A stretch of 64,000 bases of DNA from Pontixanthobacter aquaemixtae (lineage in GTDB: Bacteria > Pseudomonadota > Alphaproteobacteria > Sphingomonadales > Sphingomonadaceae), in the NCBI RefSeq assembly GCF_009827395.1, contig NZ_WTYX01000002.1, positions 558,001 through 622,000 of the forward strand, written 5' to 3'. The notes beneath the pieces were generated by a model. That model was given only the letters and a program-made list of their open reading frames with translations. It searched no databases and was not told where the DNA came from. The position numbers and the translations under genes are program-made. Positions 1 through 64,000 of the stretch are shown in pieces; position 1 is the first letter of the stretch, and the number at the start of each line of letters is the position of its first letter.

Positions 1-665
1 AGGTCAGCAATCCCGTCCAGCTGAACCAAAGCGTCCCGCGCAGCGCCTTCTGCTACAGCTGCAATCATATCGAGTGCGCGCGGCTCATACTGAATTTCTT
101 CGGCAGCGCAGACCTTTGCTAAAAGCTCATAGAGATCGGCGCTATTGAGGGTGCGAAGTTGAACTAGCTGGCAACGTCCGCGCAATGTTCGGCGCACATT
201 CTGGGGTTCGGTTGTCGCGAATACAATTCGAACGTCTCGGTTCGGATCTTCAATAGGCTTCAGAAGTACATCGGCCCCCGCCTTGGAGAGCCCATGAGCC
301 TCGTCGACAAAAGTGGTCCATCTCCAGAGCACCGCCTCGTCTATGGATTTTGTGATGTATTTAGCATCTTCAGCCGAAGAGGACTTGGCTCCGTTGAATT
401 CAGAATATCCGATGGCGGGCCTTCCCTCGAAGATTTGAACGCAGTTTTTGCATTCGCCGCATGGAGCATCAGTAGACTCACAAAGGTATGTTGCACCTAT
501 AATGCGGGCAATGGTGGTTTTTCCGGTGCCGCTGGCTCCTGCAATAAGCAATGGTTGAGGTCGCTCGGATTCAAGCCATAACTTCACTGCCTTTGCAGCT
601 GAGTCTTGTCCGACAAGATCCGCCAACTTGCACGGTGCATGTGTCCGAGTAAGTTTACGGGGCAT
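1..665 (-). CDS. DnaX-like clamp-loader AAA+ ATPase, C-terminal part beyond the window
   Basis: Translating the minus strand from the ATG at 665 gives an open frame that runs off the left edge, with 221 codons visible. It has a Walker A GASGTGKT (residues 43-50), a DnaX-style zinc module with cysteines at about 62, 69, 72 and 75, a Walker B ending VDEAH (120-124), a sensor-1-like FATTE (149-153), a GRC arginine-finger region (163-165) and a sensor-2-like GAARDAL (207-213). These match the N-terminal ATPase of the DNA polymerase III tau/gamma subunit. The start codon overlaps the stop of the upstream small gene (TAATG), so the two are probably translationally coupled. Its place among island cargo suggests a mobile-element or phage-derived clamp-loader paralogue rather than the housekeeping dnaX. 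Total length and C-terminal domains are unknown. Confidence 0.83.
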   Translation of the reverse strand, partial: MPRKLTRTHAPCKLADLVGQDSAAKAVKLWLESERPQPLLIAGASGTGKTTIARIIGATYLCESTDAPCGECKNCVQIFEGRPAIGYSEFNGAKSSSAEDAKYITKSIDEAVLWRWTTFVDEAHGLSKAGADVLLKPIEDPNRDVRIVFATTEPQNVRRTLRGRCQLVQLRTLNSADLYELLAKVCAAEEIQYEPRALDMIAAVAEGAARDALVQLDGIAD

Positions 666-892
666 TAGGGTGTAGGCTCATTGTCGAGGGTACATCGATT
701 AAGCTCTGCATTCGGCCCATCACCCCAGGTGGCCATGGCGAGCCAGATGCCATGATATCTTCGGATTTGAGCTTGGTGGGCTCGCTCTTCAAAATCAACG
801 ATCCGCATGACTTCATCAAAATCATGCGGGCGTTCGTTGGGGCGCCAACGACTAGAATTGCTGGGATGGTGGGGATTGAGCGATTCGTGCAT
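665..892 (-). CDS. Small hypothetical protein coupled to the DnaX-like gene
   Basis: Seventy-five residues from the ATG at 892; the frame stays open to a GTG at 925, but that codon nearly abuts a palindrome at 929-942 and leaves no room for a ribosome site. The middle is rich in charged residues (a stretch around DFDEVMRIVDFEERAHQAQ), followed by an aromatic patch. There is no signal peptide or membrane segment and I recognise no family. Its TAA overlaps the ATG of the DnaX-like ATPase by one base, the best argument that it is real and works with that ATPase. An alternative overlapping frame (655-927) lacks this coupling. Confidence 0.55.
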   Translation of the reverse strand: MHESLNPHHPSNSSRWRPNERPHDFDEVMRIVDFEERAHQAQIRRYHGIWLAMATWGDGPNAELNRCTLDNEPTP

Positions 893-928
893 TTCAGGAC
901 TTTCTTCGAAATATAAAGTGCACACATA

Positions 929-942
929 AACTGTGTACAGTT
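929..942. promoter_or_regulatory. Palindromic candidate operator between divergent genes
   Basis: The sequence AACTGTGTACAGTT is a perfect 6-2-6 inverted repeat. It lies upstream of the minus-strand small-protein/DnaX-like pair and 46 bases upstream of the XRE regulator ATG. The position suits autoregulation by the XRE protein of a divergent promoter, but binding is inferred only from symmetry and position. Confidence 0.45.
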
Positions 943-988
943 ATATTTTCAAGCCTAACTTTTCTGGAGTTTCGGATTTCCTTGAGTT

Positions 989-1339
989 ATGGCCCTTCCT
1001 AATATGGACAGCTATTTCAGAACTCGCCGCAAGGAACTTGGCCTCACCGTCCCTGAAATCGCTGAGCGTGTAGGTGTTTCAGACACTGCTGCTTGGAATT
1101 GGGACCGCGGCAAATCACTCCCTAAAGAGGAGTATGTCGAGAAGCTGGCCGCCCTCCTTGATGTCAGTTCACACACGCTGAATGAACAGCTTGTCCGGAT
1201 TGACCCAGAATTGACTGATTTATCTAGCCGCGTTGACAGAATTCTGGATCGGGCGAGAGACGATTTGGCATCCCATCTTGGCGTAGAAGTCGAGCGCGTT
1301 GAAATAAACTTTTTGATCAAATCACGAGCTGACACTTAG
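989..1339 (+). CDS. XRE-family helix-turn-helix regulator
   Basis: A 116-residue cytoplasmic protein with an N-terminal Cro/C1-type helix-turn-helix at about residues 8-60 (RKELGLTVPEIAERVGVSD, then the recognition-helix region and the typical helix with KLAALLDV). The C-terminal half is charged and helical, probably for dimerisation. It is divergent from the DnaX-like pair, with a perfect palindrome between them that is its likely operator. Immediately downstream are a possible 39-codon gene and the DUF2779 nuclease on the same strand, which it may also control. The role is probably local control of island genes. Confidence 0.8.
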   Translation: MALPNMDSYFRTRRKELGLTVPEIAERVGVSDTAAWNWDRGKSLPKEEYVEKLAALLDVSSHTLNEQLVRIDPELTDLSSRVDRILDRARDDLASHLGVEVERVEINFLIKSRADT

Positions 1340-1343
1340 AAGA

Positions 1344-1463
1344 ATGGGGGGAGTCGGATGTGCGGGCTATCCTGAAAGTTTGGATTGGCCTGTGATTGCG
1401 ACGCCAAGAAACATTTCGCGCGGCCAGTTGAATGATGGGGAAATTGCGGAGCGCAGAATTTGA
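1344..1463 (+). CDS. Possible small ORF linking XRE gene and DUF2779 gene
   Basis: A 39-codon frame starts at ATG 1344, four bases after the XRE stop. Its TGA (1461-1463) overlaps the TTG start of the next gene in a TTGA arrangement. The composition looks protein-like, ending in a charged segment (SRGQLNDGEIAERRI). No family is recognisable and the ribosome site is weak. It may be a real coupling peptide or a chance frame; a downstream gene that begins with TTG often depends on such coupling. Confidence 0.32.
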   Translation: MGGVGCAGYPESLDWPVIATPRNISRGQLNDGEIAERRI

Positions 1464-2953
1464 AACGGCACGACCTAAGTAAAACCAAGATTACGCTATT
1501 CGAGCAATGCCCAAAGCGGCTTTGGCTTTCTGTGCGCCGACGCGATTTGATCAAAATCGATGCCGCAACGCAGGCGCGCTTTGATACCGGCCATGCCGTT
1601 GGCAACCTTGCTTGTGACTTGGTCGAAGACGGAGTGATGGTCACTATGGACGAAGGCGTCCAAGGGGCGCTGCAGCAAACCAGCAATCTTATCGCGGCAG
1701 CCGATCTCCCCATATTTGAAGGCACGTTTCAACATGAAGGCGTACTTGTTAGGGTCGACATCATGTGGCCAGATCGCAAGGACGGATGGCACGTCGCCGA
1801 AGTTAAAAGTACGGCTTCTCGCAAGGACTATCACATTGCGGATTTAGCAACGCAGGTCTGGGTTATGGAAGGTGCTGGTATCAAAATTGCCTCAGCTTTC
1901 ATCCGCCACATCAACACCAAGTTTGTCTATGCGCGTGAGCGCGACTACCTGGGGTTTCTAACGGATCGGCGCTCTGATGAGGAACTTAGGCCCATTGCCG
2001 ACGACCGGCTGGCTGTTGTTCTGGATGCGCGCCAAACACTACACGGTGATGAGCCAGATATAGCGCCTGGCCCGCATTGCGATGAGCCATTTGGGTGCGA
2101 TTTCAAAGAATACTGTTATCGCGGCATCAAACAGGCTGAGTGGCCAAATTCTCTTCTACCAAGGACCGGCAAGAAGATTGCCGCAGCATACCAGGTGAAA
2201 GGGGTTGAGGAGTTAACCGAGATTCCGGCAGGCGAGCTCAAAAACCCAGCGCATGAAACCATTCGGATTGCGACAGTCTCTGCCGAGCCTTTTCACGATC
2301 CTGAGCTAGCAGGCAAGCTCACAGCGGATTGGGTTTCACCCCGCATTTACCTGGATTTCGAAACTATCAATCCGGCTATTCCGCGTTGGATCGGCACGCG
2401 CCCCTTCCAGCAGATACCCTTCCAATTCTCCGCGCATATCGAGGACACATCCGGCGCGATAGAACACCGCGAATATCTTAGCCTTGAGGATGCAGACCCC
2501 CGACGCGCATTTGCTGAAGCTTTGCTGGACGCAGTGCCACCAAAAGGCGCAATTATCACTTACAATGCACGCTTTGAACGCTCGCGCCTAAATGAACTGG
2601 CAGCACGCTTCGGCGATTTGTCAGAAGCGCTGAAAGGGCTGGCAAGCCGCGTCGTCGATTTGGAACCTGTCGCGAGGCAATGCTGGTATCATCGCGACCA
2701 GAAGGGCAGTTGGTCGATCAAATATGTGTTGCCAACAATCCCAGGGATCAGCGGCTATGATGATCTGGATATTCAAGATGGCATGGAAGCTCAAAGAGCT
2801 TACTTTGAAGCACTAAAGGAGCCAATTGGAAGTTCTCGCCGCGACGAGATCGCGCAGAGCCTACGCGACTATTGCGCCAAAGACACGTTCGCCATGGTTG
2901 AATTGCTCCGGCATCTGACGAATGAAAGCGCTGGGGGAGTTGCAGAAAATTAG
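1460..2953 (+). CDS. DUF2779 protein: Cas4/RecB-like nuclease fused to DEDD-like exonuclease
   Basis: A 497-residue protein with a TTG start. The N-terminal half looks like a Cas4/RecB-type PD-(D/E)XK nuclease: CPKRLWL near residue 17, a core with Asp100 and EVK at 114-116, and a second cysteine group (about 207, 213, 219) which with Cys17 could hold a 4Fe-4S cluster. The C-terminal half begins with YLDFET (Asp299, Glu301), continues with TYNARFERSRL and ends with YCAKD (Tyr471 to Asp475), a pattern fitting a DEDD-type 3'-5' exonuclease. This architecture matches the family catalogued as DUF2779. It is the second or third gene after the XRE regulator and lies in a defence-rich island, so a role in DNA processing or anti-phage defence is plausible. 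Its substrate cannot be told from sequence. Confidence 0.8.
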   Translation: MKRHDLSKTKITLFEQCPKRLWLSVRRRDLIKIDAATQARFDTGHAVGNLACDLVEDGVMVTMDEGVQGALQQTSNLIAAADLPIFEGTFQHEGVLVRVDIMWPDRKDGWHVAEVKSTASRKDYHIADLATQVWVMEGAGIKIASAFIRHINTKFVYARERDYLGFLTDRRSDEELRPIADDRLAVVLDARQTLHGDEPDIAPGPHCDEPFGCDFKEYCYRGIKQAEWPNSLLPRTGKKIAAAYQVKGVEELTEIPAGELKNPAHETIRIATVSAEPFHDPELAGKLTADWVSPRIYLDFETINPAIPRWIGTRPFQQIPFQFSAHIEDTSGAIEHREYLSLEDADPRRAFAEALLDAVPPKGAIITYNARFERSRLNELAARFGDLSEALKGLASRVVDLEPVARQCWYHRDQKGSWSIKYVLPTIPGISGYDDLDIQDGMEAQRAYFEALKEPIGSSRRDEIAQSLRDYCAKDTFAMVELLRHLTNESAGGVAEN

Positions 2954-3038
2954 GCCAGTCACGCTGTAGAGCATGCAGAGCGGGTGCTATATGCCTTATG
3001 CCTTACTTCACCTCCCTAATACTACACCTTATCCTTCA

Positions 3039-3083
3039 ATATCAATATAGATATCAATATCTTCAAGATCCAAATATGGATCT
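3039..3083. repeat. AT-rich direct repeat and palindrome upstream of 3128 gene
   Basis: Two identical copies of ATATCAATAT (3039-3048 and 3051-3060) are spaced by two bases, followed by a 7-4-7 inverted repeat AGATCCA-AATA-TGGATCT at 3066-3083. They fill the AT-rich gap in front of the 112-residue gene. They may be regulator-binding sites or AT-rich filler; the perfect symmetry favours a function but no regulator can be assigned. Confidence 0.4.
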
Positions 3084-3127
3084 CAATCCTATCTACCTTC
3101 CTGCTTCAGGTTTGGGGGGATATTAAG

Positions 3128-3466
3128 ATGTCTTCTCGAGCGGAACGCAAATTTGAGCAATATGAGTATGCAGAGCCCGAGGGCCATGCCAACCCCAAGG
3201 TGAAAGCTGCGATTGAAGAGCTTCTGCTTCATCACACCGAGGTGAAGCAAATGCCCCAGCCAAGTCAGCTCAAATTATCCGCCTGGGTGAGCTATTACCC
3301 TACGACACGAACCATCTTCATCGACGGTGAGCAAGCTAAGCGAACCAATATGAGCATTCCTGATGTTGTTGCTCTGCTGAAAGAACGCGATGAGTTGCAT
3401 GAGCCTAGGCAAAGGCCTGAGCCCGGCGACTGTCATCTCAGTTTTGTTCGAAACGACAATGACTAG
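3128..3466 (+). CDS. Hypothetical protein, 112 residues
   Basis: The ATG at 3128 follows a G-rich ribosome site (GGGGGGA, about six bases upstream). The protein is hydrophilic, with no signal peptide or membrane segment and no cysteine clusters. It contains a predicted strand region SAWVSYYPTTRTIFIDGEQAKR, which could form a beta hairpin, and a helical segment with LKERDEL. I recognise no family. It stands alone between the DUF2779 nuclease and a 600-base gap, with palindromic AT-rich sequence upstream. Confidence 0.6.
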   Translation: MSSRAERKFEQYEYAEPEGHANPKVKAAIEELLLHHTEVKQMPQPSQLKLSAWVSYYPTTRTIFIDGEQAKRTNMSIPDVVALLKERDELHEPRQRPEPGDCHLSFVRNDND

Positions 3467-4068
3467 CGTTCGTTACCAACAGGACGTTCCACCCAAACCA
3501 GCCGGTCAACGCTGATTTGGATCAGCGGAATTGTGGTATTCATTTAACGCAGGACACTGACCTGCCTGCTCAGTTGTTTGACTGAACGGGGCCTTGGCAT
3601 TGGCCTATGCGATATGGTTCATGTGGTTTCGCTAAGCGGGCAATGGGCCTTGAGCCGACGCAAACCTTCGCTGTGTTCCTGAAGCCAATTCCACTTAGCG
3701 TTCTGCTGGACCTGACAGACTGCCTACTTTTTGCCGCTGGACCAACCGACATTGCACCTTTGACTCTCTGCGGTTATTTAGGTTCCTGCAGCAGGTCAGT
3801 CCCAGCTGTGAGGCTTTAGAACCTCCCACCACTGTCGCCGGTCAAGTTCATCTTGGCCGGGTGGCCGTTACGTATGTCCAGGGTTCGCCTAAAGGTGGCG
3901 GCGCTCTGTGACAGTGCAGGGTTCTAAACACCCGGCTTCGGGCCCGCCTCTTAATCGATTGAAACAAGAGGCAAAATTGCACAACACATCCATGCACCAG
4001 CCAACGCCGCAAACCCAGCGCGTTCATTTCACCGCACGTTTTCTGAATTCAATTTCAGGAGGACGATC
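3467..4068. other. Gene-poor stretch with structured segment
   Basis: No convincing coding frame is present; the short frames on both strands (for example 3570-3752 minus and 3607-3819 plus) are arginine/serine-rich or lack ribosome sites. The right half contains the stem-rich segment described separately, a CCCG-GCTT-CGGG hairpin at 3931-3942 and a 7-bp inverted repeat at 3946-3952/3966-3972. The left half (3467-3780) looks like degenerate sequence. Confidence 0.5.
3815..3928. ncRNA. Candidate structured RNA or folded DNA site
   Basis: The two ends pair perfectly over nine bases: TTTAGAACC (3815-3823) with GGTTCTAAA (3920-3928). A second helix nested inside joins CACTGTC (3830-3836) to GACAGTG (3910-3916). 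Further in is a hairpin CCGGTCAAG-TTCAT-CTTGGCCGG (3838-3860, one G-U pair). This nested order, a long terminal stem enclosing further hairpins, resembles a small RNA or a folded replication/transfer site. No known family is matched by eye and the transcribed strand is uncertain. Confidence 0.4.
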
Positions 4069-4317
4069 ATGAGTGGTGATAGGGGATGGCTATTCATTGC
4101 CATTGGGACATGGGGCACAGCCCTTCTGACACTTACCGATTACCGCCTCATGGCTGACCTCCCAGCCGCCTGGGCACGGGGCCAATGCAACTTGGTGGGA
4201 TTTGCCACCGTTCCATTCAAATATGTCGCAATTGGTGCGGGTCTAGCAACGTTAATCTACTGGTTCACAGCCATGCCGGATGGCTCCTCCGAGCAGGAGG
4301 CGCATGACGATGACTAG
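4069..4317 (+). CDS. Small inner-membrane protein
   Basis: Eighty-two residues with a strong AGGAGG ribosome site about seven bases before the ATG. Two hydrophobic segments are visible (about residues 6-25 and 48-66) separated by a short loop, with an acidic C-terminal tail ending EAHDDD. The stop codon overlaps the start of the lipoprotein gene, and the downstream ribosome site (AGGAGG at 4295-4300) lies within this gene, so the two are one translational unit. No family is recognised. Confidence 0.6.
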   Translation: MSGDRGWLFIAIGTWGTALLTLTDYRLMADLPAAWARGQCNLVGFATVPFKYVAIGAGLATLIYWFTAMPDGSSEQEAHDDD

Positions 4318-4900
4318 GCCGGCTCATATTATCGCCCTTGCTGTCATACTCAGTACTGCGGCCTGCTCGCCCGGAGTTGACGAGGAAACAACCGGCGACG
4401 GAGGCTGGCAACTGAGAGAAGAGACCGACAAGTTTACCGACCAAACCAACAGGTCAGCTCAAAGAACATTCGTTCAAGACGATGCGCAGATCACCTTAGA
4501 AGTTAGCTGCAACAATGGCGGGGTCACATACCAAGCCACAGCATTTGACGCGGATGGCAAGGGACTCGATTTTAGCACTCAGTCAGGCTTCGATTACTAT
4601 GGCAACCCATATACCAACACCCGAGTGTGGATGCGTTTCGATGACTTGGGGACGATTCCTTTTAGCGCTTCAATCCCGCATTACTCCAATCAGGCAGACA
4701 TATTGGTGCGGTGGGAAAAGCAGGATGCCGTGCAGGCGCGAAATGTGCTTCTGCGCCTTCAATTCGTGGACCGTTCGACTGATCTGGAATTTGATCAATC
4801 CGACTCAGCGGTACAGCGAGTACTGGAGCCCTGTGCCGAGGCGATGGAGCAGCAGGCGCAAAGCCCGCAAGCTGCCAATGAACAGATCCGCAACAGGTAG
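4310..4900 (+). CDS. Putative lipoprotein
   Basis: About 196 residues. The signal peptide is short and hydrophobic (IIALAVILSTAAC), with the lipobox cysteine followed by SPGVDEE, so the protein is probably anchored in a membrane facing the periplasm. Candidate ATGs are at 4280, 4304 and 4310; 4310 is preferred because it lies nine bases after AGGAGG. The mature part contains a conserved-looking SCNNGG motif and several beta-strand-like stretches, but no family is recognised. The C-terminal region is glutamine- and alanine-rich. It overlaps the upstream membrane-protein gene by eight bases, so the two products may act together at the envelope. Confidence 0.65.
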   Translation: MTRPAHIIALAVILSTAACSPGVDEETTGDGGWQLREETDKFTDQTNRSAQRTFVQDDAQITLEVSCNNGGVTYQATAFDADGKGLDFSTQSGFDYYGNPYTNTRVWMRFDDLGTIPFSASIPHYSNQADILVRWEKQDAVQARNVLLRLQFVDRSTDLEFDQSDSAVQRVLEPCAEAMEQQAQSPQAANEQIRNR

Positions 4901-5433
4901 GCTGCGCACTTAAGTGTGACAGTATTGCGCCCCAAAATCCGTCTTTCGGCGCTAACAGTTACTAGACCAAAAGCGGCCGTTCTGAAATTTGATGGTAGAG
5001 AATATCTATTGGCCGAGACGAAAGGCATAAGCGGTTAGCGCATGATGATGCTCTTCGAGTTGGACGCCTGCGATACGCGCCAAGGTGCCCGATGGGCAGC
5101 AATCAACTCAGCCCCCACAACATAGTTCGATCAAAAATCATCCTTTCAGAGTGCACCAAAGATCGGACCTTTGTTACGCGCGATCGTCCACATTAAGCGG
5201 GTTTGGGCTGAGTAAGCGGTCATCATTTCGCGATTGTCATAGCGATGCGCCGCGCGGGCCAGTGGCAATAATAACGGCGAACCTGTCCGGCCCCCGATCG
5301 ACTGCTTCTACGCTGGTCGCGAGACCAAATTCGTTGTTCGCAATTAAGAGCGATTGAGGCTTTCAGCGACGTTGCATTTAACGCGAACTAGCCAAGACGT
5401 ATCACCCGTGTCAAAACGCCGGCAGGAGACATT
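4901..5433. other. Gene-poor stretch, no supported gene
   Basis: The short frames here (such as 5085-5357 plus and 4795-5028 minus) have no ribosome site or recognisable protein character. Patches such as the one near 5165-5240 look like the decayed repeats often found between island cassettes. Only the last 20 bases have a clear purpose: AGGAG ahead of the ATG at 5434. Confidence 0.5.
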
Positions 5434-5889
5434 ATGGCCATAAACGAAGAAGTCATGACAATCATCCGCATCCTCAACGAGGAAGGGTTCGGCGTTCTTG
5501 CCGGCGACCTCATGGTCGAAATCAGCCAGGGGCGAGACCAACGCGAACTCGACGAAGAGACGCTAGACACCGAGACGGCCGATTATGATGCGCGAGAGCC
5601 AATCGCCCCCGAGGATCAGCTCCCTGCAGCCATGCAAATTCTGCACCGCCGCCTCGTCGCACCGGCCAAGGCGCTTGCGGAAGGGGAGCGTCTGCTGGGT
5701 GAACTTGGACAGGGAAAACCGGTACGCATCCGTTTCGTCGACCCCGTCGAAGGCATCGACCGGCTGGCCACGGCGCGCGACGACAATCCCAATTTCCCAC
5801 TTGGCCGCGATGACATTGGCCGGAGCGACGTTGCCGAAAAGCTCGACGAACTATTGGCGCAGATCGCCGCACCCGGGGCGATCGTCTGA
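5434..5889 (+). CDS. Hypothetical acidic protein coupled to a putative nuclease
   Basis: A 151-residue protein with a good ribosome site (AGGAG, seven bases before the ATG). It is acidic, with an N-terminal helical region (EEVMTIIRILNEEGFGVLAGDLMVEIS) followed by a run of Asp/Glu and a C-terminal helix (VAEKLDELLAQIAAP). No known family is recognised. Its TGA overlaps the ATG of the next gene (TGATG), which indicates coupled translation and probably a shared function with the PD-(D/E)XK-like protein, for example as a regulatory, immunity or specificity partner. Confidence 0.65.
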   Translation: MAINEEVMTIIRILNEEGFGVLAGDLMVEISQGRDQRELDEETLDTETADYDAREPIAPEDQLPAAMQILHRRLVAPAKALAEGERLLGELGQGKPVRIRFVDPVEGIDRLATARDDNPNFPLGRDDIGRSDVAEKLDELLAQIAAPGAIV

Positions 5890-6683
5890 TGGCGCTCAGC
5901 TCGACCGCCAAGACCGAATTGCGCAATATGCTGCGGGCGTTTCGCGCGGCGCACGGACCGACCGCCGTGCCCAATGGCAATGGCAAAGCGCTCGAAGCAT
6001 GGCTGCTCGTAAAGATTGCCATGGAAGCAAACCGGACCGGTCACTGGACGGTCGAGTTGCGGCGCGGCGACGGCTCACCGCTTCCCCCTGGACAGCCTTT
6101 CGATTTGCCAGGAGGTCCGAGCCAGTTGCGCCCGAGTAATCCGTCAGGTCCGTGTTTCGTCCATATCGAGCACAATCTGCATGGCGCCCGACTCGAAATT
6201 CACGGCAGCCTGCAATGGATGGGACGCAGCAATGCGCGGCACGAGTGCGATATCTCTGTAGTCCCGGCGCAGATCGCTGAACGACTGCGGTTCAATGGTG
6301 GTGGCTATCCGCATGGCCTCCCCGTTGCTGCCATCGAGTGCAAGGACAAAACGGGGGACGGCGTGCTCGACGAAACGCGCCAGACTCTCGCACGGATGTT
6401 CGACCTTGCCCTGATCACGGCACCGCAAGGCATCGGCGAGTGTCGTATTTTCGAAGCCTCTACCAACTCCCGCTGGGGAATTCGCAACACCACCTATCGC
6501 GGACTTTATTCGACCGGCACATTTGCCATCGCTCGCGCTGGGAATTTCCAGCCTGGCGCGCGGCGCCTGGCAACGCACTACTACATCGCAACGCTTGATT
6601 CGATTTATGAAGCGTCAGGAGCGTCGGTGGGCGCGCTGATGTCGCGATGGCAGACGACACTCGCAGCCATCACCACCTTCTAA
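5889..6683 (+). CDS. Putative PD-(D/E)XK nuclease of unknown family
   Basis: A 264-residue cytoplasmic protein. The pattern HECDISVV (Asp121), VAAIECKDK (Glu150, Lys152) and a helix with DETRQTLARM (Gln165), preceded by an N-terminal helix with Glu36 (KALEAWLL), fits the PD-(D/E)XK fold seen in restriction and repair nucleases. The N-terminal 110 residues could carry recognition functions but resemble nothing I can name. It follows the 151-residue gene with a one-base overlap. Function is inferred from the motif only; a toxin or restriction role in a two-gene defence unit is a reasonable guess. Confidence 0.6.
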   Translation: MALSSTAKTELRNMLRAFRAAHGPTAVPNGNGKALEAWLLVKIAMEANRTGHWTVELRRGDGSPLPPGQPFDLPGGPSQLRPSNPSGPCFVHIEHNLHGARLEIHGSLQWMGRSNARHECDISVVPAQIAERLRFNGGGYPHGLPVAAIECKDKTGDGVLDETRQTLARMFDLALITAPQGIGECRIFEASTNSRWGIRNTTYRGLYSTGTFAIARAGNFQPGARRLATHYYIATLDSIYEASGASVGALMSRWQTTLAAITTF

Positions 6684-7276
6684 GAGGGCTCGGATATGAT
6701 GGATCGAGGCCGCCCAACAATCTGGCGGCTGGTTTGCGCCCCAGTTCAAGACGTAAGCTTCCGATTCCTTAGTCCCCGAAAGCGGACATTTTACTCGGCC
6801 ATATGGGTAAAGAAGACTTGAGGTGGCCCACTCATCAATCGCCCTCGCCACACAAAGATGCGTTTCGGGGATTTCTGAGGCCACCTTCAAAATCGATCGT
6901 CTTCTCAGTCAGGCCGATATGCACCCATTGGAACGTCTCCCATTTCGGTCAGGCAAGGGCGTTCGCGCGTTAAACGGCGTGGCAACCGATAGCACTTCTT
7001 ATGCTTGCGATTGCCCTGAGAATCGAGCGTCTATTCACCTTTCAGTTCCTCGCCTATCGTCTTGAAGTCTTGGAATTACTCGAGCGTCTAAGTCTCTCAA
7101 CCTTCCGCGCTTGCGATTTCTACTATCGAACTCTAACGGTCTTTTGTGGTGCTCTATATAAGAAAATTCATCTCTTCTGCAGTTTATGAAGAGATTTGAA
7201 AGCTTTGCGAGGCCTTAAGCCAGTCTCAGCGCTATCGGAAAACCCGACGGCCCAATTCGTATCGGAGGAAAAGCTC
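6684..7276. other. Gene-poor stretch upstream of the defence operon
   Basis: No supported gene. The short frames (6615-6890 minus, 6823-7065 plus, 7001-7189 plus) lack ribosome sites and look random. The last 130 bases are AT-rich (around CTCTATATAAGAAAATTC, 7152-7169) and probably contain the promoter of the operon beginning at 7277. A TTG at 7196 is in frame with that operon's first gene but is a weaker start. Confidence 0.5.
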
Positions 7277-8734
7277 GTGAAGAGGATAAGTAATCCGCCC
7301 GATGCTCTTTCCCTAATGACGTCTGCCCGCAGTTTCGGAAACTATGATCTTGCAGCTGCGCTCGCAGATCTGATCGACAACAGTATCACAGCAAGAGCGA
7401 AGAACGTCTGGATCGCCTGTCGATACAATGGCGGCGATCCAGCTGTCTCGATCACCGACGATGGCGAGGGAATGAGCCCCGATCGTCTGGAAGAAGCAAT
7501 GCGGCCTGCCTCCTCCAATCCCTCCGAAGAGCGCTCACCCGATGATCTGGGCCGTTTCGGTTGGGGTCTGAAATCGGCTTCATTCTCTCAGTGCAAGAAG
7601 CTCACCGTGATCTCGAGAAAATCGGGCATTGCGCATGGGGCCGAATGGGACCTCGATGCCATTGAGGACTGGTCGATGGGCATCCTCGAGGCCGGAGAGG
7701 TCGATGCAATCGCTACGCACGAGTTTCCAGCCGACCACGGGACCGAGGTCACCTGGAGCAATTGCGATCGGCTCTCGGAAAACTGGAAGATTTCTTCACA
7801 AGCCTTCAATGAGCTCATCGTGCATGCGATGCACGAGCTGGCTCTTATCTTCCATCGCTTTCTGGAAGGAAAGGTCGATAGACAGAAGCTCAAAATCCAT
7901 TTCAACGGCCAAGCTCTGGAGCCCTTCGACCCTTTCCATACCTCCCACAATGCCACCCAGCCACTCGAATGCGAGCCACTCGAGGTCTCGGGAAGCCGCG
8001 TCGAAATAAGGCCGTTCATCCTTCCCCACTTCTCCAAGCTCAAGGAGCACGAGCATGAAAGGCTCGGCGGCAGAGAGGGCTTTCTCAAGAACCAGGGGTT
8101 CTATGTCTATCGAAACAACAGACTGATCATTCATGGCACCTGGTTCGGTCTCGTGAAGCACGCCGAGATGTCGCAGCTGATCAGGATCAGTGTCGATATC
8201 CCAAACACCATGGACGACATGTGGAAGATCACGGTCGACAAGAGCGATGCACAGCTGCCGTCGGTCCTGAGAATGAGACTGAAGCAGATCGTCGCTGGCC
8301 TCAGGCAACGCTCGACCCGGGTCTACAGGCAAAGAGCTGGCCGGATAAACGATCCCACAACAGAGGCAGTCTGGACGCGATACACACGGAATAATGAAAT
8401 CCAGTATCGCGTGAACAGGGACCACCCGATCGTTGCTCAGCATCTTTCGTCCGACAGCGGGAAAGAAGCCAGTGCCGTGATGAAACTCATCGAGCGCAAC
8501 TTTCCAGTGTCATCTTTCATGGATGACACCGCGCTTCGCCCGGAACGGCTCGCGCAAACGGCTGCAAGCAGGCGAGAGATAACCGATCTACTCGAGGCCA
8601 CGCTCCCTCGACTGCTTCACGAATGCGGTGGCGACAAACAAGTGATGTCGCAGAAGCTGCGGCAAACCGAACCCTTCACGGTCAATTGGCCGGTGGTCGA
8701 AGAATACCTCCAGAACCATGGTTGGGCAGCATGA
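7277..8734 (+). CDS. GHKL (MORC/Hsp90-like) ATPase of restriction-like operon
   Basis: About 485 residues from a GTG at 7277, which has a strong GGAGGAA site 6-7 bases upstream; the frame stays open to a TTG at 7196. The Bergerat ATP-binding fold is clear: the N box LADLIDNSI, the G1 motif TDDGEGM and the GRFGWGLKSAS segment. The C-terminal half is mostly helical with no other domain I can name. GHKL ATPases of this class are the bacterial relatives of eukaryotic MORC proteins and are found in operons with Z1 and PD-(D/E)XK proteins. ATP-driven clamping or dimerisation on DNA is the likely role. The ATGA overlap with the Z1 gene shows tight coupling. Confidence 0.85.
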   Translation: MKRISNPPDALSLMTSARSFGNYDLAAALADLIDNSITARAKNVWIACRYNGGDPAVSITDDGEGMSPDRLEEAMRPASSNPSEERSPDDLGRFGWGLKSASFSQCKKLTVISRKSGIAHGAEWDLDAIEDWSMGILEAGEVDAIATHEFPADHGTEVTWSNCDRLSENWKISSQAFNELIVHAMHELALIFHRFLEGKVDRQKLKIHFNGQALEPFDPFHTSHNATQPLECEPLEVSGSRVEIRPFILPHFSKLKEHEHERLGGREGFLKNQGFYVYRNNRLIIHGTWFGLVKHAEMSQLIRISVDIPNTMDDMWKITVDKSDAQLPSVLRMRLKQIVAGLRQRSTRVYRQRAGRINDPTTEAVWTRYTRNNEIQYRVNRDHPIVAQHLSSDSGKEASAVMKLIERNFPVSSFMDDTALRPERLAQTAASRREITDLLEATLPRLLHECGGDKQVMSQKLRQTEPFTVNWPVVEEYLQNHGWAA

Positions 8735-11490
8735 GCATCAAGGCGAAAGCGGGTTACTTCGCACTTCTGGTCAGAGAACGCTACGCGGACGAGCTGAAGC
8801 AAATGGCTTCAATCCCGCCCGAGGCCATCGATACGGTGCTTCAAGAGGATCCCTTCGCTCTCAGTGAGGAGAATCTAGCTGCCGTTCGACGTCACCTCGA
8901 ATTCCAGTTTTCGGTGCGACAGGACGCAGGCCATTCGGTCAAGAGCGATTACAAGCCTTGGCTTCGCGAGCGGACTATCGATTTCTATTACTGGGACCGA
9001 CTGAGGAAATACTATCTCGAGTCCGATGCCCTGCCCCCAAACGTCATTTCAAGGCTCGATGAAGTCACTGACGAAGTGCTCGACTATTGCGGCAACCCCG
9101 AAGACGAGGGGACCTGGGGCCGGCGGGGAATGGTCATGGGGCATGTTCAGTCAGGGAAGACAACAAACTACGCGTCCTTGATCTGCAAGGCTGCTGACGC
9201 CGGCTACAAGATCATCATTCTCCTAGCCGGGCTCACCAACTCCCTGCGCACCCAGACGCAAGAGAGAATGGACGAGACATTCATCGGCAAGAAATCGCTC
9301 TTCGGACAGCGCTTTCCCGATCTAATGCCGATCATGTCCCATTGTCCCCCGGGCGAACGTTTCTTCCCGGTATTCGGGACGACGAGAGATTCCGACTTCA
9401 ACACCGAGATCTCAAAGTTCGGTGTCACTCTCGACAACCTCAAGGACCCGATCATCTTCGTCACGAAGAAGAACAAGGGGATACTGGAAAACCTACTCAA
9501 GTGGATCGAAGGGCAACGGCAGGACGGTCGCAAGATCGACTATCCACTTCTCATGATCGATGATGAAGCGGACAATGCGTCAATCAACACGCACAAGGAT
9601 CCAACCAAGTCGACCGCGATCAACAATGTCATGCGTTTGCTGCTCCAGCAGTTCAACCGATCGAGCTACGTGGGATACACTGCAACTCCGTTTGCCAACA
9701 TCTTCATCGATCCTGAATCCGAAGCTCAGATGCGCGGAGATGACCTCTTTCCTCGCCACTTCATCAAGGCCCTCGACCCTCCGACGAACTATGTCGGCGC
9801 CACGAAGGTCTTCTCGCCAGAAGGCTCCCTACGACCGCAGATGCTGCGGGTCGTCGAGGACTACGGTGATATTCTTCCTCTCAAGCACAAGAAGGATCTG
9901 GAGCTGGAAGAGCTTCCGCCATCCCTTCTTGAGGCCATCCGGGCTTTCGTTCTGATCCGGGCCATGCGCGTATTGCGTGGCGATGGCGAGAAACACTGTT
10001 CGATGATGATCAATGTCAGTCGCTTCAACGACGTCCAGGCTCGCATCCATGACCTTGTCTACAGCTATCAGCAGCGGTTGGATGACGCCATCAAGGTCAA
10101 TTCAGGTTTGGGATCAGCGGCGATTCAGGATCCGGATATCCTTGAGCTGAAGCAGACTTTCGAGCGCGAATTCCAGCATACCGAGTTCGACTTCGATGAG
10201 GTCCTGCCTGCGCTGACGGAAGCATCGAAAACGATCAAAGTCAGAACGATCAACATGCGTGGCGGTGCACTCAACTATGAGGAAAGCAAGGAGCACGGCC
10301 TGCATGTGATCGCGATCGGCGGTCTGGCACTCTCTCGCGGCCTTACACTGGAGGGCCTGTCCGTAAGTTATCTGCTCCGGAATTCGGCCGCGTCAGACAC
10401 TCTGATGCAGATGGCGCGCTGGTTTGGTTATCGCCGAAACTACGAAGATCTATGCAGGCTATACATCTGCCAATCTGCCGTCGATCACTATGAATATATC
10501 GATGACGCGGTCGAGGAACTGCGAGGCGAACTCAAGCGAATGGAGGCTCGTGGAGAAACACCCGAGCAGTTCGGCCTGAAGGTCCGGCGAAGCGAAACCG
10601 GGATCATGATAACGGCTGCAAACAAGATGCGCAGCGCCCAGCGTATGCAGCTGGCAGAATCCTTCGCCTACAAGCATGTCGAGGGTTTCGCGCTGTTCAA
10701 CGATGCCAAGGTAAATCGCACAAACCTGGAAGGCACATGTGCCTTTCTTGAGGAGCTTGGTCGCGCGGAACGGCCAGCCGGATCGGATGACGAACAGGTG
10801 CGGAAAGAGCTCGAAAAGCACCTTGCTTGGCGTGGCGTTGATGGACGCAAGATCCACGATCTTCTGATGGCGTTCCAGTTCCATGCCAACCAGCCGTCGT
10901 TGGGCAAGATCGATGGCACGAACTCTCTTCTGAGCGACTACATCTCGGACAGGCTCCAGGGCGAGCTCTCGACCTGGGATGTTGTCGTCCCATTTCGTTT
11001 TCCGAAAGGGGGAGAAACCAAGCCCCAGTCCGTCGCTATGGACAAGATAGACCAATACGGAAAATGGCCTCTGCGCAGCAGAAACAGCGGCAAGGTCAAG
11101 TCGATAAACGGGATCGAAGCCTTCAAGCCGTTTGGGGACAGGAACAGAATCGCAGACCCGTCCGAAGACCCTCCGCTTCTTTTGACCGAGGAGCAGCGTG
11201 GTAACGCTCGAAAGCGTCGGAAGGACGGCTTTCGCGGCGACACTGCATTTTGCGCTGCCCGGAAGAAGCCATTGCTGATCGTGCACCTCTTTGACGTTGC
11301 CGATCCCTCAGAGGAACTGAAGCGGAGCTTCAAGATCAAGGACCTGCCGGTGGTCTCGCTCAGCTTCTGCATCCCAAAGACCCACTCTCCGGTTCAGCCA
11401 AAAGAGTATGAGGTCAATGCGGTCTACCGTCAGCAGCTGGAGCTGTTGGCTCAAGAGCCGGATGACGATGAGGAAATATTCGATGGATGA
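8731..11490 (+). CDS. Z1-domain helicase-like ATPase
   Basis: 919 residues from the ATG at 8731, which overlaps the upstream stop (ATGA). The P-loop is GHVQSGKT (residues 137-144), the DEAD-like Walker B is IDDEAD (276-281), and a superfamily-2 motif-III-like GYTATPFANIF follows. Further motifs include GGLALSRGLTLEGL and QMARWFGYR, typical motif V/VI positions in Z1 proteins. Z1 ATPases are partners of restriction nucleases, as in the CglI and NgoAVII systems, where ATP hydrolysis drives DNA cleavage. Here the protein is the central motor of the operon. The length fits the family and no frame damage is seen. Confidence 0.88.
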   Translation: MSIKAKAGYFALLVRERYADELKQMASIPPEAIDTVLQEDPFALSEENLAAVRRHLEFQFSVRQDAGHSVKSDYKPWLRERTIDFYYWDRLRKYYLESDALPPNVISRLDEVTDEVLDYCGNPEDEGTWGRRGMVMGHVQSGKTTNYASLICKAADAGYKIIILLAGLTNSLRTQTQERMDETFIGKKSLFGQRFPDLMPIMSHCPPGERFFPVFGTTRDSDFNTEISKFGVTLDNLKDPIIFVTKKNKGILENLLKWIEGQRQDGRKIDYPLLMIDDEADNASINTHKDPTKSTAINNVMRLLLQQFNRSSYVGYTATPFANIFIDPESEAQMRGDDLFPRHFIKALDPPTNYVGATKVFSPEGSLRPQMLRVVEDYGDILPLKHKKDLELEELPPSLLEAIRAFVLIRAMRVLRGDGEKHCSMMINVSRFNDVQARIHDLVYSYQQRLDDAIKVNSGLGSAAIQDPDILELKQTFEREFQHTEFDFDEVLPALTEASKTIKVRTINMRGGALNYEESKEHGLHVIAIGGLALSRGLTLEGLSVSYLLRNSAASDTLMQMARWFGYRRNYEDLCRLYICQSAVDHYEYIDDAVEELRGELKRMEARGETPEQFGLKVRRSETGIMITAANKMRSAQRMQLAESFAYKHVEGFALFNDAKVNRTNLEGTCAFLEELGRAERPAGSDDEQVRKELEKHLAWRGVDGRKIHDLLMAFQFHANQPSLGKIDGTNSLLSDYISDRLQGELSTWDVVVPFRFPKGGETKPQSVAMDKIDQYGKWPLRSRNSGKVKSINGIEAFKPFGDRNRIADPSEDPPLLLTEEQRGNARKRRKDGFRGDTAFCAARKKPLLIVHLFDVADPSEELKRSFKIKDLPVVSLSFCIPKTHSPVQPKEYEVNAVYRQQLELLAQEPDDDEEIFDG

Positions 11491-12469
11491 GCATACCGAC
11501 GGCTGGTCTGACATTGGGAGCGCCCCGGGAGCGAGGACGGAACGTCGCGCGGATCCTGATCACCCTCTCGACTTTTTTCGAGCCCGCAGCGAGGCCGGGA
11601 ACTACATGCTCGTGCTCAAGGGCGAGAGCATCGTCATCACAAACGATCTGCCTGTGCTGTCCGGCCTCTCCATTTCGCTCGCAAATGGGGCATCTGACTC
11701 GACCGAGTTGAGGCTTGAGCTGCTCGACGCCGAACAGAGGTCAATCTTCAAGGCTTTGGTTGCAGACATTCTCAGGGCGACGCAGGACGTAGCGATCAAC
11801 GACAGCAACGCAGGCGCCGCGAGGGTCGTGACTCGCATTGAAAGATGGCGCGATTTCCTGAAGCGAAGGCGCGAGCAAGTGCTGTCGCGCCAGGCGATAC
11901 TTGGCCTTTTCGGCGAATTGCACTTTCTGAGTTCGAGGGTGCTCGACCAACTGGCTCCGATGGATGCAATGCTGGCATGGCGAGGGCCACACGGCGAAGA
12001 GCAGGATTTTGCGATTGGCGGATGGATCCTTGAGATCAAGACGCAGCTCTCGACTGCGGATCAGTTCCTCAAGATCAGCTCGGAAGCCCAATTGGACACC
12101 GCCTCGGGTCCGATACTGATCTGCCACCAGACATTTTCGTCATGTCCGGAATCGGATCCAGATGCGATGTCGCTGAAGGAATTGGTCAACCGACTGCGCG
12201 CGCTACTTCTGGACCAAGCTCCGCTGGCAATCGATATCCTCGAAGCCGGATTGATTGCCGTCGGCTATGAAGACCGACCGGAATACGATCAGGAGAAATG
12301 GAAGTCGGTGGCGTCGCAGTTCTTCGAAGTCGAGGAGGGCTTCCCGCGGCTGGCGCCGTCGAACATTCCACAGGGGATACAGTCGGTTCGATACAGGATC
12401 CTGCCAGCCGCATGTTCCAGATTCAAAAGAGACGAGGCTTGGCTGAAGGAGAAGATCTTCGATGCCTGA
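11483..12469 (+). CDS. PD-(D/E)XK motif protein (DUF4420-like nuclease)
   Basis: About 328 residues; the frame is open from 11408, but the ATG at 11483 follows an AGGAA site and keeps only an eight-base overlap with the Z1 gene. The motif set LGLFGELHFL (Glu145), EEQDFAI (Asp175) and WILEIKTQ (Glu184, Lys186) fits the PD-(D/E)XK fold, and the position between Z1 and AIPR genes matches the family listed as DUF4420. It is the probable DNA-cutting subunit. It overlaps the next gene by eight bases, so all four operon genes are translationally linked. Confidence 0.83.
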   Translation: MDEHTDGWSDIGSAPGARTERRADPDHPLDFFRARSEAGNYMLVLKGESIVITNDLPVLSGLSISLANGASDSTELRLELLDAEQRSIFKALVADILRATQDVAINDSNAGAARVVTRIERWRDFLKRRREQVLSRQAILGLFGELHFLSSRVLDQLAPMDAMLAWRGPHGEEQDFAIGGWILEIKTQLSTADQFLKISSEAQLDTASGPILICHQTFSSCPESDPDAMSLKELVNRLRALLLDQAPLAIDILEAGLIAVGYEDRPEYDQEKWKSVASQFFEVEEGFPRLAPSNIPQGIQSVRYRILPAACSRFKRDEAWLKEKIFDA

Positions 12470-14564
12470 CCAATCGGACCTTTCACAGGATTACCCGGCC
12501 TTCAGGGAAGACTTGCTTAGAGAAGCGGAGACGCTCGGCGAGCCTCAGCAAGCCGTCCTTTTCTCGACTTATGCGTCGCTCGCCGCGGAGAATGGGGACA
12601 CCAGCGATCTGACTTATGTTCCCATCCTGAGGGAGGGGGCACGGCCTTTCCAGGTGGATGGATACGCATGGGACCCAGCCCAGGGAGAGCTGCATCTGGC
12701 TGTCTGCGACTACCACTCGGACGATGAACTTCAGACGATAAACTTTGATCGAGCGGATCAGCTGTTCAAGCGGGTGCGTCGCTTTTGTGAACTCGCGATC
12801 GATCGAGATTTCGTCCAGTCTCTGGAAGAGACAAGTCCGAGCTTTGATCTCGCCAGTCTGCTTTTCGAGATCCAAGGCAAGATCAAGCGAATTCGGTGCG
12901 TGCTGTTCAGCAATGCTCGCCTGGCCACTAGGAAGAAGACATTGGAGGCCGATGACTTGATCGGTGCCCAGATGTCGCAGAGCATAATCGACTTCGCTCG
13001 CTTCATCGACATTCAGAACGCCCAAGGTGGAACCGAGCCGATCGAGCTTGATGTTCAGGAGCTCAACGAAGGCGAATTGCTGCCTTGCCTCGATGCTCAT
13101 GATGGCGATGAGTCCGTCGAATCCTACCTGATCGTGATGCCCGCTACACTGCTTGCGCGCATCTATGGACTGTATGGCGCGAGGCTCATGGAGCAGAATG
13201 TTCGCACATTCCTGCAAGCGAGGACGAAGACAAACAAGGGGATCATAACGACTGCCAAGGACGAGCCTGGCATGTTCTTCGCCTACAACAACGGCATCAC
13301 CGCCACTGCGAGTGGGATTGTCGTTGGTCAGGATGAGAACGGCCAGCCCGGCATCGAGAAGATCGAACATCTTCAGATCGTTAACGGAGGGCAGACGACC
13401 GCATCTTTGCTGTATGCGAGCGATCACGGATCGGCAGATCTCTCGAAGATCTTCGTTCAGATGAAGCTCTCGGTGATCGATCCGGCAAAGGTTGATGACG
13501 TCGTGCCCAAGATCTCGCGGTATGCAAATACGCAGAACCGCGTGAGCGAGGCCGACTTCTTCTCCAATCACCAGTTCCATGTGGAGATGCAGAAGATTTC
13601 GCGCCGCCTCCTTGCTCCAGTGATGGAAGGTCGCCTCGCTGGCACCAAGTGGTTCTACGAGCGAGCTAGAGGCCAATATCGAAACGAGACCGCGCGGAAG
13701 TCAGCCAAGGACAGGAACACTTTCCAAGCCGAGTTTCCGCGCAATCAGGTCATTCAGAAGACGGACCTCGCAAAGTATCAGATATCGTTTCGTCCTGATC
13801 CGGCGATGGTCAGCCTCGGCGCCCAGAAGTGTTTCCTTGGGTTTGCCGACGAAATTGGCAAGAAATGGGAAAGTGAGCGAGCGGCGTTCAATGACGCCTA
13901 TTTCAAGGAGATGGTTGCGAAGGCCATCATCTTCAAGAGTCTCGATCGCGAGGTCGCGCGCGCCCAGTGGTATAAGGAGGACCGAGGTTACAAAGCCAAC
14001 ATTGTCACCTACACGATTGCCTGGCTCGTTCATCACCTGAACAAGCAGAAGAAGAAAATCGATTTTGAACTGGTATGGAAGAAGCAGGAGCCTCCAGTCG
14101 AGTTGCAGGATTGCCTTGAGCTGCTGGCGCCTCAGGTAGCCAATTTGCTGAAGACTCCCCCTGCAGGCTTCTCCAATATCAGCGAATACGCAAAAAAGCC
14201 CGCTTGTTGGAGCCGCATCTCGGAGGCTGATCTTGAATGTTCGGATGACGTGCTCGAGGCAACGATCAGCTTTGACGAGGCCCAAGCAAGATCTGCGGAC
14301 AACAAGGCCGCTGGAAAGATCGACATCGAGCTTGAATTCGAACAGCTACTTTTCACCGAGAGCCAGCGTATCGTGGGTCTGGAAGCCTTCCTCAGGCAAA
14401 AGGGCTTGCTGTCTCCGAACTCTCAATCGGCCATAGGCAAGTTGAAGCGCCACCAATTCAATCTGAGCAAGAGCGAAAAAAGGGCGCTTGAGCACCTCTT
14501 CAAGCGGCTGGACGACGAGTTCGATGCTGGTCCTAAGCAATGGGCAAAGGAAGCCGCAGCTTAG
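12462..14564 (+). CDS. AIPR-family (abortive infection phage resistance) protein
   Basis: A 700-residue protein. Family hallmarks are the segments FAYNNGITATASGI (around residue 275) and HLQIVNGGQTTASLL (around 306), followed by KISRYANTQNRVSEADFFSN. AIPR proteins were named for phage resistance by abortive infection and often accompany restriction-type operons; their biochemical activity is not settled. It is the last gene of the four-gene operon and converges with the methyltransferase, with only 39 bases between the stops. The reading frame is complete. Confidence 0.87.
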   Translation: MPDQSDLSQDYPAFREDLLREAETLGEPQQAVLFSTYASLAAENGDTSDLTYVPILREGARPFQVDGYAWDPAQGELHLAVCDYHSDDELQTINFDRADQLFKRVRRFCELAIDRDFVQSLEETSPSFDLASLLFEIQGKIKRIRCVLFSNARLATRKKTLEADDLIGAQMSQSIIDFARFIDIQNAQGGTEPIELDVQELNEGELLPCLDAHDGDESVESYLIVMPATLLARIYGLYGARLMEQNVRTFLQARTKTNKGIITTAKDEPGMFFAYNNGITATASGIVVGQDENGQPGIEKIEHLQIVNGGQTTASLLYASDHGSADLSKIFVQMKLSVIDPAKVDDVVPKISRYANTQNRVSEADFFSNHQFHVEMQKISRRLLAPVMEGRLAGTKWFYERARGQYRNETARKSAKDRNTFQAEFPRNQVIQKTDLAKYQISFRPDPAMVSLGAQKCFLGFADEIGKKWESERAAFNDAYFKEMVAKAIIFKSLDREVARAQWYKEDRGYKANIVTYTIAWLVHHLNKQKKKIDFELVWKKQEPPVELQDCLELLAPQVANLLKTPPAGFSNISEYAKKPACWSRISEADLECSDDVLEATISFDEAQARSADNKAAGKIDIELEFEQLLFTESQRIVGLEAFLRQKGLLSPNSQSAIGKLKRHQFNLSKSEKRALEHLFKRLDDEFDAGPKQWAKEAAA

Positions 14565-14603
14565 ACTGTTTCAAGCACCTCGCTTGTTGCCTCATTTTCA
14601 GTT

Positions 14604-16112
14604 TCACCTTGCGCCAAGGCGCTCCAAAAGCGCCTCCGCGATTCTCCTTGCAAGAAGAGGAGGAACGGCATTCCCAACCTGGGTGAACTGGGCAGTCCTG
14701 CCTGTTCCCTCGAAAAGGTAATTGTCAGGGAAGGTTTGAAGCCGCGCTGCTTCCCTGACTGTCAGGCTCCGACATTGCTCGGGATCAGGGTGAATGTAGG
14801 CATGTCCGTCTTTTGAAATATGACTGGTGACGGTGGTGGAAGGCTGCCCCCACACTTGCACCCTGAAGCGGTCTGCATAATTGCCGGTGCTCCAGTTCTT
14901 GTGCATCGGTGCAAGGCCCGAAGGGAACTCTGAAGACTTCGGTGATCGGCCGAATGCTGTCCCGAAGGCGGAGACAAACACATAGCGCGCCAGATCGGGA
15001 GCCATGTGCCCACGGGTTTCGTGATTGGCCAGAGAGTCGAGCCTTGGATCAGACAACCAGGCTGCCAGCTCGTTGTCTCGAGCTCCGGTGATGGACTTGC
15101 TGTGTCGCTCGAACCTGGGCGCTTGGCTCTCGATCTTCTGCAGCGTTTCGCAAAGAACTTCGGCCACGGGCTCAAGCGACTTGTCCGCCTCGAGGCAGCT
15201 TGCAATTGCCTTTCTGCAGCCTGCCGCCACGGCATTTTGCCAGCCGTGAGAGCTGTCATCCCTCTCTGGACTCAGCCCGCTTCGCACTTCTGGCAGTCCT
15301 TCGAGAACATCGGAAACAGTAGCTTTGCGTATGACCGGAACGAGGCCCGGCAGGGCCTCCATGTCCTTAACGCGTGAGCCCTTCCTGATCCCGACAACGA
15401 TTACGCGATGGCGCCTCTGGGGGACCCCATAGTCTTCACTTCGGATCAGGAAGCTTCCGCCCCTTCCATCCCTGACTAGAGGGAATAACTCATATCCGTC
15501 CGCGCCTCCTGCTCGCTTCAGATCATCGAGAATGCGTTCGAAAATACCGTGACCTCCCACCTTCGAGGAGAGAATGCCTTTGACGTTCTCCATCACAAAA
15601 GCGGTGGGCTGCAGGCGGTCGATTATTCGGATGTATTCCTTGTAGAGGAAGTGCCGTTCATCCTGGTTGGGATCATAGCCTTCGAGGCTGCGGTTCTTGT
15701 TTCTTCCGACGATTGAGTATGCTTGGCAAGGAGGGCCGCCAATGAGAACGGTGTTCTCTGCCTGACACCGCAGCTCGTCTAGAATTGGGTCCAATGCCTC
15801 TTGAGCCTCAGCGGTGCCGAGCTTCAGCTGCATCGTTTCTGCTTCCGCCGCTCGCCATTCAGCTGCATGTATTGAGATCATCTCATCCTTTGAGATGCGC
15901 CCAGCGATATAGTCATAATATTCGGGAGGGGCCTGCTCGAACTGCCTGAAGAAACTGCGCAGTCTCAGTGTCGCAAACGCGTTGCTTTCCATTTCGACGG
16001 AGAGTGCGATCTCAAAGACACGCTCGCCATTTTCATTTCGAAGCGATGAGAATCCCTCAGCCAGGCCTCCCGGCCCAGCAAACAAATCTACGACCCTGTA
16101 TCGAGATCCCAT
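14604..16112 (-). CDS. DNA (cytosine-5-)-methyltransferase
   Basis: About 502 residues from the ATG at 16112; an upstream in-frame GTG (16133) is less likely because AGGAG lies between them. All major C5-methyltransferase motifs are present: I (VVDLFAGPGG, 7-16), IV with the catalytic cysteine (GGPPCQAYS, Cys129), VI (ENV, about 175-177), VIII (QRRHRVIVVG), IX (REAARLQTFPDNY) and X (QVGNAVPPLL). The long segment between VIII and IX should be the target-recognition domain. It transfers a methyl group from S-adenosylmethionine to cytosine in a specific site. It converges with the GHKL-Z1-DUF4420-AIPR operon and is the likely protective partner. No Vsr gene is nearby. Confidence 0.92.
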   Translation of the reverse strand: MGSRYRVVDLFAGPGGLAEGFSSLRNENGERVFEIALSVEMESNAFATLRLRSFFRQFEQAPPEYYDYIAGRISKDEMISIHAAEWRAAEAETMQLKLGTAEAQEALDPILDELRCQAENTVLIGGPPCQAYSIVGRNKNRSLEGYDPNQDERHFLYKEYIRIIDRLQPTAFVMENVKGILSSKVGGHGIFERILDDLKRAGGADGYELFPLVRDGRGGSFLIRSEDYGVPQRRHRVIVVGIRKGSRVKDMEALPGLVPVIRKATVSDVLEGLPEVRSGLSPERDDSSHGWQNAVAAGCRKAIASCLEADKSLEPVAEVLCETLQKIESQAPRFERHSKSITGARDNELAAWLSDPRLDSLANHETRGHMAPDLARYVFVSAFGTAFGRSPKSSEFPSGLAPMHKNWSTGNYADRFRVQVWGQPSTTVTSHISKDGHAYIHPDPEQCRSLTVREAARLQTFPDNYLFEGTGRTAQFTQVGNAVPPLLARRIAEALLERLGAR

Positions 16113-16244
16113 AAGTCTGAATAACTCCTGCACTGAGTCGGATACAGGTTTGTGATGAAATAACCAGGGGCAGAATGCCAGACGGTGCTGTCAGAGCAAG
16201 TGCACCATCTAGCGTAAATCGCATGATCGGTTGAGGCGGAGCGC

Positions 16245-16812
16245 ATGCCTAGACCGAAGAAGCCGGCCAGCCCGTTTCGCCATTTTAACTCATCACCTGA
16301 AGTGATCCGCCTTGTAGTGATGATGTATGTGCGTTTTCCGCTGAGCCTACGGAATGTGTAAGACTTGCTCGCGGAGCGAGGCATCGACATCTGCTACGAA
16401 ACTGTCAGATTTTGGTGGAACCGGTTCGGGCCGCTGTTTGCGGGCGACATTGAACGGCAGTGGATCAGTCGGATGCGCGGCTTTAGAAATTGGCGCTGGC
16501 ACTTGGATAAGGTGTTCGTGAAGATCAACGGCGAAACGCATTACTTGTGGCGCGCGGTTGACCACGAAGGCGAGACCCTTGAGAGCTATGTTACGAAGAA
16601 ACGAAACAAATCAGTGGCTTTGCGATTTTTTCAAGAAGACGCTGAAGCGGCATGGGAAAGTCGAGACTGTCGTCACTGACGGTCTAAAACCCTACCCTGC
16701 TGCGACGAGAGAAACCGACAATTTGAACCGTCAGCAAATGGGGCGTGAAGACAGTCGGCTTTCGATATCTGAACCGCCGAGAGCGGACAGTCAGTCTTCG
16801 GCCCAATTCTAG
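16245..16812 (+). pseudogene. Degenerate IS6-family transposase
   Basis: The translation from ATG 16245 (MPRPKKPASPF) continues into family-typical stretches such as ERGIDICYETVRFWWNRFG, WHLDKVFVKINGETHYLWRAVDHEGE and LKRHGKVETVVTDGLKPY, a DDE-type IS6 transposase. It is broken by an in-frame TAA at 16359-16361, by a frame change near 16620-16640 (around a run of six T) and by decay of the C-terminal third, where only an RRER-like trace remains near 16780. I could not identify matching terminal inverted repeats. It lies between the methyltransferase and the integrase. Confidence 0.8.
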
Positions 16813-16854
16813 CCACCGTTCACCGTTTCAAACAGCTGTAGACATTCGCTTCGC

Positions 16855-18066
16855 TCACAATGCGAGCCCTTCAAGCGCATTCAATGCCGCTTCATTAGTA
16901 AGCTGCCCATAGTGCCGTTCGATCATCTCAGCGGAAGTGCCGGAAATCTGTGCGATAGTAAGCAATGGTAGCCCTGCCTTGACCAAGTCAGTTATCGTTG
17001 AGTGACGCAAGGTGTAAGCGGTAGCATCACCTGGCAAACCCGCAGCCTCGACCGCGACCGATATTGGGCGCTTCCAAGTGTGCCGGGTCCAACGGCTTCC
17101 GTCCTTTCGCATGAATATCGGAGCGGCAGGGAGTTTGTCTTTGGATTGCTCGGATAAGAGCTTTGCGGCTTCATCTGGAACTGGAATGTCGCGCGTTTCG
17201 CCTGCCTTATCCTTTCCAATGTTTAGCAAGCCAGTTGCAGCCTGATAGTCGCCAACAGATAGATTTGCCATTGCTCCCGGGCGAATTGGCAGCAAACAAA
17301 GAGCTCGCACGAACGGCTCTGCTTCTCTGCTCATGTGTCGCAGTAATTGTCGCCTTTGCTCGCGATCCAGATAAGTTTTTCGCTTGCCGTCAGCCCTTCT
17401 GATTGAAGCGAGCGGTTCCTGCCAAGCTGAGACGGTACCAGGCGCGCCGTAGGCAAGAACCTTGGACAGTGCCGCTCTGAGCACAGCCATATCGCGGTTG
17501 ATAGTCGAGGGAGCGCGCGGGCGCACCTTAACCTCTCCTCGCTTTGACCTGCTGACAAGAGCTGGTTGCTTCTCAAGCCAATCTCGCCACTCTTGAAGGT
17601 GGCGTTTGCGGAGTTTTTCTAATTTCACTCGCGCGAGCGGCTGGTCATAGATGTAGCGATCAAAGCGCTGTTTGGTCTCCTTGCGCTTTTCGGGAGTGGC
17701 CAGTTTGGCAGTGTAATCGCGGCAAGCATCCGCAACAGTCTGAATTTCGGGCGTCAGTTCACCACCTGTTTCAACTAGCTTCGCATATTCCTCGGCAGCA
17801 TCCTTCGCTGCTTTGAAGCGCCTGCTAGGCTCTAGCTCGCCATAATCGCCGAGCTTCTTTTTCTTATACTTACCTGTGTCGGGGTCAGTTACCCGGGCAA
17901 ACCACGTGCCATTCGCAGATTTGCCGCTCACCTTCTCAGAAGCGCGATATCCGATAAAGCACCCTGCGAAGAGCTTTTGCCAATACGGATCATTGGTTTT
18001 GCTCTGTTTCCCAGAGATACGAGGCTTAAGGCCATTGCGGGTGGTTACGTTTGATAGATCAGCCAC
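16855..18066 (-). CDS. Tyrosine-recombinase integrase
   Basis: A 403-residue site-specific recombinase. The N-terminal region resembles the arm-binding domain of tRNA-targeting integrases (GTWFARVTDPDTGKYKKKKLGDY), followed by a SAM-like core-binding domain (about 105-220). Catalytic residues can be placed at Arg262 (LLPIRPGAM), Lys285, Arg354-His355 (YTLRHST), His385 and the nucleophile Tyr386 (ERHYGQL). The first His of the usual HxxR box is Tyr351 here, a known type of variation. Its start faces the tRNA-Arg fragment 130 bases away, the normal integrase-att layout. It should catalyse excision and integration of the island. Confidence 0.9.
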   Translation of the reverse strand: MADLSNVTTRNGLKPRISGKQSKTNDPYWQKLFAGCFIGYRASEKVSGKSANGTWFARVTDPDTGKYKKKKLGDYGELEPSRRFKAAKDAAEEYAKLVETGGELTPEIQTVADACRDYTAKLATPEKRKETKQRFDRYIYDQPLARVKLEKLRKRHLQEWRDWLEKQPALVSRSKRGEVKVRPRAPSTINRDMAVLRAALSKVLAYGAPGTVSAWQEPLASIRRADGKRKTYLDREQRRQLLRHMSREAEPFVRALCLLPIRPGAMANLSVGDYQAATGLLNIGKDKAGETRDIPVPDEAAKLLSEQSKDKLPAAPIFMRKDGSRWTRHTWKRPISVAVEAAGLPGDATAYTLRHSTITDLVKAGLPLLTIAQISGTSAEMIERHYGQLTNEAALNALEGLAL

Positions 18067-18195
18067 TTGAGTGCCAACAAGAAATAGGTAAAAAATAGGA
18101 AAAACTCATATGGACACATCTGGACCTATTCGAAACAAAAAGCAATGAAAACAATATCAGAATTGTCCACGAGCATCCACAGGCATCCCTATGCC

Positions 18196-18245
18196 CTGCC
18201 CTCCGAAGGCAGAGGCCAGAGGTTCGAATCCTCTCGGGTGCGCCA
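18196..18245 (+). other. Attachment site: 3' fragment of tRNA-Arg(CCG)
   Basis: The anticodon arm CTGCC-CTCCGAA-GGCAG (anticodon CCG at 18203-18205), the variable region, the T arm (AGAGG-TTCGAAT-CCTCT) and the acceptor 3' strand CGGGTGC-G-CCA are all present. The 5' acceptor strand and D arm are absent upstream, where the sequence is unrelated. Such a fragment is the duplicated chromosomal half left at one junction by an integrase that targets a tRNA gene. The exact left end of the identity block is unknown without the other junction. Confidence 0.85.
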
Positions 18246-18268
18246 AGGGCCAGTCTTCAGCCGGGGGC

Positions 18269-19825
18269 CTAGCTCACTTCGCGCTCTTGCCCTTCCCAAT
18301 AGGGCGCGCGCAGTTCACGGCGCAGGATCTTGCCCGAGGGATTGCGCGGAAGCGCTTCGATGAAATCAACGGATTTCGGGCATTTGAAACCGGCGATCTC
18401 TTTTTTGGCGTAAGCGATCACGTCCTCTTCGCTCAGATCGCTGCCGGGTTTGGCAACCACGACCGCTTTCACCGCCTCGCCCCATTTGGGATCGGGAATG
18501 CCGATCACTGCAATATCGGCAATGTCCGGGTGACCGTAAAGTGCGCTTTCTACCTGTGCGGGATAGACATTTTCCCCGCCGGTGATGATCATGTCCTTGA
18601 TCCGGTCCTGGATATAGAGATAGCCCTCCTCATCGAGCATCCCCGCATCGCCGGTGCGGAACCAGCCATCGCCAATCAGGGTTTTGGCGTTTTCTTCCGG
18701 CCGGTTCCAATAGCCGAGCATCACGCTGTCACCGCGAATGGCGACTTCACCCGTAACACCTGCCGGCAGCGGATTGAGCTCCTCATCCAGAATCCGCACT
18801 TCGGTTCCGGGTATCGGCTGCCCTGCGGATTTCATCACCTGTTCGCGCCCGACGATATTTTCCGGCTTGTGATCGTCCGGCGACAGACTGATCACGGTGC
18901 CGAATGTTTCGGTCAGGCCGTATAGCTGCGCAAAATCGCATTTGAGCCGCTCTACGCCTTCCTTGAGAAGATCGAGCGGTATCGGGCTGGCACCGTATGT
19001 CAGCCCTTTGACCGAGGAAAAATCGGCCTTCGCGGCATCGGGGTGGGCCAACATAATGCCCAGCGCGGCGGGAACGATAAACAGCCATTTGACCCTGTGC
19101 TTCTGCACATCTGCGATGGTCAGCGCCGGATCGAATTCGCGGTGAATGATTACTTCCAATCCGCCGAGCACGCCGCTGATTGCCGTTCCTGCGCCTGCAA
19201 TGTGGCCATAGGGCATCGCGAATATCAGCGAATCGCCCTGGTCGGGGCAATACCAGTAAATATCGTGCTCTTTCATCAGCGGGCGCAGATGCGTTCCATT
19301 GTGATGGCTCAGCACAACTCCTTTGGGCAGGCCCGTCGTTCCCGATGTATAGAGCTGCAGCAAAGGATCCTGCGCATCGACTTCGGTTGTGATTGCAGCG
19401 TCCGATTGCGCATCGCGCCAGCTTTCGAAACTGTCATCCATCAGCACTTTGTTGCCATTAAAAGGCAGCTGGTCGGCGAATTCCGGCTCTACGAAAAGCA
19501 CACCTGCGCCCGAATCGTTGAGGATAAATTCGACTTCTTTCGGCGCGAGACGCCAGATGATCGGAATGAAAACCATCCCCGCACGCGCCACGCCCAAGGC
19601 CAACTCGACCGAGCAATCGCTGTTCTTGCCGAAATAGGCGACCCGGTCGCCTTTGCTCAGGCCCATAGATGCAAGGCCATTGGCAATCTGTGTCGCGTGC
19701 CGATCATAGGTTTTATAGTCGGTAACCCGATCGCCATATCGCAGCGCAATCTGGTCAGGCGTGGTCGCGGCGTAATGCGCGAGCCCTTCGCCATAGGTCG
19801 GGAAGTAAGGAAAATCGTCGGACAT
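18269..19825 (-). CDS. Acyl-CoA synthetase (AMP-forming)
   Basis: 518 residues from the ATG at 19825, which has GGAGAG seven bases upstream; the frame extends to 19882 without a ribosome site. The adenylate-forming signature LYTSGTTGLPKGVVLSHHN, the A5-like YGLTETFG, the hinge DGWFRTGDAGML and a C-terminal lysine motif (NPSGKILRREL) are present. It activates a fatty or aromatic acid to its CoA thioester through an acyl-adenylate. Chain-length preference cannot be read. It is the first chromosomal gene to the right of the island attachment site. Confidence 0.9.
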   Translation of the reverse strand: MSDDFPYFPTYGEGLAHYAATTPDQIALRYGDRVTDYKTYDRHATQIANGLASMGLSKGDRVAYFGKNSDCSVELALGVARAGMVFIPIIWRLAPKEVEFILNDSGAGVLFVEPEFADQLPFNGNKVLMDDSFESWRDAQSDAAITTEVDAQDPLLQLYTSGTTGLPKGVVLSHHNGTHLRPLMKEHDIYWYCPDQGDSLIFAMPYGHIAGAGTAISGVLGGLEVIIHREFDPALTIADVQKHRVKWLFIVPAALGIMLAHPDAAKADFSSVKGLTYGASPIPLDLLKEGVERLKCDFAQLYGLTETFGTVISLSPDDHKPENIVGREQVMKSAGQPIPGTEVRILDEELNPLPAGVTGEVAIRGDSVMLGYWNRPEENAKTLIGDGWFRTGDAGMLDEEGYLYIQDRIKDMIITGGENVYPAQVESALYGHPDIADIAVIGIPDPKWGEAVKAVVVAKPGSDLSEEDVIAYAKKEIAGFKCPKSVDFIEALPRNPSGKILRRELRAPYWEGQEREVS

Positions 19826-19935
19826 GGGTGATCTCTCCAGCATCACATGGCCGAATCGCTCGGCTCGTATGCGATCAACCATGTCGCTTTCGCGCCATCA
19901 GGTAAATGGCTGGCGTGATCTCGCCTGACAGCGGC

Positions 19936-21144
19936 TTATTCGAAGCCGCGTTCCAGAAAACGCAAAGCGCAACCGGCGAGAACCGCGGTACCGCGCGGCA
20001 ATGCGCTTTCATCGACATGCATCCGCGGCGAATGGATGGCGCAGCAAGATGACCAATCATCGCCTTGCGGAGCGACGCCGAGGAAGAACATAGCGCCTGG
20101 AACTTTCTCCAAGACATAGGAAAAATCTTCGGCGCCCATGATCGGCGCGGGCAAATCATTCCACGCGTCATCACCCAGCGTTTCATGCGCAACATTTTTG
20201 CCCAGATCGACAGCCTGGGGATCGCAAATCGTCACCGGGAAACCCTTGGTAATGGTAATGTCAGCCGTTACCCCATATGCCTTGGCTATGCTGGCAATCA
20301 CGTCTTGCATCAGCGTATGAACAAGTGCGCGATGCTGGGCCGAGAGTGTCCGGATGGTTCCTTTGAGAGTCGCGAAATCGGGGATGACATTATGCGCGGT
20401 GCCTGCATCGAGCTGGGTCACCGTAACCACCACGGCGTCAGCGGCATTGAACCGGCGCGTGACCATGCTTTGCAGCGCGGTCACGATTGCTGCCGCGGCT
20501 GGAACGGGATCGCGCGTGTCATGCGGCATTGAAGCATGGCCCCCCTGACCAGTTACGCGAATATCAAACTGGTCGGCCGCGGCCATGAGCGGCCCCGGCT
20601 TGCCTGCGATGACGCCATGCGGCGCGTTGGGCATGATGTGCAGCGCGAATGCAGCGTCAGGCAGAGGATCGATCAGCCCGTCATCAAGCATGAAGCGCGC
20701 GCCGTGATATCCCTCTTCGCCCGGCTGGAACATGAATTGCACCTCCCCCGCGAAAGTCTCACGCTGGCTTGCAAGCAATTCGGCAGCGGCCGCGAGCATC
20801 GCGGTGTGGGTGTCATGACCGCAAGCGTGCATCCGGCCTTCGATGGTCGAGGCAAACTCCAATCCGGTATCCTCGGTCATCGGCAGTGCGTCCATGTCAC
20901 CGCGCAACAGGACCCGCCGAAGGGGGGCTGAAGCGGGTTTGGTGCCTTTCAACGTTGCGACCATTCCAGTTGTCGTACCGCCTTCGCGCCATTCGAGCGG
21001 CAGATGCGCCAGAGCCGCGCGCACTTTTGCGCTTGTTTTCGGTGTTTGCAGCCCCAGTTCAGGCTCTGCGTGAATAGCGCGTCGAAGCGAGATGATCTGG
21101 CCGGACAGGCTTTGGGCGGATTCCAGAAGAGAGGTTGTGTACAT
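19936..21144 (-). CDS. M20-family amidohydrolase (hippurate hydrolase-like)
   Basis: 402 residues with the metal-binding pattern of M20D hydrolases: GDMDALPM, HACGHDTHTAML, the catalytic Glu in QPGEEGYHGA, and GAEDFSYVLEKVPG near the C terminus. The dimerisation domain includes GQGGHASMPHDTRDP. Family members hydrolyse N-acyl amino acids or similar amides in the cytoplasm. No signal peptide. It is divergent from the diacylglycerol-kinase-like gene and follows the acyl-CoA synthetase on the same strand with a 110-base gap. Confidence 0.88.
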   Translation of the reverse strand: MYTTSLLESAQSLSGQIISLRRAIHAEPELGLQTPKTSAKVRAALAHLPLEWREGGTTTGMVATLKGTKPASAPLRRVLLRGDMDALPMTEDTGLEFASTIEGRMHACGHDTHTAMLAAAAELLASQRETFAGEVQFMFQPGEEGYHGARFMLDDGLIDPLPDAAFALHIMPNAPHGVIAGKPGPLMAAADQFDIRVTGQGGHASMPHDTRDPVPAAAAIVTALQSMVTRRFNAADAVVVTVTQLDAGTAHNVIPDFATLKGTIRTLSAQHRALVHTLMQDVIASIAKAYGVTADITITKGFPVTICDPQAVDLGKNVAHETLGDDAWNDLPAPIMGAEDFSYVLEKVPGAMFFLGVAPQGDDWSSCCAIHSPRMHVDESALPRGTAVLAGCALRFLERGFE

Positions 21145-21280
21145 TGCGCCAGACTACTGCAATTCGGCCCGCCAGTCGCCCCTTCATTGCCAATTCGCAT
21201 TGCGGATTGCGCGTCGATCTGCCTCGATTGCACAAAACCATGGTGAAAAATGGTGCAGCTGTGTCTAAGGCTGCTTTTCA

Positions 21281-22285
21281 ATGACCGGCGGACCCAATCC
21301 ATCAATCCAAATGCCAAGCGGCGAAGATGCGAGTGCTTCCGGGTCTGCTCCAGTTGTCGGCGTAATCTATAATCCGCGCAGCCACCGCAATCAGGGGCGA
21401 TATCTCGAGGCGGCTGCGCTTCCCAATGTGCACATGGTCGAACCGGCAGACCATGCAGAGATTTCCGAAGCATTGGCGCGCTTTTCCAAGCTCGGGATCG
21501 AATATCTGATCATCAATGGCGGCGACGGAACGGTGCGCGATGTGCTGACGTGCGGCCGGGATGTGTTCGGCGATGCCTGGCCTGTTTTGGCGGTCCTGCC
21601 GAAAGGCAAAACCAACGCGCTTAACGTCGATCTGGGCGCGCCCAGAGGGTGGAATTTGAAGGCCGCGCTTGCGGCCTTCGCCACGGGCCAGCGGGTTGCT
21701 CGCAAGCCGGTTGTGGTTGCACCAGCAAACGGAGACGGGCCGACCTATCAGGGCTTTATCCTTGGCGCTGGCGGATTCACTCTGGGCGTACGCGCGGGTC
21801 AGGATGCGCATCGAATGGGGGCCTTCAACAGCTTTGCCGTAGGCGTCACTTCGGTCTGGGGCGTGCTTCAAGGGCTGCTCGGGAGCGACAAAAATATCTG
21901 GCGTCGCGGCGTCGCCATGCGATTGCTTCTGGGCCGCGAGAAACGCGAATTGCCGCACAGCGCATATGGCGATCCGGCGCGGCGGGTATTCATGCTGTCC
22001 TCGACGCTAGAACGGTTTCCTGTGGGTTTGAAGCTGTTCGGCAAGTTCCGCGAAGGGCTGAAGCTGTTTGTGTTCGATCATCCGCGCCGTCGCACTTTGG
22101 CGTATGCGCCGGCAATCCTTTATGGCTGGCTGCCCAAATGGCTTCCCGAAAAGGGTATCCATTTCGCCGCGCCCGAGCATTTCGAAATGGATATCGGCGA
22201 CGAGTTCATTCTTGACGGCGAAGCATTTCCGGCGGGGCATTATCATGTTTCCACCGGCCCGGAATTGCGCTTTGTGGTTCCATGA
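21281..22285 (+). CDS. Diacylglycerol-kinase-family lipid kinase
   Basis: 334 residues. A short low-complexity N terminus precedes the catalytic domain with VGVIYNPRSHRN and the nucleotide-binding motif INGGDGTVRDVL (about residues 88-99), then LPKGKTNALNVDLG. The C-terminal part is the beta-sandwich lobe with FILDGEAFPAG. It should phosphorylate a diacylglycerol-like lipid with ATP at the inner membrane. The stop overlaps the start of the next gene (ATGA), so the two functions are probably linked. Confidence 0.83.
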   Translation: MTGGPNPSIQMPSGEDASASGSAPVVGVIYNPRSHRNQGRYLEAAALPNVHMVEPADHAEISEALARFSKLGIEYLIINGGDGTVRDVLTCGRDVFGDAWPVLAVLPKGKTNALNVDLGAPRGWNLKAALAAFATGQRVARKPVVVAPANGDGPTYQGFILGAGGFTLGVRAGQDAHRMGAFNSFAVGVTSVWGVLQGLLGSDKNIWRRGVAMRLLLGREKRELPHSAYGDPARRVFMLSSTLERFPVGLKLFGKFREGLKLFVFDHPRRRTLAYAPAILYGWLPKWLPEKGIHFAAPEHFEMDIGDEFILDGEAFPAGHYHVSTGPELRFVVP

Positions 22286-23175
22286 CGACCGCGCTCGAAC
22301 AGCGCATTGAAGCGGGGCTCTCGGCAGAAATCCATCCATCGGTCGCTGCCTTTGCCGAACGTTTGGCGATCCGGGCAGGGGCGCAGAGTGCGCTGTTTTA
22401 CGGATCGAATTTGCGCACTGGCGAATTGGAAGGCGTGCTCGACTTCTACCTCCTGATGCCCGGCGCCCAGAAAGAGAGAATCTGGCCCTGTGTCAGCTAT
22501 CACGAATGGGAGCATGAGGGCGTAGTTCTTCGTGCGAAAGTCGCCACCATGAGCACGGATCTGTTCCAGAAAGCGGCGGGCGGGATATTTCGCGACACCA
22601 CCATATGGACCCGCTTTGTGCAGCCAAGCGCATTGGTTTGGTGCCGCGATGATGATGCCCGCCGAGCTGTCGTGGACGGATTGGAGGCCGCGGCCATCAC
22701 CGCCGCCCGATTTGCCGCTGCGCTGGGTCCGGATAGCGGAACCGAAGAAGAATTCTGGCGCGCTTTGTTTCAGGAAACATACAAAGCCGAATTCCGCGTC
22801 GAGAAAGCAGGCCGCGAAGATTCGATCCTGTCATTGAACCGGCGACATTTTGAAGGGCTGCTCCCGCTCGCATGGTCTGCGGGGCGGATCGATTTTGATC
22901 AACAAGGCGCGCAGCTATCTACCCAATGGCCTGCGGGCCAAAAGGAAGAGATCTTACGCGCGTGGCGGCGCAAACGGTTCTGGGGAAAGCCGCTCAATCT
23001 GCTCCGGCTGGTCAAGGCCAGCGCCACTTTTGAAGGCGCAGCGCGATACGCGGCGTGGAAAGTCGAACGCCACACGGGCGTAAAGGTCGAGGTTACGCCT
23101 TGGCGTGAAAAACACCCGGTCCTCGCGGCACCGGGTGTTTTGTTCAAAGTATGGCGGTCGCGGCGCGGACCATAG
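22282..23175 (+). CDS. Putative nucleotidyltransferase-fold protein, possibly Tam41-like
   Basis: 297 residues without signal peptide or clear membrane helices. The segment ALFYGSNLRTGELEGVLDFY has the YGS...D pattern of nucleotidyltransferase folds, and ETYKAEFRVEKAGREDSIL resembles a C-terminal conserved block in Tam41-type CDP-diacylglycerol synthases. Coupling to a diacylglycerol kinase, which makes phosphatidate, supports a link to CDP-diacylglycerol formation. This is inference from short motifs; the protein may be an uncharacterised family. The last codons contain a strong hairpin that may terminate transcription from the opposite strand. Confidence 0.5.
   Translation: MTTALEQRIEAGLSAEIHPSVAAFAERLAIRAGAQSALFYGSNLRTGELEGVLDFYLLMPGAQKERIWPCVSYHEWEHEGVVLRAKVATMSTDLFQKAAGGIFRDTTIWTRFVQPSALVWCRDDDARRAVVDGLEAAAITAARFAAALGPDSGTEEEFWRALFQETYKAEFRVEKAGREDSILSLNRRHFEGLLPLAWSAGRIDFDQQGAQLSTQWPAGQKEEILRAWRRKRFWGKPLNLLRLVKASATFEGAARYAAWKVERHTGVKVEVTPWREKHPVLAAPGVLFKVWRSRRGP
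23109..23141. terminator. Bidirectional-type hairpin inside the 3' end of a gene
   Basis: AAAACACCCGGT (23109-23120) and ACCGGGTGTTTT (23130-23141) are perfect complements over 12 bases with a nine-base loop, an A-flanked, T-ending hairpin that could work on both strands. It lies within the coding sequence that ends at 23175 and about 55 bases beyond the stop of the convergent DUF2141 gene, for which it is the likely terminator. Confidence 0.65.
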
Positions 23176-23195
23176 CCGCCGTCAACTGCCGCCAA

Positions 23196-23693
23196 TTACA
23201 TGTAGCGCATGTTGATCGTAATCGATTTGACACCCTGACCCACGGTGAAGCGCGTTTTCTTGTAGCTTGGCTTGCCCAAATTGAAGATGTTGATGCTGGG
23301 GTTGTTCGACATTGCGCCGCCATCCGATGAAATGTCGGTTTTGCCATTGCCATTCTTGTCATGGCGAACGGCTATTCCGTATACGCCCGCTTTGGAAACC
23401 GGAACGCAAAAGGTCATGCTGCCCGCGCTTGCCGATGTCTCGATCCGGCTAAGCCAACGGCCGCTTTTGAGCCAGTCGGCCTTGGTGCCATAATAGCTCT
23501 GGACGCGGATTTTTCCGGTCGATGTTTCGATACCGCGCACCGTCACTTTGATGGCCGGGCCTGCAGAGGCCGCGCATTTGGACATGTCGTTGGAAATCGT
23601 CCGGTTATATTGCGCGCTGGCGGGGGTTGCGGCAGCCATGCTGCCTGCAACAAGCGCCATCACGCCCAATTTCGAAGATGTTTTCATAGTCAT
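23196..23693 (-). CDS. DUF2141-family exported protein
   Basis: 165 residues with a cleavable signal peptide (hydrophobic core LGVMALVAGSMAAATPASA, cleavage after ASA). The mature part contains the family-typical FCVPVSKAGVYGIAVRHDKNG and a C-terminal strand region. DUF2141 proteins are small secreted beta-rich proteins without a known activity. A tract resembling a metal-binding loop, DKNGNGKTD, is visible and may bind calcium. It is convergent with the preceding gene and divergent from rpe. Confidence 0.82.
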   Translation of the reverse strand: MTMKTSSKLGVMALVAGSMAAATPASAQYNRTISNDMSKCAASAGPAIKVTVRGIETSTGKIRVQSYYGTKADWLKSGRWLSRIETSASAGSMTFCVPVSKAGVYGIAVRHDKNGNGKTDISSDGGAMSNNPSINIFNLGKPSYKKTRFTVGQGVKSITINMRYM

Positions 23694-23956
23694 AATCTCT
23701 TGCTTCCCGTCGCGCGCTTTGTCGCGGTCATGTTAGGTCAGGGGGAGTCTATCCGAAAATCGGACCAGCCCCCATATGGGATCTGCAATACCCTACTGGC
23801 CCTGAATTTTCGCTGAACTTGGGCTGATCGAGTGGTCAGCGCCGTTCCCACCCGCCTTGACCGGTGTGGAAAAGCCCTTGGCGCCCGCTTGTGGCGGTGA
23901 CTCGCGCCTTCTAGTCGGGTGTGAACCGCTTTTTGCCCGCAAGCAGGCCCCGATTT

Positions 23957-24619
23957 ATGGCGCAACCGCTCATTTCCCCTTCCATCCTGTCCGCGGATTT
24001 TGCTCGGCTGGGTGAAGAAGTGCGCGCGATTGACGAGGCGGGCTGCGACTGGGTCCATGTTGACGTAATGGACGGGCATTATGTGCCCAATATTACAATC
24101 GGGCCCGATGTTGTGAAAGCGATCAGGCCACACACCGAAAAAGTCTTCGATGTGCATCTGATGATCAGCCCGGTTGATCAATATCTTGAAGAATTTGCCA
24201 AAGCTGGCGCCGATATCATCACGGTCCATCCCGAAGCCGGCGCGCATACACACCGGACGATTCAGGCAATTCACAGCCTCGGCAAGAAAGCTGGTGTTTC
24301 GCTCAACCCCGGGACGCCCGAAAGCGCGCTCGACTATCTGATTGATGATGTCGATCTGGTGCTGGTGATGAGCGTCAATCCCGGGTTCGGCGGGCAGAGC
24401 TTCATTTCCAGCCAGCTGCGCAAGATCGAAAAGATCCGCAAAATGATCGACGCGACCGGCCGCGATATCCATCTGGAAGTCGATGGCGGGGTCAATCCTG
24501 AAACGGCGAAGCAATGCGTTGCCGCCGGTGCCGACGTGTTGGTCGCGGGCTCGGCCACATTCAAAGGCGGAGCGAGTCAATATGCGGCCAATATCGCCGC
24601 GTTGAAGGGCGAGGGATAA
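23957..24619 (+). CDS. rpe: Ribulose-phosphate 3-epimerase
   Basis: 220 residues from ATG 23957; a GTG at 23921 extends the frame but adds an unconserved tail. Typical segments: [35 protein letters not shown] (metal and acid-base residues), [22 protein letters not shown] and [10 protein letters not shown]. It interconverts ribulose 5-phosphate and xylulose 5-phosphate in the pentose phosphate pathway. Its TAA overlaps the ATG of the heparinase-like gene, and purH follows, so the three form one operon. Confidence 0.95.
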
Positions 24620-26496
24620 TGATCGAGGCGCCAAACACCACGCGCGCCAGCGACACCGATTTGGCCGACGACACGATTGATATGGCTATCCCGCTTTCGC
24701 AAAGCGATGCGCCGGACCCATTGATTGACAGCAGTGCCGGACCGCAATCGGCCAAGCGTGAAACGCTCGAGCCCGGCAAATCGCTGGTCGTCACCGATTT
24801 TGCCCCTCCGTCAATTGGTCCGGGGGAGCGTTTCATTCGTCTGGCTTACCGGCTGGGCGTGCCTGCTTCGACGCTAACTTCGCCCTTCACCAAAGCAGCC
24901 AAACCGCGCCTGTTGGCGACGGTGGAGACACCGCTAGGGGGAGAGCGCGCCGCGGGCGTTGCGCTGCGCGCCGGGCATTTTCTGGTACATGGCGTCAAGG
25001 CGCCCATTGCGCAGATGGATTTTTCCCCGACTGCCCGGCTGACACCGCCATTTGAACGCGTTGTGCACGGCTTTTCCTGGCTGCGCGATCTGGCATCGTC
25101 GGCCGCTCGCGAGCAATGCACTTCGACGGCAGAGCGGGTCATGGGCGCGTGGCTTGATGCCAATCCCAAGCCAGCCAAAGGCACGCCGTGGAATGTCGAG
25201 CATGTCGGACACCGCCTTCTGAACTGGTTGGTGCACGCGCCGCTCATCCTGTCGAATACCGGCACCGATCAACGGGCGCGGACGATCGAAGCGATGGCCG
25301 AAACCGCGCGCTGGCTCGATCGCAATGTCTCCAAATCCGCTGACAGGATGGGCGAAGTTGCCGGATGGTGCGGCGTCGTCGCCGCCGGATTGCTGTTGCC
25401 CGACGGCAAGCCGCGAAGATTGTTCGGCGAGGCCGGCTTGATCCGCGCTCTTGGCGAATTTGTGGCGGATGATGGCGGGGTTTTGTCGCGAAGCCCACTC
25501 GCACAAATGGATGCGATTGGCCTGCTGGTCGATCTGAGCGCTTGCTACCGCGCGACCGATCGCGATCCGCCCGAGGCATTGGACACAATGCTGCAATTGC
25601 TGGTGCCGCCTTTGCTCACGCTGGTGCATTCGGACGGGGCTCTGTCGAGCTGGCAAGGCGCGGGCGCCATCAGCGCTGATCGCATTGCCAATTTGATTGA
25701 CGCCAGCACGGTCCGTGCGCGGCCGGTCAAGAATGTGCGCCAATGGGGCTATCAACGGGTGGCCAGCAACAAAACCACGCTGATCTTTGACGCGGCACCG
25801 CCTCCTTTGGCGCGCAATTCGAGAGCGGGCTGCGCATCGACATTGGCGTTTGAACTGTGCGCCAATGGGCAGCGCATTATCGTCAATTGCGGCGGGGCAG
25901 CCTTCGCCGGTGGCCAAGTGCCGGCGCGGATCGAGCAGGGTCTGCGCGCGACAGCGGCGCATTCCACGCTTACGCTGGATGACGCCAATTCCACCGCTGT
26001 CCACATCAATGGCAAGCTTGGTGCAGGCGTGAGCGAAGTCGAAGTCGATCGCAAAACGCTGAAAGTCGATCAGGGTCTCGCTTCGCGGCTGGAAGCCAGC
26101 CATGATGGATATGCCGCGCGCTATGGCCTTACTCACCGCCGCGTGCTGATCATGCGCGAAGACGGCAGCGAGTTGCGCGGCGAAGATTTGCTCGTTCCAT
26201 CAGGCAAGAAGGGCCAGCGCGGCAAGATCGGCTTTGCCATCCGCTTCCATATCGGCAAGGGCATCGAGCTTGGTCTTTCAGATGACAAACGCGGTGCGGG
26301 CCTTGCTCTGCCTGACGGTAGCTATTGGCAATTCCGGCTCGCGGGCAAGGACGACAATGGCGGCGTTCTATCCATCGAAGAAAGTATGTGGGTTGGCGGC
26401 AACGGGCGTCCGCACCCGATCCAGCAATTGGTAATTCAGGGCATGACATCGCGCGGCGGGGGAAGTTTCTCCTGGCTGCTCAAGAAAATGGGATGA
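24619..26496 (+). CDS. Heparinase II/III-family protein
   Basis: 625 residues from the ATG at 24619, which overlaps the rpe stop; the longer open frame has no support. The central alpha/alpha-toroid-like region contains WNVEHVGHRLLNWLVHAPLI, and the C-terminal beta domain shows LIVNCGGAAFAGG-like sequence and AHSTLTLDDANST, typical of heparinase II/III-like proteins of alphaproteobacteria. No signal peptide is visible. The substrate is unknown; cell-wall or exopolysaccharide turnover is a guess. The position between rpe and purH is common in this group of bacteria. Confidence 0.85.
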   Translation: MIEAPNTTRASDTDLADDTIDMAIPLSQSDAPDPLIDSSAGPQSAKRETLEPGKSLVVTDFAPPSIGPGERFIRLAYRLGVPASTLTSPFTKAAKPRLLATVETPLGGERAAGVALRAGHFLVHGVKAPIAQMDFSPTARLTPPFERVVHGFSWLRDLASSAAREQCTSTAERVMGAWLDANPKPAKGTPWNVEHVGHRLLNWLVHAPLILSNTGTDQRARTIEAMAETARWLDRNVSKSADRMGEVAGWCGVVAAGLLLPDGKPRRLFGEAGLIRALGEFVADDGGVLSRSPLAQMDAIGLLVDLSACYRATDRDPPEALDTMLQLLVPPLLTLVHSDGALSSWQGAGAISADRIANLIDASTVRARPVKNVRQWGYQRVASNKTTLIFDAAPPPLARNSRAGCASTLAFELCANGQRIIVNCGGAAFAGGQVPARIEQGLRATAAHSTLTLDDANSTAVHINGKLGAGVSEVEVDRKTLKVDQGLASRLEASHDGYAARYGLTHRRVLIMREDGSELRGEDLLVPSGKKGQRGKIGFAIRFHIGKGIELGLSDDKRGAGLALPDGSYWQFRLAGKDDNGGVLSIEESMWVGGNGRPHPIQQLVIQGMTSRGGGSFSWLLKKMG

Positions 26497-26505
26497 TTTC
26501 GCGAA

Positions 26506-28095
26506 ATGACTGACGTCACAATCAAGCGGGCGCTGCTGTCAGTGTCCGACAAAAGCGGTTTGGTTGAACTGGGGCAAGCGCTTGCAGAACGCGGCGTCGA
26601 GCTGGTGTCGACCGGCGGAACGGCGAAGGCGCTTCGCGATGCCGGGCTGGATGTGAAGGATGTCTCCGATCTCACCGGCTTCCCCGAAATGATGGACGGG
26701 CGGGTCAAGACATTGCATCCAATGGTGCATGGCGGGCTGCTCGCGGTGCGCGACAACCCCGAACATGCGGCGGCGATGGAGCAGCATGCGATTGGCGCGA
26801 TCGATCTGGTGGTAGTGAACCTCTATCCGTTCGAAGCAACCGTGATGCGCGGCGCCGAACGGCCCGAGATTATCGAAAACATTGATATTGGCGGGCCAAG
26901 CATGGTTCGTTCCGCAGCGAAGAACCACCAGTTCGTCACCATCGTAACCGATCCGTCTGACTATGCGACGCTTACCGGCGAGCTAGACTCGCTGGATGGC
27001 GCGACTTCGCTCGAATTCCGCAAGAATATGGCTGCCAAGGCATTCAGCGTGACGGCAGCTTACGATTCGATGATCAGCCAATGGTTTGGCTTTGCCGATC
27101 AGGGCAAGATGTTCCCCGATATGCTGGCGGTCAACGGGCGGAGCCCGGTCGAATTGCGCTATGGCGAGAATCCGCACCAGAAGGCAGCGCTCTATCTGCC
27201 CGTTGGGCCGCACGGCAAGGGCATCGCACAGGCAGAGCAATTGCAGGGCAAGGAGCTGAGCTACAACAATTACAACGATGCCGATGCCGCGTTGGAGTTA
27301 TGCGCGGAATTCGCCGGCGGCGATCCGGCGGTGGTGATTGTCAAACACGCCAATCCCTGCGGCGTGACCCAGCGGCCCGATCTGCTCGAAGCGTGGGAAG
27401 AAGCGCTGGCGTGTGACAGCGTATCGGCCTTTGGCGGGATTGTGGCGGTCAATGTCCCGCTCGACGGCCCGACTGCCGAAGCCATCTGCAAAATCTTTAC
27501 CGAAGTGGTCATTGCGCCCTCTGTGAGCGATGACGCGCGCGCCGCTTTCGCGAAAAAGAAAAACCTGCGCTTGCTGGTCACCGGCGATCTGCCCGATCCA
27601 CGGCGCGGCGGCCTCGCTGTCAAGCCGATCACAGGGGGGCTGCTGGTCCAATCGCGCGACAATGGCGCGATTTCCGAAGCCGACCTGAAAGTGGTGAGCG
27701 AACGCCAGCCAACCGAGCAAGAGCTCAAGGACTGTCTGTTCGCGTGGACCGTTGCACGGCACGTGAAATCAAACGCGATTGTCTATGCCAAAGACGGTGC
27801 GACCGCGGGGATCGGTGCGGGCCAGATGAACCGGCGCGACAGTTCGCGGATTGCAGCGATGAAAGCTTCCGAAGCGGCCGAGAAATATGGATGGGAGCAA
27901 AGCCGCGCTGTCGGAAGCGCGGTCGCGTCAGATGCATTTTTCCCCTTCGCAGACGGGCTGCTCACCGCGGCAGAGGCAGGCGCAACCGCGATTATCCAGC
28001 CCGGCGGATCAATGCGCGATGACGAAGTGATCGCAGCCGCCAATGAGGCGGGCCTCGCCATGGTCTTCACCGGAATGCGGCATTTCCGGCACTAG
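26506..28095 (+). CDS. purH: Bifunctional AICAR transformylase/IMP cyclohydrolase
   Basis: 529 residues, the full family length. The N-terminal MGS-like cyclohydrolase domain begins [21 protein letters not shown] and contains [14 protein letters not shown] and [13 protein letters not shown]. The transformylase domain has [25 protein letters not shown] and the C-terminal [27 protein letters not shown]. It catalyses the last two steps of inosine monophosphate synthesis. It follows the heparinase-like gene after nine bases. A GC-rich inverted repeat about 15-40 bases after the stop (GACGCCAGCG...CGCCGGCGTT) may end the transcript. Confidence 0.97.
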
Positions 28096-28279
28096 TTTGT
28101 TTGTTTAGCCCCTCAGACGCCAGCGTTCGCGCCGGCGTTCCGCACGGAGACCGAGGGATCAAGCAAACAGCGTAACCTTTTGCTGATCAGAATCGAACTG
28201 CCTTTTGACAACGGCGCGTTCACCGGCCCGAAAGTGCCTGCGGTCTAGAAGCGCGCATGTGATTCGAAAGAGATTCGTT

Positions 28280-28417
28280 ATGAGTATTTTCAAAACCGAT
28301 ATGCCGCGCAATTTTGCGATCGGCTTTTTCGTCGGCGCATTGATCGTTGCTTTCCAGATCAGTCCAGAGCTGGGCCAGCAGATTATTCCGGAAGCTGTCG
28401 CCGCGACAATCCTGTGA
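28280..28417 (+). CDS. Small membrane protein, 45 residues
   Basis: Starting at ATG 28280, a single hydrophobic segment (FAIGFFVGALIVAF) follows a short charged N terminus, and the tail ends EAVAATIL. The stop TGA overlaps the GTG start of msrA, so it is probably translated with it. The ORF stays open to 28205, but the inner ATG gives the more compact protein. No family is recognised. Confidence 0.55.
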   Translation: MSIFKTDMPRNFAIGFFVGALIVAFQISPELGQQIIPEAVAATIL

Positions 28418-29091
28418 AGCGCGCGCTTCTCCCACTTGTCGCCGCTGCGCTTGCCTTGTCGAGTTGCGGTCCGGCGGCAACTGCGGCAGAGAATGTCGTG
28501 GCTGCTCCTGCGGCCAAGCGCACGGCAAATGAGCGCTCAGGCCTGAAGACCGCCGTCTTTGCGGGCGGATGTTTTTGGGGCGTTGAAGGCGTTTTCAGCC
28601 ATGTCAAAGGCGTGAAAAGCGCCGTGTCGGGCTATCACGGCGGCAACGCAGCGACCGCAACATACAAACAGACCAATACCGGCGTGACCGGCCATGCAGA
28701 AGCGGTTCTGGTCCGCTACGATCCCAAAGTGGTCCGCTATGACCAATTGCTGAGGATATTTTTCTCGGTCGTGGCCGACCCGACCTTGCATAACCGCCAG
28801 GGCCCCGATCGCGGCAGCCAATACCGGGCGGCACTGGTGCCCCTGAGCGCCGAGCAGCGCGCTGTAGCTGCAGCCTATCTCAAACAGATGCAGGCATCGG
28901 GCAAATGGTCCCGTCCGATCGTGACCAAGATCGAACGCTACCGCAAATTCTACAAGGCGGAGGGGTATCATCAGGATTTCATGATCCGGAACCCTCATCA
29001 TGCCTATATTCGCAGGTGGGACAAACCCAAAGTGGCCGCGCTAAAACGCCTGTATCCCTCGCACTACCGACCCACTTTTGTCCGCAATTAG
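28414..29091 (+). CDS. msrA: Peptide-methionine (S)-S-oxide reductase, predicted lipoprotein
   Basis: 225 residues with a GTG start overlapping the upstream stop. A lipoprotein-type signal (LLPLVAAALALSSC, cysteine at about residue 18) precedes the catalytic domain with VFAGGCFWGVEGVF, the reactive cysteine motif GCFWG, then SGYHGG and RSQYR-like DRGSQYRAAL. It reduces the S epimer of methionine sulfoxide in proteins, here probably in the periplasm. An exported MsrB is encoded at 45022-45519. A Zur/Fur regulator follows. Confidence 0.92.
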   Translation: MKRALLPLVAAALALSSCGPAATAAENVVAAPAAKRTANERSGLKTAVFAGGCFWGVEGVFSHVKGVKSAVSGYHGGNAATATYKQTNTGVTGHAEAVLVRYDPKVVRYDQLLRIFFSVVADPTLHNRQGPDRGSQYRAALVPLSAEQRAVAAAYLKQMQASGKWSRPIVTKIERYRKFYKAEGYHQDFMIRNPHHAYIRRWDKPKVAALKRLYPSHYRPTFVRN

Positions 29092-29160
29092 CGGCGCGTA
29101 CCGCCGTGCGACGGACGGCAATTGCTAGTGTTATTGGAAAATCGGTAACAGGCGCGCTAT

Positions 29161-29634
29161 ATGGGCCGCATGGCACTTCACGCACATAATCATCACGAGC
29201 ATTCGGGCGCAGGCCTGATCGATGCCGCGCGCGAGGCGCTGGTCAATTCGGGCGAGCAATGGACCAGCATGCGTTCGGACGTGTTCGAAGAGCTGGCAAA
29301 TCACGACAGGCCCGCATCGGCATACGATATTGCCGATAATCTTTCCGCCAAGCGCGGGAAGCGCGTGGCCCCCAACAGCGTGTACCGTATCCTCGACCTG
29401 TTTGTGAGCAATAATCTCGCGCTGCGGGTGGAAAGCTCGAACGCGTACCTCGCCAACAGCCATCCGGGATGCACGCATGATTGCATTTTCCTGGTGTGCG
29501 ACGAATGCGGCGAAGCGACCCATATCGACAATGACGAGATATCGACCAAAGTGCGCGGCGTAGCCAAGAGTGCAGACTTCGCAACCCGCCGCCCGATTAT
29601 CGAGATCCGCGGGACATGCGCTAGCTGCAACTAG
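29161..29634 (+). CDS. Fur-family regulator, Zur-like
   Basis: 157 residues with a winged helix (SMRSDVFEELANHDRPASAYDIADNL) and the Fur metal sites: HxH-rich N terminus, HPGCTHDCIFLVCDECG (zinc-binding CxxC) and a C-terminal CASCN. The His-rich N terminus (HAHNHHEH) favours a zinc-sensing Zur. A second ATG lies at 29170. A TGTTA-N12-TAACA inverted repeat at 29129-29150 is a candidate autoregulatory operator. It lies between msrA and dxs, each with its own spacing. Confidence 0.83.
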   Translation: MGRMALHAHNHHEHSGAGLIDAAREALVNSGEQWTSMRSDVFEELANHDRPASAYDIADNLSAKRGKRVAPNSVYRILDLFVSNNLALRVESSNAYLANSHPGCTHDCIFLVCDECGEATHIDNDEISTKVRGVAKSADFATRRPIIEIRGTCASCN

Positions 29635-29704
29635 CGACGAACCGTTCTTTTTTGTCGACAAACCGTTCATCGACAGTTTTGATTTCCGGGTGTAAAGCGG
29701 TTGC

Positions 29705-31642
29705 ATGACTTCGCGCCCTGATACTCCGCTGCTCGACACGGTCGACACCCCGACAGACCTTCGCAAACTCGAGCCCGAGCAGCTTCGTCAGCTGTCTGAC
29801 GAATTGCGCGCCGAGATGATCGATGCAGTCAGTACGTCTGGCGGACATTTGGGATCGGGGCTGGGCGTGGTCGAGCTGACTGTGGCCATCCATTATGTCT
29901 TCAACACACCCGATGACCGGCTGATCTGGGATGTCGGGCATCAATGCTATCCGCACAAGATCATTACCGGGCGGCGTGACCGGATCCGGACTTTGCGGCA
30001 GGGCGGCGGCCTGTCCGGCTTCACCAAGCGCTCAGAGAGCGAATATGATCCGTTCGGCGCCGCGCACAGCTCAACATCGATTTCAGCCGCGCTTGGCTTT
30101 GCCGTAGCGAACAAGCTCAATGACAAGCCGGGACGCGGGATTGCCGTGATCGGTGACGGCGCGATGAGCGCGGGCATGGCCTATGAAGCCATGAACAATG
30201 CAGAGCAGGCGGGCAATCGGCTGGTCGTGATCCTCAACGACAATGATATGTCGATTGCGCCCCCGGTCGGCGGGCTCAGCGGATATCTCGCGCGGATGGT
30301 GTCATCGAGCGAATATCTCGGCTTGCGCAGCCTTGCCTCGAAAGCGGTCGCCAAGATCTCGCGGCGAGTCCACAAAGCGGTGGGCAAGGCTGAGGAATAT
30401 ACGCGTGGCATGGTCACCGGCGGAACTCTGTTTGAGGAACTGGGCTTTTACTATGTCGGCCCGATTGACGGGCACAATCTCGACCATTTGATCCCGGTTC
30501 TGGAAAATGTCCGCGATGCCGAAGAAGGCCCCGTCCTGATCCACGTCGTGACCACCAAGGGTAAAGGCTACGCCCCTGCGGAAAACAGCGCGGACAAATA
30601 TCACGGCGTGGCCAAATTCGATGTGGTCAGCGGCAAACAGGACAAGGGGCCGGGCGGCGGCCCGCCGAATTACCAGAATGTCTTCGGTGAAACTCTGGCC
30701 AAACTGGCCGAAACTGATCCGAAGATCTGTGCGATTACCGCCGCCATGCCTTCGGGCACCGGAGTCGACAAATTTGCGCAGGCGCATCCGCAGCGGTCGT
30801 TCGATGTCGGCATTGCCGAACAGCACGGCGTGACCTTTGCTGCAGGGCTCGCGGCACAAGGAATGCGGCCCTTTGCGGCGATCTATTCCACATTCCTCCA
30901 GCGCGCATATGACCAGGTGGTGCACGATGTGGCGATCCAGAATCTGCCGGTCCGCTTCGCGATTGACCGCGCAGGATTGGTTGGTGCGGATGGCTCTACC
31001 CATGCCGGTTCGTTCGATGTGACCTATCTTGCGACTTTGCCAAACTTTGTCGTGATGGCAGCGGCGGATGAGGCAGAGCTTGCGCATATGACCTACACCG
31101 CCGCCGAATATGACGATGGGCCGATTGCGTTCCGCTATCCCCGTGGTGCGGGCACCGGTGTTGCCATTCCCGACAAGCTGGAGAAGCTCGAAATCGGCAA
31201 GGGCCGGATCGTTCGCGGCAAAGAAAGCGGGGCAGGCAAAGTTGCGCTGCTGTCGCTGGGTACGCGCCTCGCCGAAAGCCTGAAGGCAGCGGATGAATTG
31301 GAAGCCAAGGGCCTATCCACCACGGTCGCTGATCTGCGCTTCGCCAAGCCGCTCGACACCGACCTGATCGAAAAACTGATGCGCACGCATGAAGTGGTTA
31401 TTACGATCGAGGAGGCCGCGATTGGCGGCCTTGGCGCGCATGTTCTGACTTTCGCTAGCGATAGCGGGCTGACCGATGCGGGCCTTAAAATCCGGACAAT
31501 GCGCCTTCCCGACATGTTCCAGGAACAGGACGCCCCGGCCAAGCAATATGATGATGCCGGCCTCAACGCGCCGCACATCGTCGAAACCGTTTTGAAAGCG
31601 CTGCGGCACAACAGCGCCGGGATCGAAGAAGCGCGGGCCTAG
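29705..31642 (+). CDS. dxs: 1-deoxy-D-xylulose-5-phosphate synthase
   Basis: 645 residues, full family length. It contains the thiamine-diphosphate motif [17 protein letters not shown], the catalytic [11 protein letters not shown] region, [17 protein letters not shown] and a transketolase-type C-terminal domain. It condenses pyruvate and glyceraldehyde 3-phosphate to deoxyxylulose phosphate, the entry to the non-mevalonate isoprenoid and thiamine/pyridoxal pathways. An alpha/beta hydrolase gene follows after nine bases and is probably co-transcribed. Confidence 0.97.
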
Positions 31643-31651
31643 GCCGGCACA

Positions 31652-32455
31652 GTGAACCGGCTGAGACGCCTCGTGTTGGTCGCAGCGACTACGATTCTAT
31701 GCACCTATGGCGCCGTGGTGGCGCTGGCATGGGCGTTTCAGGGGAGCTTTATCTATCCGGCCCCGCAAGCCATTGCCGCGATTCCGGCAGGCTATGAGGA
31801 AGCCACTCTGGAAACCAGTGACGGACTGTCCCTGCGGGCCGCATTCAGCGCGCCTCGTGCCGGGCAGTCGGTCGTGGTTTTCTTTCACGGTAATGGCGAT
31901 AATCTTCCGGGCGCAGCGACGGCTATGGGCGAAGTGCAGCAGGCCGGATATGGCGTGTTGCTGGTGGAGTATCGCGGATATGGCGGCAATGCGGGAGAGC
32001 CATCGGAAGAAGGTTTCTACCGCGATGGCCGCGCTGCGCTGGCTTGGCTGAAAGCACAGGGATATCAAGGGCAGGACATTGTTCTGGCGGGCAATTCGAT
32101 TGGCTCGGGCACTGCCGTGCAAATGGCCAGCGAAGTGGATGCCCGCGCATTGATCCTCGTGTCTCCGCTCACCAGCGTCCCCGACGTTGCGGCGGAGCAG
32201 GCGAAGTTCCTACCAGTCCGGCTGCTGCTCCGCGATCAATTCGCCAATGCCGACAAGATCGGCAATCTGGCCATGCCTATTTTGCTGCAACATGGCACCG
32301 GAGACAGGGTTGTGCCCTTTTCCCATGCGGAAAAGCTGGCCGGTCTCGCCAAGAATGTGTCTCTGGAAGATTACCCCGGAGTGGGCCATGAGCTCGCCTA
32401 TCTGCCCGCTCCACAAGATGCGCAGATCGCATGGCTCGCCAAATTGGCCGAATAG
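31652..32455 (+). CDS. Membrane-anchored alpha/beta hydrolase
   Basis: 267 residues with a GTG start. An N-terminal transmembrane segment (about residues 6-28) precedes a hydrolase domain with the oxyanion HGNGDN, the nucleophile elbow GNSIGSG, the acid in HGTGDRVVP and the catalytic His in GVGHELAYL. The arrangement resembles BEM46-type hydrolases; substrate unknown. It follows dxs closely and precedes a crotonase. Confidence 0.83.
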   Translation: MNRLRRLVLVAATTILCTYGAVVALAWAFQGSFIYPAPQAIAAIPAGYEEATLETSDGLSLRAAFSAPRAGQSVVVFFHGNGDNLPGAATAMGEVQQAGYGVLLVEYRGYGGNAGEPSEEGFYRDGRAALAWLKAQGYQGQDIVLAGNSIGSGTAVQMASEVDARALILVSPLTSVPDVAAEQAKFLPVRLLLRDQFANADKIGNLAMPILLQHGTGDRVVPFSHAEKLAGLAKNVSLEDYPGVGHELAYLPAPQDAQIAWLAKLAE

Positions 32456-32464
32456 GAACCCGAA

Positions 32465-33262
32465 ATGTCGTTACTCTCGATCTCTACTTCCGATCACATC
32501 ACCACTCTCACGCTCAACCGGCCCGAGACGATGAATGCGCTTGGCGCGGATGGTGACGGAACGGAGTTCGTTGCTGCTTGCGATGCGATCAATGTCGATC
32601 CCGATGTGCGCTGCGTGATCCTGACCGGTGCGGGCAAGGGGTTTTCGGCAGGCGGCGACATCAAGGCGATGCGCGACCGGATCGGCAATTTTGGTGGCAA
32701 TCCGGTGGAGATCGCCAATGGCTATCGCAACAATATCCATCAGATTTTGCGGGCGCTCTATGGCTTGCGCGTTCCTCTGATCGCGGCGGTCAATGGCGCG
32801 GCGATCGGATTGGGATGCGATCTCGCTTGTCTGGCCGATATCCGCATCGCTTCGGACCGCGCAAAGTTCGGCGTGACCTTCCTCAAGCTGGGGATCATTC
32901 CGGGTGATGGCGGAACGTGGGTCCTTCCGCGCGTAATCGGCGAAGCACGCGCGGCAGAGCTGTTTTATACCGGCGACGTGATCGATGCGGCAAAGGCGCT
33001 CGACTGGGGGCTGGTCAGCCATGTTGTCGAAGGTGATGCATTGATCGCAGAAGCGCAGGCGATGGCGACAAAGATCGCCGCCATGCCGCCGCATGCTCTG
33101 CGCCAGACAAAGAACCTGCTGCGGCAGGGGCGCAGCATCACTTATGACACCGCTTTGGAGCTTGCCGCGAACACACAGGCGCTGATGCATCACACCGAAG
33201 ATCATATCGAGGGTGTCGATGCGCTCATCGAAAAACGTGCGCCCGATTTCAAAGGTGCATGA
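32465..33262 (+). CDS. Enoyl-CoA hydratase/isomerase (crotonase family)
   Basis: 265 residues with crotonase signatures: SAGGDIKAMRDRIG (oxyanion hole), AAVNGAAIGLGCDLACLADIRIAS and GIIPGDGGTWVLPRVIG, including a glutamate-free active-site variant GDGG around residues 144-147, so hydratase versus isomerase activity cannot be set from sequence alone. It follows the alpha/beta hydrolase after nine bases and converges with a PaaI-type thioesterase. A role in fatty-acid or acyl-CoA degradation is likely. Confidence 0.88.
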   Translation: MSLLSISTSDHITTLTLNRPETMNALGADGDGTEFVAACDAINVDPDVRCVILTGAGKGFSAGGDIKAMRDRIGNFGGNPVEIANGYRNNIHQILRALYGLRVPLIAAVNGAAIGLGCDLACLADIRIASDRAKFGVTFLKLGIIPGDGGTWVLPRVIGEARAAELFYTGDVIDAAKALDWGLVSHVVEGDALIAEAQAMATKIAAMPPHALRQTKNLLRQGRSITYDTALELAANTQALMHHTEDHIEGVDALIEKRAPDFKGA

Positions 33263-33265
33263 GGC

Positions 33266-33718
33266 CTAGCGTTCTTGCTCGATTTGCCCGGTGGGGACGA
33301 TCGTACCTTGCGCGCTGGCGACGAGCTTCTCTACGCCATCTTCGCTTTCGCTCCAGACTTCTGCGCGAACCACGACCTGGCGCTTTCCGGATTTGATCAC
33401 CGCTCCCTTGGAACGCAGCCGGCTGCCGATGGCCGGCGCGAGAAAATTGATCGTGTAGGATCCCGTCACCACATCGCCCACCACGCTCGCCGCCGCCCAG
33501 GCGCAGGCGTTATCCGCCATCAGGCCCACAATTGCACCATGCGCGAAGCCGTGATGCTGGGTCATTTCCGGCCTCAACTCCAGCAGCAATTCCGATTGGC
33601 CTTCCCAAACGGTGACGGGCTCGACCTGCAGCCAATTTGAAAAGCCGGAACGCCCGACTGCGACTTCCTTCATATAGGCAATCGATGCCTCTGGTGACTC
33701 GAAACGCGATACGGCCAT
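33266..33718 (-). CDS. PaaI-family hotdog-fold thioesterase
   Basis: 150 residues with the hotdog fold and the family motif HHGFAHGAIVGLMADNACAWAA, containing the Asp used for catalysis. The C-terminal half has VVVRAEVWSESEDG. It hydrolyses acyl-CoA thioesters, probably aromatic or fatty. The gene is divergent from an HxlR-family regulator, and two matching palindromes lie in the shared promoter region, so it is very likely controlled by that regulator. Confidence 0.85.
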   Translation of the reverse strand: MAVSRFESPEASIAYMKEVAVGRSGFSNWLQVEPVTVWEGQSELLLELRPEMTQHHGFAHGAIVGLMADNACAWAAASVVGDVVTGSYTINFLAPAIGSRLRSKGAVIKSGKRQVVVRAEVWSESEDGVEKLVASAQGTIVPTGQIEQER

Positions 33719-33731
33719 GCTTTGCCCCTAA

Positions 33732-33748
33732 AGTCTGTAATGCAGACT
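33732..33748. promoter_or_regulatory. Candidate HxlR operator, copy 1
   Basis: AGTCTG-TAATG-CAGACT is a perfect 6-5-6 palindrome 14 bases upstream of the thioesterase start. An almost identical copy sits 44 bases to the right in front of the HxlR gene. Two copies with the same spacer length between a regulator and its divergent neighbour strongly suggest binding sites of that regulator. Confidence 0.7.
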
Positions 33749-33775
33749 ACATGACACTTGCCAGCCTTGAGCGCA

Positions 33776-33792
33776 AGTCTGATAAGCAGACA
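33776..33792. promoter_or_regulatory. Candidate HxlR operator, copy 2
   Basis: AGTCTG-ATAAG-CAGACA matches copy 1 with the same five-base spacer and one mismatched outer base. It ends one base before the ATG of the HxlR gene (33794), so occupancy would block ribosome loading or initiation as well as transcription, fitting autorepression. Confidence 0.65.
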
Positions 33793-33793
33793 T

Positions 33794-34144
33794 ATGAAAA
33801 GCTATGAACCTTCAAAATCTCCCTGTCCTATCGGGCGGGCGTCTCGCATTTTGGGTGATCGCTGGGTCTTGCTGATCCTGCGCGAAGCTTTTCTGGGCGT
33901 TTCCCGGTTCGAGGAATTCATGGTGCGATTGCCGATCAGCAGGGCGGCGCTTTCATCCCGGCTCAATATGATGAGTGATGCAGGGTTGCTCGTCCGCGAT
34001 CCACCCGATGCGAAGCGCGCCGCCTATAGACTGACCGAAAGTGGGCGCGCGTTAGAGCTTGCCTACAAAGCGATTGGCGCGTGGAGCGCTGAACATCTTT
34101 ACGCTGAGCAGGAGAAGCCGCGCGATTGGCGCAAAAGCGATTAA
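33794..34144 (+). CDS. HxlR-family winged-helix regulator
   Basis: 116 residues from the ATG at 33794. HxlR features: CPIGRASRILGDRWVLLILREAFLG, including the conserved cysteine near residue 11, then a winged helix FEEFMVRLPISRAALSSRLNMMSDAGLL and RLTESGRAL. Members often sense oxidation or electrophiles through the cysteine. It is divergent from a thioesterase gene and has two palindromes (AGTCTG-N5-CAGAC) around its promoter. It most likely represses both genes. Confidence 0.88.
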   Translation: MKSYEPSKSPCPIGRASRILGDRWVLLILREAFLGVSRFEEFMVRLPISRAALSSRLNMMSDAGLLVRDPPDAKRAAYRLTESGRALELAYKAIGAWSAEHLYAEQEKPRDWRKSD

Positions 34145-34162
34145 GGCATTGCGGCCTTTGCT

Positions 34163-34693
34163 CTATCGCCCCTCAATGCCCAGCAGCTCAATCGTGAAGA
34201 GCAGCGTTGCCCCGCCCGGAATCGGGCCTTTGCCAACCGGGCCATAGGCGATGCTGGCGGGCGCGGCGATTTCGATGGTGTCGCCAACCGCCATTTGCGG
34301 GACCGCCAATTGCCACGCTTTGATTAACCGGCCGAGCGGGAAGGTCGCCGGTTCGCCCCGTCCATATGAACTGTCGAAGCCGGTGCCATCGACAAAGGTT
34401 CCGGCATAATGGAGTGTAACCGTATCTGCGACGGTTGGCCTTGCGCCGCTGCCATTGCCTTTGATCCGCCGCCACAGCAGACCACCTTCCATCCAGCGCC
34501 ACCCGTCCTTGTAGGTCCGCTGCGCCAAGGCAATCTGCTGCTGGTTGTGCCACGCCGCATCTTGCGCCGTACTTGGCGCAGCCTCTGCCGGAGTGTCTTG
34601 TGCGGCCGTTTGGCTAGCAAAGCCGCCCAACAGAACCGCCGCACATGTCGACGCGCACAGCTTTCGCATCAAACGAACCGTCCCGATCTGCAT
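34163..34693 (-). CDS. FKBP-type peptidyl-prolyl isomerase, exported
   Basis: About 176 residues from the ATG at 34693; other in-frame ATGs at 34708 and 34669 are possible. A signal peptide (LCASTCAAVLLGGFASQTAAQ) is followed by an FKBP domain: VTLHYAGTFVDGTGFDSSYGRGEP, QMAVGDTIEIAAPASIAYG and PGGATLLFTIELL. It accelerates proline isomerisation in the periplasm. It lies four bases after a degenerate amidohydrolase gene and at the end of the peptide transporter operon, which hints at a role in peptide use or folding of the neighbouring exported enzymes. Confidence 0.9.
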   Translation of the reverse strand: MQIGTVRLMRKLCASTCAAVLLGGFASQTAAQDTPAEAAPSTAQDAAWHNQQQIALAQRTYKDGWRWMEGGLLWRRIKGNGSGARPTVADTVTLHYAGTFVDGTGFDSSYGRGEPATFPLGRLIKAWQLAVPQMAVGDTIEIAAPASIAYGPVGKGPIPGGATLLFTIELLGIEGR

Positions 34694-34697
34694 TGTC

Positions 34698-35999
34698 TTA
34701 CCAATCATAGGCTTTTGGCAGATCGCTCTCGTCAAGATCGCGGTACCGGTCACGCAGGCGCATCTGGTGGTTGCCAAGCGGCTGCTCGACCCCGTCGATA
34801 AATACGCGGAGCGGCGCACTTGAAACTTCCAGCGGATCACCATCCCAGATCACCAGATCGCCGGCAGCTCCCGGCTTGAGGACGCCATAGCGGCCGCCAT
34901 AGCCGGAAATTTCCGCGGGAACAGAAGTGATGCTGGCGAGAGCTTCCCCCCAGCTCAGCCCGCTGGCCCTCGGGACTTTGTTCAGCGCCACCAGATTACC
35001 GGCAAATTGCGGAGCGGTGCGCGGACCGGTGATCCCGCCATTAAGGCCGCCAATGGCGACTTTCACGCCCGCATCGACCATCCGCCCGACATTGCTTTGC
35101 GTCGCGGCAAGCTGCTCAAAGCTCGAAGGCAGATCATCCAGTGGATCGGCAATCACAGGCACTCCGCTGGCGGCGATCTCGCTTGCGACTATCCAGCCTT
35201 CACTCACCCCGACAAGCACCAGATCGAGACCAGCATAAGTCCGCTTGAGGCCCAGCACGGCAGAAATGTCCGATGCGCGTTCGACGTGGACATATAATTG
35301 TTGTTCGCCGCTCAGCACCGCGCCAAGCGCTTCCGCATCGGCGCGGTTCAACAGGCCATCGCCGCTGTCACGGTTGCCCGATGCAATCTCGCGCGCCTCG
35401 CGCAGCGCATTGGCAAATTCGGCAAAGGCCGCCGTCCGGCTTCCTCCTGCGATGCGCGCGCCGCTTTCGCCCAGCACCACCAATTGGAAAGCCTTGGGTT
35501 TCATCACCGGATTGGGATCGGCGCCCAGATCGATCACCGCACCTTGCCCGGCAAAAATCGAATCTGACGGAGCTGTCGTCACTGTCGCACGGGTCACGCC
35601 CCCGCCGCGGCTGATGGCTATGTGCTGCGATGCATAGTTGACAGCGGTCGATGCATCGAGCGAGGCGCTGAAGCGCGAATTGCTCGCGCTGATATCGTTG
35701 CTGTTGCTGACTGCGCCGACATCCCACAGGCCGAGATTGGTCAGCGGTATGAAGAGGCCCGGAGTGACCCACACATTGCTGCCATCAATCTCCGATCCCG
35801 TTTCGCGTGCCGGTGCGCCGCCATCGGGGCCCGCATAAACCACCTTTCCGCCGCGAACAGATACGGTGGCGTTGCGGATAGGCGCGCTGCCGTCGCCGGT
35901 TGCAACGGTGGCGCCGGTGATATCGACATTTTGCGCGGCTGCAGGTGCAGCCAGCCCCACTGTCGCGGCGGCCGCTAGAAGGAAAGTACGCTTCATCAT
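34698..35999 (-). CDS. Amidohydrolase-like exported protein without HxH metal motif
   Basis: 433 residues with a signal peptide (TFLLAAAATVGLAAPAAA). The fold is amidohydrolase-like: VSVRGGKVVYAG and WVTPGLFIPLTN, where active members have TPG-[IL]-[ID]-x-H-x-H, and the C-terminal GKLVLRPGA-like GVLKPGAAGDLVIWDGDPLEVSS. The first metal-binding histidine pair is absent, so it may be a non-catalytic partner. Its ATG overlaps the stop of the active-looking paralogue upstream (ATGA), suggesting that the two form a heteromeric enzyme. The substrate may be a peptide or related amide. Confidence 0.8.
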   Translation of the reverse strand: MMKRTFLLAAAATVGLAAPAAAQNVDITGATVATGDGSAPIRNATVSVRGGKVVYAGPDGGAPARETGSEIDGSNVWVTPGLFIPLTNLGLWDVGAVSNSNDISASNSRFSASLDASTAVNYASQHIAISRGGGVTRATVTTAPSDSIFAGQGAVIDLGADPNPVMKPKAFQLVVLGESGARIAGGSRTAAFAEFANALREAREIASGNRDSGDGLLNRADAEALGAVLSGEQQLYVHVERASDISAVLGLKRTYAGLDLVLVGVSEGWIVASEIAASGVPVIADPLDDLPSSFEQLAATQSNVGRMVDAGVKVAIGGLNGGITGPRTAPQFAGNLVALNKVPRASGLSWGEALASITSVPAEISGYGGRYGVLKPGAAGDLVIWDGDPLEVSSAPLRVFIDGVEQPLGNHQMRLRDRYRDLDESDLPKAYDW

Positions 36000-37372
36000 T
36001 TCACGTCCCCTTCGCCGGGTTGGCCGAGCTCGAAATCGCTCACCGGTCTGCGCTTCGGATCTTGCGCGTCAAACAACAACGCGCCGTCAATCCAGACTTT
36101 ATCGGGTCGTGAATAGACACTCAGCGGATTGCCGTTCCACAGTACCACATCAGCCATTTTCCCTTCGGAAAGACTGCCGGTCATTTCGTCGATGCCCATC
36201 GCCTTTGCGGCATTGAGTGTGAGCCAGCGAACCACGGTCGCATCGGGAATATCGATCCCCATACGCTTGCCCGCGGCCTGCGCTTTTGACGCTTCCTGGT
36301 TGAGCCGCTGAATTCCGTTTTCATCGTCCGAATGGATCACGACGCAGGCATCGGCATTCTGCAGCAGGGCTGCGTTTTCCGGAATGCCGTCATAGCTTTC
36401 CATCTTGAAGCCGTACCAGTCAGCCCAGATTGCAGAACAGGTGCCCGCTTCGCGCAGCAGATCGCCGATTTTGTATGCTTCTACAGCGTGGTGGAACGCG
36501 CTGACTTTATAGCCAAATTCCTTGGCCATATCGAGCACCAGCGCCATCTCATCGGCGCGGTAGCAGTGATTGTGGACCAGGATGTCGCCATCCAGCACGC
36601 CAGCCAGCGTCTCCTTCGCCAGATCGCGATTCTTGCGGTTGCCATCGGCATAGTCCTTGGCATCGAGCCAGGTCTGGCGATTGACCGCGAAATTGCCCAT
36701 CCGGGTTGATGGCATCCGCCCGCGATTGCCATACACGCGCTTGGGATTCTCGCCGCAGGCCATTTTCATCCCGTAGGGCGCGCCGGGGAATTTCATTCCC
36801 TGAACCGTGCGGCTTGGCACGTTCTTCAGCGTGACCGTTCTCCCGCCCATCAGATTGGCGGAACCGGGCAGGATCTGCAGCGAGGTAATTCCGCCATTGG
36901 CCATTGCGCGGCTGAAGCCGGGATCTTGCGGCCAAACCGAATGCTCGGCCCAGACTTCGGGTGTTGTCGGGCTGGTCGCTTCATTGCCATCCGAATGCGC
37001 CTGCACCGATGGGCTGGGATAGTCGCCAAGATGGCTGTGAATATCGATGATACCCGGCGTCACCACCTTGCCGGTTCCGTCCACGGTGTTCGCGACATCG
37101 GGCGGCGGTGAGGTCGGGCCGCCGACAGCGGCAATCTTGCCATCTTTCAGATGGACCCAGCCGTTTTCCCAATCTCCACCATTGCCGTCGATTACGCGGA
37201 CGGGGATGATCAGAGTTTCGGCCGATGGGTAAGGCGTATAGGTCGAAGCGTAGGGCGCTTCGGCCGACGCCGCCGGCGTATCAGACGCGCTGGCGGGTTT
37301 TGACTGCCCACTGGCAGAACAAGCAGCGAGCGCCACCGCGCCCCCTATCAAGGTTAAGGCACGATAGCGCAT
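35996..37372 (-). CDS. Exported amidohydrolase, probable peptidase-like enzyme
   Basis: About 458 residues; the ATG at 37372 has GGAG eight bases upstream. It has a lipoprotein-type signal (LTLIGGAVALAAC). Metal ligands include VTPGIIDIHSHLG (HxH), VHNHCYRADEM and the HH of SAFHHAVEAY, and a late aspartate in VVIHSDDENG. It is an amidohydrolase-superfamily enzyme acting in the periplasm. Overlap with the degenerate paralogue and with the POT transporter upstream points to uptake and hydrolysis of peptides or similar compounds. Confidence 0.85.
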   Translation of the reverse strand: MRYRALTLIGGAVALAACSASGQSKPASASDTPAASAEAPYASTYTPYPSAETLIIPVRVIDGNGGDWENGWVHLKDGKIAAVGGPTSPPPDVANTVDGTGKVVTPGIIDIHSHLGDYPSPSVQAHSDGNEATSPTTPEVWAEHSVWPQDPGFSRAMANGGITSLQILPGSANLMGGRTVTLKNVPSRTVQGMKFPGAPYGMKMACGENPKRVYGNRGRMPSTRMGNFAVNRQTWLDAKDYADGNRKNRDLAKETLAGVLDGDILVHNHCYRADEMALVLDMAKEFGYKVSAFHHAVEAYKIGDLLREAGTCSAIWADWYGFKMESYDGIPENAALLQNADACVVIHSDDENGIQRLNQEASKAQAAGKRMGIDIPDATVVRWLTLNAAKAMGIDEMTGSLSEGKMADVVLWNGNPLSVYSRPDKVWIDGALLFDAQDPKRRPVSDFELGQPGEGDVK

Positions 37373-37395
37373 CGCTTCTTTCTCCAATTGTCAGA

Positions 37396-39039
37396 TCAGG
37401 CTTTGGTCGCCGGGTGAACGCCACCCTCTTGTGCTTCCAAACCGGCTTCGGCCTCGCCTTCGAGTGCATCATCTTTCAGCGTATCAAGATGCATCAGCTT
37501 CTTGATCAGCGGGCTGATGACCATAACGGCGACACCGATGCCAACCGCATACCAACCGACCGTACTATACACGTCGAGAACCAGCTGCTTACCAGCCTCT
37601 TCGCCAACGCCTTCGCCGCCAGTGGCCGATGCGATAAGGCCTGCGGCAAAGTTGCCGGTTGCCGATGCAAAGAACCAAGTACCCATGATCAGCGAGGCCA
37701 TGTGGCCGGGTGATAGGCGATTCATGGCGCTTAGACCAACCGGGCTCAGGCAAAGCTCGCCGGTTGTATGCAGCAAGTAGATCAGGAAGATGAAGATCAC
37801 TGGCGTTGGAATATTCACGCCAACGCTCTCGGCTCCCCAAACCAGCACAAGGAAGCCCAGGCCAACCTGGATCACCGCCAGGCCGAACTTCATCGGCGTT
37901 GACGGTTCTGCGCCTTTGCTGGCCAGACCTTGCCAAAGCATCGCAAAGAGCGGCGCCAGAAGCACGATGTAGATCGCATTGATCGATTGGAACATCGATG
38001 CGTTCACGCCCTGCGTATCGACATGGCGATCGGTGAAGACGTTGAGCGACGACCCGGCTTGTTCGAACAATGCCCAGAACACGATCGAGACAAGAATGAG
38101 GAACATCGCTGCGAAAATCCGATCGCGTTCCTCGGATGGGAGTTTCGCAACTGCAGTGTAGAGCACATAGAGGACGAGACCGCCGCCAAATGCGCCCAGA
38201 ACATATCCGACCATATCCTGGTACTGGATCGCGAGCCAGCACAGCGCGACCATCGCGAGGCCCGCCCCGTAGATGCCCCATTCCTTGCCGCCTGCGATTT
38301 TGGCCGGGTCTTTAGGCTCACCCTTGCCAAGCAATAGCGGTTTGCCGATGATGAAGAAGATAAGCCCGATCAGCATACCGACACCGGCAAGTCCGAAGCC
38401 ATATTCCCAACCGTAGGTCTGGCCAAGGAAGCCGCAAATGATCGAAGCGGTCGCCGCACCGACATTAATGCCCATATAGAAGATGGTATAGGCAGGATCG
38501 CGGCGGATGTCGGTCCGGTCATAAAGCTGACCGACGATTACCGAGATGTTGGCTTTCAGGAAACCAGAGCCGACAATGATCAGCGCCAGCGCAAGCCAGA
38601 ACACATTGATCATCGGGTCGTTCTGCCCGCCGCCGCCTTCGAATGCCATGAAGAAGTGACCGAATGTCAGCAGCACGGCGCCGAACAGCACGGCCTTGCG
38701 CTGACCGATATACTGGTCAGCCAGATAGCCGCCTACAACCGGAGCAATATAGACAAGCGCGGTATACGCACCATAAATTACATAGGCCTTTTCTTCGGCA
38801 AACATCCAATGCTGGATCAGGTAGAAGATCAGCAGCGCGCGCATCCCGTAGTAGGAAAAACGCTCCCACATCTCCGCCATGAAAAGCAGGAACAGGCCCT
38901 TGGGGTGGCCGATAACTTCGGCCTGTGGCCGCGTGATCAGGACCAGGCCGCCCAGCAGAAACCCTGCCAATGCGACAACTGCGACCCAGAATGCCCACAT
39001 CTCAAATGCGGAATCGAAGGTGAAAATGAACTCATGCAT
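37396..39039 (-). CDS. POT-family proton-coupled peptide transporter
   Basis: 547 residues with about 12-14 membrane segments. The POT signature FSYYGMRALLIFYL is near residue 60, preceded by ExxER-like EMWERF, which is essential for proton coupling in the family. Further segments are YTALVYIAPVVGGYLADQ and LLHTTGELCLSPVGLSAM. It imports di- and tripeptides across the inner membrane with protons. It heads an operon with two exported amidohydrolases and an FKBP, and is divergent from a GntR regulator. Confidence 0.92.
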   Translation of the reverse strand: MHEFIFTFDSAFEMWAFWVAVVALAGFLLGGLVLITRPQAEVIGHPKGLFLLFMAEMWERFSYYGMRALLIFYLIQHWMFAEEKAYVIYGAYTALVYIAPVVGGYLADQYIGQRKAVLFGAVLLTFGHFFMAFEGGGGQNDPMINVFWLALALIIVGSGFLKANISVIVGQLYDRTDIRRDPAYTIFYMGINVGAATASIICGFLGQTYGWEYGFGLAGVGMLIGLIFFIIGKPLLLGKGEPKDPAKIAGGKEWGIYGAGLAMVALCWLAIQYQDMVGYVLGAFGGGLVLYVLYTAVAKLPSEERDRIFAAMFLILVSIVFWALFEQAGSSLNVFTDRHVDTQGVNASMFQSINAIYIVLLAPLFAMLWQGLASKGAEPSTPMKFGLAVIQVGLGFLVLVWGAESVGVNIPTPVIFIFLIYLLHTTGELCLSPVGLSAMNRLSPGHMASLIMGTWFFASATGNFAAGLIASATGGEGVGEEAGKQLVLDVYSTVGWYAVGIGVAVMVISPLIKKLMHLDTLKDDALEGEAEAGLEAQEGGVHPATKA

Positions 39040-39254
39040 GGGCGTGCGGCCCCCTCAATTGATTGTAACGCCCCCTCTCCCATTTTGGAGGGCTGAAAGG
39101 CGGCACACTAGCGTCCAAATCGGCCTTGTGAAGCAATAGTTTCATACGAAACCGCAATTTTCTGCGCCCGGGCGGGGGCTTGGTGGCCTTGACGCGGCGC
39201 AGTGTATTATGGCACTGATGCACCTGAAATGAGGAAACCCCCTGAGGAATTGGC

Positions 39255-39596
39255 ATGACCCAGCAATCGCGCCCCGTCTATCTCAAGCTGCGCGACCAGA
39301 TCGCCGCTTCAATCATCGAGGGCGAATATGAAGAAGGCGCCATGCTGCCATCGGTGCGCGCCTTTGCCGCCGAACAGGGGGCCAATCCGCTCACTGTCGC
39401 CAAGGCCTATCAGCAGTTCCAAACCGACGGACTGGTCGAGGTCCAGCGCGGGGTTGGCATGTATGTTGTCGATGGTGCTGCGGCCAAGCTCCGCCGTTCG
39501 GAACGCGATCAGTTTATCTCGGAAGAGTGGCCAGAAATCCAATCGCGGATGAAACGTTTGGGGATCAATCCCGCGGATTTGCTTGAATCGGCCTGA
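39255..39596 (+). CDS. GntR-family regulator (short, YtrA-like)
   Basis: 113 residues with the winged helix of the GntR family: YLKLRDQIAASIIEGEYEEGAMLPSVRAFAAEQGANPLTVAKAYQQFQTDGLVE. A short C-terminal tail replaces the large effector domain, as in the YtrA subgroup. A good GAGGAA site lies before the ATG. It is divergent from the POT transporter operon with a 215-base gap and is its most likely regulator. Confidence 0.87.
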   Translation: MTQQSRPVYLKLRDQIAASIIEGEYEEGAMLPSVRAFAAEQGANPLTVAKAYQQFQTDGLVEVQRGVGMYVVDGAAAKLRRSERDQFISEEWPEIQSRMKRLGINPADLLESA

Positions 39597-39751
39597 TTTG
39601 GCCGATTCGGTTGCGCTGTGCTATCGCAGTTTTTCGAGGGATGTTGCGCGGCTGGCCAGTCTCTGGCAAGAAGCGCCCCGGGTCGTGCTGTAAGCAATAG
39701 TTGTGCTGGGAGATTTGCCCGTCAGGGTGGTCTGGGAGCAACGGAGACGAG

Positions 39752-40033
39752 ATGATACGGTCAGAACTCTTAACAGCCTTGGCGAAAGACAACCCCGATT
39801 TACGCGCGGAGGAGGTCGAACAGGTGGTCGATATCTTCTTTGACGAGATAACCAAACGGCTGGCCGAAGGCGGCCGTGTCGAGCTGCGCGGCTTTGGCGC
39901 CTTTTCGACGCGGGAGCGCGATGCCCGCACCGGCCGTAACCCGCGCACCGGCGAAACAGTGTCGGTTCCGGCCAAGCGTGTGCCCTATTTCAAACCGGGC
40001 AAAGAAATGCGCGAGCGGCTCAACCCGAGCTAA
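39752..40033 (+). CDS. ihfB: Integration host factor subunit beta-like DNA-bending protein
   Basis: 93 residues from the ATG at 39752, which has GGAG upstream; an upstream frame extension to 39701 is not supported. The HU/IHF pattern is clear: [40 protein letters not shown], the flexible arm [29 protein letters not shown]. It binds and bends DNA as a heterodimer with the alpha subunit, which is not in this window. It may also serve the integrase of the nearby island. A tRNA-Leu gene follows. Confidence 0.92.
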
Positions 40034-40133
40034 GCGATCGGCCGCGGCGGGTAAGCCCGCACCGATGGCCGCAATTTCACGATATCGATAATTTGCGTTT
40101 TCCGCATGAGCGGTTAGGGCGCTGTTCTTCTGT

Positions 40134-40218
40134 GCGGGTGTGGCGGAATGGTAGACGCCGGGGACTTAAAATCCCCTGATCTTTGATCGTGCTGGTTCGA
40201 GTCCAGTCACCCGTACCA
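40134..40218 (+). tRNA. tRNA-Leu (TAA)
   Basis: Acceptor GCGGGTG (40134-40140) pairs with CACCCGT near 40208-40214, with a G-U pair at the end and encoded CCA at 40216-40218. The anticodon arm is GGGGA-CTTAAAA-TCCCC, giving anticodon TAA. The extra-long variable region (CTGATCTTTGATCGTG) is a class II feature of leucine tRNAs, and the T loop GGTTCGAGTCC is standard. Confidence 0.93.
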
Positions 40219-40371
40219 TCCCCAATTTACGGCACGACAAGCCAGCGTTGGCGCTTGATCGCCCCTACGCAATCGCCCCTAGTCAGCGGATAGGCGGTTA
40301 ATAGCAGATAGGTGTTACTCCGATTGTAACCGATGCCCGCAGCGGGCTGATGGTTGGTTTTGGGGGTATGA

Positions 40372-41040
40372 ATGCGCGGTAGTCCGGAAATGCTCCAAGG
40401 TCCGGAGATGCTGGTGGATGTCGAAGACCGGGTTGCTCCGCGTTTCACATTACTGATCCGGACAGCCAAGCTGATCGTAGATGACCAACAGTTTCTGTGC
40501 GTGATCCGCGATATCTCGGCCACCGGGTTTAGTATCCGCAGCTTCCATCCGCTGGATCAGGGCAAACGGATAGCGGTGGAGTTCCAGTCAGGTGACCGGC
40601 AGGCGGCCGATATGGTCTGGCAGACGGATGAAGGCGCAGGGTTCCAGTTTCATACTCCGATCAATGTCGATGCCGTGGTGATGGGGTTGAGCGACTATCC
40701 CAGACGCGATTTGCGCTTTGATCTCGATCTGCCGGTTGTGCTGCATACGCATGGAATCAAATTGCAGGCCAAAATGGCCAATTTGTCACGACAGGGCGGA
40801 AACATTCAATGCGCCAGCAACCTTCTGATAGACCAGATGCTCCGCATCGATGCGCTGGGCCTGCCCGAGATTGATGCGCGTGTCCGGTGGCGCAAGCCCG
40901 GTATTTACGGGTTGATCTTCGACACGACCTTTTCGCTCGCCGAGCTCGCCCAGCTGATCCGCAATCTCCATGTGCGCCAAAAAACCGGCAGCAAAATCGC
41001 CCGCGCTTTCCAGCCGACCCCGGTAAATCCGGCGTGCTAG
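40372..41040 (+). CDS. Tandem PilZ-domain protein
   Basis: 222 residues without signal peptide or membrane segment. Two PilZ modules are visible. The first has RVAPR (RxxxR) and RDISATGFS (D/NxSxxG); the second has RRDLR and ANLSRQGGN, both the RxxxR and NxSxxG motifs that bind cyclic di-GMP. It is therefore a probable c-di-GMP effector with two binding domains, acting in motility, adhesion or exopolysaccharide control. It lies between tRNA-Leu and the flavoprotein/GtrA glycan genes but has its own start region. Confidence 0.83.
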   Translation: MRGSPEMLQGPEMLVDVEDRVAPRFTLLIRTAKLIVDDQQFLCVIRDISATGFSIRSFHPLDQGKRIAVEFQSGDRQAADMVWQTDEGAGFQFHTPINVDAVVMGLSDYPRRDLRFDLDLPVVLHTHGIKLQAKMANLSRQGGNIQCASNLLIDQMLRIDALGLPEIDARVRWRKPGIYGLIFDTTFSLAELAQLIRNLHVRQKTGSKIARAFQPTPVNPAC

Positions 41041-41121
41041 TCGCTTTTTGCGTGCGGAGTTAACCTTCTCCTAACCATTTTCCTTCACCTCCGGATCACA
41101 CATTCTAACCGGGGGTTAAAA

Positions 41122-42747
41122 ATGACTAACACTGCATCTCAGGAACTGCCCAAGACACTCAATGTTGATGTGGCCATCATCGGGGCGGGTCCGGCAGGAC
41201 TTACCGCAGGCTATTTGCTGACCAAACAGGGCAAATCGGTCGCGATAATCGAGAAAGACGAAACCTATGTTGGCGGCATCAGCCGCACAGTAGAACATGA
41301 GGGGTACCGGTTTGACATTGGTGGTCACCGGTTCTTCTCGAAGAGCCAGCAAGTGGTCGATCTGTGGAATGAAATTCTCCCCGATGATTTCATCCAGCGC
41401 CCACGTATGAGTAGAATTTATTATGAGGGTAAGTTCTACTCATACCCGCTGCGTGCTTTCGAAGCGCTGAGTAATCTCGGCATTCTGCGCTCGACCGCCT
41501 GTATGGTCAGTTATCTGCGCTACAAGCTGTTTCCGATTTCCGAAGTGAAGAGCTTCGAAGACTGGACGACCAACCAGTTCGGCCAGAAACTCTATTCGAT
41601 CTTCTTCAAGACCTATACCGAGAAAGTATGGGGCATGCCTTGCGACGAAATGAGCGCAGACTGGGCAGCCCAGCGGATCAAAGGCCTGTCATTATGGAGC
41701 GCGGTTGTTGATGGCCTGAAGCGTTCGCTCGGGCTCAACAAGAAACCCAATGATGGCCAGGCCGCCAAGACCCTGCTCGAAACCTTCCGCTATCCGCGCC
41801 TTGGCCCCGGAATGATGTGGGATGCCGCACGCGACAAAATTCTCGCCAGCGGCAAGGGCCATATCATCATGGGCCACGGGCTTGAGCAATTGGCTAGCGA
41901 TGGCAACAATGGCTGGCGCATGAGTGCGACCAACAGCGATGGCGGCAAGATTGTTGTCACGGCAAAGGACGCAATCAGCTCTGCACCGATGAAAGAGCTG
42001 GCGGCGCGTTTGCACCCCTTGCCGGATACCACGCTCAACGCGTCAAATCTCAAATATCGCGACTTCTTGACAGTCGCGCTCAAAATCAAATCGGAAGATC
42101 TGTTCCCCGATAACTGGATCTACATCCATGACGAGAAGGTCCAGGTGGGCCGCGTACAAAACTTCCGCAGCTGGTCGCCAGAAATGGTGCCCGACGAAGA
42201 TGTGGCCTGTGTCGGTCTTGAATATTTCTGTTTCGAAGGCGACGGACTGTGGGCATCGAGCGATGACGACCTTGTCGAACTGGCGAAAAAGGAAATGGAA
42301 ATCCTCGGCCTTTGCGATCCCAAAGATGTGATCGGCGGTGCGGTTGTCCGCCAGGAAAAAGCCTATCCGGTCTATGACGAAGATTACGCCGCGAATGTCG
42401 AAGCAATGCGCGCCGAACTGGAAGAGAAATTCCCGACGCTGCATCTGGTCGGCCGCAATGGCATGCACCGCTACAACAACCAGGATCACGCGATGATGAC
42501 CGCGATGTTGACCACTGAAAACATCGTAGCTGGCAAGCGTCTCTACGACACCTGGTGCGTCAACGAGGATGCTGAGTATCACGAAGCGGGTGACGAGGGT
42601 GCCGAGAAAGCGATTCCGGCGCGTGAGACCGAACCCGGTGAAATCACCGAAGATCAGGCCGCTGCGCTGAATTCGCTTCGCGGTGTGCCCGAACGGATCA
42701 AGCCCGAAGACGCCTCCGAAGCAGGGGACGACCGCAAGGTCGCCTAA
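41122..42747 (+). CDS. FAD-dependent oxidoreductase, UDP-galactopyranose-mutase-like
   Basis: 541 residues with a strong ribosome site (GGGGG). The N-terminal FAD/NAD(P) Rossmann fingerprint VAIIGAGPAGLTAGYLLTKQGKSVAIIEKDE is followed by YRFDIGGHRFFSKS, a stretch characteristic of sugar-mutase or protoporphyrinogen-oxidase-like flavoproteins. A C-terminal block with GRNGMHRYNNQDHAMMTAMLTTENI is well conserved in UDP-galactopyranose-mutase-like proteins. The following GtrA and GT-C-like genes suggest surface-glycan work. Exact substrate unknown. Confidence 0.82.
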   Translation: MTNTASQELPKTLNVDVAIIGAGPAGLTAGYLLTKQGKSVAIIEKDETYVGGISRTVEHEGYRFDIGGHRFFSKSQQVVDLWNEILPDDFIQRPRMSRIYYEGKFYSYPLRAFEALSNLGILRSTACMVSYLRYKLFPISEVKSFEDWTTNQFGQKLYSIFFKTYTEKVWGMPCDEMSADWAAQRIKGLSLWSAVVDGLKRSLGLNKKPNDGQAAKTLLETFRYPRLGPGMMWDAARDKILASGKGHIIMGHGLEQLASDGNNGWRMSATNSDGGKIVVTAKDAISSAPMKELAARLHPLPDTTLNASNLKYRDFLTVALKIKSEDLFPDNWIYIHDEKVQVGRVQNFRSWSPEMVPDEDVACVGLEYFCFEGDGLWASSDDDLVELAKKEMEILGLCDPKDVIGGAVVRQEKAYPVYDEDYAANVEAMRAELEEKFPTLHLVGRNGMHRYNNQDHAMMTAMLTTENIVAGKRLYDTWCVNEDAEYHEAGDEGAEKAIPARETEPGEITEDQAAALNSLRGVPERIKPEDASEAGDDRKVA

Positions 42748-42763
42748 CGGATTTGGGGGAGAG

Positions 42764-42800
42764 CCATCCCGCGCGCGGTCAGGGGGCCGGCGCGGGATGG
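42764..42800 (+). terminator. Strong hairpin between flavoprotein and gtrA-like gene
   Basis: CCATCCCGCGC (42764-42774) and GCGCGGGATGG (42790-42800) form an 11-bp perfect stem with a 15-base loop, 17 bases after the preceding stop. A weak T/C stretch follows (TAATCTTCCC). It may terminate or attenuate transcription before the gtrA-like gene. Confidence 0.6.
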
Positions 42801-42830
42801 TAATCTTCCCTTCCGTTCTGACAGGGAGTT

Positions 42831-43250
42831 ATGACTACAATGACCGATCTGCTGTTAAAAATGCGCGATGTCCGCTTGCTCCGCTATCTGCTGGCAAGCA
42901 TCGGAGCGCTGGCCGTAGATGTCGGCGTATTCCTGATGCTGCTGTCAGCCAATGCGCAAGCCGCAATAGCTTCCGCAATCGGATATAGCGCGGGTATTAT
43001 CGCGCACTGGATCCTGTCGAGCCGCACCGTTTTCACCGATACCGTGGCGCAGCGCGGTGCGGGCCGAACAAAGCAGAAAGCGCTGTTCGTTGTCTCGGCA
43101 TTGGCGGGGCTTGCGCTCACCACCGCAATTGTTGGCGGTGCTGATATGCTTGCCTTCGATCCCCGTCCGGCGAAGCTGCTGGCGATTGTGGCCAGCTTTG
43201 CTTTGACCTGGTGGCTCCGCAGCCGCGTGGTTTTCCGGGCTGGTGACTGA
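42831..43250 (+). CDS. GtrA-family membrane protein
   Basis: 139 residues with four hydrophobic segments (RLLRYLLASIGALAVDVGVFLMLL and three more). The WILSSRTVF motif after the second helix and the closing WWLRSRVVF are typical of GtrA proteins, which are thought to flip or process lipid-linked sugars. It is preceded by the UDP-sugar-type flavoprotein and overlaps or abuts a polytopic glycosyltransferase-like gene. The stop lies one base before the next ATG. Confidence 0.85.
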   Translation: MTTMTDLLLKMRDVRLLRYLLASIGALAVDVGVFLMLLSANAQAAIASAIGYSAGIIAHWILSSRTVFTDTVAQRGAGRTKQKALFVVSALAGLALTTAIVGGADMLAFDPRPAKLLAIVASFALTWWLRSRVVFRAGD

Positions 43251-43251
43251 C

Positions 43252-45018
43252 ATGCAAACCGATCGCCGTATGCGCGGTCATGAGCGCCCTAACCTGCGCA
43301 TCGCGGTGATGTGGGGCGTTGTCTCGCTGATTTTCCTTGCGGTTGGCATGCAGCGTTTGCTGCAGGGCCAGTTTCCCGACCCTGACGATGCCTTGCGACT
43401 TGTGCAGGTGCGCGATCTGCTGGCCGGGCAGGGCTGGTTCGATTTGCACCAGTACCGGATTGATCCACCGGACGGCACATTGATGCATTGGTCGCGGCTG
43501 GTCGATATTCCCTTGGCGCTGGTCATTCTGGCCCTTTCCCCATTTGTGGGAGCGCCTGCGGCGGAAACTGCGGCTCTGATTATCGTGCCGCTTGTCACGC
43601 TGGGGGCCATCCTGTTTGTCATTGGACGGCTTGCTTGGCGCCTGTTCGATGTCGATGTGGCGGGAATCTCCTGCCTGTGCATGGCCCTGTTTGCGCCGAT
43701 CGTTTTCCAGCTTCAGCCGATGCGGATTGACCACCATGGATGGCAAATCTTCACCGTCGTTCTGGCGCTGTGGGCATGTTCGCTGCGCAGCGCCTGGAAA
43801 GGCGGCGCGCTGGCCGGACTGGCGATGGCGGTGGGCGCGACCATTTCCTTGGAAATTCTGCCGATGGTCGCCGCGTTTGGCGGCATTCTGGCGCTGCGTT
43901 GGTTTCGCGATCATAAGGACCGCTGGTGGTTGGTCGGCTATATGCAGGCCTTGGCGCTCGGTCTCATCGCGGCCTTTTTCGCAACGCGCGGGATCGCTGA
44001 TCTGGCGCAGCATTGCGATGTCATCGCGCCCGCGCATCTGGGCTTCTTTGCAATCACTGCAGTTTGTACCGGGCTGATCGCTGCGGCGCCGGCAATTCCG
44101 CGCCTCGCCTTGTTCGGTGCGTTCGGAGCGGCTGGTGCGGCGGGCTTGGCATTCTTCGGCCTGTCATCCCCCACTTGCTTGATGACACCTTTCGCCGCGC
44201 TTGATCCGCTGGTTCGCGATTTTTGGTACATCAATGTTCTCGAGGGGCGCCCTCTATGGGAACAGAAGCTGGCCTATGCTCTGCCCAGCTTTGTTCAATT
44301 GTGCATCGGGCTGTTTACCGCGATCGTGCTGGCTGTGCGTTCGCGCGACTGGCTGCGCCAATGGTGGATCGAATATTCGCTATTGCTTGCAGCGAGCATC
44401 CTTCTTTCGCTGTTCGTTTGGCGTTCGGCTGCCTTTGCCGCAGTCATTGCCGCGATTCCTATCGGCTGGCTGGCGACGCGGTTACTCAAACGTCTGAACC
44501 GCGCACGGGGATTGGCGGCCAAGCTCACTGCCTTGGGGGCCATTGTGCTGGCGCTCTTGCCTTCTTCTCCGGTCGCAGTGGCGGAATTGATGATGCCGGA
44601 ATCGGGCAATGTGCAGACGGTCTTGGTCGAAGAATCAAGCTGCGAAATTCGCAACCAGGCGCTCACTTTGAATTCGCTGCCCCAAGGGACAATATTTGCA
44701 CCGCTTGATATCGGACCGGCGATTCTGGTCAAAAGCCATCACGCGGTGGCAGCGACAGGACACCACCGGGCAGAAGAGTCGATGCGCGATGTCATACTGG
44801 CATTCACCAGCCCGGAAGCCGAGGCGCGACAAATCGTGGCGGCGCATGAATCAGACTATATTGTGATCTGCACAGATCTGGCTGAGCCACGCCTGTTCAC
44901 CGCCGCCAACCCACAAGGCTTGGCCGCGCAGCTGGTCGCCGGCGAAGCGCCCGATTGGCTCGAACCGGTCGAAGTCGGCGGGCCAGAGGAATTTCGCGTC
45001 TGGCGGGTCCGCGAGTAA
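43252..45018 (+). CDS. Polytopic membrane protein, GT-C glycosyltransferase-like
   Basis: 588 residues from the ATG at 43252; an in-frame GTG at 43243 would give 591. Ten or more membrane segments cover most of the protein, with a soluble C-terminal domain from about residue 460. The first periplasmic loop contains FPDPDDALRLVQVRDLL, the DxD-like acidic motif seen in GT-C glycosyltransferases such as oligosaccharyl or mannosyl transferases. It probably moves a sugar from a polyprenyl carrier. No other known family is matched. It converges with msrB, three bases apart. Confidence 0.72.
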   Translation: MQTDRRMRGHERPNLRIAVMWGVVSLIFLAVGMQRLLQGQFPDPDDALRLVQVRDLLAGQGWFDLHQYRIDPPDGTLMHWSRLVDIPLALVILALSPFVGAPAAETAALIIVPLVTLGAILFVIGRLAWRLFDVDVAGISCLCMALFAPIVFQLQPMRIDHHGWQIFTVVLALWACSLRSAWKGGALAGLAMAVGATISLEILPMVAAFGGILALRWFRDHKDRWWLVGYMQALALGLIAAFFATRGIADLAQHCDVIAPAHLGFFAITAVCTGLIAAAPAIPRLALFGAFGAAGAAGLAFFGLSSPTCLMTPFAALDPLVRDFWYINVLEGRPLWEQKLAYALPSFVQLCIGLFTAIVLAVRSRDWLRQWWIEYSLLLAASILLSLFVWRSAAFAAVIAAIPIGWLATRLLKRLNRARGLAAKLTALGAIVLALLPSSPVAVAELMMPESGNVQTVLVEESSCEIRNQALTLNSLPQGTIFAPLDIGPAILVKSHHAVAATGHHRAEESMRDVILAFTSPEAEARQIVAAHESDYIVICTDLAEPRLFTAANPQGLAAQLVAGEAPDWLEPVEVGGPEEFRVWRVRE

Positions 45019-45021
45019 AGG

Positions 45022-45519
45022 TCACGCGGGCACAAAATCCATAGCGGTGCCATTCATGCAATACCGCTTTCCTGTTGGCTTGGGGCCGTCATTAAAAACA
45101 TGCCCCAGATGCCCACCGCAATCCGCGCAAAGCACCTCTGTGCGCGGATATCCGATCTTGTAATCGGTTGCGGTCACGATCGCGCCGGGCAGCGGTTTCC
45201 AGAAGCTGGGCCAGCCGGTACCGCTGTCAAACTTGGTCGACGAGGAATAAAGGCGGTTGTTACATCCGGCACAGATGAAAGTGCCCTTGCGCTTCTCCTT
45301 GTCCAGGGGTGAGCTGAACGGCCGTTCGGTCCCTGCTTCGCGCAAGATCCGGTATTCTGCCCGCGTCAGCTTCTTGCGCCATTGCGCATCGCTTAGCTTG
45401 ACACGGTAATTCCTCGCTTCCGCTGGCGTGCTGCCGCATGCGGCGAGAACGGGCAATGCCGCGCCCGCGGAAAGCCAAGCGACAACCGACCGGCGCGAAT
45501 GCAATTGAGCTTCGGGCAC
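45022..45519 (-). CDS. msrB: Peptide-methionine (R)-S-oxide reductase, Tat-exported lipoprotein-like
   Basis: 165 residues. The N terminus SRRSVVAWLSAGAALPVLAAC combines a twin-arginine motif and a lipobox. The MsrB domain has the zinc-binding pairs CAGC (about 85) and CADCG (about 130) and the catalytic cysteine in RYCMNGTAMDF. It reduces the R epimer of methionine sulfoxide in proteins, here outside the cytoplasm. With the exported MsrA at 28414 it forms a periplasmic repair pair that the organism keeps in separate places. Confidence 0.92.
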   Translation of the reverse strand: MPEAQLHSRRSVVAWLSAGAALPVLAACGSTPAEARNYRVKLSDAQWRKKLTRAEYRILREAGTERPFSSPLDKEKRKGTFICAGCNNRLYSSSTKFDSGTGWPSFWKPLPGAIVTATDYKIGYPRTEVLCADCGGHLGHVFNDGPKPTGKRYCMNGTAMDFVPA

Positions 45520-45602
45520 GATTTTTCCTCCTCGAGAAGAGACATCTACCCTTATATACGCTCTGGAGGTCCGAATGGTTTCATCCGGCGGCGGATTGGC
45601 CG

Positions 45603-46940
45603 TCAGAACTGCGTCAATTCGACTTCGAGCTTGCGGAATCCGTGGACGAAATTCGCCCGCACGCGCTCGATATCGCCCGCGACATGAACGCGAATGCGCC
45701 GTTTGTGCATTTCTTCGAGCAGCACACGCAATTGCAGTTCTGCCAGACGGGCGCCGACGCAGCGGTGAATACCGTATCCGAAGGCGATATGCCGGCGGGC
45801 GTTTTCGCGCGTCAGGTCGAGCTTGTCGGGATTGTCGAACACCTGCTCGTCGCGATTGGCCGAGAGATACCAGAGCACCACTTTCTCGCCCGCTTTGATC
45901 GTCTGCCCGAACACTTCGGTATCTTCGGTGCAGGTGCGGCGCATATGCGCCAACGGGGTCTGCATGCGCAGCATTTCCTGCACCGCATTGGGAATCACAT
46001 CGGGATTCTGTTCGAACAGCTTGCGCTGCTCCGGGTTCTTGTCCAGCTGATAGACAAATCCGCTCATCGAATTGCGCGTGGTATCATTCCCGCCGACGAT
46101 CAGCAGCACCAGATTGCCCATAAATTCTTCCGGGCTCATCTGGTTCATCGCTTCTGAATGGATCATCATCGAGATGAGATCGTCACCCGGCTCTTTGTCA
46201 TGGGTGCGCTCGATCCATAGCGACTGGAAGTAGGCTGCCATTTCATGAAGCAGGCTCCAACGAACTTCGTCCAGCTCGCGCACGGTGGCAAGCTCGGTAT
46301 CGCCTGCCCAATCCGACCAGAAGGTCAGCAAACAGCGATCTTCCCACGGGAAACCGAACAGGATGGCCAGCATGCCGGTTGTCAGTTCGATGCTGACCTT
46401 GTCGACCCAGTCAAACACCTCGCCGCGCGGAAGAGAATCGAGCAATTCTCCGGTGCGTTGGCGTATCTCGCCTTCCATTTCGGCCATGCCGCTGGGGGTA
46501 AATTTGGGCGCAACGGTGCGGCGCTGGCCGGTATGCTGCGGACGGTCCATCGCGATGAACATCGGCAGATCGCGGCGGTCGGCGTCGCTTTCTTCGAGTT
46601 CCTCGTCGCTCAACCTTTCGAGGATGGTGATTCCGCCATGCTCCCAACTTGATGAAAACACGTCGGGCAATGCCTCGATATGCTGGATCGCCTTGTGGCC
46701 GACGACGGCCCAGTATGGCCCGAACGGGCTTTCTGGGATGTAATGCAATGGCCCGGCATCGCGCATCTCCTTGAAGATCGGGTGCCATGTGTTGTCGGCA
46801 TAGATATCCGACCGGCTTACATCCCACTTGTGCGGATGTTTGGGACGTTCTTCAGGGTGCTCGGCAAAGTGATTTTGCAGCGCCTCATAGGCGGTTGGTG
46901 AAGTTCGGCATTCGGGGCGTCCGGGGGCGATCGTTGCCAT
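45603..46940 (-). CDS. Cytochrome P450, CYP153-like alkane hydroxylase
   Basis: 445 residues, no signal. The I-helix GGNDTTRNSMSG, the ExxR region in the K helix and the heme loop FGYGIHRCVGARLAELQ are intact. The segments SPFGPYWAVVGHKAIQHIEALPDVFSSSWEHGGITI and FDWVDKVSIELTT are the hallmark of CYP153 enzymes, which hydroxylate the terminal carbon of medium-chain alkanes. GGAGAG lies before the start. A ferredoxin reductase is encoded at 50495-51721, but no ferredoxin gene was found nearby. Substrate is inferred from the subfamily resemblance. Confidence 0.88.
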   Translation of the reverse strand: MATIAPGRPECRTSPTAYEALQNHFAEHPEERPKHPHKWDVSRSDIYADNTWHPIFKEMRDAGPLHYIPESPFGPYWAVVGHKAIQHIEALPDVFSSSWEHGGITILERLSDEELEESDADRRDLPMFIAMDRPQHTGQRRTVAPKFTPSGMAEMEGEIRQRTGELLDSLPRGEVFDWVDKVSIELTTGMLAILFGFPWEDRCLLTFWSDWAGDTELATVRELDEVRWSLLHEMAAYFQSLWIERTHDKEPGDDLISMMIHSEAMNQMSPEEFMGNLVLLIVGGNDTTRNSMSGFVYQLDKNPEQRKLFEQNPDVIPNAVQEMLRMQTPLAHMRRTCTEDTEVFGQTIKAGEKVVLWYLSANRDEQVFDNPDKLDLTRENARRHIAFGYGIHRCVGARLAELQLRVLLEEMHKRRIRVHVAGDIERVRANFVHGFRKLEVELTQF

Positions 46941-47093
46941 TCTATATCTCTCCTTCGCCGCACCCTGTCTTCGGGCTTCAGCGTTATGATCCTATCCTGC
47001 GCTTACTTACTCCAATGTCAATAGTGCGTTGCAATTTGCGACTTAATTTTACCAATTGCCGTGGTTGGCGGATCGTTTGCAACGAATCCTCCA

Positions 47094-48356
47094 CTACCGA
47101 ATGGCCTCCGCGCTGGCCAACGCAGCCGATTTCCTGTGCCAGAAGCGCCATTTCTTGGTGTTTGCACCGCGTGGACCCGATTTCATCACTCTGCGGCGGA
47201 ACAAAGTCGCGCCAAGTTTCACGAAGATCGTGACGGCCACAATCTGCCAAGCAATCGCCAACGCGTGCGGCCAGAGCGCGCCATCCTGGGCGGCACGGGC
47301 CAACATTGCAAAGGGCGAGCTGAACGGGAAAATCGCCGCTGCCAGCTCGATGGTCGAGCCCGGTTTCGCCATGGCGTAAGTCGCGAAGAAGAACACCATT
47401 AATTGCAGCATTGTGACGGGCATCGACAGTGTCTGCACTTCGCGCACGGTCGCGGCCATCGATCCGATCGCGAGGAACAGCGAACCAAGGATCAGATAGC
47501 CCATCGCAAAATAGACCACGCCCAGCATCAGGAAAATCGGCCAACCGACGGCAGGGGCGGCAAAGCTTCCCAGCGAAGCACCGCCGCCCAGAAAGATCAG
47601 TCCGCCTACACCGCCCCAAACCAGAATCCCGACGAATGACACGCCCAGCATCGCGAACAGCTTGCCGAAGAATACTGCATCCATCGGGATAGCCGCGGCG
47701 AGAACTTCGATGATCTTGTTGCCTTTTTCCTCGACAAGGTTTGAAAGGACCATCCCGCCAAGCAACATGGTGAGAAGGAACAGAAGCATCTGGCCGCCTT
47801 GCGCGGTTTTGATCCGGTCGCTCTTCTCGGATGCGCCGCTGGTTTGAACGACATTCTGTGTCAGTTCAGGGAACTTGCGGGGTGCATCACCAAGGTTGCT
47901 GGCCGCGACAAGTCCGACCTGGCCGCGCCATTTGTCAATCTGGCCTTCGGGCGCTGTCAGCGTCGGCTGTTCGGGCGTGCCGCTGACGATCGCTGCGTAA
48001 TTCCCAACGCGATTGCGCAAGATCTCGGCCGGCTCCATCGCCCGCTGTTCGTCGGTCAGCGCGACCATCGGCGGGATGTAACTGCCCATATTCTCGCGCA
48101 TCGCTTCGGCAGAGCTGATCATGTCCGCCGTATCAGCTGCGTTCATCGCAATACCGATTTCCGCGACGGCTGTTTCGCGCTGGACTTCGCTACCGATACC
48201 GCCCGCCAGGCCGCCGACGACAATAGGAAACAACGGTCCAAGCAGGAAGAACAGAAACGCTCGGCTAAACAGGATCGCGAGGAAGTCGCGGCGCGCGATG
48301 ACATAGGCTGCTTGCAGCGTGGACAGGCGCGAAGCTTCGTGGGTTTGGTTGCTCAT
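47094..48356 (-). CDS. ABC-2-type transporter permease (NatB-like)
   Basis: 420 residues from the ATG at 48356, which overlaps the stop of the ATPase gene (TAATG). An N-terminal membrane helix (DFLAILFSRAFLFFLLGPLF) is followed by a large extracytoplasmic domain to about residue 220, then five to six membrane segments (LLFLLTMLLGGMVLSNLVEEKGNKIIEVLAA onward). This is the NatB/ABC2_membrane_3 layout. With its partner ATPase it should export a substrate such as sodium or a lipophilic compound; the substrate is not known. Confidence 0.86.
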   Translation of the reverse strand: MSNQTHEASRLSTLQAAYVIARRDFLAILFSRAFLFFLLGPLFPIVVGGLAGGIGSEVQRETAVAEIGIAMNAADTADMISSAEAMRENMGSYIPPMVALTDEQRAMEPAEILRNRVGNYAAIVSGTPEQPTLTAPEGQIDKWRGQVGLVAASNLGDAPRKFPELTQNVVQTSGASEKSDRIKTAQGGQMLLFLLTMLLGGMVLSNLVEEKGNKIIEVLAAAIPMDAVFFGKLFAMLGVSFVGILVWGGVGGLIFLGGGASLGSFAAPAVGWPIFLMLGVVYFAMGYLILGSLFLAIGSMAATVREVQTLSMPVTMLQLMVFFFATYAMAKPGSTIELAAAIFPFSSPFAMLARAAQDGALWPHALAIAWQIVAVTIFVKLGATLFRRRVMKSGPRGANTKKWRFWHRKSAALASAEAIR

Positions 48357-49336
48357 TACGCAGTCTCCGCTGCATTGTCGGCTTCGAGCGCGCGTGCCGC
48401 GGCTTCGCCTGCAATATGGACAAAGGCGTCGTGCAATCCGGCGCGTTCGATGGAAAGCGAGAGGATACCCGCCTCGCCTTCGATTAGCGCGCGCAGCAAG
48501 GTCTCGATCCCGCTTTCGGGGAGCGAGAAATTCCAAAAATCACCTTCGTGCCGAACATCGGCGGGCAGTGCATCGCGCCATTTGCCCTCGCGTTCGCGCG
48601 TCTCGAGGCGGACCTGCGCAGGAATGCGATCGCGCGCCGCTTCGACAGAACCGGCATAGGGAACTTTTCCGCCCGCAATGATTGCGACACCTTCACAAAG
48701 CCGTTCGGCATGATGGATAACATGGGTCGAAAAAATGACTGTCGTGCCGCTCTCGGCCAGATCGCGGATCATCCGTTCGAGCTTGCCCTGGTTGATCGCG
48801 TCGAGCCCGGAAAACGGCTCGTCGAGCACAACCAGCTTGGGCTGGTGGACCAAAGTCCCAAGCAGTTGGACTGTCTGCGCCATTCCCTTCGACAGCTGGC
48901 GGATCTGGCGGTCGGCTGCATGGCCCAGGCCGTGTTTTTCCAGCAATTCGCGCCCGCGTGCCTTACCCTCTTCCAAAGGAAGCCCGCGCAGCGCGCCCAT
49001 AAAGCCGATCGCTTCATGCGCTTTCATTGCGGGGTAAAGCCCGCGCTCTTCGGGCAGATACCCGATCAACTTGGCAATCTGGTGCGGGTCGTCGTGGCCG
49101 AACACTTTGCGCACACCGGCATCGGGATCGATAATGCCCAGCAGCATACGCAGTGTGGTCGTCTTGCCCGCACCGTTGGGGCCAAGAATTCCGTAGATCG
49201 CCCCTTCGGGCACCGAGATATCGACACCGTCAACCGCGCGTGTGCCTTCAAAGTCCTTAATCAGCCCGCGCGCTTCAATCGCGAGCGGGCGCAGGTCTTT
49301 CGAATGGGAGTCTGCGGGCTGGCTGATGTCATTCAT
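48356..49336 (-). CDS. ABC transporter ATP-binding protein (NatA-like)
   Basis: 326 residues from the ATG at 49336; the frame extends to 49432 without a ribosome site. Walker A GPNGAGKTT, signature LSKGMAQ, Walker B LVVLDEPFSGLD and a switch His (FSTHVIHH) are all present. The C-terminal 100 residues form an extra domain common in NatA-type subunits. It powers the permease encoded next, with which it overlaps by one base. It is divergent from queG. Confidence 0.88.
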   Translation of the reverse strand: MNDISQPADSHSKDLRPLAIEARGLIKDFEGTRAVDGVDISVPEGAIYGILGPNGAGKTTTLRMLLGIIDPDAGVRKVFGHDDPHQIAKLIGYLPEERGLYPAMKAHEAIGFMGALRGLPLEEGKARGRELLEKHGLGHAADRQIRQLSKGMAQTVQLLGTLVHQPKLVVLDEPFSGLDAINQGKLERMIRDLAESGTTVIFSTHVIHHAERLCEGVAIIAGGKVPYAGSVEAARDRIPAQVRLETREREGKWRDALPADVRHEGDFWNFSLPESGIETLLRALIEGEAGILSLSIERAGLHDAFVHIAGEAAARALEADNAAETA

Positions 49337-49434
49337 GGTCGAGTCCAGTCCGTTGTATTCTGGCTGTGTATCGCTTAGCGGCATGTCCATGCGTGCCGGA
49401 TAGGCGCTGCATGTGAACGGGAGTAACCCCAATC

Positions 49435-50511
49435 ATGGTTAACGCGCCAGTAATTGTTGGGCTTAAGCATCGCCTGATCGCCGAAGCACAGCGGCTGGGC
49501 TTTGCCAGCGTGGGGTTCACCAGTGCAGCGGATGATCCGCAAAGATCGCAGCGATTGCACGCATGGATAGAGGCCGGCCATCACGGCTCGATGGAGTGGA
49601 TGGCCGATCGCGCTGATGTGCGTCAGGGACCGCACAGCATGTGGCCCGAGGCGCAGAGCGTGATTGCGCTGGGCATGAGCTATGCGCCCGAAATCGATCC
49701 ACTGGCGTTGGAGGAACATCCCGACAAAGCACGGATTTCTGTCTATGCGCAGGGCCGCGATTATCATGATACCGTGAAAAAAGCGCTCAAGGCGCTGGCG
49801 CGGTGGTTGGTCGCCGAAGCGAAGAAAGAAGGGCTGGAGGAGCCGCAGCTCAAGGTGTTTGTCGATACCGCACCGGTCATGGAAAAGCCGCTGGGCGAAG
49901 CGTCGGGCATCGGCTGGCAGGGCAAACACAGCAACCTTGTCAGCCGCGAACATGGCAGTTGGCTGTTCCTCGGCGCGATTTACACTACCGTACCTTTCGA
50001 GCCGGACGCACCGCACCGCGATCAATGCGGGTCATGCACTGCGTGTCATGACGCGTGCCCGACCGACGCCTTTCCGCAGCCCTATGTGGTGGATGCGCGG
50101 CGGTGCATTTCCTATCTGACCATCGAGCACAAAGGGCCGATCCCTTCTGAGTTCCGCAAAGCCATGGGAAACCGCATCTATGGCTGCGATGATTGTCTGG
50201 CGGTGTGCCCGTGGAACAAATTCGCCGATAGCGCAGCGCGGCATAAGGCCTTTGTCCCAAGGGACGAACTGATCGAACCGCGCTTGTCCGACTTTCTCGA
50301 TCTGGATGATGCAGCGTTTCGCGCACTGTTCTCGGGCTCGCCCATCAAGCGGATCGGGCGTGACCGTTTTGTGCGCAACTGCCTGATTGCCGCAGGCAAT
50401 AGCGGCGACACCGGCTTGCTGGGCCAGGTTGAAGCCTTACAGAGCGATGCCGACCCCGCCGTTGCCGAGGCAGCAGACTGGGCAAAGGCAGAGCTTACAG
50501 CAGCTCTTTAA
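49435..50511 (+). CDS. queG: Epoxyqueuosine reductase
   Basis: 358 residues. The N-terminal cobalamin-binding region contains [10 protein letters not shown] and the middle has [18 protein letters not shown]. Two 4Fe-4S clusters are marked by [16 protein letters not shown] and [15 protein letters not shown], as in QueG. It catalyses the last step of queuosine biosynthesis, reducing epoxyqueuosine in the wobble base of tRNAs. Its 3' end overlaps the convergent ferredoxin reductase gene by 17 bases. Confidence 0.94.
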
Positions 50512-51721
50512 GCGGGACTTCTGTGTCTGCCAGTATCGCGGGATCGGGTGACAGCTTGGCTTCGATCAGCTTCCGGCCCTGGACGTAATCTTTTACATTG
50601 TTGACGCAATCGAGTGCGATCAATCGGCCGTCCTTGAGATAAAGGACCGAAAACTTGCGGTCCGCCGGATCGCCGCGCAGCACCGTTTGGTCATAGCCGA
50701 TCGACAAGCCTGCGGTTTGCAGTTTCAAATCATACTGGTTCGACCAGAACCATGGAAAAGCGCGATAGGGCTGCTTGTCGCCCATGATCGATTTCGCTGC
50801 CGTGGTGGCCATATCATTGGCATTCTGAACCGATTCCACGCGGATGACTTCGCCTTCGGCAAAGGCGCTTGCATGTGCGGCGCAGTCGCCGATTGCGTAA
50901 ATGTCATCAAGGATAGTCCGGCAAAATTCGTCAACATCAACCCCGTTCGCGCCGGTTGCACCCGCTGCGATTAGCGGGCCGACCGAGGGAACAATGCCGA
51001 TCCCGACGATCACCATATCGGCCGGAATCTCCTCACCCGTTGCCAATCTGACCGCGGTGACTTTGTCGCCTTCGCCAAGAATTGCTTCAACCGCGGCTTC
51101 GAGCCGGATTTCCACGCCCTGCGCGCGATGTTCTTCCTGGTAAAAGGCCGACAATTCTTCGCCCGCGACCCGCGCCAGCACGCGCGGTAGGGCTTCGAGC
51201 AGCACAACATTGCGGCCCATCTTGCGCAAGACGGCAGCGGCCTCCAGCCCGATATAGCCGCCGCCGATAACAACCGCATTTTGTGCGCCGGCTTCGAGTT
51301 CGGCCATCATCCGCTGGACGTCGGTGCTGTTGCGCACCGTATGGACGCCGCCCAGATTGCCGCCGGGGCAAGACAACCTGCGCGCATCTCCACCGGTCGC
51401 CCAAATCAGCTTCCTGTAAGACATTTTGCTATCGTCGCTCAGCAATACCATTTTTGCCACGGGATCGACTTCGAGCACGGCATTGCCAAGCCGGACATCC
51501 ACGTTCTTGTCTGCCCAGAACTCGGGCGGGCGAATGTAAATCCGTTCGAACTCTTTCTCTCCGGCCAGATACTCCTTCGAAAGAGGAGGGCGCTCGTAAG
51601 GATGCACGTGCTCGCGGCCGATTATGGTAATCGAATCTTCATGGCCGTTCTGGCGCAGTGCAATCGCAGCCTGTGCGCCGCCATGTCCCGACCCGACGAT
51701 AATGATGTCCGAATGATCCAT
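50495..51721 (-). CDS. FAD-dependent ferredoxin reductase
   Basis: 408 residues. FAD fingerprint [24 protein letters not shown] motif [20 protein letters not shown], and [18 protein letters not shown] are typical of putidaredoxin/rhodocoxin-reductase-like enzymes that pass electrons from NAD(P)H to a [2Fe-2S] ferredoxin. It is a natural electron supplier for the CYP153-type P450 at 45603-46940, though no ferredoxin gene is visible here. AAGGA lies seven bases before the start. The 3' end overlaps queG; the glutamate dehydrogenase gene starts outside this unit upstream on the same strand. Confidence 0.88.
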
Positions 51722-51735
51722 ATGCTATCCTTGCC

Positions 51736-54700
51736 TTAGCGCCCCAGCAGGTTCCGCGCCTGGCTTGCGATCTGGGCCAACATGGCCGGGGCAATAGTGC
51801 CCTGTGCCTGAGCGCGGCTGATCATTGCGCGGAATTGCCGGATAGCGGCTTTATGATCAGCAGCCCAATTGGCAACAGCACCTTCGGGATTTTTCTTGGC
51901 GCCTTTGCGCCGCGATAGCCGGCGGAGGAAATCGAGCCGCATCTGCTGGAAATCCCTCGCGAGGCCTGCGACCAGCAAACGCTCCCAAACATCGGAGGGG
52001 TTGCTTAATGCCGCTGCGCCTTGCGCCCAGTCGAGGCCCAGCCTTGCCCCCAAATCGGTAAATGCCGCTGTGAGCGGCCGCGCTTTGATGTCGGAATTGA
52101 GCGCGAGCGCAGCAAGCCCGACCGCGCCGTCGAGATCGTAGAGATGGGCTACTTCCGAAGCGAGCACGGCGGGCGCTCCGGCTTCGGCAAATTCCTTGCG
52201 AAGCGCATCGGTTTGCTGGCGCGTTTCCGCGGTCAATAGCGCGTCGGTTTCGCTGGAAAGCTCGGTTACACCCTTGCGCAGTGCGGCAATCATTTCTGAA
52301 GGCATCGTTGTGCTGGCCCCGGCGCGCATCAGATCGGCCATCTGGCTGCGCATGACTCCGGCGATATGCCGGAACAGGAGAATGCGAGCGTTTTCCGGCA
52401 TTTTGGCCGTTTCCAGCTTCGCCCAAAGCTCGTCGACATTGAACAGTTCTGCTGCCGAGATGAATGACGCACACACATCTCCAAGGCCGACGCCTTCTTC
52501 TTCGGACAGCTCAAAGGGGTGTACTAGTCCGAGCCGGTTGATCACTTTGTTGGCGAGCTTGGTCGCGATAATCTCGCGGCGGAGCTGGTGGTTTTCGATC
52601 TCCGCCTTGTATGTCTTGCGCATAGGAGAAGGGAAATACTGGATCAAAGAACCGGCCAGACTTGGATCGTCAGGCAGCGCGGTCTTCTCGATTGCGTCCT
52701 GCAACACCAGCTTGGTCGACGACAGCAGCACCGCCAGTTCTGGCCGCATCAAGCCGATTCCGTCGCTGGCCCGCCGAGCGAGCGCTTCGTTCTCCGCAAG
52801 GCCTTCCGTCCGCCGGTCGAGCGCCCCGCGATCCTCTAGCCCTTCAATCAGACGAAGCTGCGCGGCGACTGCCCCTGGGCCGCCCGCTTCGGCGATCGAC
52901 AATGCCAGCGCTTGCAACCGGTTGTCCTCGAGCACCAACTCGGACACTTCGTCGGTCATGCTTGCCAGAAGAGCGTTGCGTTTCCTGTCGGATAGTTTGC
53001 CCGAACGGCGCGCCGCGGCCAGCGCGATCTTGATGTTCACTTCGTTGTCCGAACAATCGACACCGGCCGAATTGTCGATGAAGTCCGTGTTGACCCGCCC
53101 GCCAAGCATCGAAAATTCGATACGCGCGGCTTGGGTTACGCCCAGATTGGCGCCTTCGCCGATAACTTTTGCGCGTATCTCTGCCGCGTCGACGCGCAGA
53201 GTGTCATTGGCCGGATCGCCGACTTGAACATTATTCTCGTTCGATCCTTTGATATAGGTCCCGATGCCGCCAAACCAGATCAGGTCCACCGGTGCTTTCA
53301 TAATTGCAGAGATAAGCGTCTCGGGCTCGATCTCGCGCGATTCGAGCCCCAGCGCCTTGCAGGCCGCAGCGGACAGTTTGATTGTTTTCGACGCGCGCGA
53401 ATATACTCCGCCGCCTTTCGAAATCAGGTCCTTGTCGTAATCGTCCCAGCTTGAGCGCGGCAGGTCGAACAGCCGTTTGCGTTCTTTCCAGCTGACGGCT
53501 GCGTCGGGGTCCGGGTCGATAAAGATGTGACGGTGGTCGAAGGCAGCGACAATCTTGATCGATTTTGACAGCAGCATGCCATTGCCGAACACGTCCCCTG
53601 ACATGTCGCCGCAACCGACAACGCGAACCGGGTCGCTTTGCACGTCGACACCCATTTCCAGGAAGTGCCGCTGGACCGAAATCCACGCGCCCTTGGCGGT
53701 GATGCCCATCGCCTTGTGATCGTATCCATTGGACCCGCCGCTGGCGAAAGCGTCATCGAGCCAGAAGTCGCGCGATTCGGCGATTCCATTGGCGATGTCG
53801 GAAAATGTCGCGGTGCCTTTGTCTGCAGCGACTACGAAATAGGGGTCTTCACCATCGAGCGGCATGACCGCTTCGGGATGAACCACTTTGTCATCGACGA
53901 TATTGTCAGTGATCGTCAGCAGCGTGCGAATAAACACTTCGTAACTTGCCCGCCCTTCCGCGGCCCACGCATCGCGGTCAATCGCGGGTGAAGGAAGCTG
54001 TTTCGGGTAGAAGCCGCCTTTCGCGCCGGTCGGCACAATCACCGCGTTCTTCACACGCTGCGCCTTCATCAAACCGAGTACTTCTGTACGGAAATCGTCG
54101 CGCCGGTCAGACCAACGAAGCCCCCCGCGCGCCACCGGGCCTGAGCGCAAATGGATGCCTTCGACGCGGGTCGAATAGACAAACATCTCGCGCCATGGAA
54201 CGGGTTTGGGAAGATTGGGTACCAGGTCGGATTGGATCTTGAATGCCAGTGCCTCGGCTGCGGCGGGGGCAAAGGCATTGGTTCTCAGGATCGCTTTGAT
54301 CAGCGAATGATAAAGCCTGAGCAGCCGGTCGTCATTGATCGCCGACACGCGCGCCAAGCCTTGCTTGATCGCACTTTCAGCATCGGCAATTGCGATGTCG
54401 CGGTCACCTTCAAAGGCAGGATCATGTGCGGATGTAAACCGCGCGATCAGCGCTTGTGTGACAGTGGGGGCTGCGCGCAACGCATCGACGACCGTGTAAA
54501 TCGTGAAAGTCATTCCCGCTTGCCGCAGATAGCGGTAGAACGCGCGCAGCCAATTCGCTTCGCGTTCAGCCAGTCCGGTTCCGATCACCAGCCGGTTGAA
54601 CGGATCATCTTCTGCCGCTTCGTTCAGAACCGCAGTTATCGCGCGTTCGATCGGCGCGACGCGATCGAGAATGGGTGCTATTTCGGCGCCGTGTGGCAGC

Positions 54701-56505
54701 GAGAGCGTGAAATCATGGATCGTTCCCAGCGTCCCGCCGTCAAGTGATGTGGGAACTTCCGACAATACTTCGAAACCGAAATTTTCCAGCGCGGGCACAG
54801 CATCCGATAGCGGCAAAACGCCTTCATGCTCATAGATTTTGAGGCGCAAGCAAGCGTCCGGATCGCCTTCCAGATGGTAAAGCCGCGCATCGCGCTGGGT
54901 TTGCTCTCCGTCAGAATCGGCGCTGTCGAGCGCCAGCAAGTGGCGCATGCGGCTGATATCGATCGCAGCTTCGGCGGCACCGTAAGTGGTGCGGTAGGAA
55001 GCAGGGAAAATATCGGCATAGCGGGTGGCGAGCGCCGCTCCGCGCGCTGCATCACCGATCTGCGCAAGCTCCTGTTCAACCGCCTCGCCCCAGCCGCGCA
55101 GCATGTTCTGCATGGTCCGCTCTGTCGCGGCTTCATCAAACGCCTGTTTCCCGTCGCGAATGTCGAGGACAAAGCGCAGCATGGCCAGATTGCCGCCCTC
55201 GACCTGCAGGCTCCAATCCATCAGCCGGGCGTCGGCATTCTCTTCAAGCAGCGATTGGATTTGCTCGCGCACTTGTGTCGAAAGCATATCGCGCGGCAGC
55301 CAGACGAATGCGAACAGGTGCCGCGCCAGCGGCGCCTCGACGATTGCCAGACGCGGGCGAGGGCGGTCGACCAGGCCCATCATCGCAGTGGCAACACGCG
55401 CAATGTCATCGTTGGAGAAGCCTATGACGAGATCATGCGGAAGCGCGGTCAGCGCGTGGACTAAAGCTTTGCCTGCATGGCCGGCAGTATCGAAACCGAA
55501 CTCGTCCATCAGGCGCGTCATTTGCGCGCGCAGACCCGGCACTTCGCTAGGCTTGGCGGCAAGTGCGGCGCTGGTCCACACACCAGCATGCACCGACAGC
55601 GCGGTGCATTTATCATCCTCGACAATGGGTACCAGAAACAAGTCCAGAGGAACCCTGCGGTGCACCTTGGAAAGGTGGTTGGCCTTGATAATCAGCGGAA
55701 CGCGATCATTGCGATTGGCCGGATCGTCAAACCATTTGAATGCCCTGTCATAGGATTCATCCGCCAGCAGATGCTTGGCGCTGCGCCGGCAAATCCCTAG
55801 CCGCCCGGTTTCCTCGCCACTGCGCTTCCTGATCACGTGGCCGAGCTGGGTCAACATTCCGTCATTGAGCCAGTCGAGCAGCGCCGAACCCTCGGTCTCG
55901 CTGCCCATCATCCGGATGCGCTTGGCATCTTCGGCCATCACTTCGCGCAGATTGGGCCAATCGGTCACCGCTGCGCGAACATCACCCAGCGTGATGCGCA
56001 GCGCCTTTTCCAACTCGCGCCGCTTCTTGGCGTCAATCCGCGCGGTCTCGATATAAATCATCGATTCGCGTGCGGTCCCCGGCGTTCCGTTTTTCTCGAT
56101 TGATTGCAGTTCGCCATTGTCGTCGCGAATTACGGCGACAACCGGATGGACCAGCCGATCGATAGCCAGCCCCTGGGCGGCGATCGTTGCGGCAATCGAA
56201 TCGACCAGAAACGGCATGTCGTCGCTGACGATTGCAATTCGCATAAACCGGCGGCCATTGCTGGCGGTGGCGAGCGACATCGAAGAAATCTTCGTTTCGC
56301 GCCTTGCCGCGGTATCGAGGACAAAACCCGCTGCCTCGCGTATCTTTTTTGCTTCGAATGGTGTGTCGCCGGGGAGGAGCGAGTCGCTCATCCGCTGCAG
56401 CACTGCTTCGGTCAGGCCTTTTCGCCCGGCCATCCTGCGAGTGGGGGTTGGAGTAGAATTGCGAGGCGTCCCAGCTTTATTTGCGCCGGTGGTCTTCGAA
56501 CCCAT
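51736..56505 (-). CDS. NAD-specific glutamate dehydrogenase, large (about 180 kDa) type
   Basis: 1589 residues, the usual length of this class. The N-terminal third carries the ACT-like regulatory segments, the catalytic core includes RVEGIHLRSGPVARGGLRWSDRRDDFRTEVLGLMKAQ and KNAVIVPTGAKGGF, and the nucleotide-binding region has GDMSGDVFGNGMLLS and WFGGIGTYIK. It deaminates glutamate to 2-oxoglutarate with NAD, mainly for catabolism. GGAG lies nine bases before the ATG. The ferredoxin reductase gene follows 14 bases after its stop. The opposite strand carries many long shadow frames. Confidence 0.95.
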   Translation of the reverse strand: MGSKTTGANKAGTPRNSTPTPTRRMAGRKGLTEAVLQRMSDSLLPGDTPFEAKKIREAAGFVLDTAARRETKISSMSLATASNGRRFMRIAIVSDDMPFLVDSIAATIAAQGLAIDRLVHPVVAVIRDDNGELQSIEKNGTPGTARESMIYIETARIDAKKRRELEKALRITLGDVRAAVTDWPNLREVMAEDAKRIRMMGSETEGSALLDWLNDGMLTQLGHVIRKRSGEETGRLGICRRSAKHLLADESYDRAFKWFDDPANRNDRVPLIIKANHLSKVHRRVPLDLFLVPIVEDDKCTALSVHAGVWTSAALAAKPSEVPGLRAQMTRLMDEFGFDTAGHAGKALVHALTALPHDLVIGFSNDDIARVATAMMGLVDRPRPRLAIVEAPLARHLFAFVWLPRDMLSTQVREQIQSLLEENADARLMDWSLQVEGGNLAMLRFVLDIRDGKQAFDEAATERTMQNMLRGWGEAVEQELAQIGDAARGAALATRYADIFPASYRTTYGAAEAAIDISRMRHLLALDSADSDGEQTQRDARLYHLEGDPDACLRLKIYEHEGVLPLSDAVPALENFGFEVLSEVPTSLDGGTLGTIHDFTLSLPHGAEIAPILDRVAPIERAITAVLNEAAEDDPFNRLVIGTGLAEREANWLRAFYRYLRQAGMTFTIYTVVDALRAAPTVTQALIARFTSAHDPAFEGDRDIAIADAESAIKQGLARVSAINDDRLLRLYHSLIKAILRTNAFAPAAAEALAFKIQSDLVPNLPKPVPWREMFVYSTRVEGIHLRSGPVARGGLRWSDRRDDFRTEVLGLMKAQRVKNAVIVPTGAKGGFYPKQLPSPAIDRDAWAAEGRASYEVFIRTLLTITDNIVDDKVVHPEAVMPLDGEDPYFVVAADKGTATFSDIANGIAESRDFWLDDAFASGGSNGYDHKAMGITAKGAWISVQRHFLEMGVDVQSDPVRVVGCGDMSGDVFGNGMLLSKSIKIVAAFDHRHIFIDPDPDAAVSWKERKRLFDLPRSSWDDYDKDLISKGGGVYSRASKTIKLSAAACKALGLESREIEPETLISAIMKAPVDLIWFGGIGTYIKGSNENNVQVGDPANDTLRVDAAEIRAKVIGEGANLGVTQAARIEFSMLGGRVNTDFIDNSAGVDCSDNEVNIKIALAAARRSGKLSDRKRNALLASMTDEVSELVLEDNRLQALALSIAEAGGPGAVAAQLRLIEGLEDRGALDRRTEGLAENEALARRASDGIGLMRPELAVLLSSTKLVLQDAIEKTALPDDPSLAGSLIQYFPSPMRKTYKAEIENHQLRREIIATKLANKVINRLGLVHPFELSEEEGVGLGDVCASFISAAELFNVDELWAKLETAKMPENARILLFRHIAGVMRSQMADLMRAGASTTMPSEMIAALRKGVTELSSETDALLTAETRQQTDALRKEFAEAGAPAVLASEVAHLYDLDGAVGLAALALNSDIKARPLTAAFTDLGARLGLDWAQGAAALSNPSDVWERLLVAGLARDFQQMRLDFLRRLSRRKGAKKNPEGAVANWAADHKAAIRQFRAMISRAQAQGTIAPAMLAQIASQARNLLGR

Positions 56506-56657
56506 CCGTCAAGCTCCATGGGCGCGCGGCCCGATTTTTGTTTTGCCGCAAGTCGCGGTGTTGCCGTGCAAATAGGCGCATCGCGTGATGCCCGCAAGCG
56601 AGTTGCGCATAGGAATGCATAGGCGTGGCGGATTGTTTGTGGGGCAGCGCGGCGGGG

Positions 56658-57641
56658 TTAATTGTCCATTGCATCCATTGTCAGTTGCAGCGATCGAACC
56701 CTGTCTTGGGGATCAAATGTTGAACCGGCGACGATGATTTCGTCCGCACCGGTTCGGTCGATGAAATTCTTGATCGTGGTTTTGACCGTACTGGCTGATC
56801 CGATTGCGCTGGCTTGTCCGATATGCGCCAACATAGCCTGCGCCGGTGCCGGCAAGCTTTCGCGGTACTGCGCGACTGGCGGGGGCAATTTCCCGGGGTT
56901 GCCGGTCCGCAGCCGGACGAATGCCTGCAATTGGGAAGAGGCTATCAGTTCGGCTTTTTCATCGGTGTCTGCTGCGATAACCGTCATTGCAGCCATCACA
57001 TATGGTTCTGCCAACCGGTCGGATGGCTGAAAATCTCTGCGGTAAATCTCCAAAGCGGCGTCGAGATGATCGGGGGCGAAATGCGATGCAAATGCATAAG
57101 GCATTCCCAGCTTTGCCGCCAACTGCGCACCAAACAGGCTGGAGCCAAGTATCCACAATTCTATATCTGCCCCAAAGCCGGGCGTGGCCTTGATCGGAAG
57201 ATCGATTTCGCCGGTAAACAAAGCGCGCAGCTCGATCACGTCCTGCGGAAAATGTTCGGCGGCCTGATGCAAATTCTTGCGCAGGGCATTCTGCAGCTCG
57301 GGGCCCGCCCCCGGTGCCCTGCCCAGACCCAGATCAATGCGTCTGGGGAAAAGGGCGTCCAAGGTTCCGAATTGCTCGGCGATCACGAAAGGATTGTGGT
57401 TGGGCAGCATGATTCCGCCAGACCCGATCCGGATCTTAGACGTGGCATGGCCTATATGTGCGAGGACCACCGAGGCGGCGGCCCCGGCGATGCCCTCCAT
57501 CGCATGATGCTCTGCAACCCAATATCGCTTATATGCGCAAGCTTCGGCAGTCTGCGCCAGCGTGGCCGCATCTCGATATGCTTCGGATAATGTTCCGCCT
57601 TCGCGAACGGGCACAAGATCGAGGACGGAAAGATGCGTCAT
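56658..57641 (-). CDS. LLM-class flavin-dependent oxidoreductase
   Basis: 327 residues with the luciferase-like TIM-barrel pattern LSVLDLVPVREGGTLSEAYRDAATLAQTAE, RYWVAEHHAMEGIAGAAASVVLAHIG, and RIGSGGIMLPNHNPFVIAEQFGTLDALFPRRIDLGLGRAPG. These enzymes use FMNH2 or F420; substrate unknown. The start overlaps the stop of the TPR gene (ATGA), so the two are co-translated. Confidence 0.9.
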   Translation of the reverse strand: MTHLSVLDLVPVREGGTLSEAYRDAATLAQTAEACAYKRYWVAEHHAMEGIAGAAASVVLAHIGHATSKIRIGSGGIMLPNHNPFVIAEQFGTLDALFPRRIDLGLGRAPGAGPELQNALRKNLHQAAEHFPQDVIELRALFTGEIDLPIKATPGFGADIELWILGSSLFGAQLAAKLGMPYAFASHFAPDHLDAALEIYRRDFQPSDRLAEPYVMAAMTVIAADTDEKAELIASSQLQAFVRLRTGNPGKLPPPVAQYRESLPAPAQAMLAHIGQASAIGSASTVKTTIKNFIDRTGADEIIVAGSTFDPQDRVRSLQLTMDAMDN

Positions 57642-58468
57642 GGCCTGTCCAGTTGTTCGAGATAGGATTTGGCTGTTTTCGCCTGCGAGCTTTCCGGAGC
57701 AATCGCGACAATTGATTGCCAGCTCTGCCGTGCAGCATCATCATTGCCGGCCAAGACAGCGATGACGCCAGCTTCCAGGCCGATTTCCGGGTCGGTCGGG
57801 TTGAGGCGACTGGCTTGCTCGATCTGGCTTTGGGCGGTGGCCAGATCATTATTGCGGCGAGCAAGCGTTGCCGAAAGCAGCCATGCCCGGGCGTTGGCCG
57901 GCGCCAATTCGCGTGCTGCGGCAAGAGCAGCGCCAGCAGAGGCAGGCTCACCAAGCGCGACATAGGCACGCGCGCGGTCAAGTTCTATTTCCGCCTCAAG
58001 TGCAGCAAACCCGGCTTCAGCGGCATCCGATTTTGCTGTTTCGAGCACTTCGATCGCGCGCCTGTTGTCGCCAGCCGTCAGCAGCGCATTGGCCGCCATC
58101 GTGCCAAGCCGCGCACGATATCTGGAATCCACGGCCTCGCTGTCATCGCGGGCAGCGATAAAGCTCGATGCGGCCTCGTTCCAGAACGCCGAATTGGCAA
58201 AGGCATATCCGCGGCATTGCAGCGCTTCGGCGCGGGTCACGCCAACCGCATTTCGCAGCCAGCTATCGGCTTCGATGCGGGCTGCGACGCTGTCTTGCTC
58301 TGCCCGCGCGAGGCAGGATTGCAATCTGTCGCGGGTGAGAGTGGGCTCGATAGCCGTTTCTTGCTGGCGGCGGCGCAATTCAACCAGCTCTTCGGGGACG
58401 GTCGGGATTGATCCGGCGCCCGGGTTGGGGCCAACTTGCATCAGCAAAGCGAGAGTAGCGGAAAGCAC
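57638..58468 (-). CDS. TPR-repeat protein, possibly secreted
   Basis: 276 residues. The short N-terminal hydrophobic segment LSATLALLMQVG may be a signal. The rest consists of several 34-residue helical repeats (visible as GYAFANSAFWNEAASSF, AARELAPANARAWLLSATLARRNNDLATAQSQIEQASRLNPTDPEIGLEAG), typical tetratricopeptide repeats that mediate protein contacts. Function unknown. It precedes the LLM flavoprotein with overlap and follows an alpha/beta hydrolase after 18 bases. Confidence 0.75.
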   Translation of the reverse strand: MLSATLALLMQVGPNPGAGSIPTVPEELVELRRRQQETAIEPTLTRDRLQSCLARAEQDSVAARIEADSWLRNAVGVTRAEALQCRGYAFANSAFWNEAASSFIAARDDSEAVDSRYRARLGTMAANALLTAGDNRRAIEVLETAKSDAAEAGFAALEAEIELDRARAYVALGEPASAGAALAAARELAPANARAWLLSATLARRNNDLATAQSQIEQASRLNPTDPEIGLEAGVIAVLAGNDDAARQSWQSIVAIAPESSQAKTAKSYLEQLDRP

Positions 58469-58486
58469 GCGATTTCTCCGTAGAAA

Positions 58487-59227
58487 TTATCCGAGCAGAT
58501 TGGTGACCTGGCTCAGAAGCAGTTTGATATCGCTATCGCGCGACAGGCGGTGATCGCCGTCTTTGACCAGCGTCACCTGTACGTCGTCCGAACGAAGCCG
58601 CTGTGCGAGCCGCAAGCTGGTTTCATACGGCACATCGGCATCTTGCTGGCTGTGAATCAAACGCGCGGGGCAATCGATCGCGATCTCGCTGCCCAGCAAC
58701 AAGTTAGCCTGCCCGTCGGACCAGAACTTTGCGTGCATCGGGGTTGGCTCAGGGCCATAGGGATTGTCGTCAAAAACCGTTTCGCCGGCGGCCAGTGTGG
58801 CCTTGTCTCCCTCGGTTCGACCCCATTCGGTAAAATCAGGGGCAGAGGCAATTCCAACCAGCCCCGCAAGTCGTGGACCCAGCGCAAGTCCGGCCAGGAG
58901 CATCAGCCAGCCGCCCATTGATGATCCGATGAGCAGCACCCTTTCCAAATTAAGCGCCTCTATCAAAGAGAGCACTTCATCACGCCAGATCGACAAGTTC
59001 CCGTCAGCGAAATCTCCTTCGCTTTGGCCGCATCCCGAATAGTCGAGCAGCACGCATCCGGCCCCTTGCGATCGCGCCCAATCGAACAGCGCGGTCGCCT
59101 TTCCCCCCTCCATATCGGACATATATCCGGGCAGGAACACAATCGTTGGATTGTCCGTGCTGCCCGGATGATGGCGGAAAGCGATCCGGTTTCCGGCAGC
59201 GGTTTGATGAAATTGAACGTCGTTCAT
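58487..59227 (-). CDS. Alpha/beta hydrolase
   Basis: 246 residues from the ATG at 59227; the frame opens with a GTG at 59242. It has the oxyanion segment FLPGYMSDM, the nucleophile elbow LIGSSMGGWLML, an acid in HSQQDADVPYE and the catalytic His in KDGDHRLS. It is a cytoplasmic serine hydrolase close to the palmitoyl-thioesterase ABHD10-like type. Substrate unknown. Confidence 0.85.
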   Translation of the reverse strand: MNDVQFHQTAAGNRIAFRHHPGSTDNPTIVFLPGYMSDMEGGKATALFDWARSQGAGCVLLDYSGCGQSEGDFADGNLSIWRDEVLSLIEALNLERVLLIGSSMGGWLMLLAGLALGPRLAGLVGIASAPDFTEWGRTEGDKATLAAGETVFDDNPYGPEPTPMHAKFWSDGQANLLLGSEIAIDCPARLIHSQQDADVPYETSLRLAQRLRSDDVQVTLVKDGDHRLSRDSDIKLLLSQVTNLLG

Positions 59228-59300
59228 GATCGTGTTCTTCACCGATCATGCAGTGTCAGGCAAGCCTACAATGCTGGCCGGGTGGTTCAAATCTGAAAGC

Positions 59301-59405
59301 TTAGTAGAGCGCGGGAAGAGTCAAAGGCTCTTCGCATTTTCCAGCCGAACCGCCATCTTGGCATGCCCCTAGAAAGGCAACAAGAAAGAGAATTGCAAAT
59401 CGCAT
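59301..59405 (-). CDS. Very small lipoprotein, 34 residues
   Basis: The frame reads from the ATG at 59405 to a TAA at 59301-59303, with GGAGGG eight bases upstream. A hydrophobic stretch FAILFLVAFLGAC ends in a lipobox cysteine at residue 15, followed by a short polar tail containing one more cysteine. It resembles the entericidin-like small lipoproteins in size only. It lies between the alpha/beta hydrolase and the XRE gene, probably as a separate gene. Confidence 0.6.
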   Translation of the reverse strand: MRFAILFLVAFLGACQDGGSAGKCEEPLTLPALY

Positions 59406-59421
59406 TCCAATACCCTCCAGC

Positions 59422-59613
59422 TTAGCCCCGCTCGAAAATTTCTTCGATTGGCATAGCAAAGGTTTCCGCGATGGTGAAGGCCAGCGGTAGAGACGGGTCG
59501 TATTTGCCGGTCTCGATGGCGTTTACACTTTGCCGAGAAACGCCAAGCCGGTCGGCCAGATCTTGCTGGCTCCAATCGCGTTCGGCGCGGAGCACTTTGA
59601 GCCGGTTCTTCAT
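59422..59613 (-). CDS. Small XRE-family regulator
   Basis: 63 residues from the ATG at 59613; the frame opens earlier at 59649 but overlaps the upstream gene. It is a single Cro/C1 helix-turn-helix: KVLRAERDWSQQDLADRLGVSRQSVNAIETGKYDPSLPLAFTIAETF. It is the last gene of a three-gene unit with two membrane proteins and is the probable ligand of the two palindromes at 60432-60483. The arrangement matches a widespread module in which an XRE protein controls a small membrane protein. Confidence 0.83.
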   Translation of the reverse strand: MKNRLKVLRAERDWSQQDLADRLGVSRQSVNAIETGKYDPSLPLAFTIAETFAMPIEEIFERG

Positions 59614-59626
59614 GCCCTGTCCCCGA

Positions 59627-60241
59627 TCATACCGCGCCCCATGTGCCATATTGGATACGGTTTATGACCGCGCCCACTCCCAGGCCGAAGAACCACCACA
59701 CAGCCCACCAATAGGCGTCCAGATGGATGACGATGTCGGCCTGTTCAAGAAAACCCCAGACGGACGCCGCGCTAAGTGCGAAGCCCGTTGCCCATAGCGA
59801 TTGGCGGATGGTCAGCATGCGGATGAATTCATCGGTCTGCTCCACGATCAAGCGGCCGATCGACCAGAATATCCCAGCAATGGCGAGTCCGGGCAACAGT
59901 GCCAGGAACGTCCGTAGTTCTATCGCAGGATCGAAATCTTTGTTGATGAATTTCATCAGTGCCAAAGTGGCGAGATAGAAAGAAGTGAACATCGCGACGC
60001 GTCTCAGGTAACGCCGGTTGACCTCTCCCTTGCCCGCACAGGACGCTTCGGCCCGGCGATTGGCGGCCTTGACCGCGGGGATCACCAGCCACAGCGGCGC
60101 AATCATCAGAATAAGCGCCGTCGGCCCGTTAATCGCATCGGTTGCGGCCAGGGCAATGACCGTCCCGATCGCGGCGAACATAATGCCGACATAAAGGAAA
60201 GGGCTTTTGCCCTGCGGGGGTGTTGGTGCGGTGTTGGTCAT
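59627..60241 (-). CDS. Membrane protein of unknown function
   Basis: 204 residues from the ATG at 60241. Six hydrophobic segments are visible, beginning SPFLYVGIMFAAIGTVIALAAT, with a loop of basic residues (RRAEASCAGKGEVNRRYLRR) after the second. The C-terminal part contains AYWWAVWWFFGLGVGAVI. No family is recognised. It overlaps the upstream small membrane-protein gene (ATGA) and is followed by the XRE gene after 13 bases, so all three are one operon. Confidence 0.75.
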   Translation of the reverse strand: MTNTAPTPPQGKSPFLYVGIMFAAIGTVIALAATDAINGPTALILMIAPLWLVIPAVKAANRRAEASCAGKGEVNRRYLRRVAMFTSFYLATLALMKFINKDFDPAIELRTFLALLPGLAIAGIFWSIGRLIVEQTDEFIRMLTIRQSLWATGFALSAASVWGFLEQADIVIHLDAYWWAVWWFFGLGVGAVINRIQYGTWGAV

Positions 60242-60411
60242 CGTGAAACCCCGCATTTTCTTGAACTTCCAAGCCATGCGGAAGGCGCAAGCGCGAGGAG
60301 AGCAAGCGGAGCCCATTGGGCGATTTTCTCCGGAATGATTCCGGCGACAGCAAGCAGAGCGATAGCAATCATCGCGCTTGCAAGCAGCAGAGCTTTGTGA
60401 TTCTGGTTCAT
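60238..60411 (-). CDS. Small membrane protein, 57 residues
   Basis: The frame from ATG 60411 reads MNQNHKALLLASAMIAIALL, then AQWAPLALLALAPSAWLG, giving two membrane segments, and ends SRKCGVSR. Its TGA overlaps the ATG of the next gene in an ATGA arrangement, which supports it strongly. It is the first gene of the unit ending in the XRE regulator and lies directly downstream of the paired palindromes. No known family. Confidence 0.62.
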   Translation of the reverse strand: MNQNHKALLLASAMIAIALLAVAGIIPEKIAQWAPLALLALAPSAWLGSSRKCGVSR

Positions 60412-60431
60412 TGTCAATGATCCTTTTCGTT

Positions 60432-60451
60432 GTGTAAAGCGTCATTTACAC
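60432..60451. promoter_or_regulatory. Candidate XRE operator, copy 1
   Basis: GTGTAAA-GCGTCA-TTTACAC is a perfect 7-6-7 inverted repeat 20 bases upstream of the small membrane-protein start. A second copy with the same geometry lies 32 bases away, about three helical turns, fitting cooperative binding by the XRE regulator of this operon. Confidence 0.68.
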
Positions 60452-60463
60452 GACCTCTGCCCA

Positions 60464-60483
60464 ATGTCAAGCAACATTTACAT
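60464..60483. promoter_or_regulatory. Candidate XRE operator, copy 2
   Basis: ATGTCAA-GCAACA-TTTACAT matches copy 1 in half-site and spacer with one mismatch in the left arm. It lies between the unit at 59422-60411 and the phoD-like gene, so both might be affected. Confidence 0.62.
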
Positions 60484-60554
60484 AATGATTGGGGTGCTTG
60501 TCTGATCCGCCGATCAATCTTGGCGTCGTACCTTGGCGCGCCTATGCGTTCGGA

Positions 60555-62219
60555 ATGACCATCGAACAGCCCCCAGCCGCCGCCATCCCCCTTCTCGACC
60601 GCCGGACTTTATTCCGCGGCGGATTGTTGGGAGCTGGCCTTGCGGCGATGCCCAAAGCGGCCGCCTCCGCCACATTGTCGGGTTTTGGCTATGGCGTTGC
60701 CAGCGGCGAACCGAGCGCAGACAGCGTCTTGCTTTGGACAAGGTTTCAAGCGGATCGGGAAACCGCATTGCGCTGGGAAGTCGCAACCGACGCCGGCTTC
60801 AGCAAAGTTGCTGCTGGCGGAGAAATTGTCGCCCGGCCCGATCATGATTGGTGCGTGAAGCCGGTTGCGCAGGGTCTTGCGGCGGATAGCTGGTACTATT
60901 TCCGCTTTGTCGCGCCCGATGGGCAGGTCTCCCAAACGGGGCGGACTCGAACGCTGCCAATGGGGCCGAAAGATAGCTTCCGCCTGGCAGTCGTTGGCTG
61001 TTCCAATATCGGCTTCGGATATTTCAACGCTTATGCGCATATCGCAGAGGCGGACGATACCGATCTGGTGCTGCATACCGGCGATTACATTTACGAATAT
61101 GGGCGCGATATCTATCCAACCAAACAGCAAGAGCTCGCGGTCCGGATGACGGGAATCGACAGTGAAATCGTCGCGCTGGCCGATTACCGGGCGCGCTACG
61201 CACAGTACCGGTCTGATCCCGATCTCCAGCGGTTGCACCAGCTTTTCCCGATGCTGCATGTGCCCGACGATCATGAAAGCGCAAATGATTCCTACGCCGC
61301 CGGTGCGGAGAACCACCAGCCTCAAACCGAGGGGCCATGGGCAGCTCGCAAACGTGCTGCGGTACGCGCCAATCGCGAATGGATGCCGGTGTCGGATGAA
61401 CCGTGGGCAGCATATGAAATTGGCGATCTGGCAACATTGTTCAGGCTCGAAACCCGGCTGGAGGCGCGGACCAAGCCGTTTGATCTGGCAGATATTATCA
61501 GGCCCGCTGGTCAGGACCCCGAAAAAATACTGGCCGCATTGAAAGCATTTGAATCGGGTGATTGGCGCGACCCCGCGCGCACTTTGATGGGCGGCGTGCA
61601 GGAAAGCTGGCTCGCTGACGGGATGGCTTCTTCGCGCAAGGCAGGCAAAGTGTGGCAGGTTCTGTTGCAGCAGACGATCATGTCAAACCTCAAAACCTCG
61701 CCCGATCTTGCCAATGGTATGAACGAGGCGCTGCCCGAATTCATAAAAGCACGGATCAGGGCGGGGGTTCTGACCGCGACCGCAGGCCTGCCATTCAATA
61801 TGGACGCATGGGATGGCTATCCCGCGGCGCGCGAACGGCTACTTACATCTGCGCAAGAGGCGGACGCCAATCTGATTGTCCTGGCCGGTGACAGCCACAA
61901 TGGCTGGGCATCGGAACTGGACAATATGGGCGCCGCAGCAGGCGTGGAGTTCGCCGGACATTCGGTGACCTCGCCCGGCGCCGAAGGATACATTACCTGG
62001 ATCAAACCAAAGGATTTTGCGGCGCAGTCAGTTGCCGCGAACAGTCAGCTCAAATGGGCAGACACCGGCCAACGCGGCTATATGTCGGTCAAACTGACGC
62101 CCACCCGCGCTACCTCAGAATACCGGTTCCTCGCTGGAATACGCGCAAGGTCCACTGCCCTCGCGGGGACGCAGCGCATCTCCTCCGAAGCGGGTAGCCA
62201 CAAGCTCGACATTGGTTGA
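60555..62219 (+). CDS. phoD: PhoD-like alkaline phosphatase, Tat-exported
   Basis: 554 residues from the ATG at 60555; the frame opens at 60489 without a ribosome site. A twin-arginine signal (DRRTLFRGGLLGAGLAAMPKAAA) leads to a PhoD N-terminal domain and the metallophosphatase core: VVGCSNIGFGYFNAYAHIAEADDTDLVLHTGDYIYEYG, VPDDHESANDSY, VWQVLLQQTIMSNL and LVILAGDSHN-like VLAGDSHNGWASELD. It should hydrolyse phosphodiesters and monoesters in the periplasm for phosphate supply. It precedes the thrS leader, with no terminator visible. Confidence 0.88.
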   Translation: MTIEQPPAAAIPLLDRRTLFRGGLLGAGLAAMPKAAASATLSGFGYGVASGEPSADSVLLWTRFQADRETALRWEVATDAGFSKVAAGGEIVARPDHDWCVKPVAQGLAADSWYYFRFVAPDGQVSQTGRTRTLPMGPKDSFRLAVVGCSNIGFGYFNAYAHIAEADDTDLVLHTGDYIYEYGRDIYPTKQQELAVRMTGIDSEIVALADYRARYAQYRSDPDLQRLHQLFPMLHVPDDHESANDSYAAGAENHQPQTEGPWAARKRAAVRANREWMPVSDEPWAAYEIGDLATLFRLETRLEARTKPFDLADIIRPAGQDPEKILAALKAFESGDWRDPARTLMGGVQESWLADGMASSRKAGKVWQVLLQQTIMSNLKTSPDLANGMNEALPEFIKARIRAGVLTATAGLPFNMDAWDGYPAARERLLTSAQEADANLIVLAGDSHNGWASELDNMGAAAGVEFAGHSVTSPGAEGYITWIKPKDFAAQSVAANSQLKWADTGQRGYMSVKLTPTRATSEYRFLAGIRARSTALAGTQRISSEAGSHKLDIG

Positions 62220-62250
62220 ATCTTAACAGCTGCGCGGCTACATCGCCCGT

Positions 62251-62322
62251 ATGGCACAGCTATGTTTCTTGACCACCACCACTACCACCGGCTTTGACCG
62301 GGGGCAGTTGGTCGCGCGTTAA
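62251..62322 (+). CDS. thrS leader peptide with six consecutive Thr codons
   Basis: A 23-codon frame from ATG 62251 to TAA 62320-62322 that contains ACC ACC ACC ACT ACC ACC in a row at codons 8-13, preceded by a Cys-Phe-Leu segment. Such a run is the signature of leader peptides that sense charged tRNA in attenuators. It lies 131 bases before thrS, whose product charges tRNA-Thr. The ribosome site is weak, as is common for leaders. Confidence 0.72.
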   Translation: MAQLCFLTTTTTTGFDRGQLVAR

Positions 62323-62333
62323 GCCAGCCACTG

Positions 62334-62404
62334 CCGCCCGATTTCGGGCGGTCCGGTGTCACCTCCCGAAATCGTTAGAATAACCGACACCGACTCTTCC
62401 GGTG
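62334..62404 (+). promoter_or_regulatory. Candidate attenuator with alternative helices before thrS
   Basis: The hairpin CCGCCCG-ATTT-CGGGCGG (62334-62351) competes with the perfect 10-base pairing CGATTTCGGG (62339-62348) with CCCGAAATCG (62365-62374). Further on, CGGTGTC (62354-62360) can pair with GACACCG (62386-62392), which excludes CACCG (62388-62392) with CGGTG (62400-62404). This 1:2/2:3/3:4 logic follows the Thr-rich leader frame, fitting ribosome-stall control. No strong U tract is visible, so the final decision may be at translation. Confidence 0.62.
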
Positions 62405-62453
62405 CGCGCGCTCTTCTGCCATGGCGCATCAAAACGAAATACGGACGAATTCG

Positions 62454-64000
62454 ATGAGCGAACTTCTCAAGATCAGCCTTCCCGATGGATCGGTGCGTGA
62501 AATGCCCGAAGGCTCCACCCCTGCCGATGTCGCGGCGGCAATCGGCCCGGGCCTCGCCAAGGCGGCGATTGCGGCCAAGGTCGATGGCGAACTCCGCGAT
62601 ATTGGCCGGCCCTTTGACGGCGATGCCGAATTGGCGCTGGTCACCAATCGTGACGAGGAAGAGGCGCTCGAACTCGCGCGGCACGATTTTGCGCATGTTC
62701 TGGCAGAGGCGGTGCAGGCGCTGTGGCCCGGCACGCAGATTACTTTCGGCCCCGCAACCGATGATGGTTTCTATTATGATGTGATGGCACCCGAAGGCCG
62801 CGACCCGTTCGGCATGGATGATCTTCCCGCAATCGAAGAGAAAATGCGCGAAATTATCAAGGCCGACAAACCTTTGCGGCGTGAAGCGTGGAGCCGTCAG
62901 GCACTGATCGACAAATGGCAGGCCGAGGGCGAGAGCTTCAAAGCCGAATGGGCGGCGGAGCTTCCCGAAGGTGAAGAACTGACGGTCTATTGGTCCGGCG
63001 ATGACTGGATGGATATGTGCCGCGGGCCGCATCTGCCCAGCACCGGAAAACTTGACCCACAGGCATTCAAACTGATGCGCGTTGCCGGCGCCTATTGGCG
63101 CGGCGATCAGGCCAATGCGCAGCTAACGCGGATTTACGGCACGGGCTGGCTCAACAAGAAACAGCTCAACGCGCATCTTCATCGGCTGGAAGAAGCCGGC
63201 AAGCGCGATCACCGCAAGCTGGGCCGCGAAATGGATCTGTTCCACTTGCAGGAAGAGGCGCATGGCAGCGTTTTCTGGCATCCCAAGGGTTACAAGATCT
63301 GGCGCGAGCTGGAAGCCTATATGCGGCGCAAAATGGATGGCGGTGGCTACCGCGAAATCAAAACGCCGCAACTGATGGATGTGCGCCAATGGACGCAATC
63401 GGGCCATTGGGGCAAATATGCAGAAAACATGTTTGCGGTGCCTGACATCGTGCCCGATGTTGACGAGGAAAGCGGCGCGGCATCGCCCAAAGTCGCCAAT
63501 GATGCCGACTGGATGGCGATCAAGCCGATGAATTGCCCGGCGCACGTGCTGGTCTTCAAACAAGGCATCACATCCTATCGCGATCTGCCGATCCGGCTGG
63601 GCGAGATGGGGTGTTGCCATCGCAACGAACCGCATGGGGCGCTGCACGGTCTGATGCGTGTGCGGCAATTCACGCAGGACGATGCGCATATTTTTTGCAC
63701 CGAAGATCAAGTGGTCGAGGAAGTGCGCAAATTCTGTAAATTGGCGGACGAGGTCTATTCGGATTTCGGTTTCAAATATCATGTAAAACTGGCGCTGCGG
63801 CCGGAGAAACGTTTCGGCAGCGATGCCGATTGGGACAAGGCCGAACAGGAATTGCGCGATGCCGTGGCCGAAGCGGGCATGGATAATGAGGACTATGGCT
63901 GGGAGGAGCTTCCCGGCGAAGGCGCGTTCTATGCTCCCAAGCTCGAATGGCACCTGACCGATGCGATTGGCCGTACATGGCAAGTTGGCACGATCCAGGG
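62454..64000 (+). CDS. thrS: Threonyl-tRNA synthetase, C-terminal part beyond the window
   Basis: 515 codons are visible from the ATG at 62454. The order is TGS domain (MSELLKISLPDGSVREMPEG), the second editing domain with HDFAHVLAEAVQALWP (HxxxH) and the CRGPHLP zinc region, then class II motifs: motif 2 around GCCHRNEPHGALHGLMRVRQFTQDDAHIF and the MNCPAH zinc ligand at about residues 359-364. It attaches threonine to tRNA-Thr. A threonine-rich leader frame lies upstream, suggesting control by charged tRNA-Thr. The gene runs off the right edge. Confidence 0.95.
   Translation, partial: MSELLKISLPDGSVREMPEGSTPADVAAAIGPGLAKAAIAAKVDGELRDIGRPFDGDAELALVTNRDEEEALELARHDFAHVLAEAVQALWPGTQITFGPATDDGFYYDVMAPEGRDPFGMDDLPAIEEKMREIIKADKPLRREAWSRQALIDKWQAEGESFKAEWAAELPEGEELTVYWSGDDWMDMCRGPHLPSTGKLDPQAFKLMRVAGAYWRGDQANAQLTRIYGTGWLNKKQLNAHLHRLEEAGKRDHRKLGREMDLFHLQEEAHGSVFWHPKGYKIWRELEAYMRRKMDGGGYREIKTPQLMDVRQWTQSGHWGKYAENMFAVPDIVPDVDEESGAASPKVANDADWMAIKPMNCPAHVLVFKQGITSYRDLPIRLGEMGCCHRNEPHGALHGLMRVRQFTQDDAHIFCTEDQVVEEVRKFCKLADEVYSDFGFKYHVKLALRPEKRFGSDADWDKAEQELRDAVAEAGMDNEDYGWEELPGEGAFYAPKLEWHLTDAIGRTWQVGTIQ

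Follow-up and report, generated by a model that had tools for sequence, protein, structure and literature searches.

The window analysed here, a 64,000-nucleotide stretch of Pontixanthobacter aquaemixtae DNA, contains four genes on the plus strand that face a C5-cytosine DNA methyltransferase gene on the minus strand. The first encodes a MORC-type, MzaB-like GHKL ATPase (7277-8734, +; 485 aa from a GTG start, the longest ORF running from 7196; Pfam HATPase_c_3), whose MORC motif, GFYVYRNNRLI, fits the pattern GhXhhpXXRhl. The helicase that follows carries the motif DTLMQMARWFG, which fits DThhQXuRhFG. Downstream lie an MzaD-like DUF4420 PD-(D/E)XK nuclease (11483-12469, +; 328 aa; Pfam), in which the E-D-ExK residues are invariant (73/73) and the RE fold is assigned by motif, and an MzaE-like AIPR protein with an AIPR_N domain (12462-14564, +; 700 aa; Pfam). 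The predicted structure of the AIPR protein has a pLDDT of 88.6, and its comparison with the PDB gave no match with E < 0.3. The two convergent stop codons are separated by 39 bases (14565-14603), beyond which the methyltransferase is encoded (14604-16112, -; 502 aa, ATG at 16112, longest ORF from 16133; Pfam DNA_methylase). The observation of an earlier note on this DNA, that a four-gene set faces a C5 methyltransferase with 39 bases between the stops, is confirmed.

The MZA system of Gao et al. (2020) reportedly consists of mzaABCDE. The operon in the window holds homologues of MzaB, MzaC, MzaD and MzaE in identical order, with 35, 38, 25 and 29% identity to the respective E. coli proteins, but it differs from MZA in having a convergent C5 methyltransferase and no gene for MzaA, an ankyrin and sigma-70 protein. 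PADLOC scores were 257, 457, 67 and 237 bits for MzaB to MzaE, and the NCBIfam scores (315, 546, 129 and 311 bits) were all below the equivalog cut-offs of 850, 1500, 420 and 1050 bits. MzaA was considered as a missing part of the locus and rejected, since it is absent from the window's contig (C2); the three matches in the genome are all on another contig (C1) and all below cut-off. A phmmer search of 80 loci (L035-L114) with one MzaA query, which a diverged MzaA could escape, gave strong matches in L107 and L111, and a weak match of 35 bits in L066 that is taken as an ordinary sigma factor. The core of DISARM is formed by DrmA, DrmB and DrmC. A PADLOC scan of 18 distinct proteins did not recover this core; only the methyltransferase scored with a DISARM model, DrmMII, its best match (308 bits), as judged for this protein from the best 25 of 55 families.

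Judged by its sequence, the locus is a real, intact and well-conserved defence-type operon of a published kind. The type II putative defence system of Miller et al. 2022 (PMC9523054) is described, in the part of that paper covered here, as resembling mzaBCDE, with mzaA rare and with function and mechanism left open; its gene content, including an extra AIPR protein and an association with MORC, is that of the window's operon, and no difference was found within that part. Likewise, the portion of Iyer et al. 2008 (PMC2292703) covered here defines by comparative genomics, without experiment, a third type of MORC operon that shares with the window the MORC motif, the SF2 helicase motif DThhQXuRhFG, an E-D-ExK RE-fold nuclease and frequent cytosine methylases, with no difference apparent in that portion; a figure legend names AIPR as common in restriction-modification operons. 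The earlier note's interpretation of the locus is supported in part. CglI and NgoAVII, as outlined in the part of PMC4267653 covered here, are three-gene systems that lack MORC and AIPR and whose nuclease is a PLD-B3 protein. Neither a PLD nor a B3 domain was found by Pfam in the five operon proteins, where DUF4420 is found instead. Our search of the literature found no experiment on the family.

The operon and a tyrosine integrase gene (16855-18066, -; Pfam, NCBIfam) lie within a 28.3-kb stretch between an intact tRNA-Arg(CCG) gene to the left of the window (C2:547870-547946) and a 24-base exact repeat of its 3' end (18218-18241, +). This tRNA end occurs twice in the whole genome and nowhere else with one mismatch allowed. 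The operon is part of an integrative island of 28.3 kb in the tRNA-Arg(CCG) gene (L138; window 1-18241 with C2:547870-558000), the repeat forming the right end. In one congener (G120) the two flanks are about 450 bases apart, a near-empty site, and in three others (G291, G222 and G259) they are about 10, 8 and 22 kb apart, and additional copies of the tRNA end occur between them or at the far flank. For the remaining three congeners, either the contigs are short or the flanks do not share one stretch. G+C is lower in the island part of the window (0.52-0.57) than in the 12 kb to its right, where it is first 0.565 and then 0.58-0.61. An IS6-family transposase fragment (16365-16679, +; Pfam DDE_Tnp_IS240; 86.5 bits in NCBIfam, cut-off 125) lies between the methyltransferase and integrase genes.

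Other genes on the island include one for a PDDEXK_13/REase-ARP-like nuclease followed by a DUF2958 gene (L138:8711-9805, that is C2:554711-555805, left of the window), possibly a second defence pair. Two adjoining ORFs at window 5434-6683 matched nothing in Pfam or PADLOC at E 0.001 and have no relative in 105 other loci; inspection by eye shows an ECK motif in the second, where the context is nuclease-like. A DUF2779 protein with weak Cas4-like similarity (window 1460-2953) has a relative in one other locus, L052. The island also encodes a DnaX-like clamp-loader AAA protein (L138:10590-12665, minus strand, reaching into window 1-665) and two long ORFs of 1131 and 770 aa (L138:2564-8275) with no convincing Pfam match.

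All four genes were present in 56 of the 57 relatives with enough flanking sequence. Of these 56 full loci, 51 have a C5 methyltransferase, for which the convergent orientation is one among several arrangements, at a distance of at most 1 kb, and four more have one at up to 2.6 kb. The sole exception is a canonical MZA locus, and no methyltransferase was found in the canonical E. coli/Kluyvera MZA stretches examined (L107, L111 and L115), which indicates that the core does not need one in order to act. In the two loci found to be most closely related to E. coli MZA, MzaA and all four genes are accompanied by a convergent methyltransferase. L118 and L151 bridge canonical MZA and the methyltransferase-bearing form: both combine a gene resembling MzaA with homologues of MzaB-E and a convergent C5 methyltransferase. 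Since the nearest relatives keep the convergent methyltransferase, E. coli MZA probably lost its own. The comparison of relatives suggests that the better-known E. coli-type MZA is a trimmed-down descendant of this fuller form.

The five genes are probably an anti-phage system in which a DNA-marking enzyme is paired with a DNA-attacking machine. The lack of Vsr in the genome, of a methyltransferase near canonical E. coli MZA and of a PDB match for the AIPR fold counts against this reading. If this were ordinary same-site restriction-modification, the methyltransferase's site would be read by one of the four proteins through a DNA-reading domain of its own, analogous to the B3 domain of R.CglI, which is thought to recognise its site. 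We regard this as rather unlikely. Among the 21 rows of the close clade, one of which is the window, the methyltransferase and the other four proteins show no correlation in identity (rank r -0.18 to 0.05), although some correlation peaks with the methyltransferase have low permutation p values. In seven of 25 similar locus pairs, which are few and not independent, the four proteins are 0.79-0.95 identical but the methyltransferase recognition regions only 0.07-0.30, differing sequences that may still share one target. When six of the seven swap pairs were set against nine same-methyltransferase pairs, no 30-residue segment of the four proteins was strongly divergent (233 segments, lowest z -2.6). 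Methyltransferases appear to be exchanged among loci. Between some loci they differ strongly despite 79-95% identity of the remaining proteins, in which no clearly matching change is seen, and this argues against a dedicated reader domain.

Such exchange would suit abortive infection, in which infection is sensed by the four proteins, which then kill the cell or arrest it, and the methyltransferase is either a passenger or an orphan methylase independent of them. The absence of a methyltransferase from the canonical MZA stretches, for which this mode may also hold, and the name of AIPR, derived from abortive infection (PMC2292703, in the part covered here), point the same way. A passenger, however, would not be so regular a neighbour of the full loci, and we consider this explanation improbable.

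In summary, the kind of system is already published; the co-occurrence counts, the scenario of loss in MZA and the methyltransferase swaps are new. The locus is an intact and clean example, with all five genes, of a family that is widespread and that intermediate gene sets link to MZA. Should E. coli MZA have lost a methyltransferase still kept by its relatives, how MZA distinguishes self from non-self could be tested directly. If it is true that the methyltransferase sets the target, the system would amount to a retargetable restriction machine.
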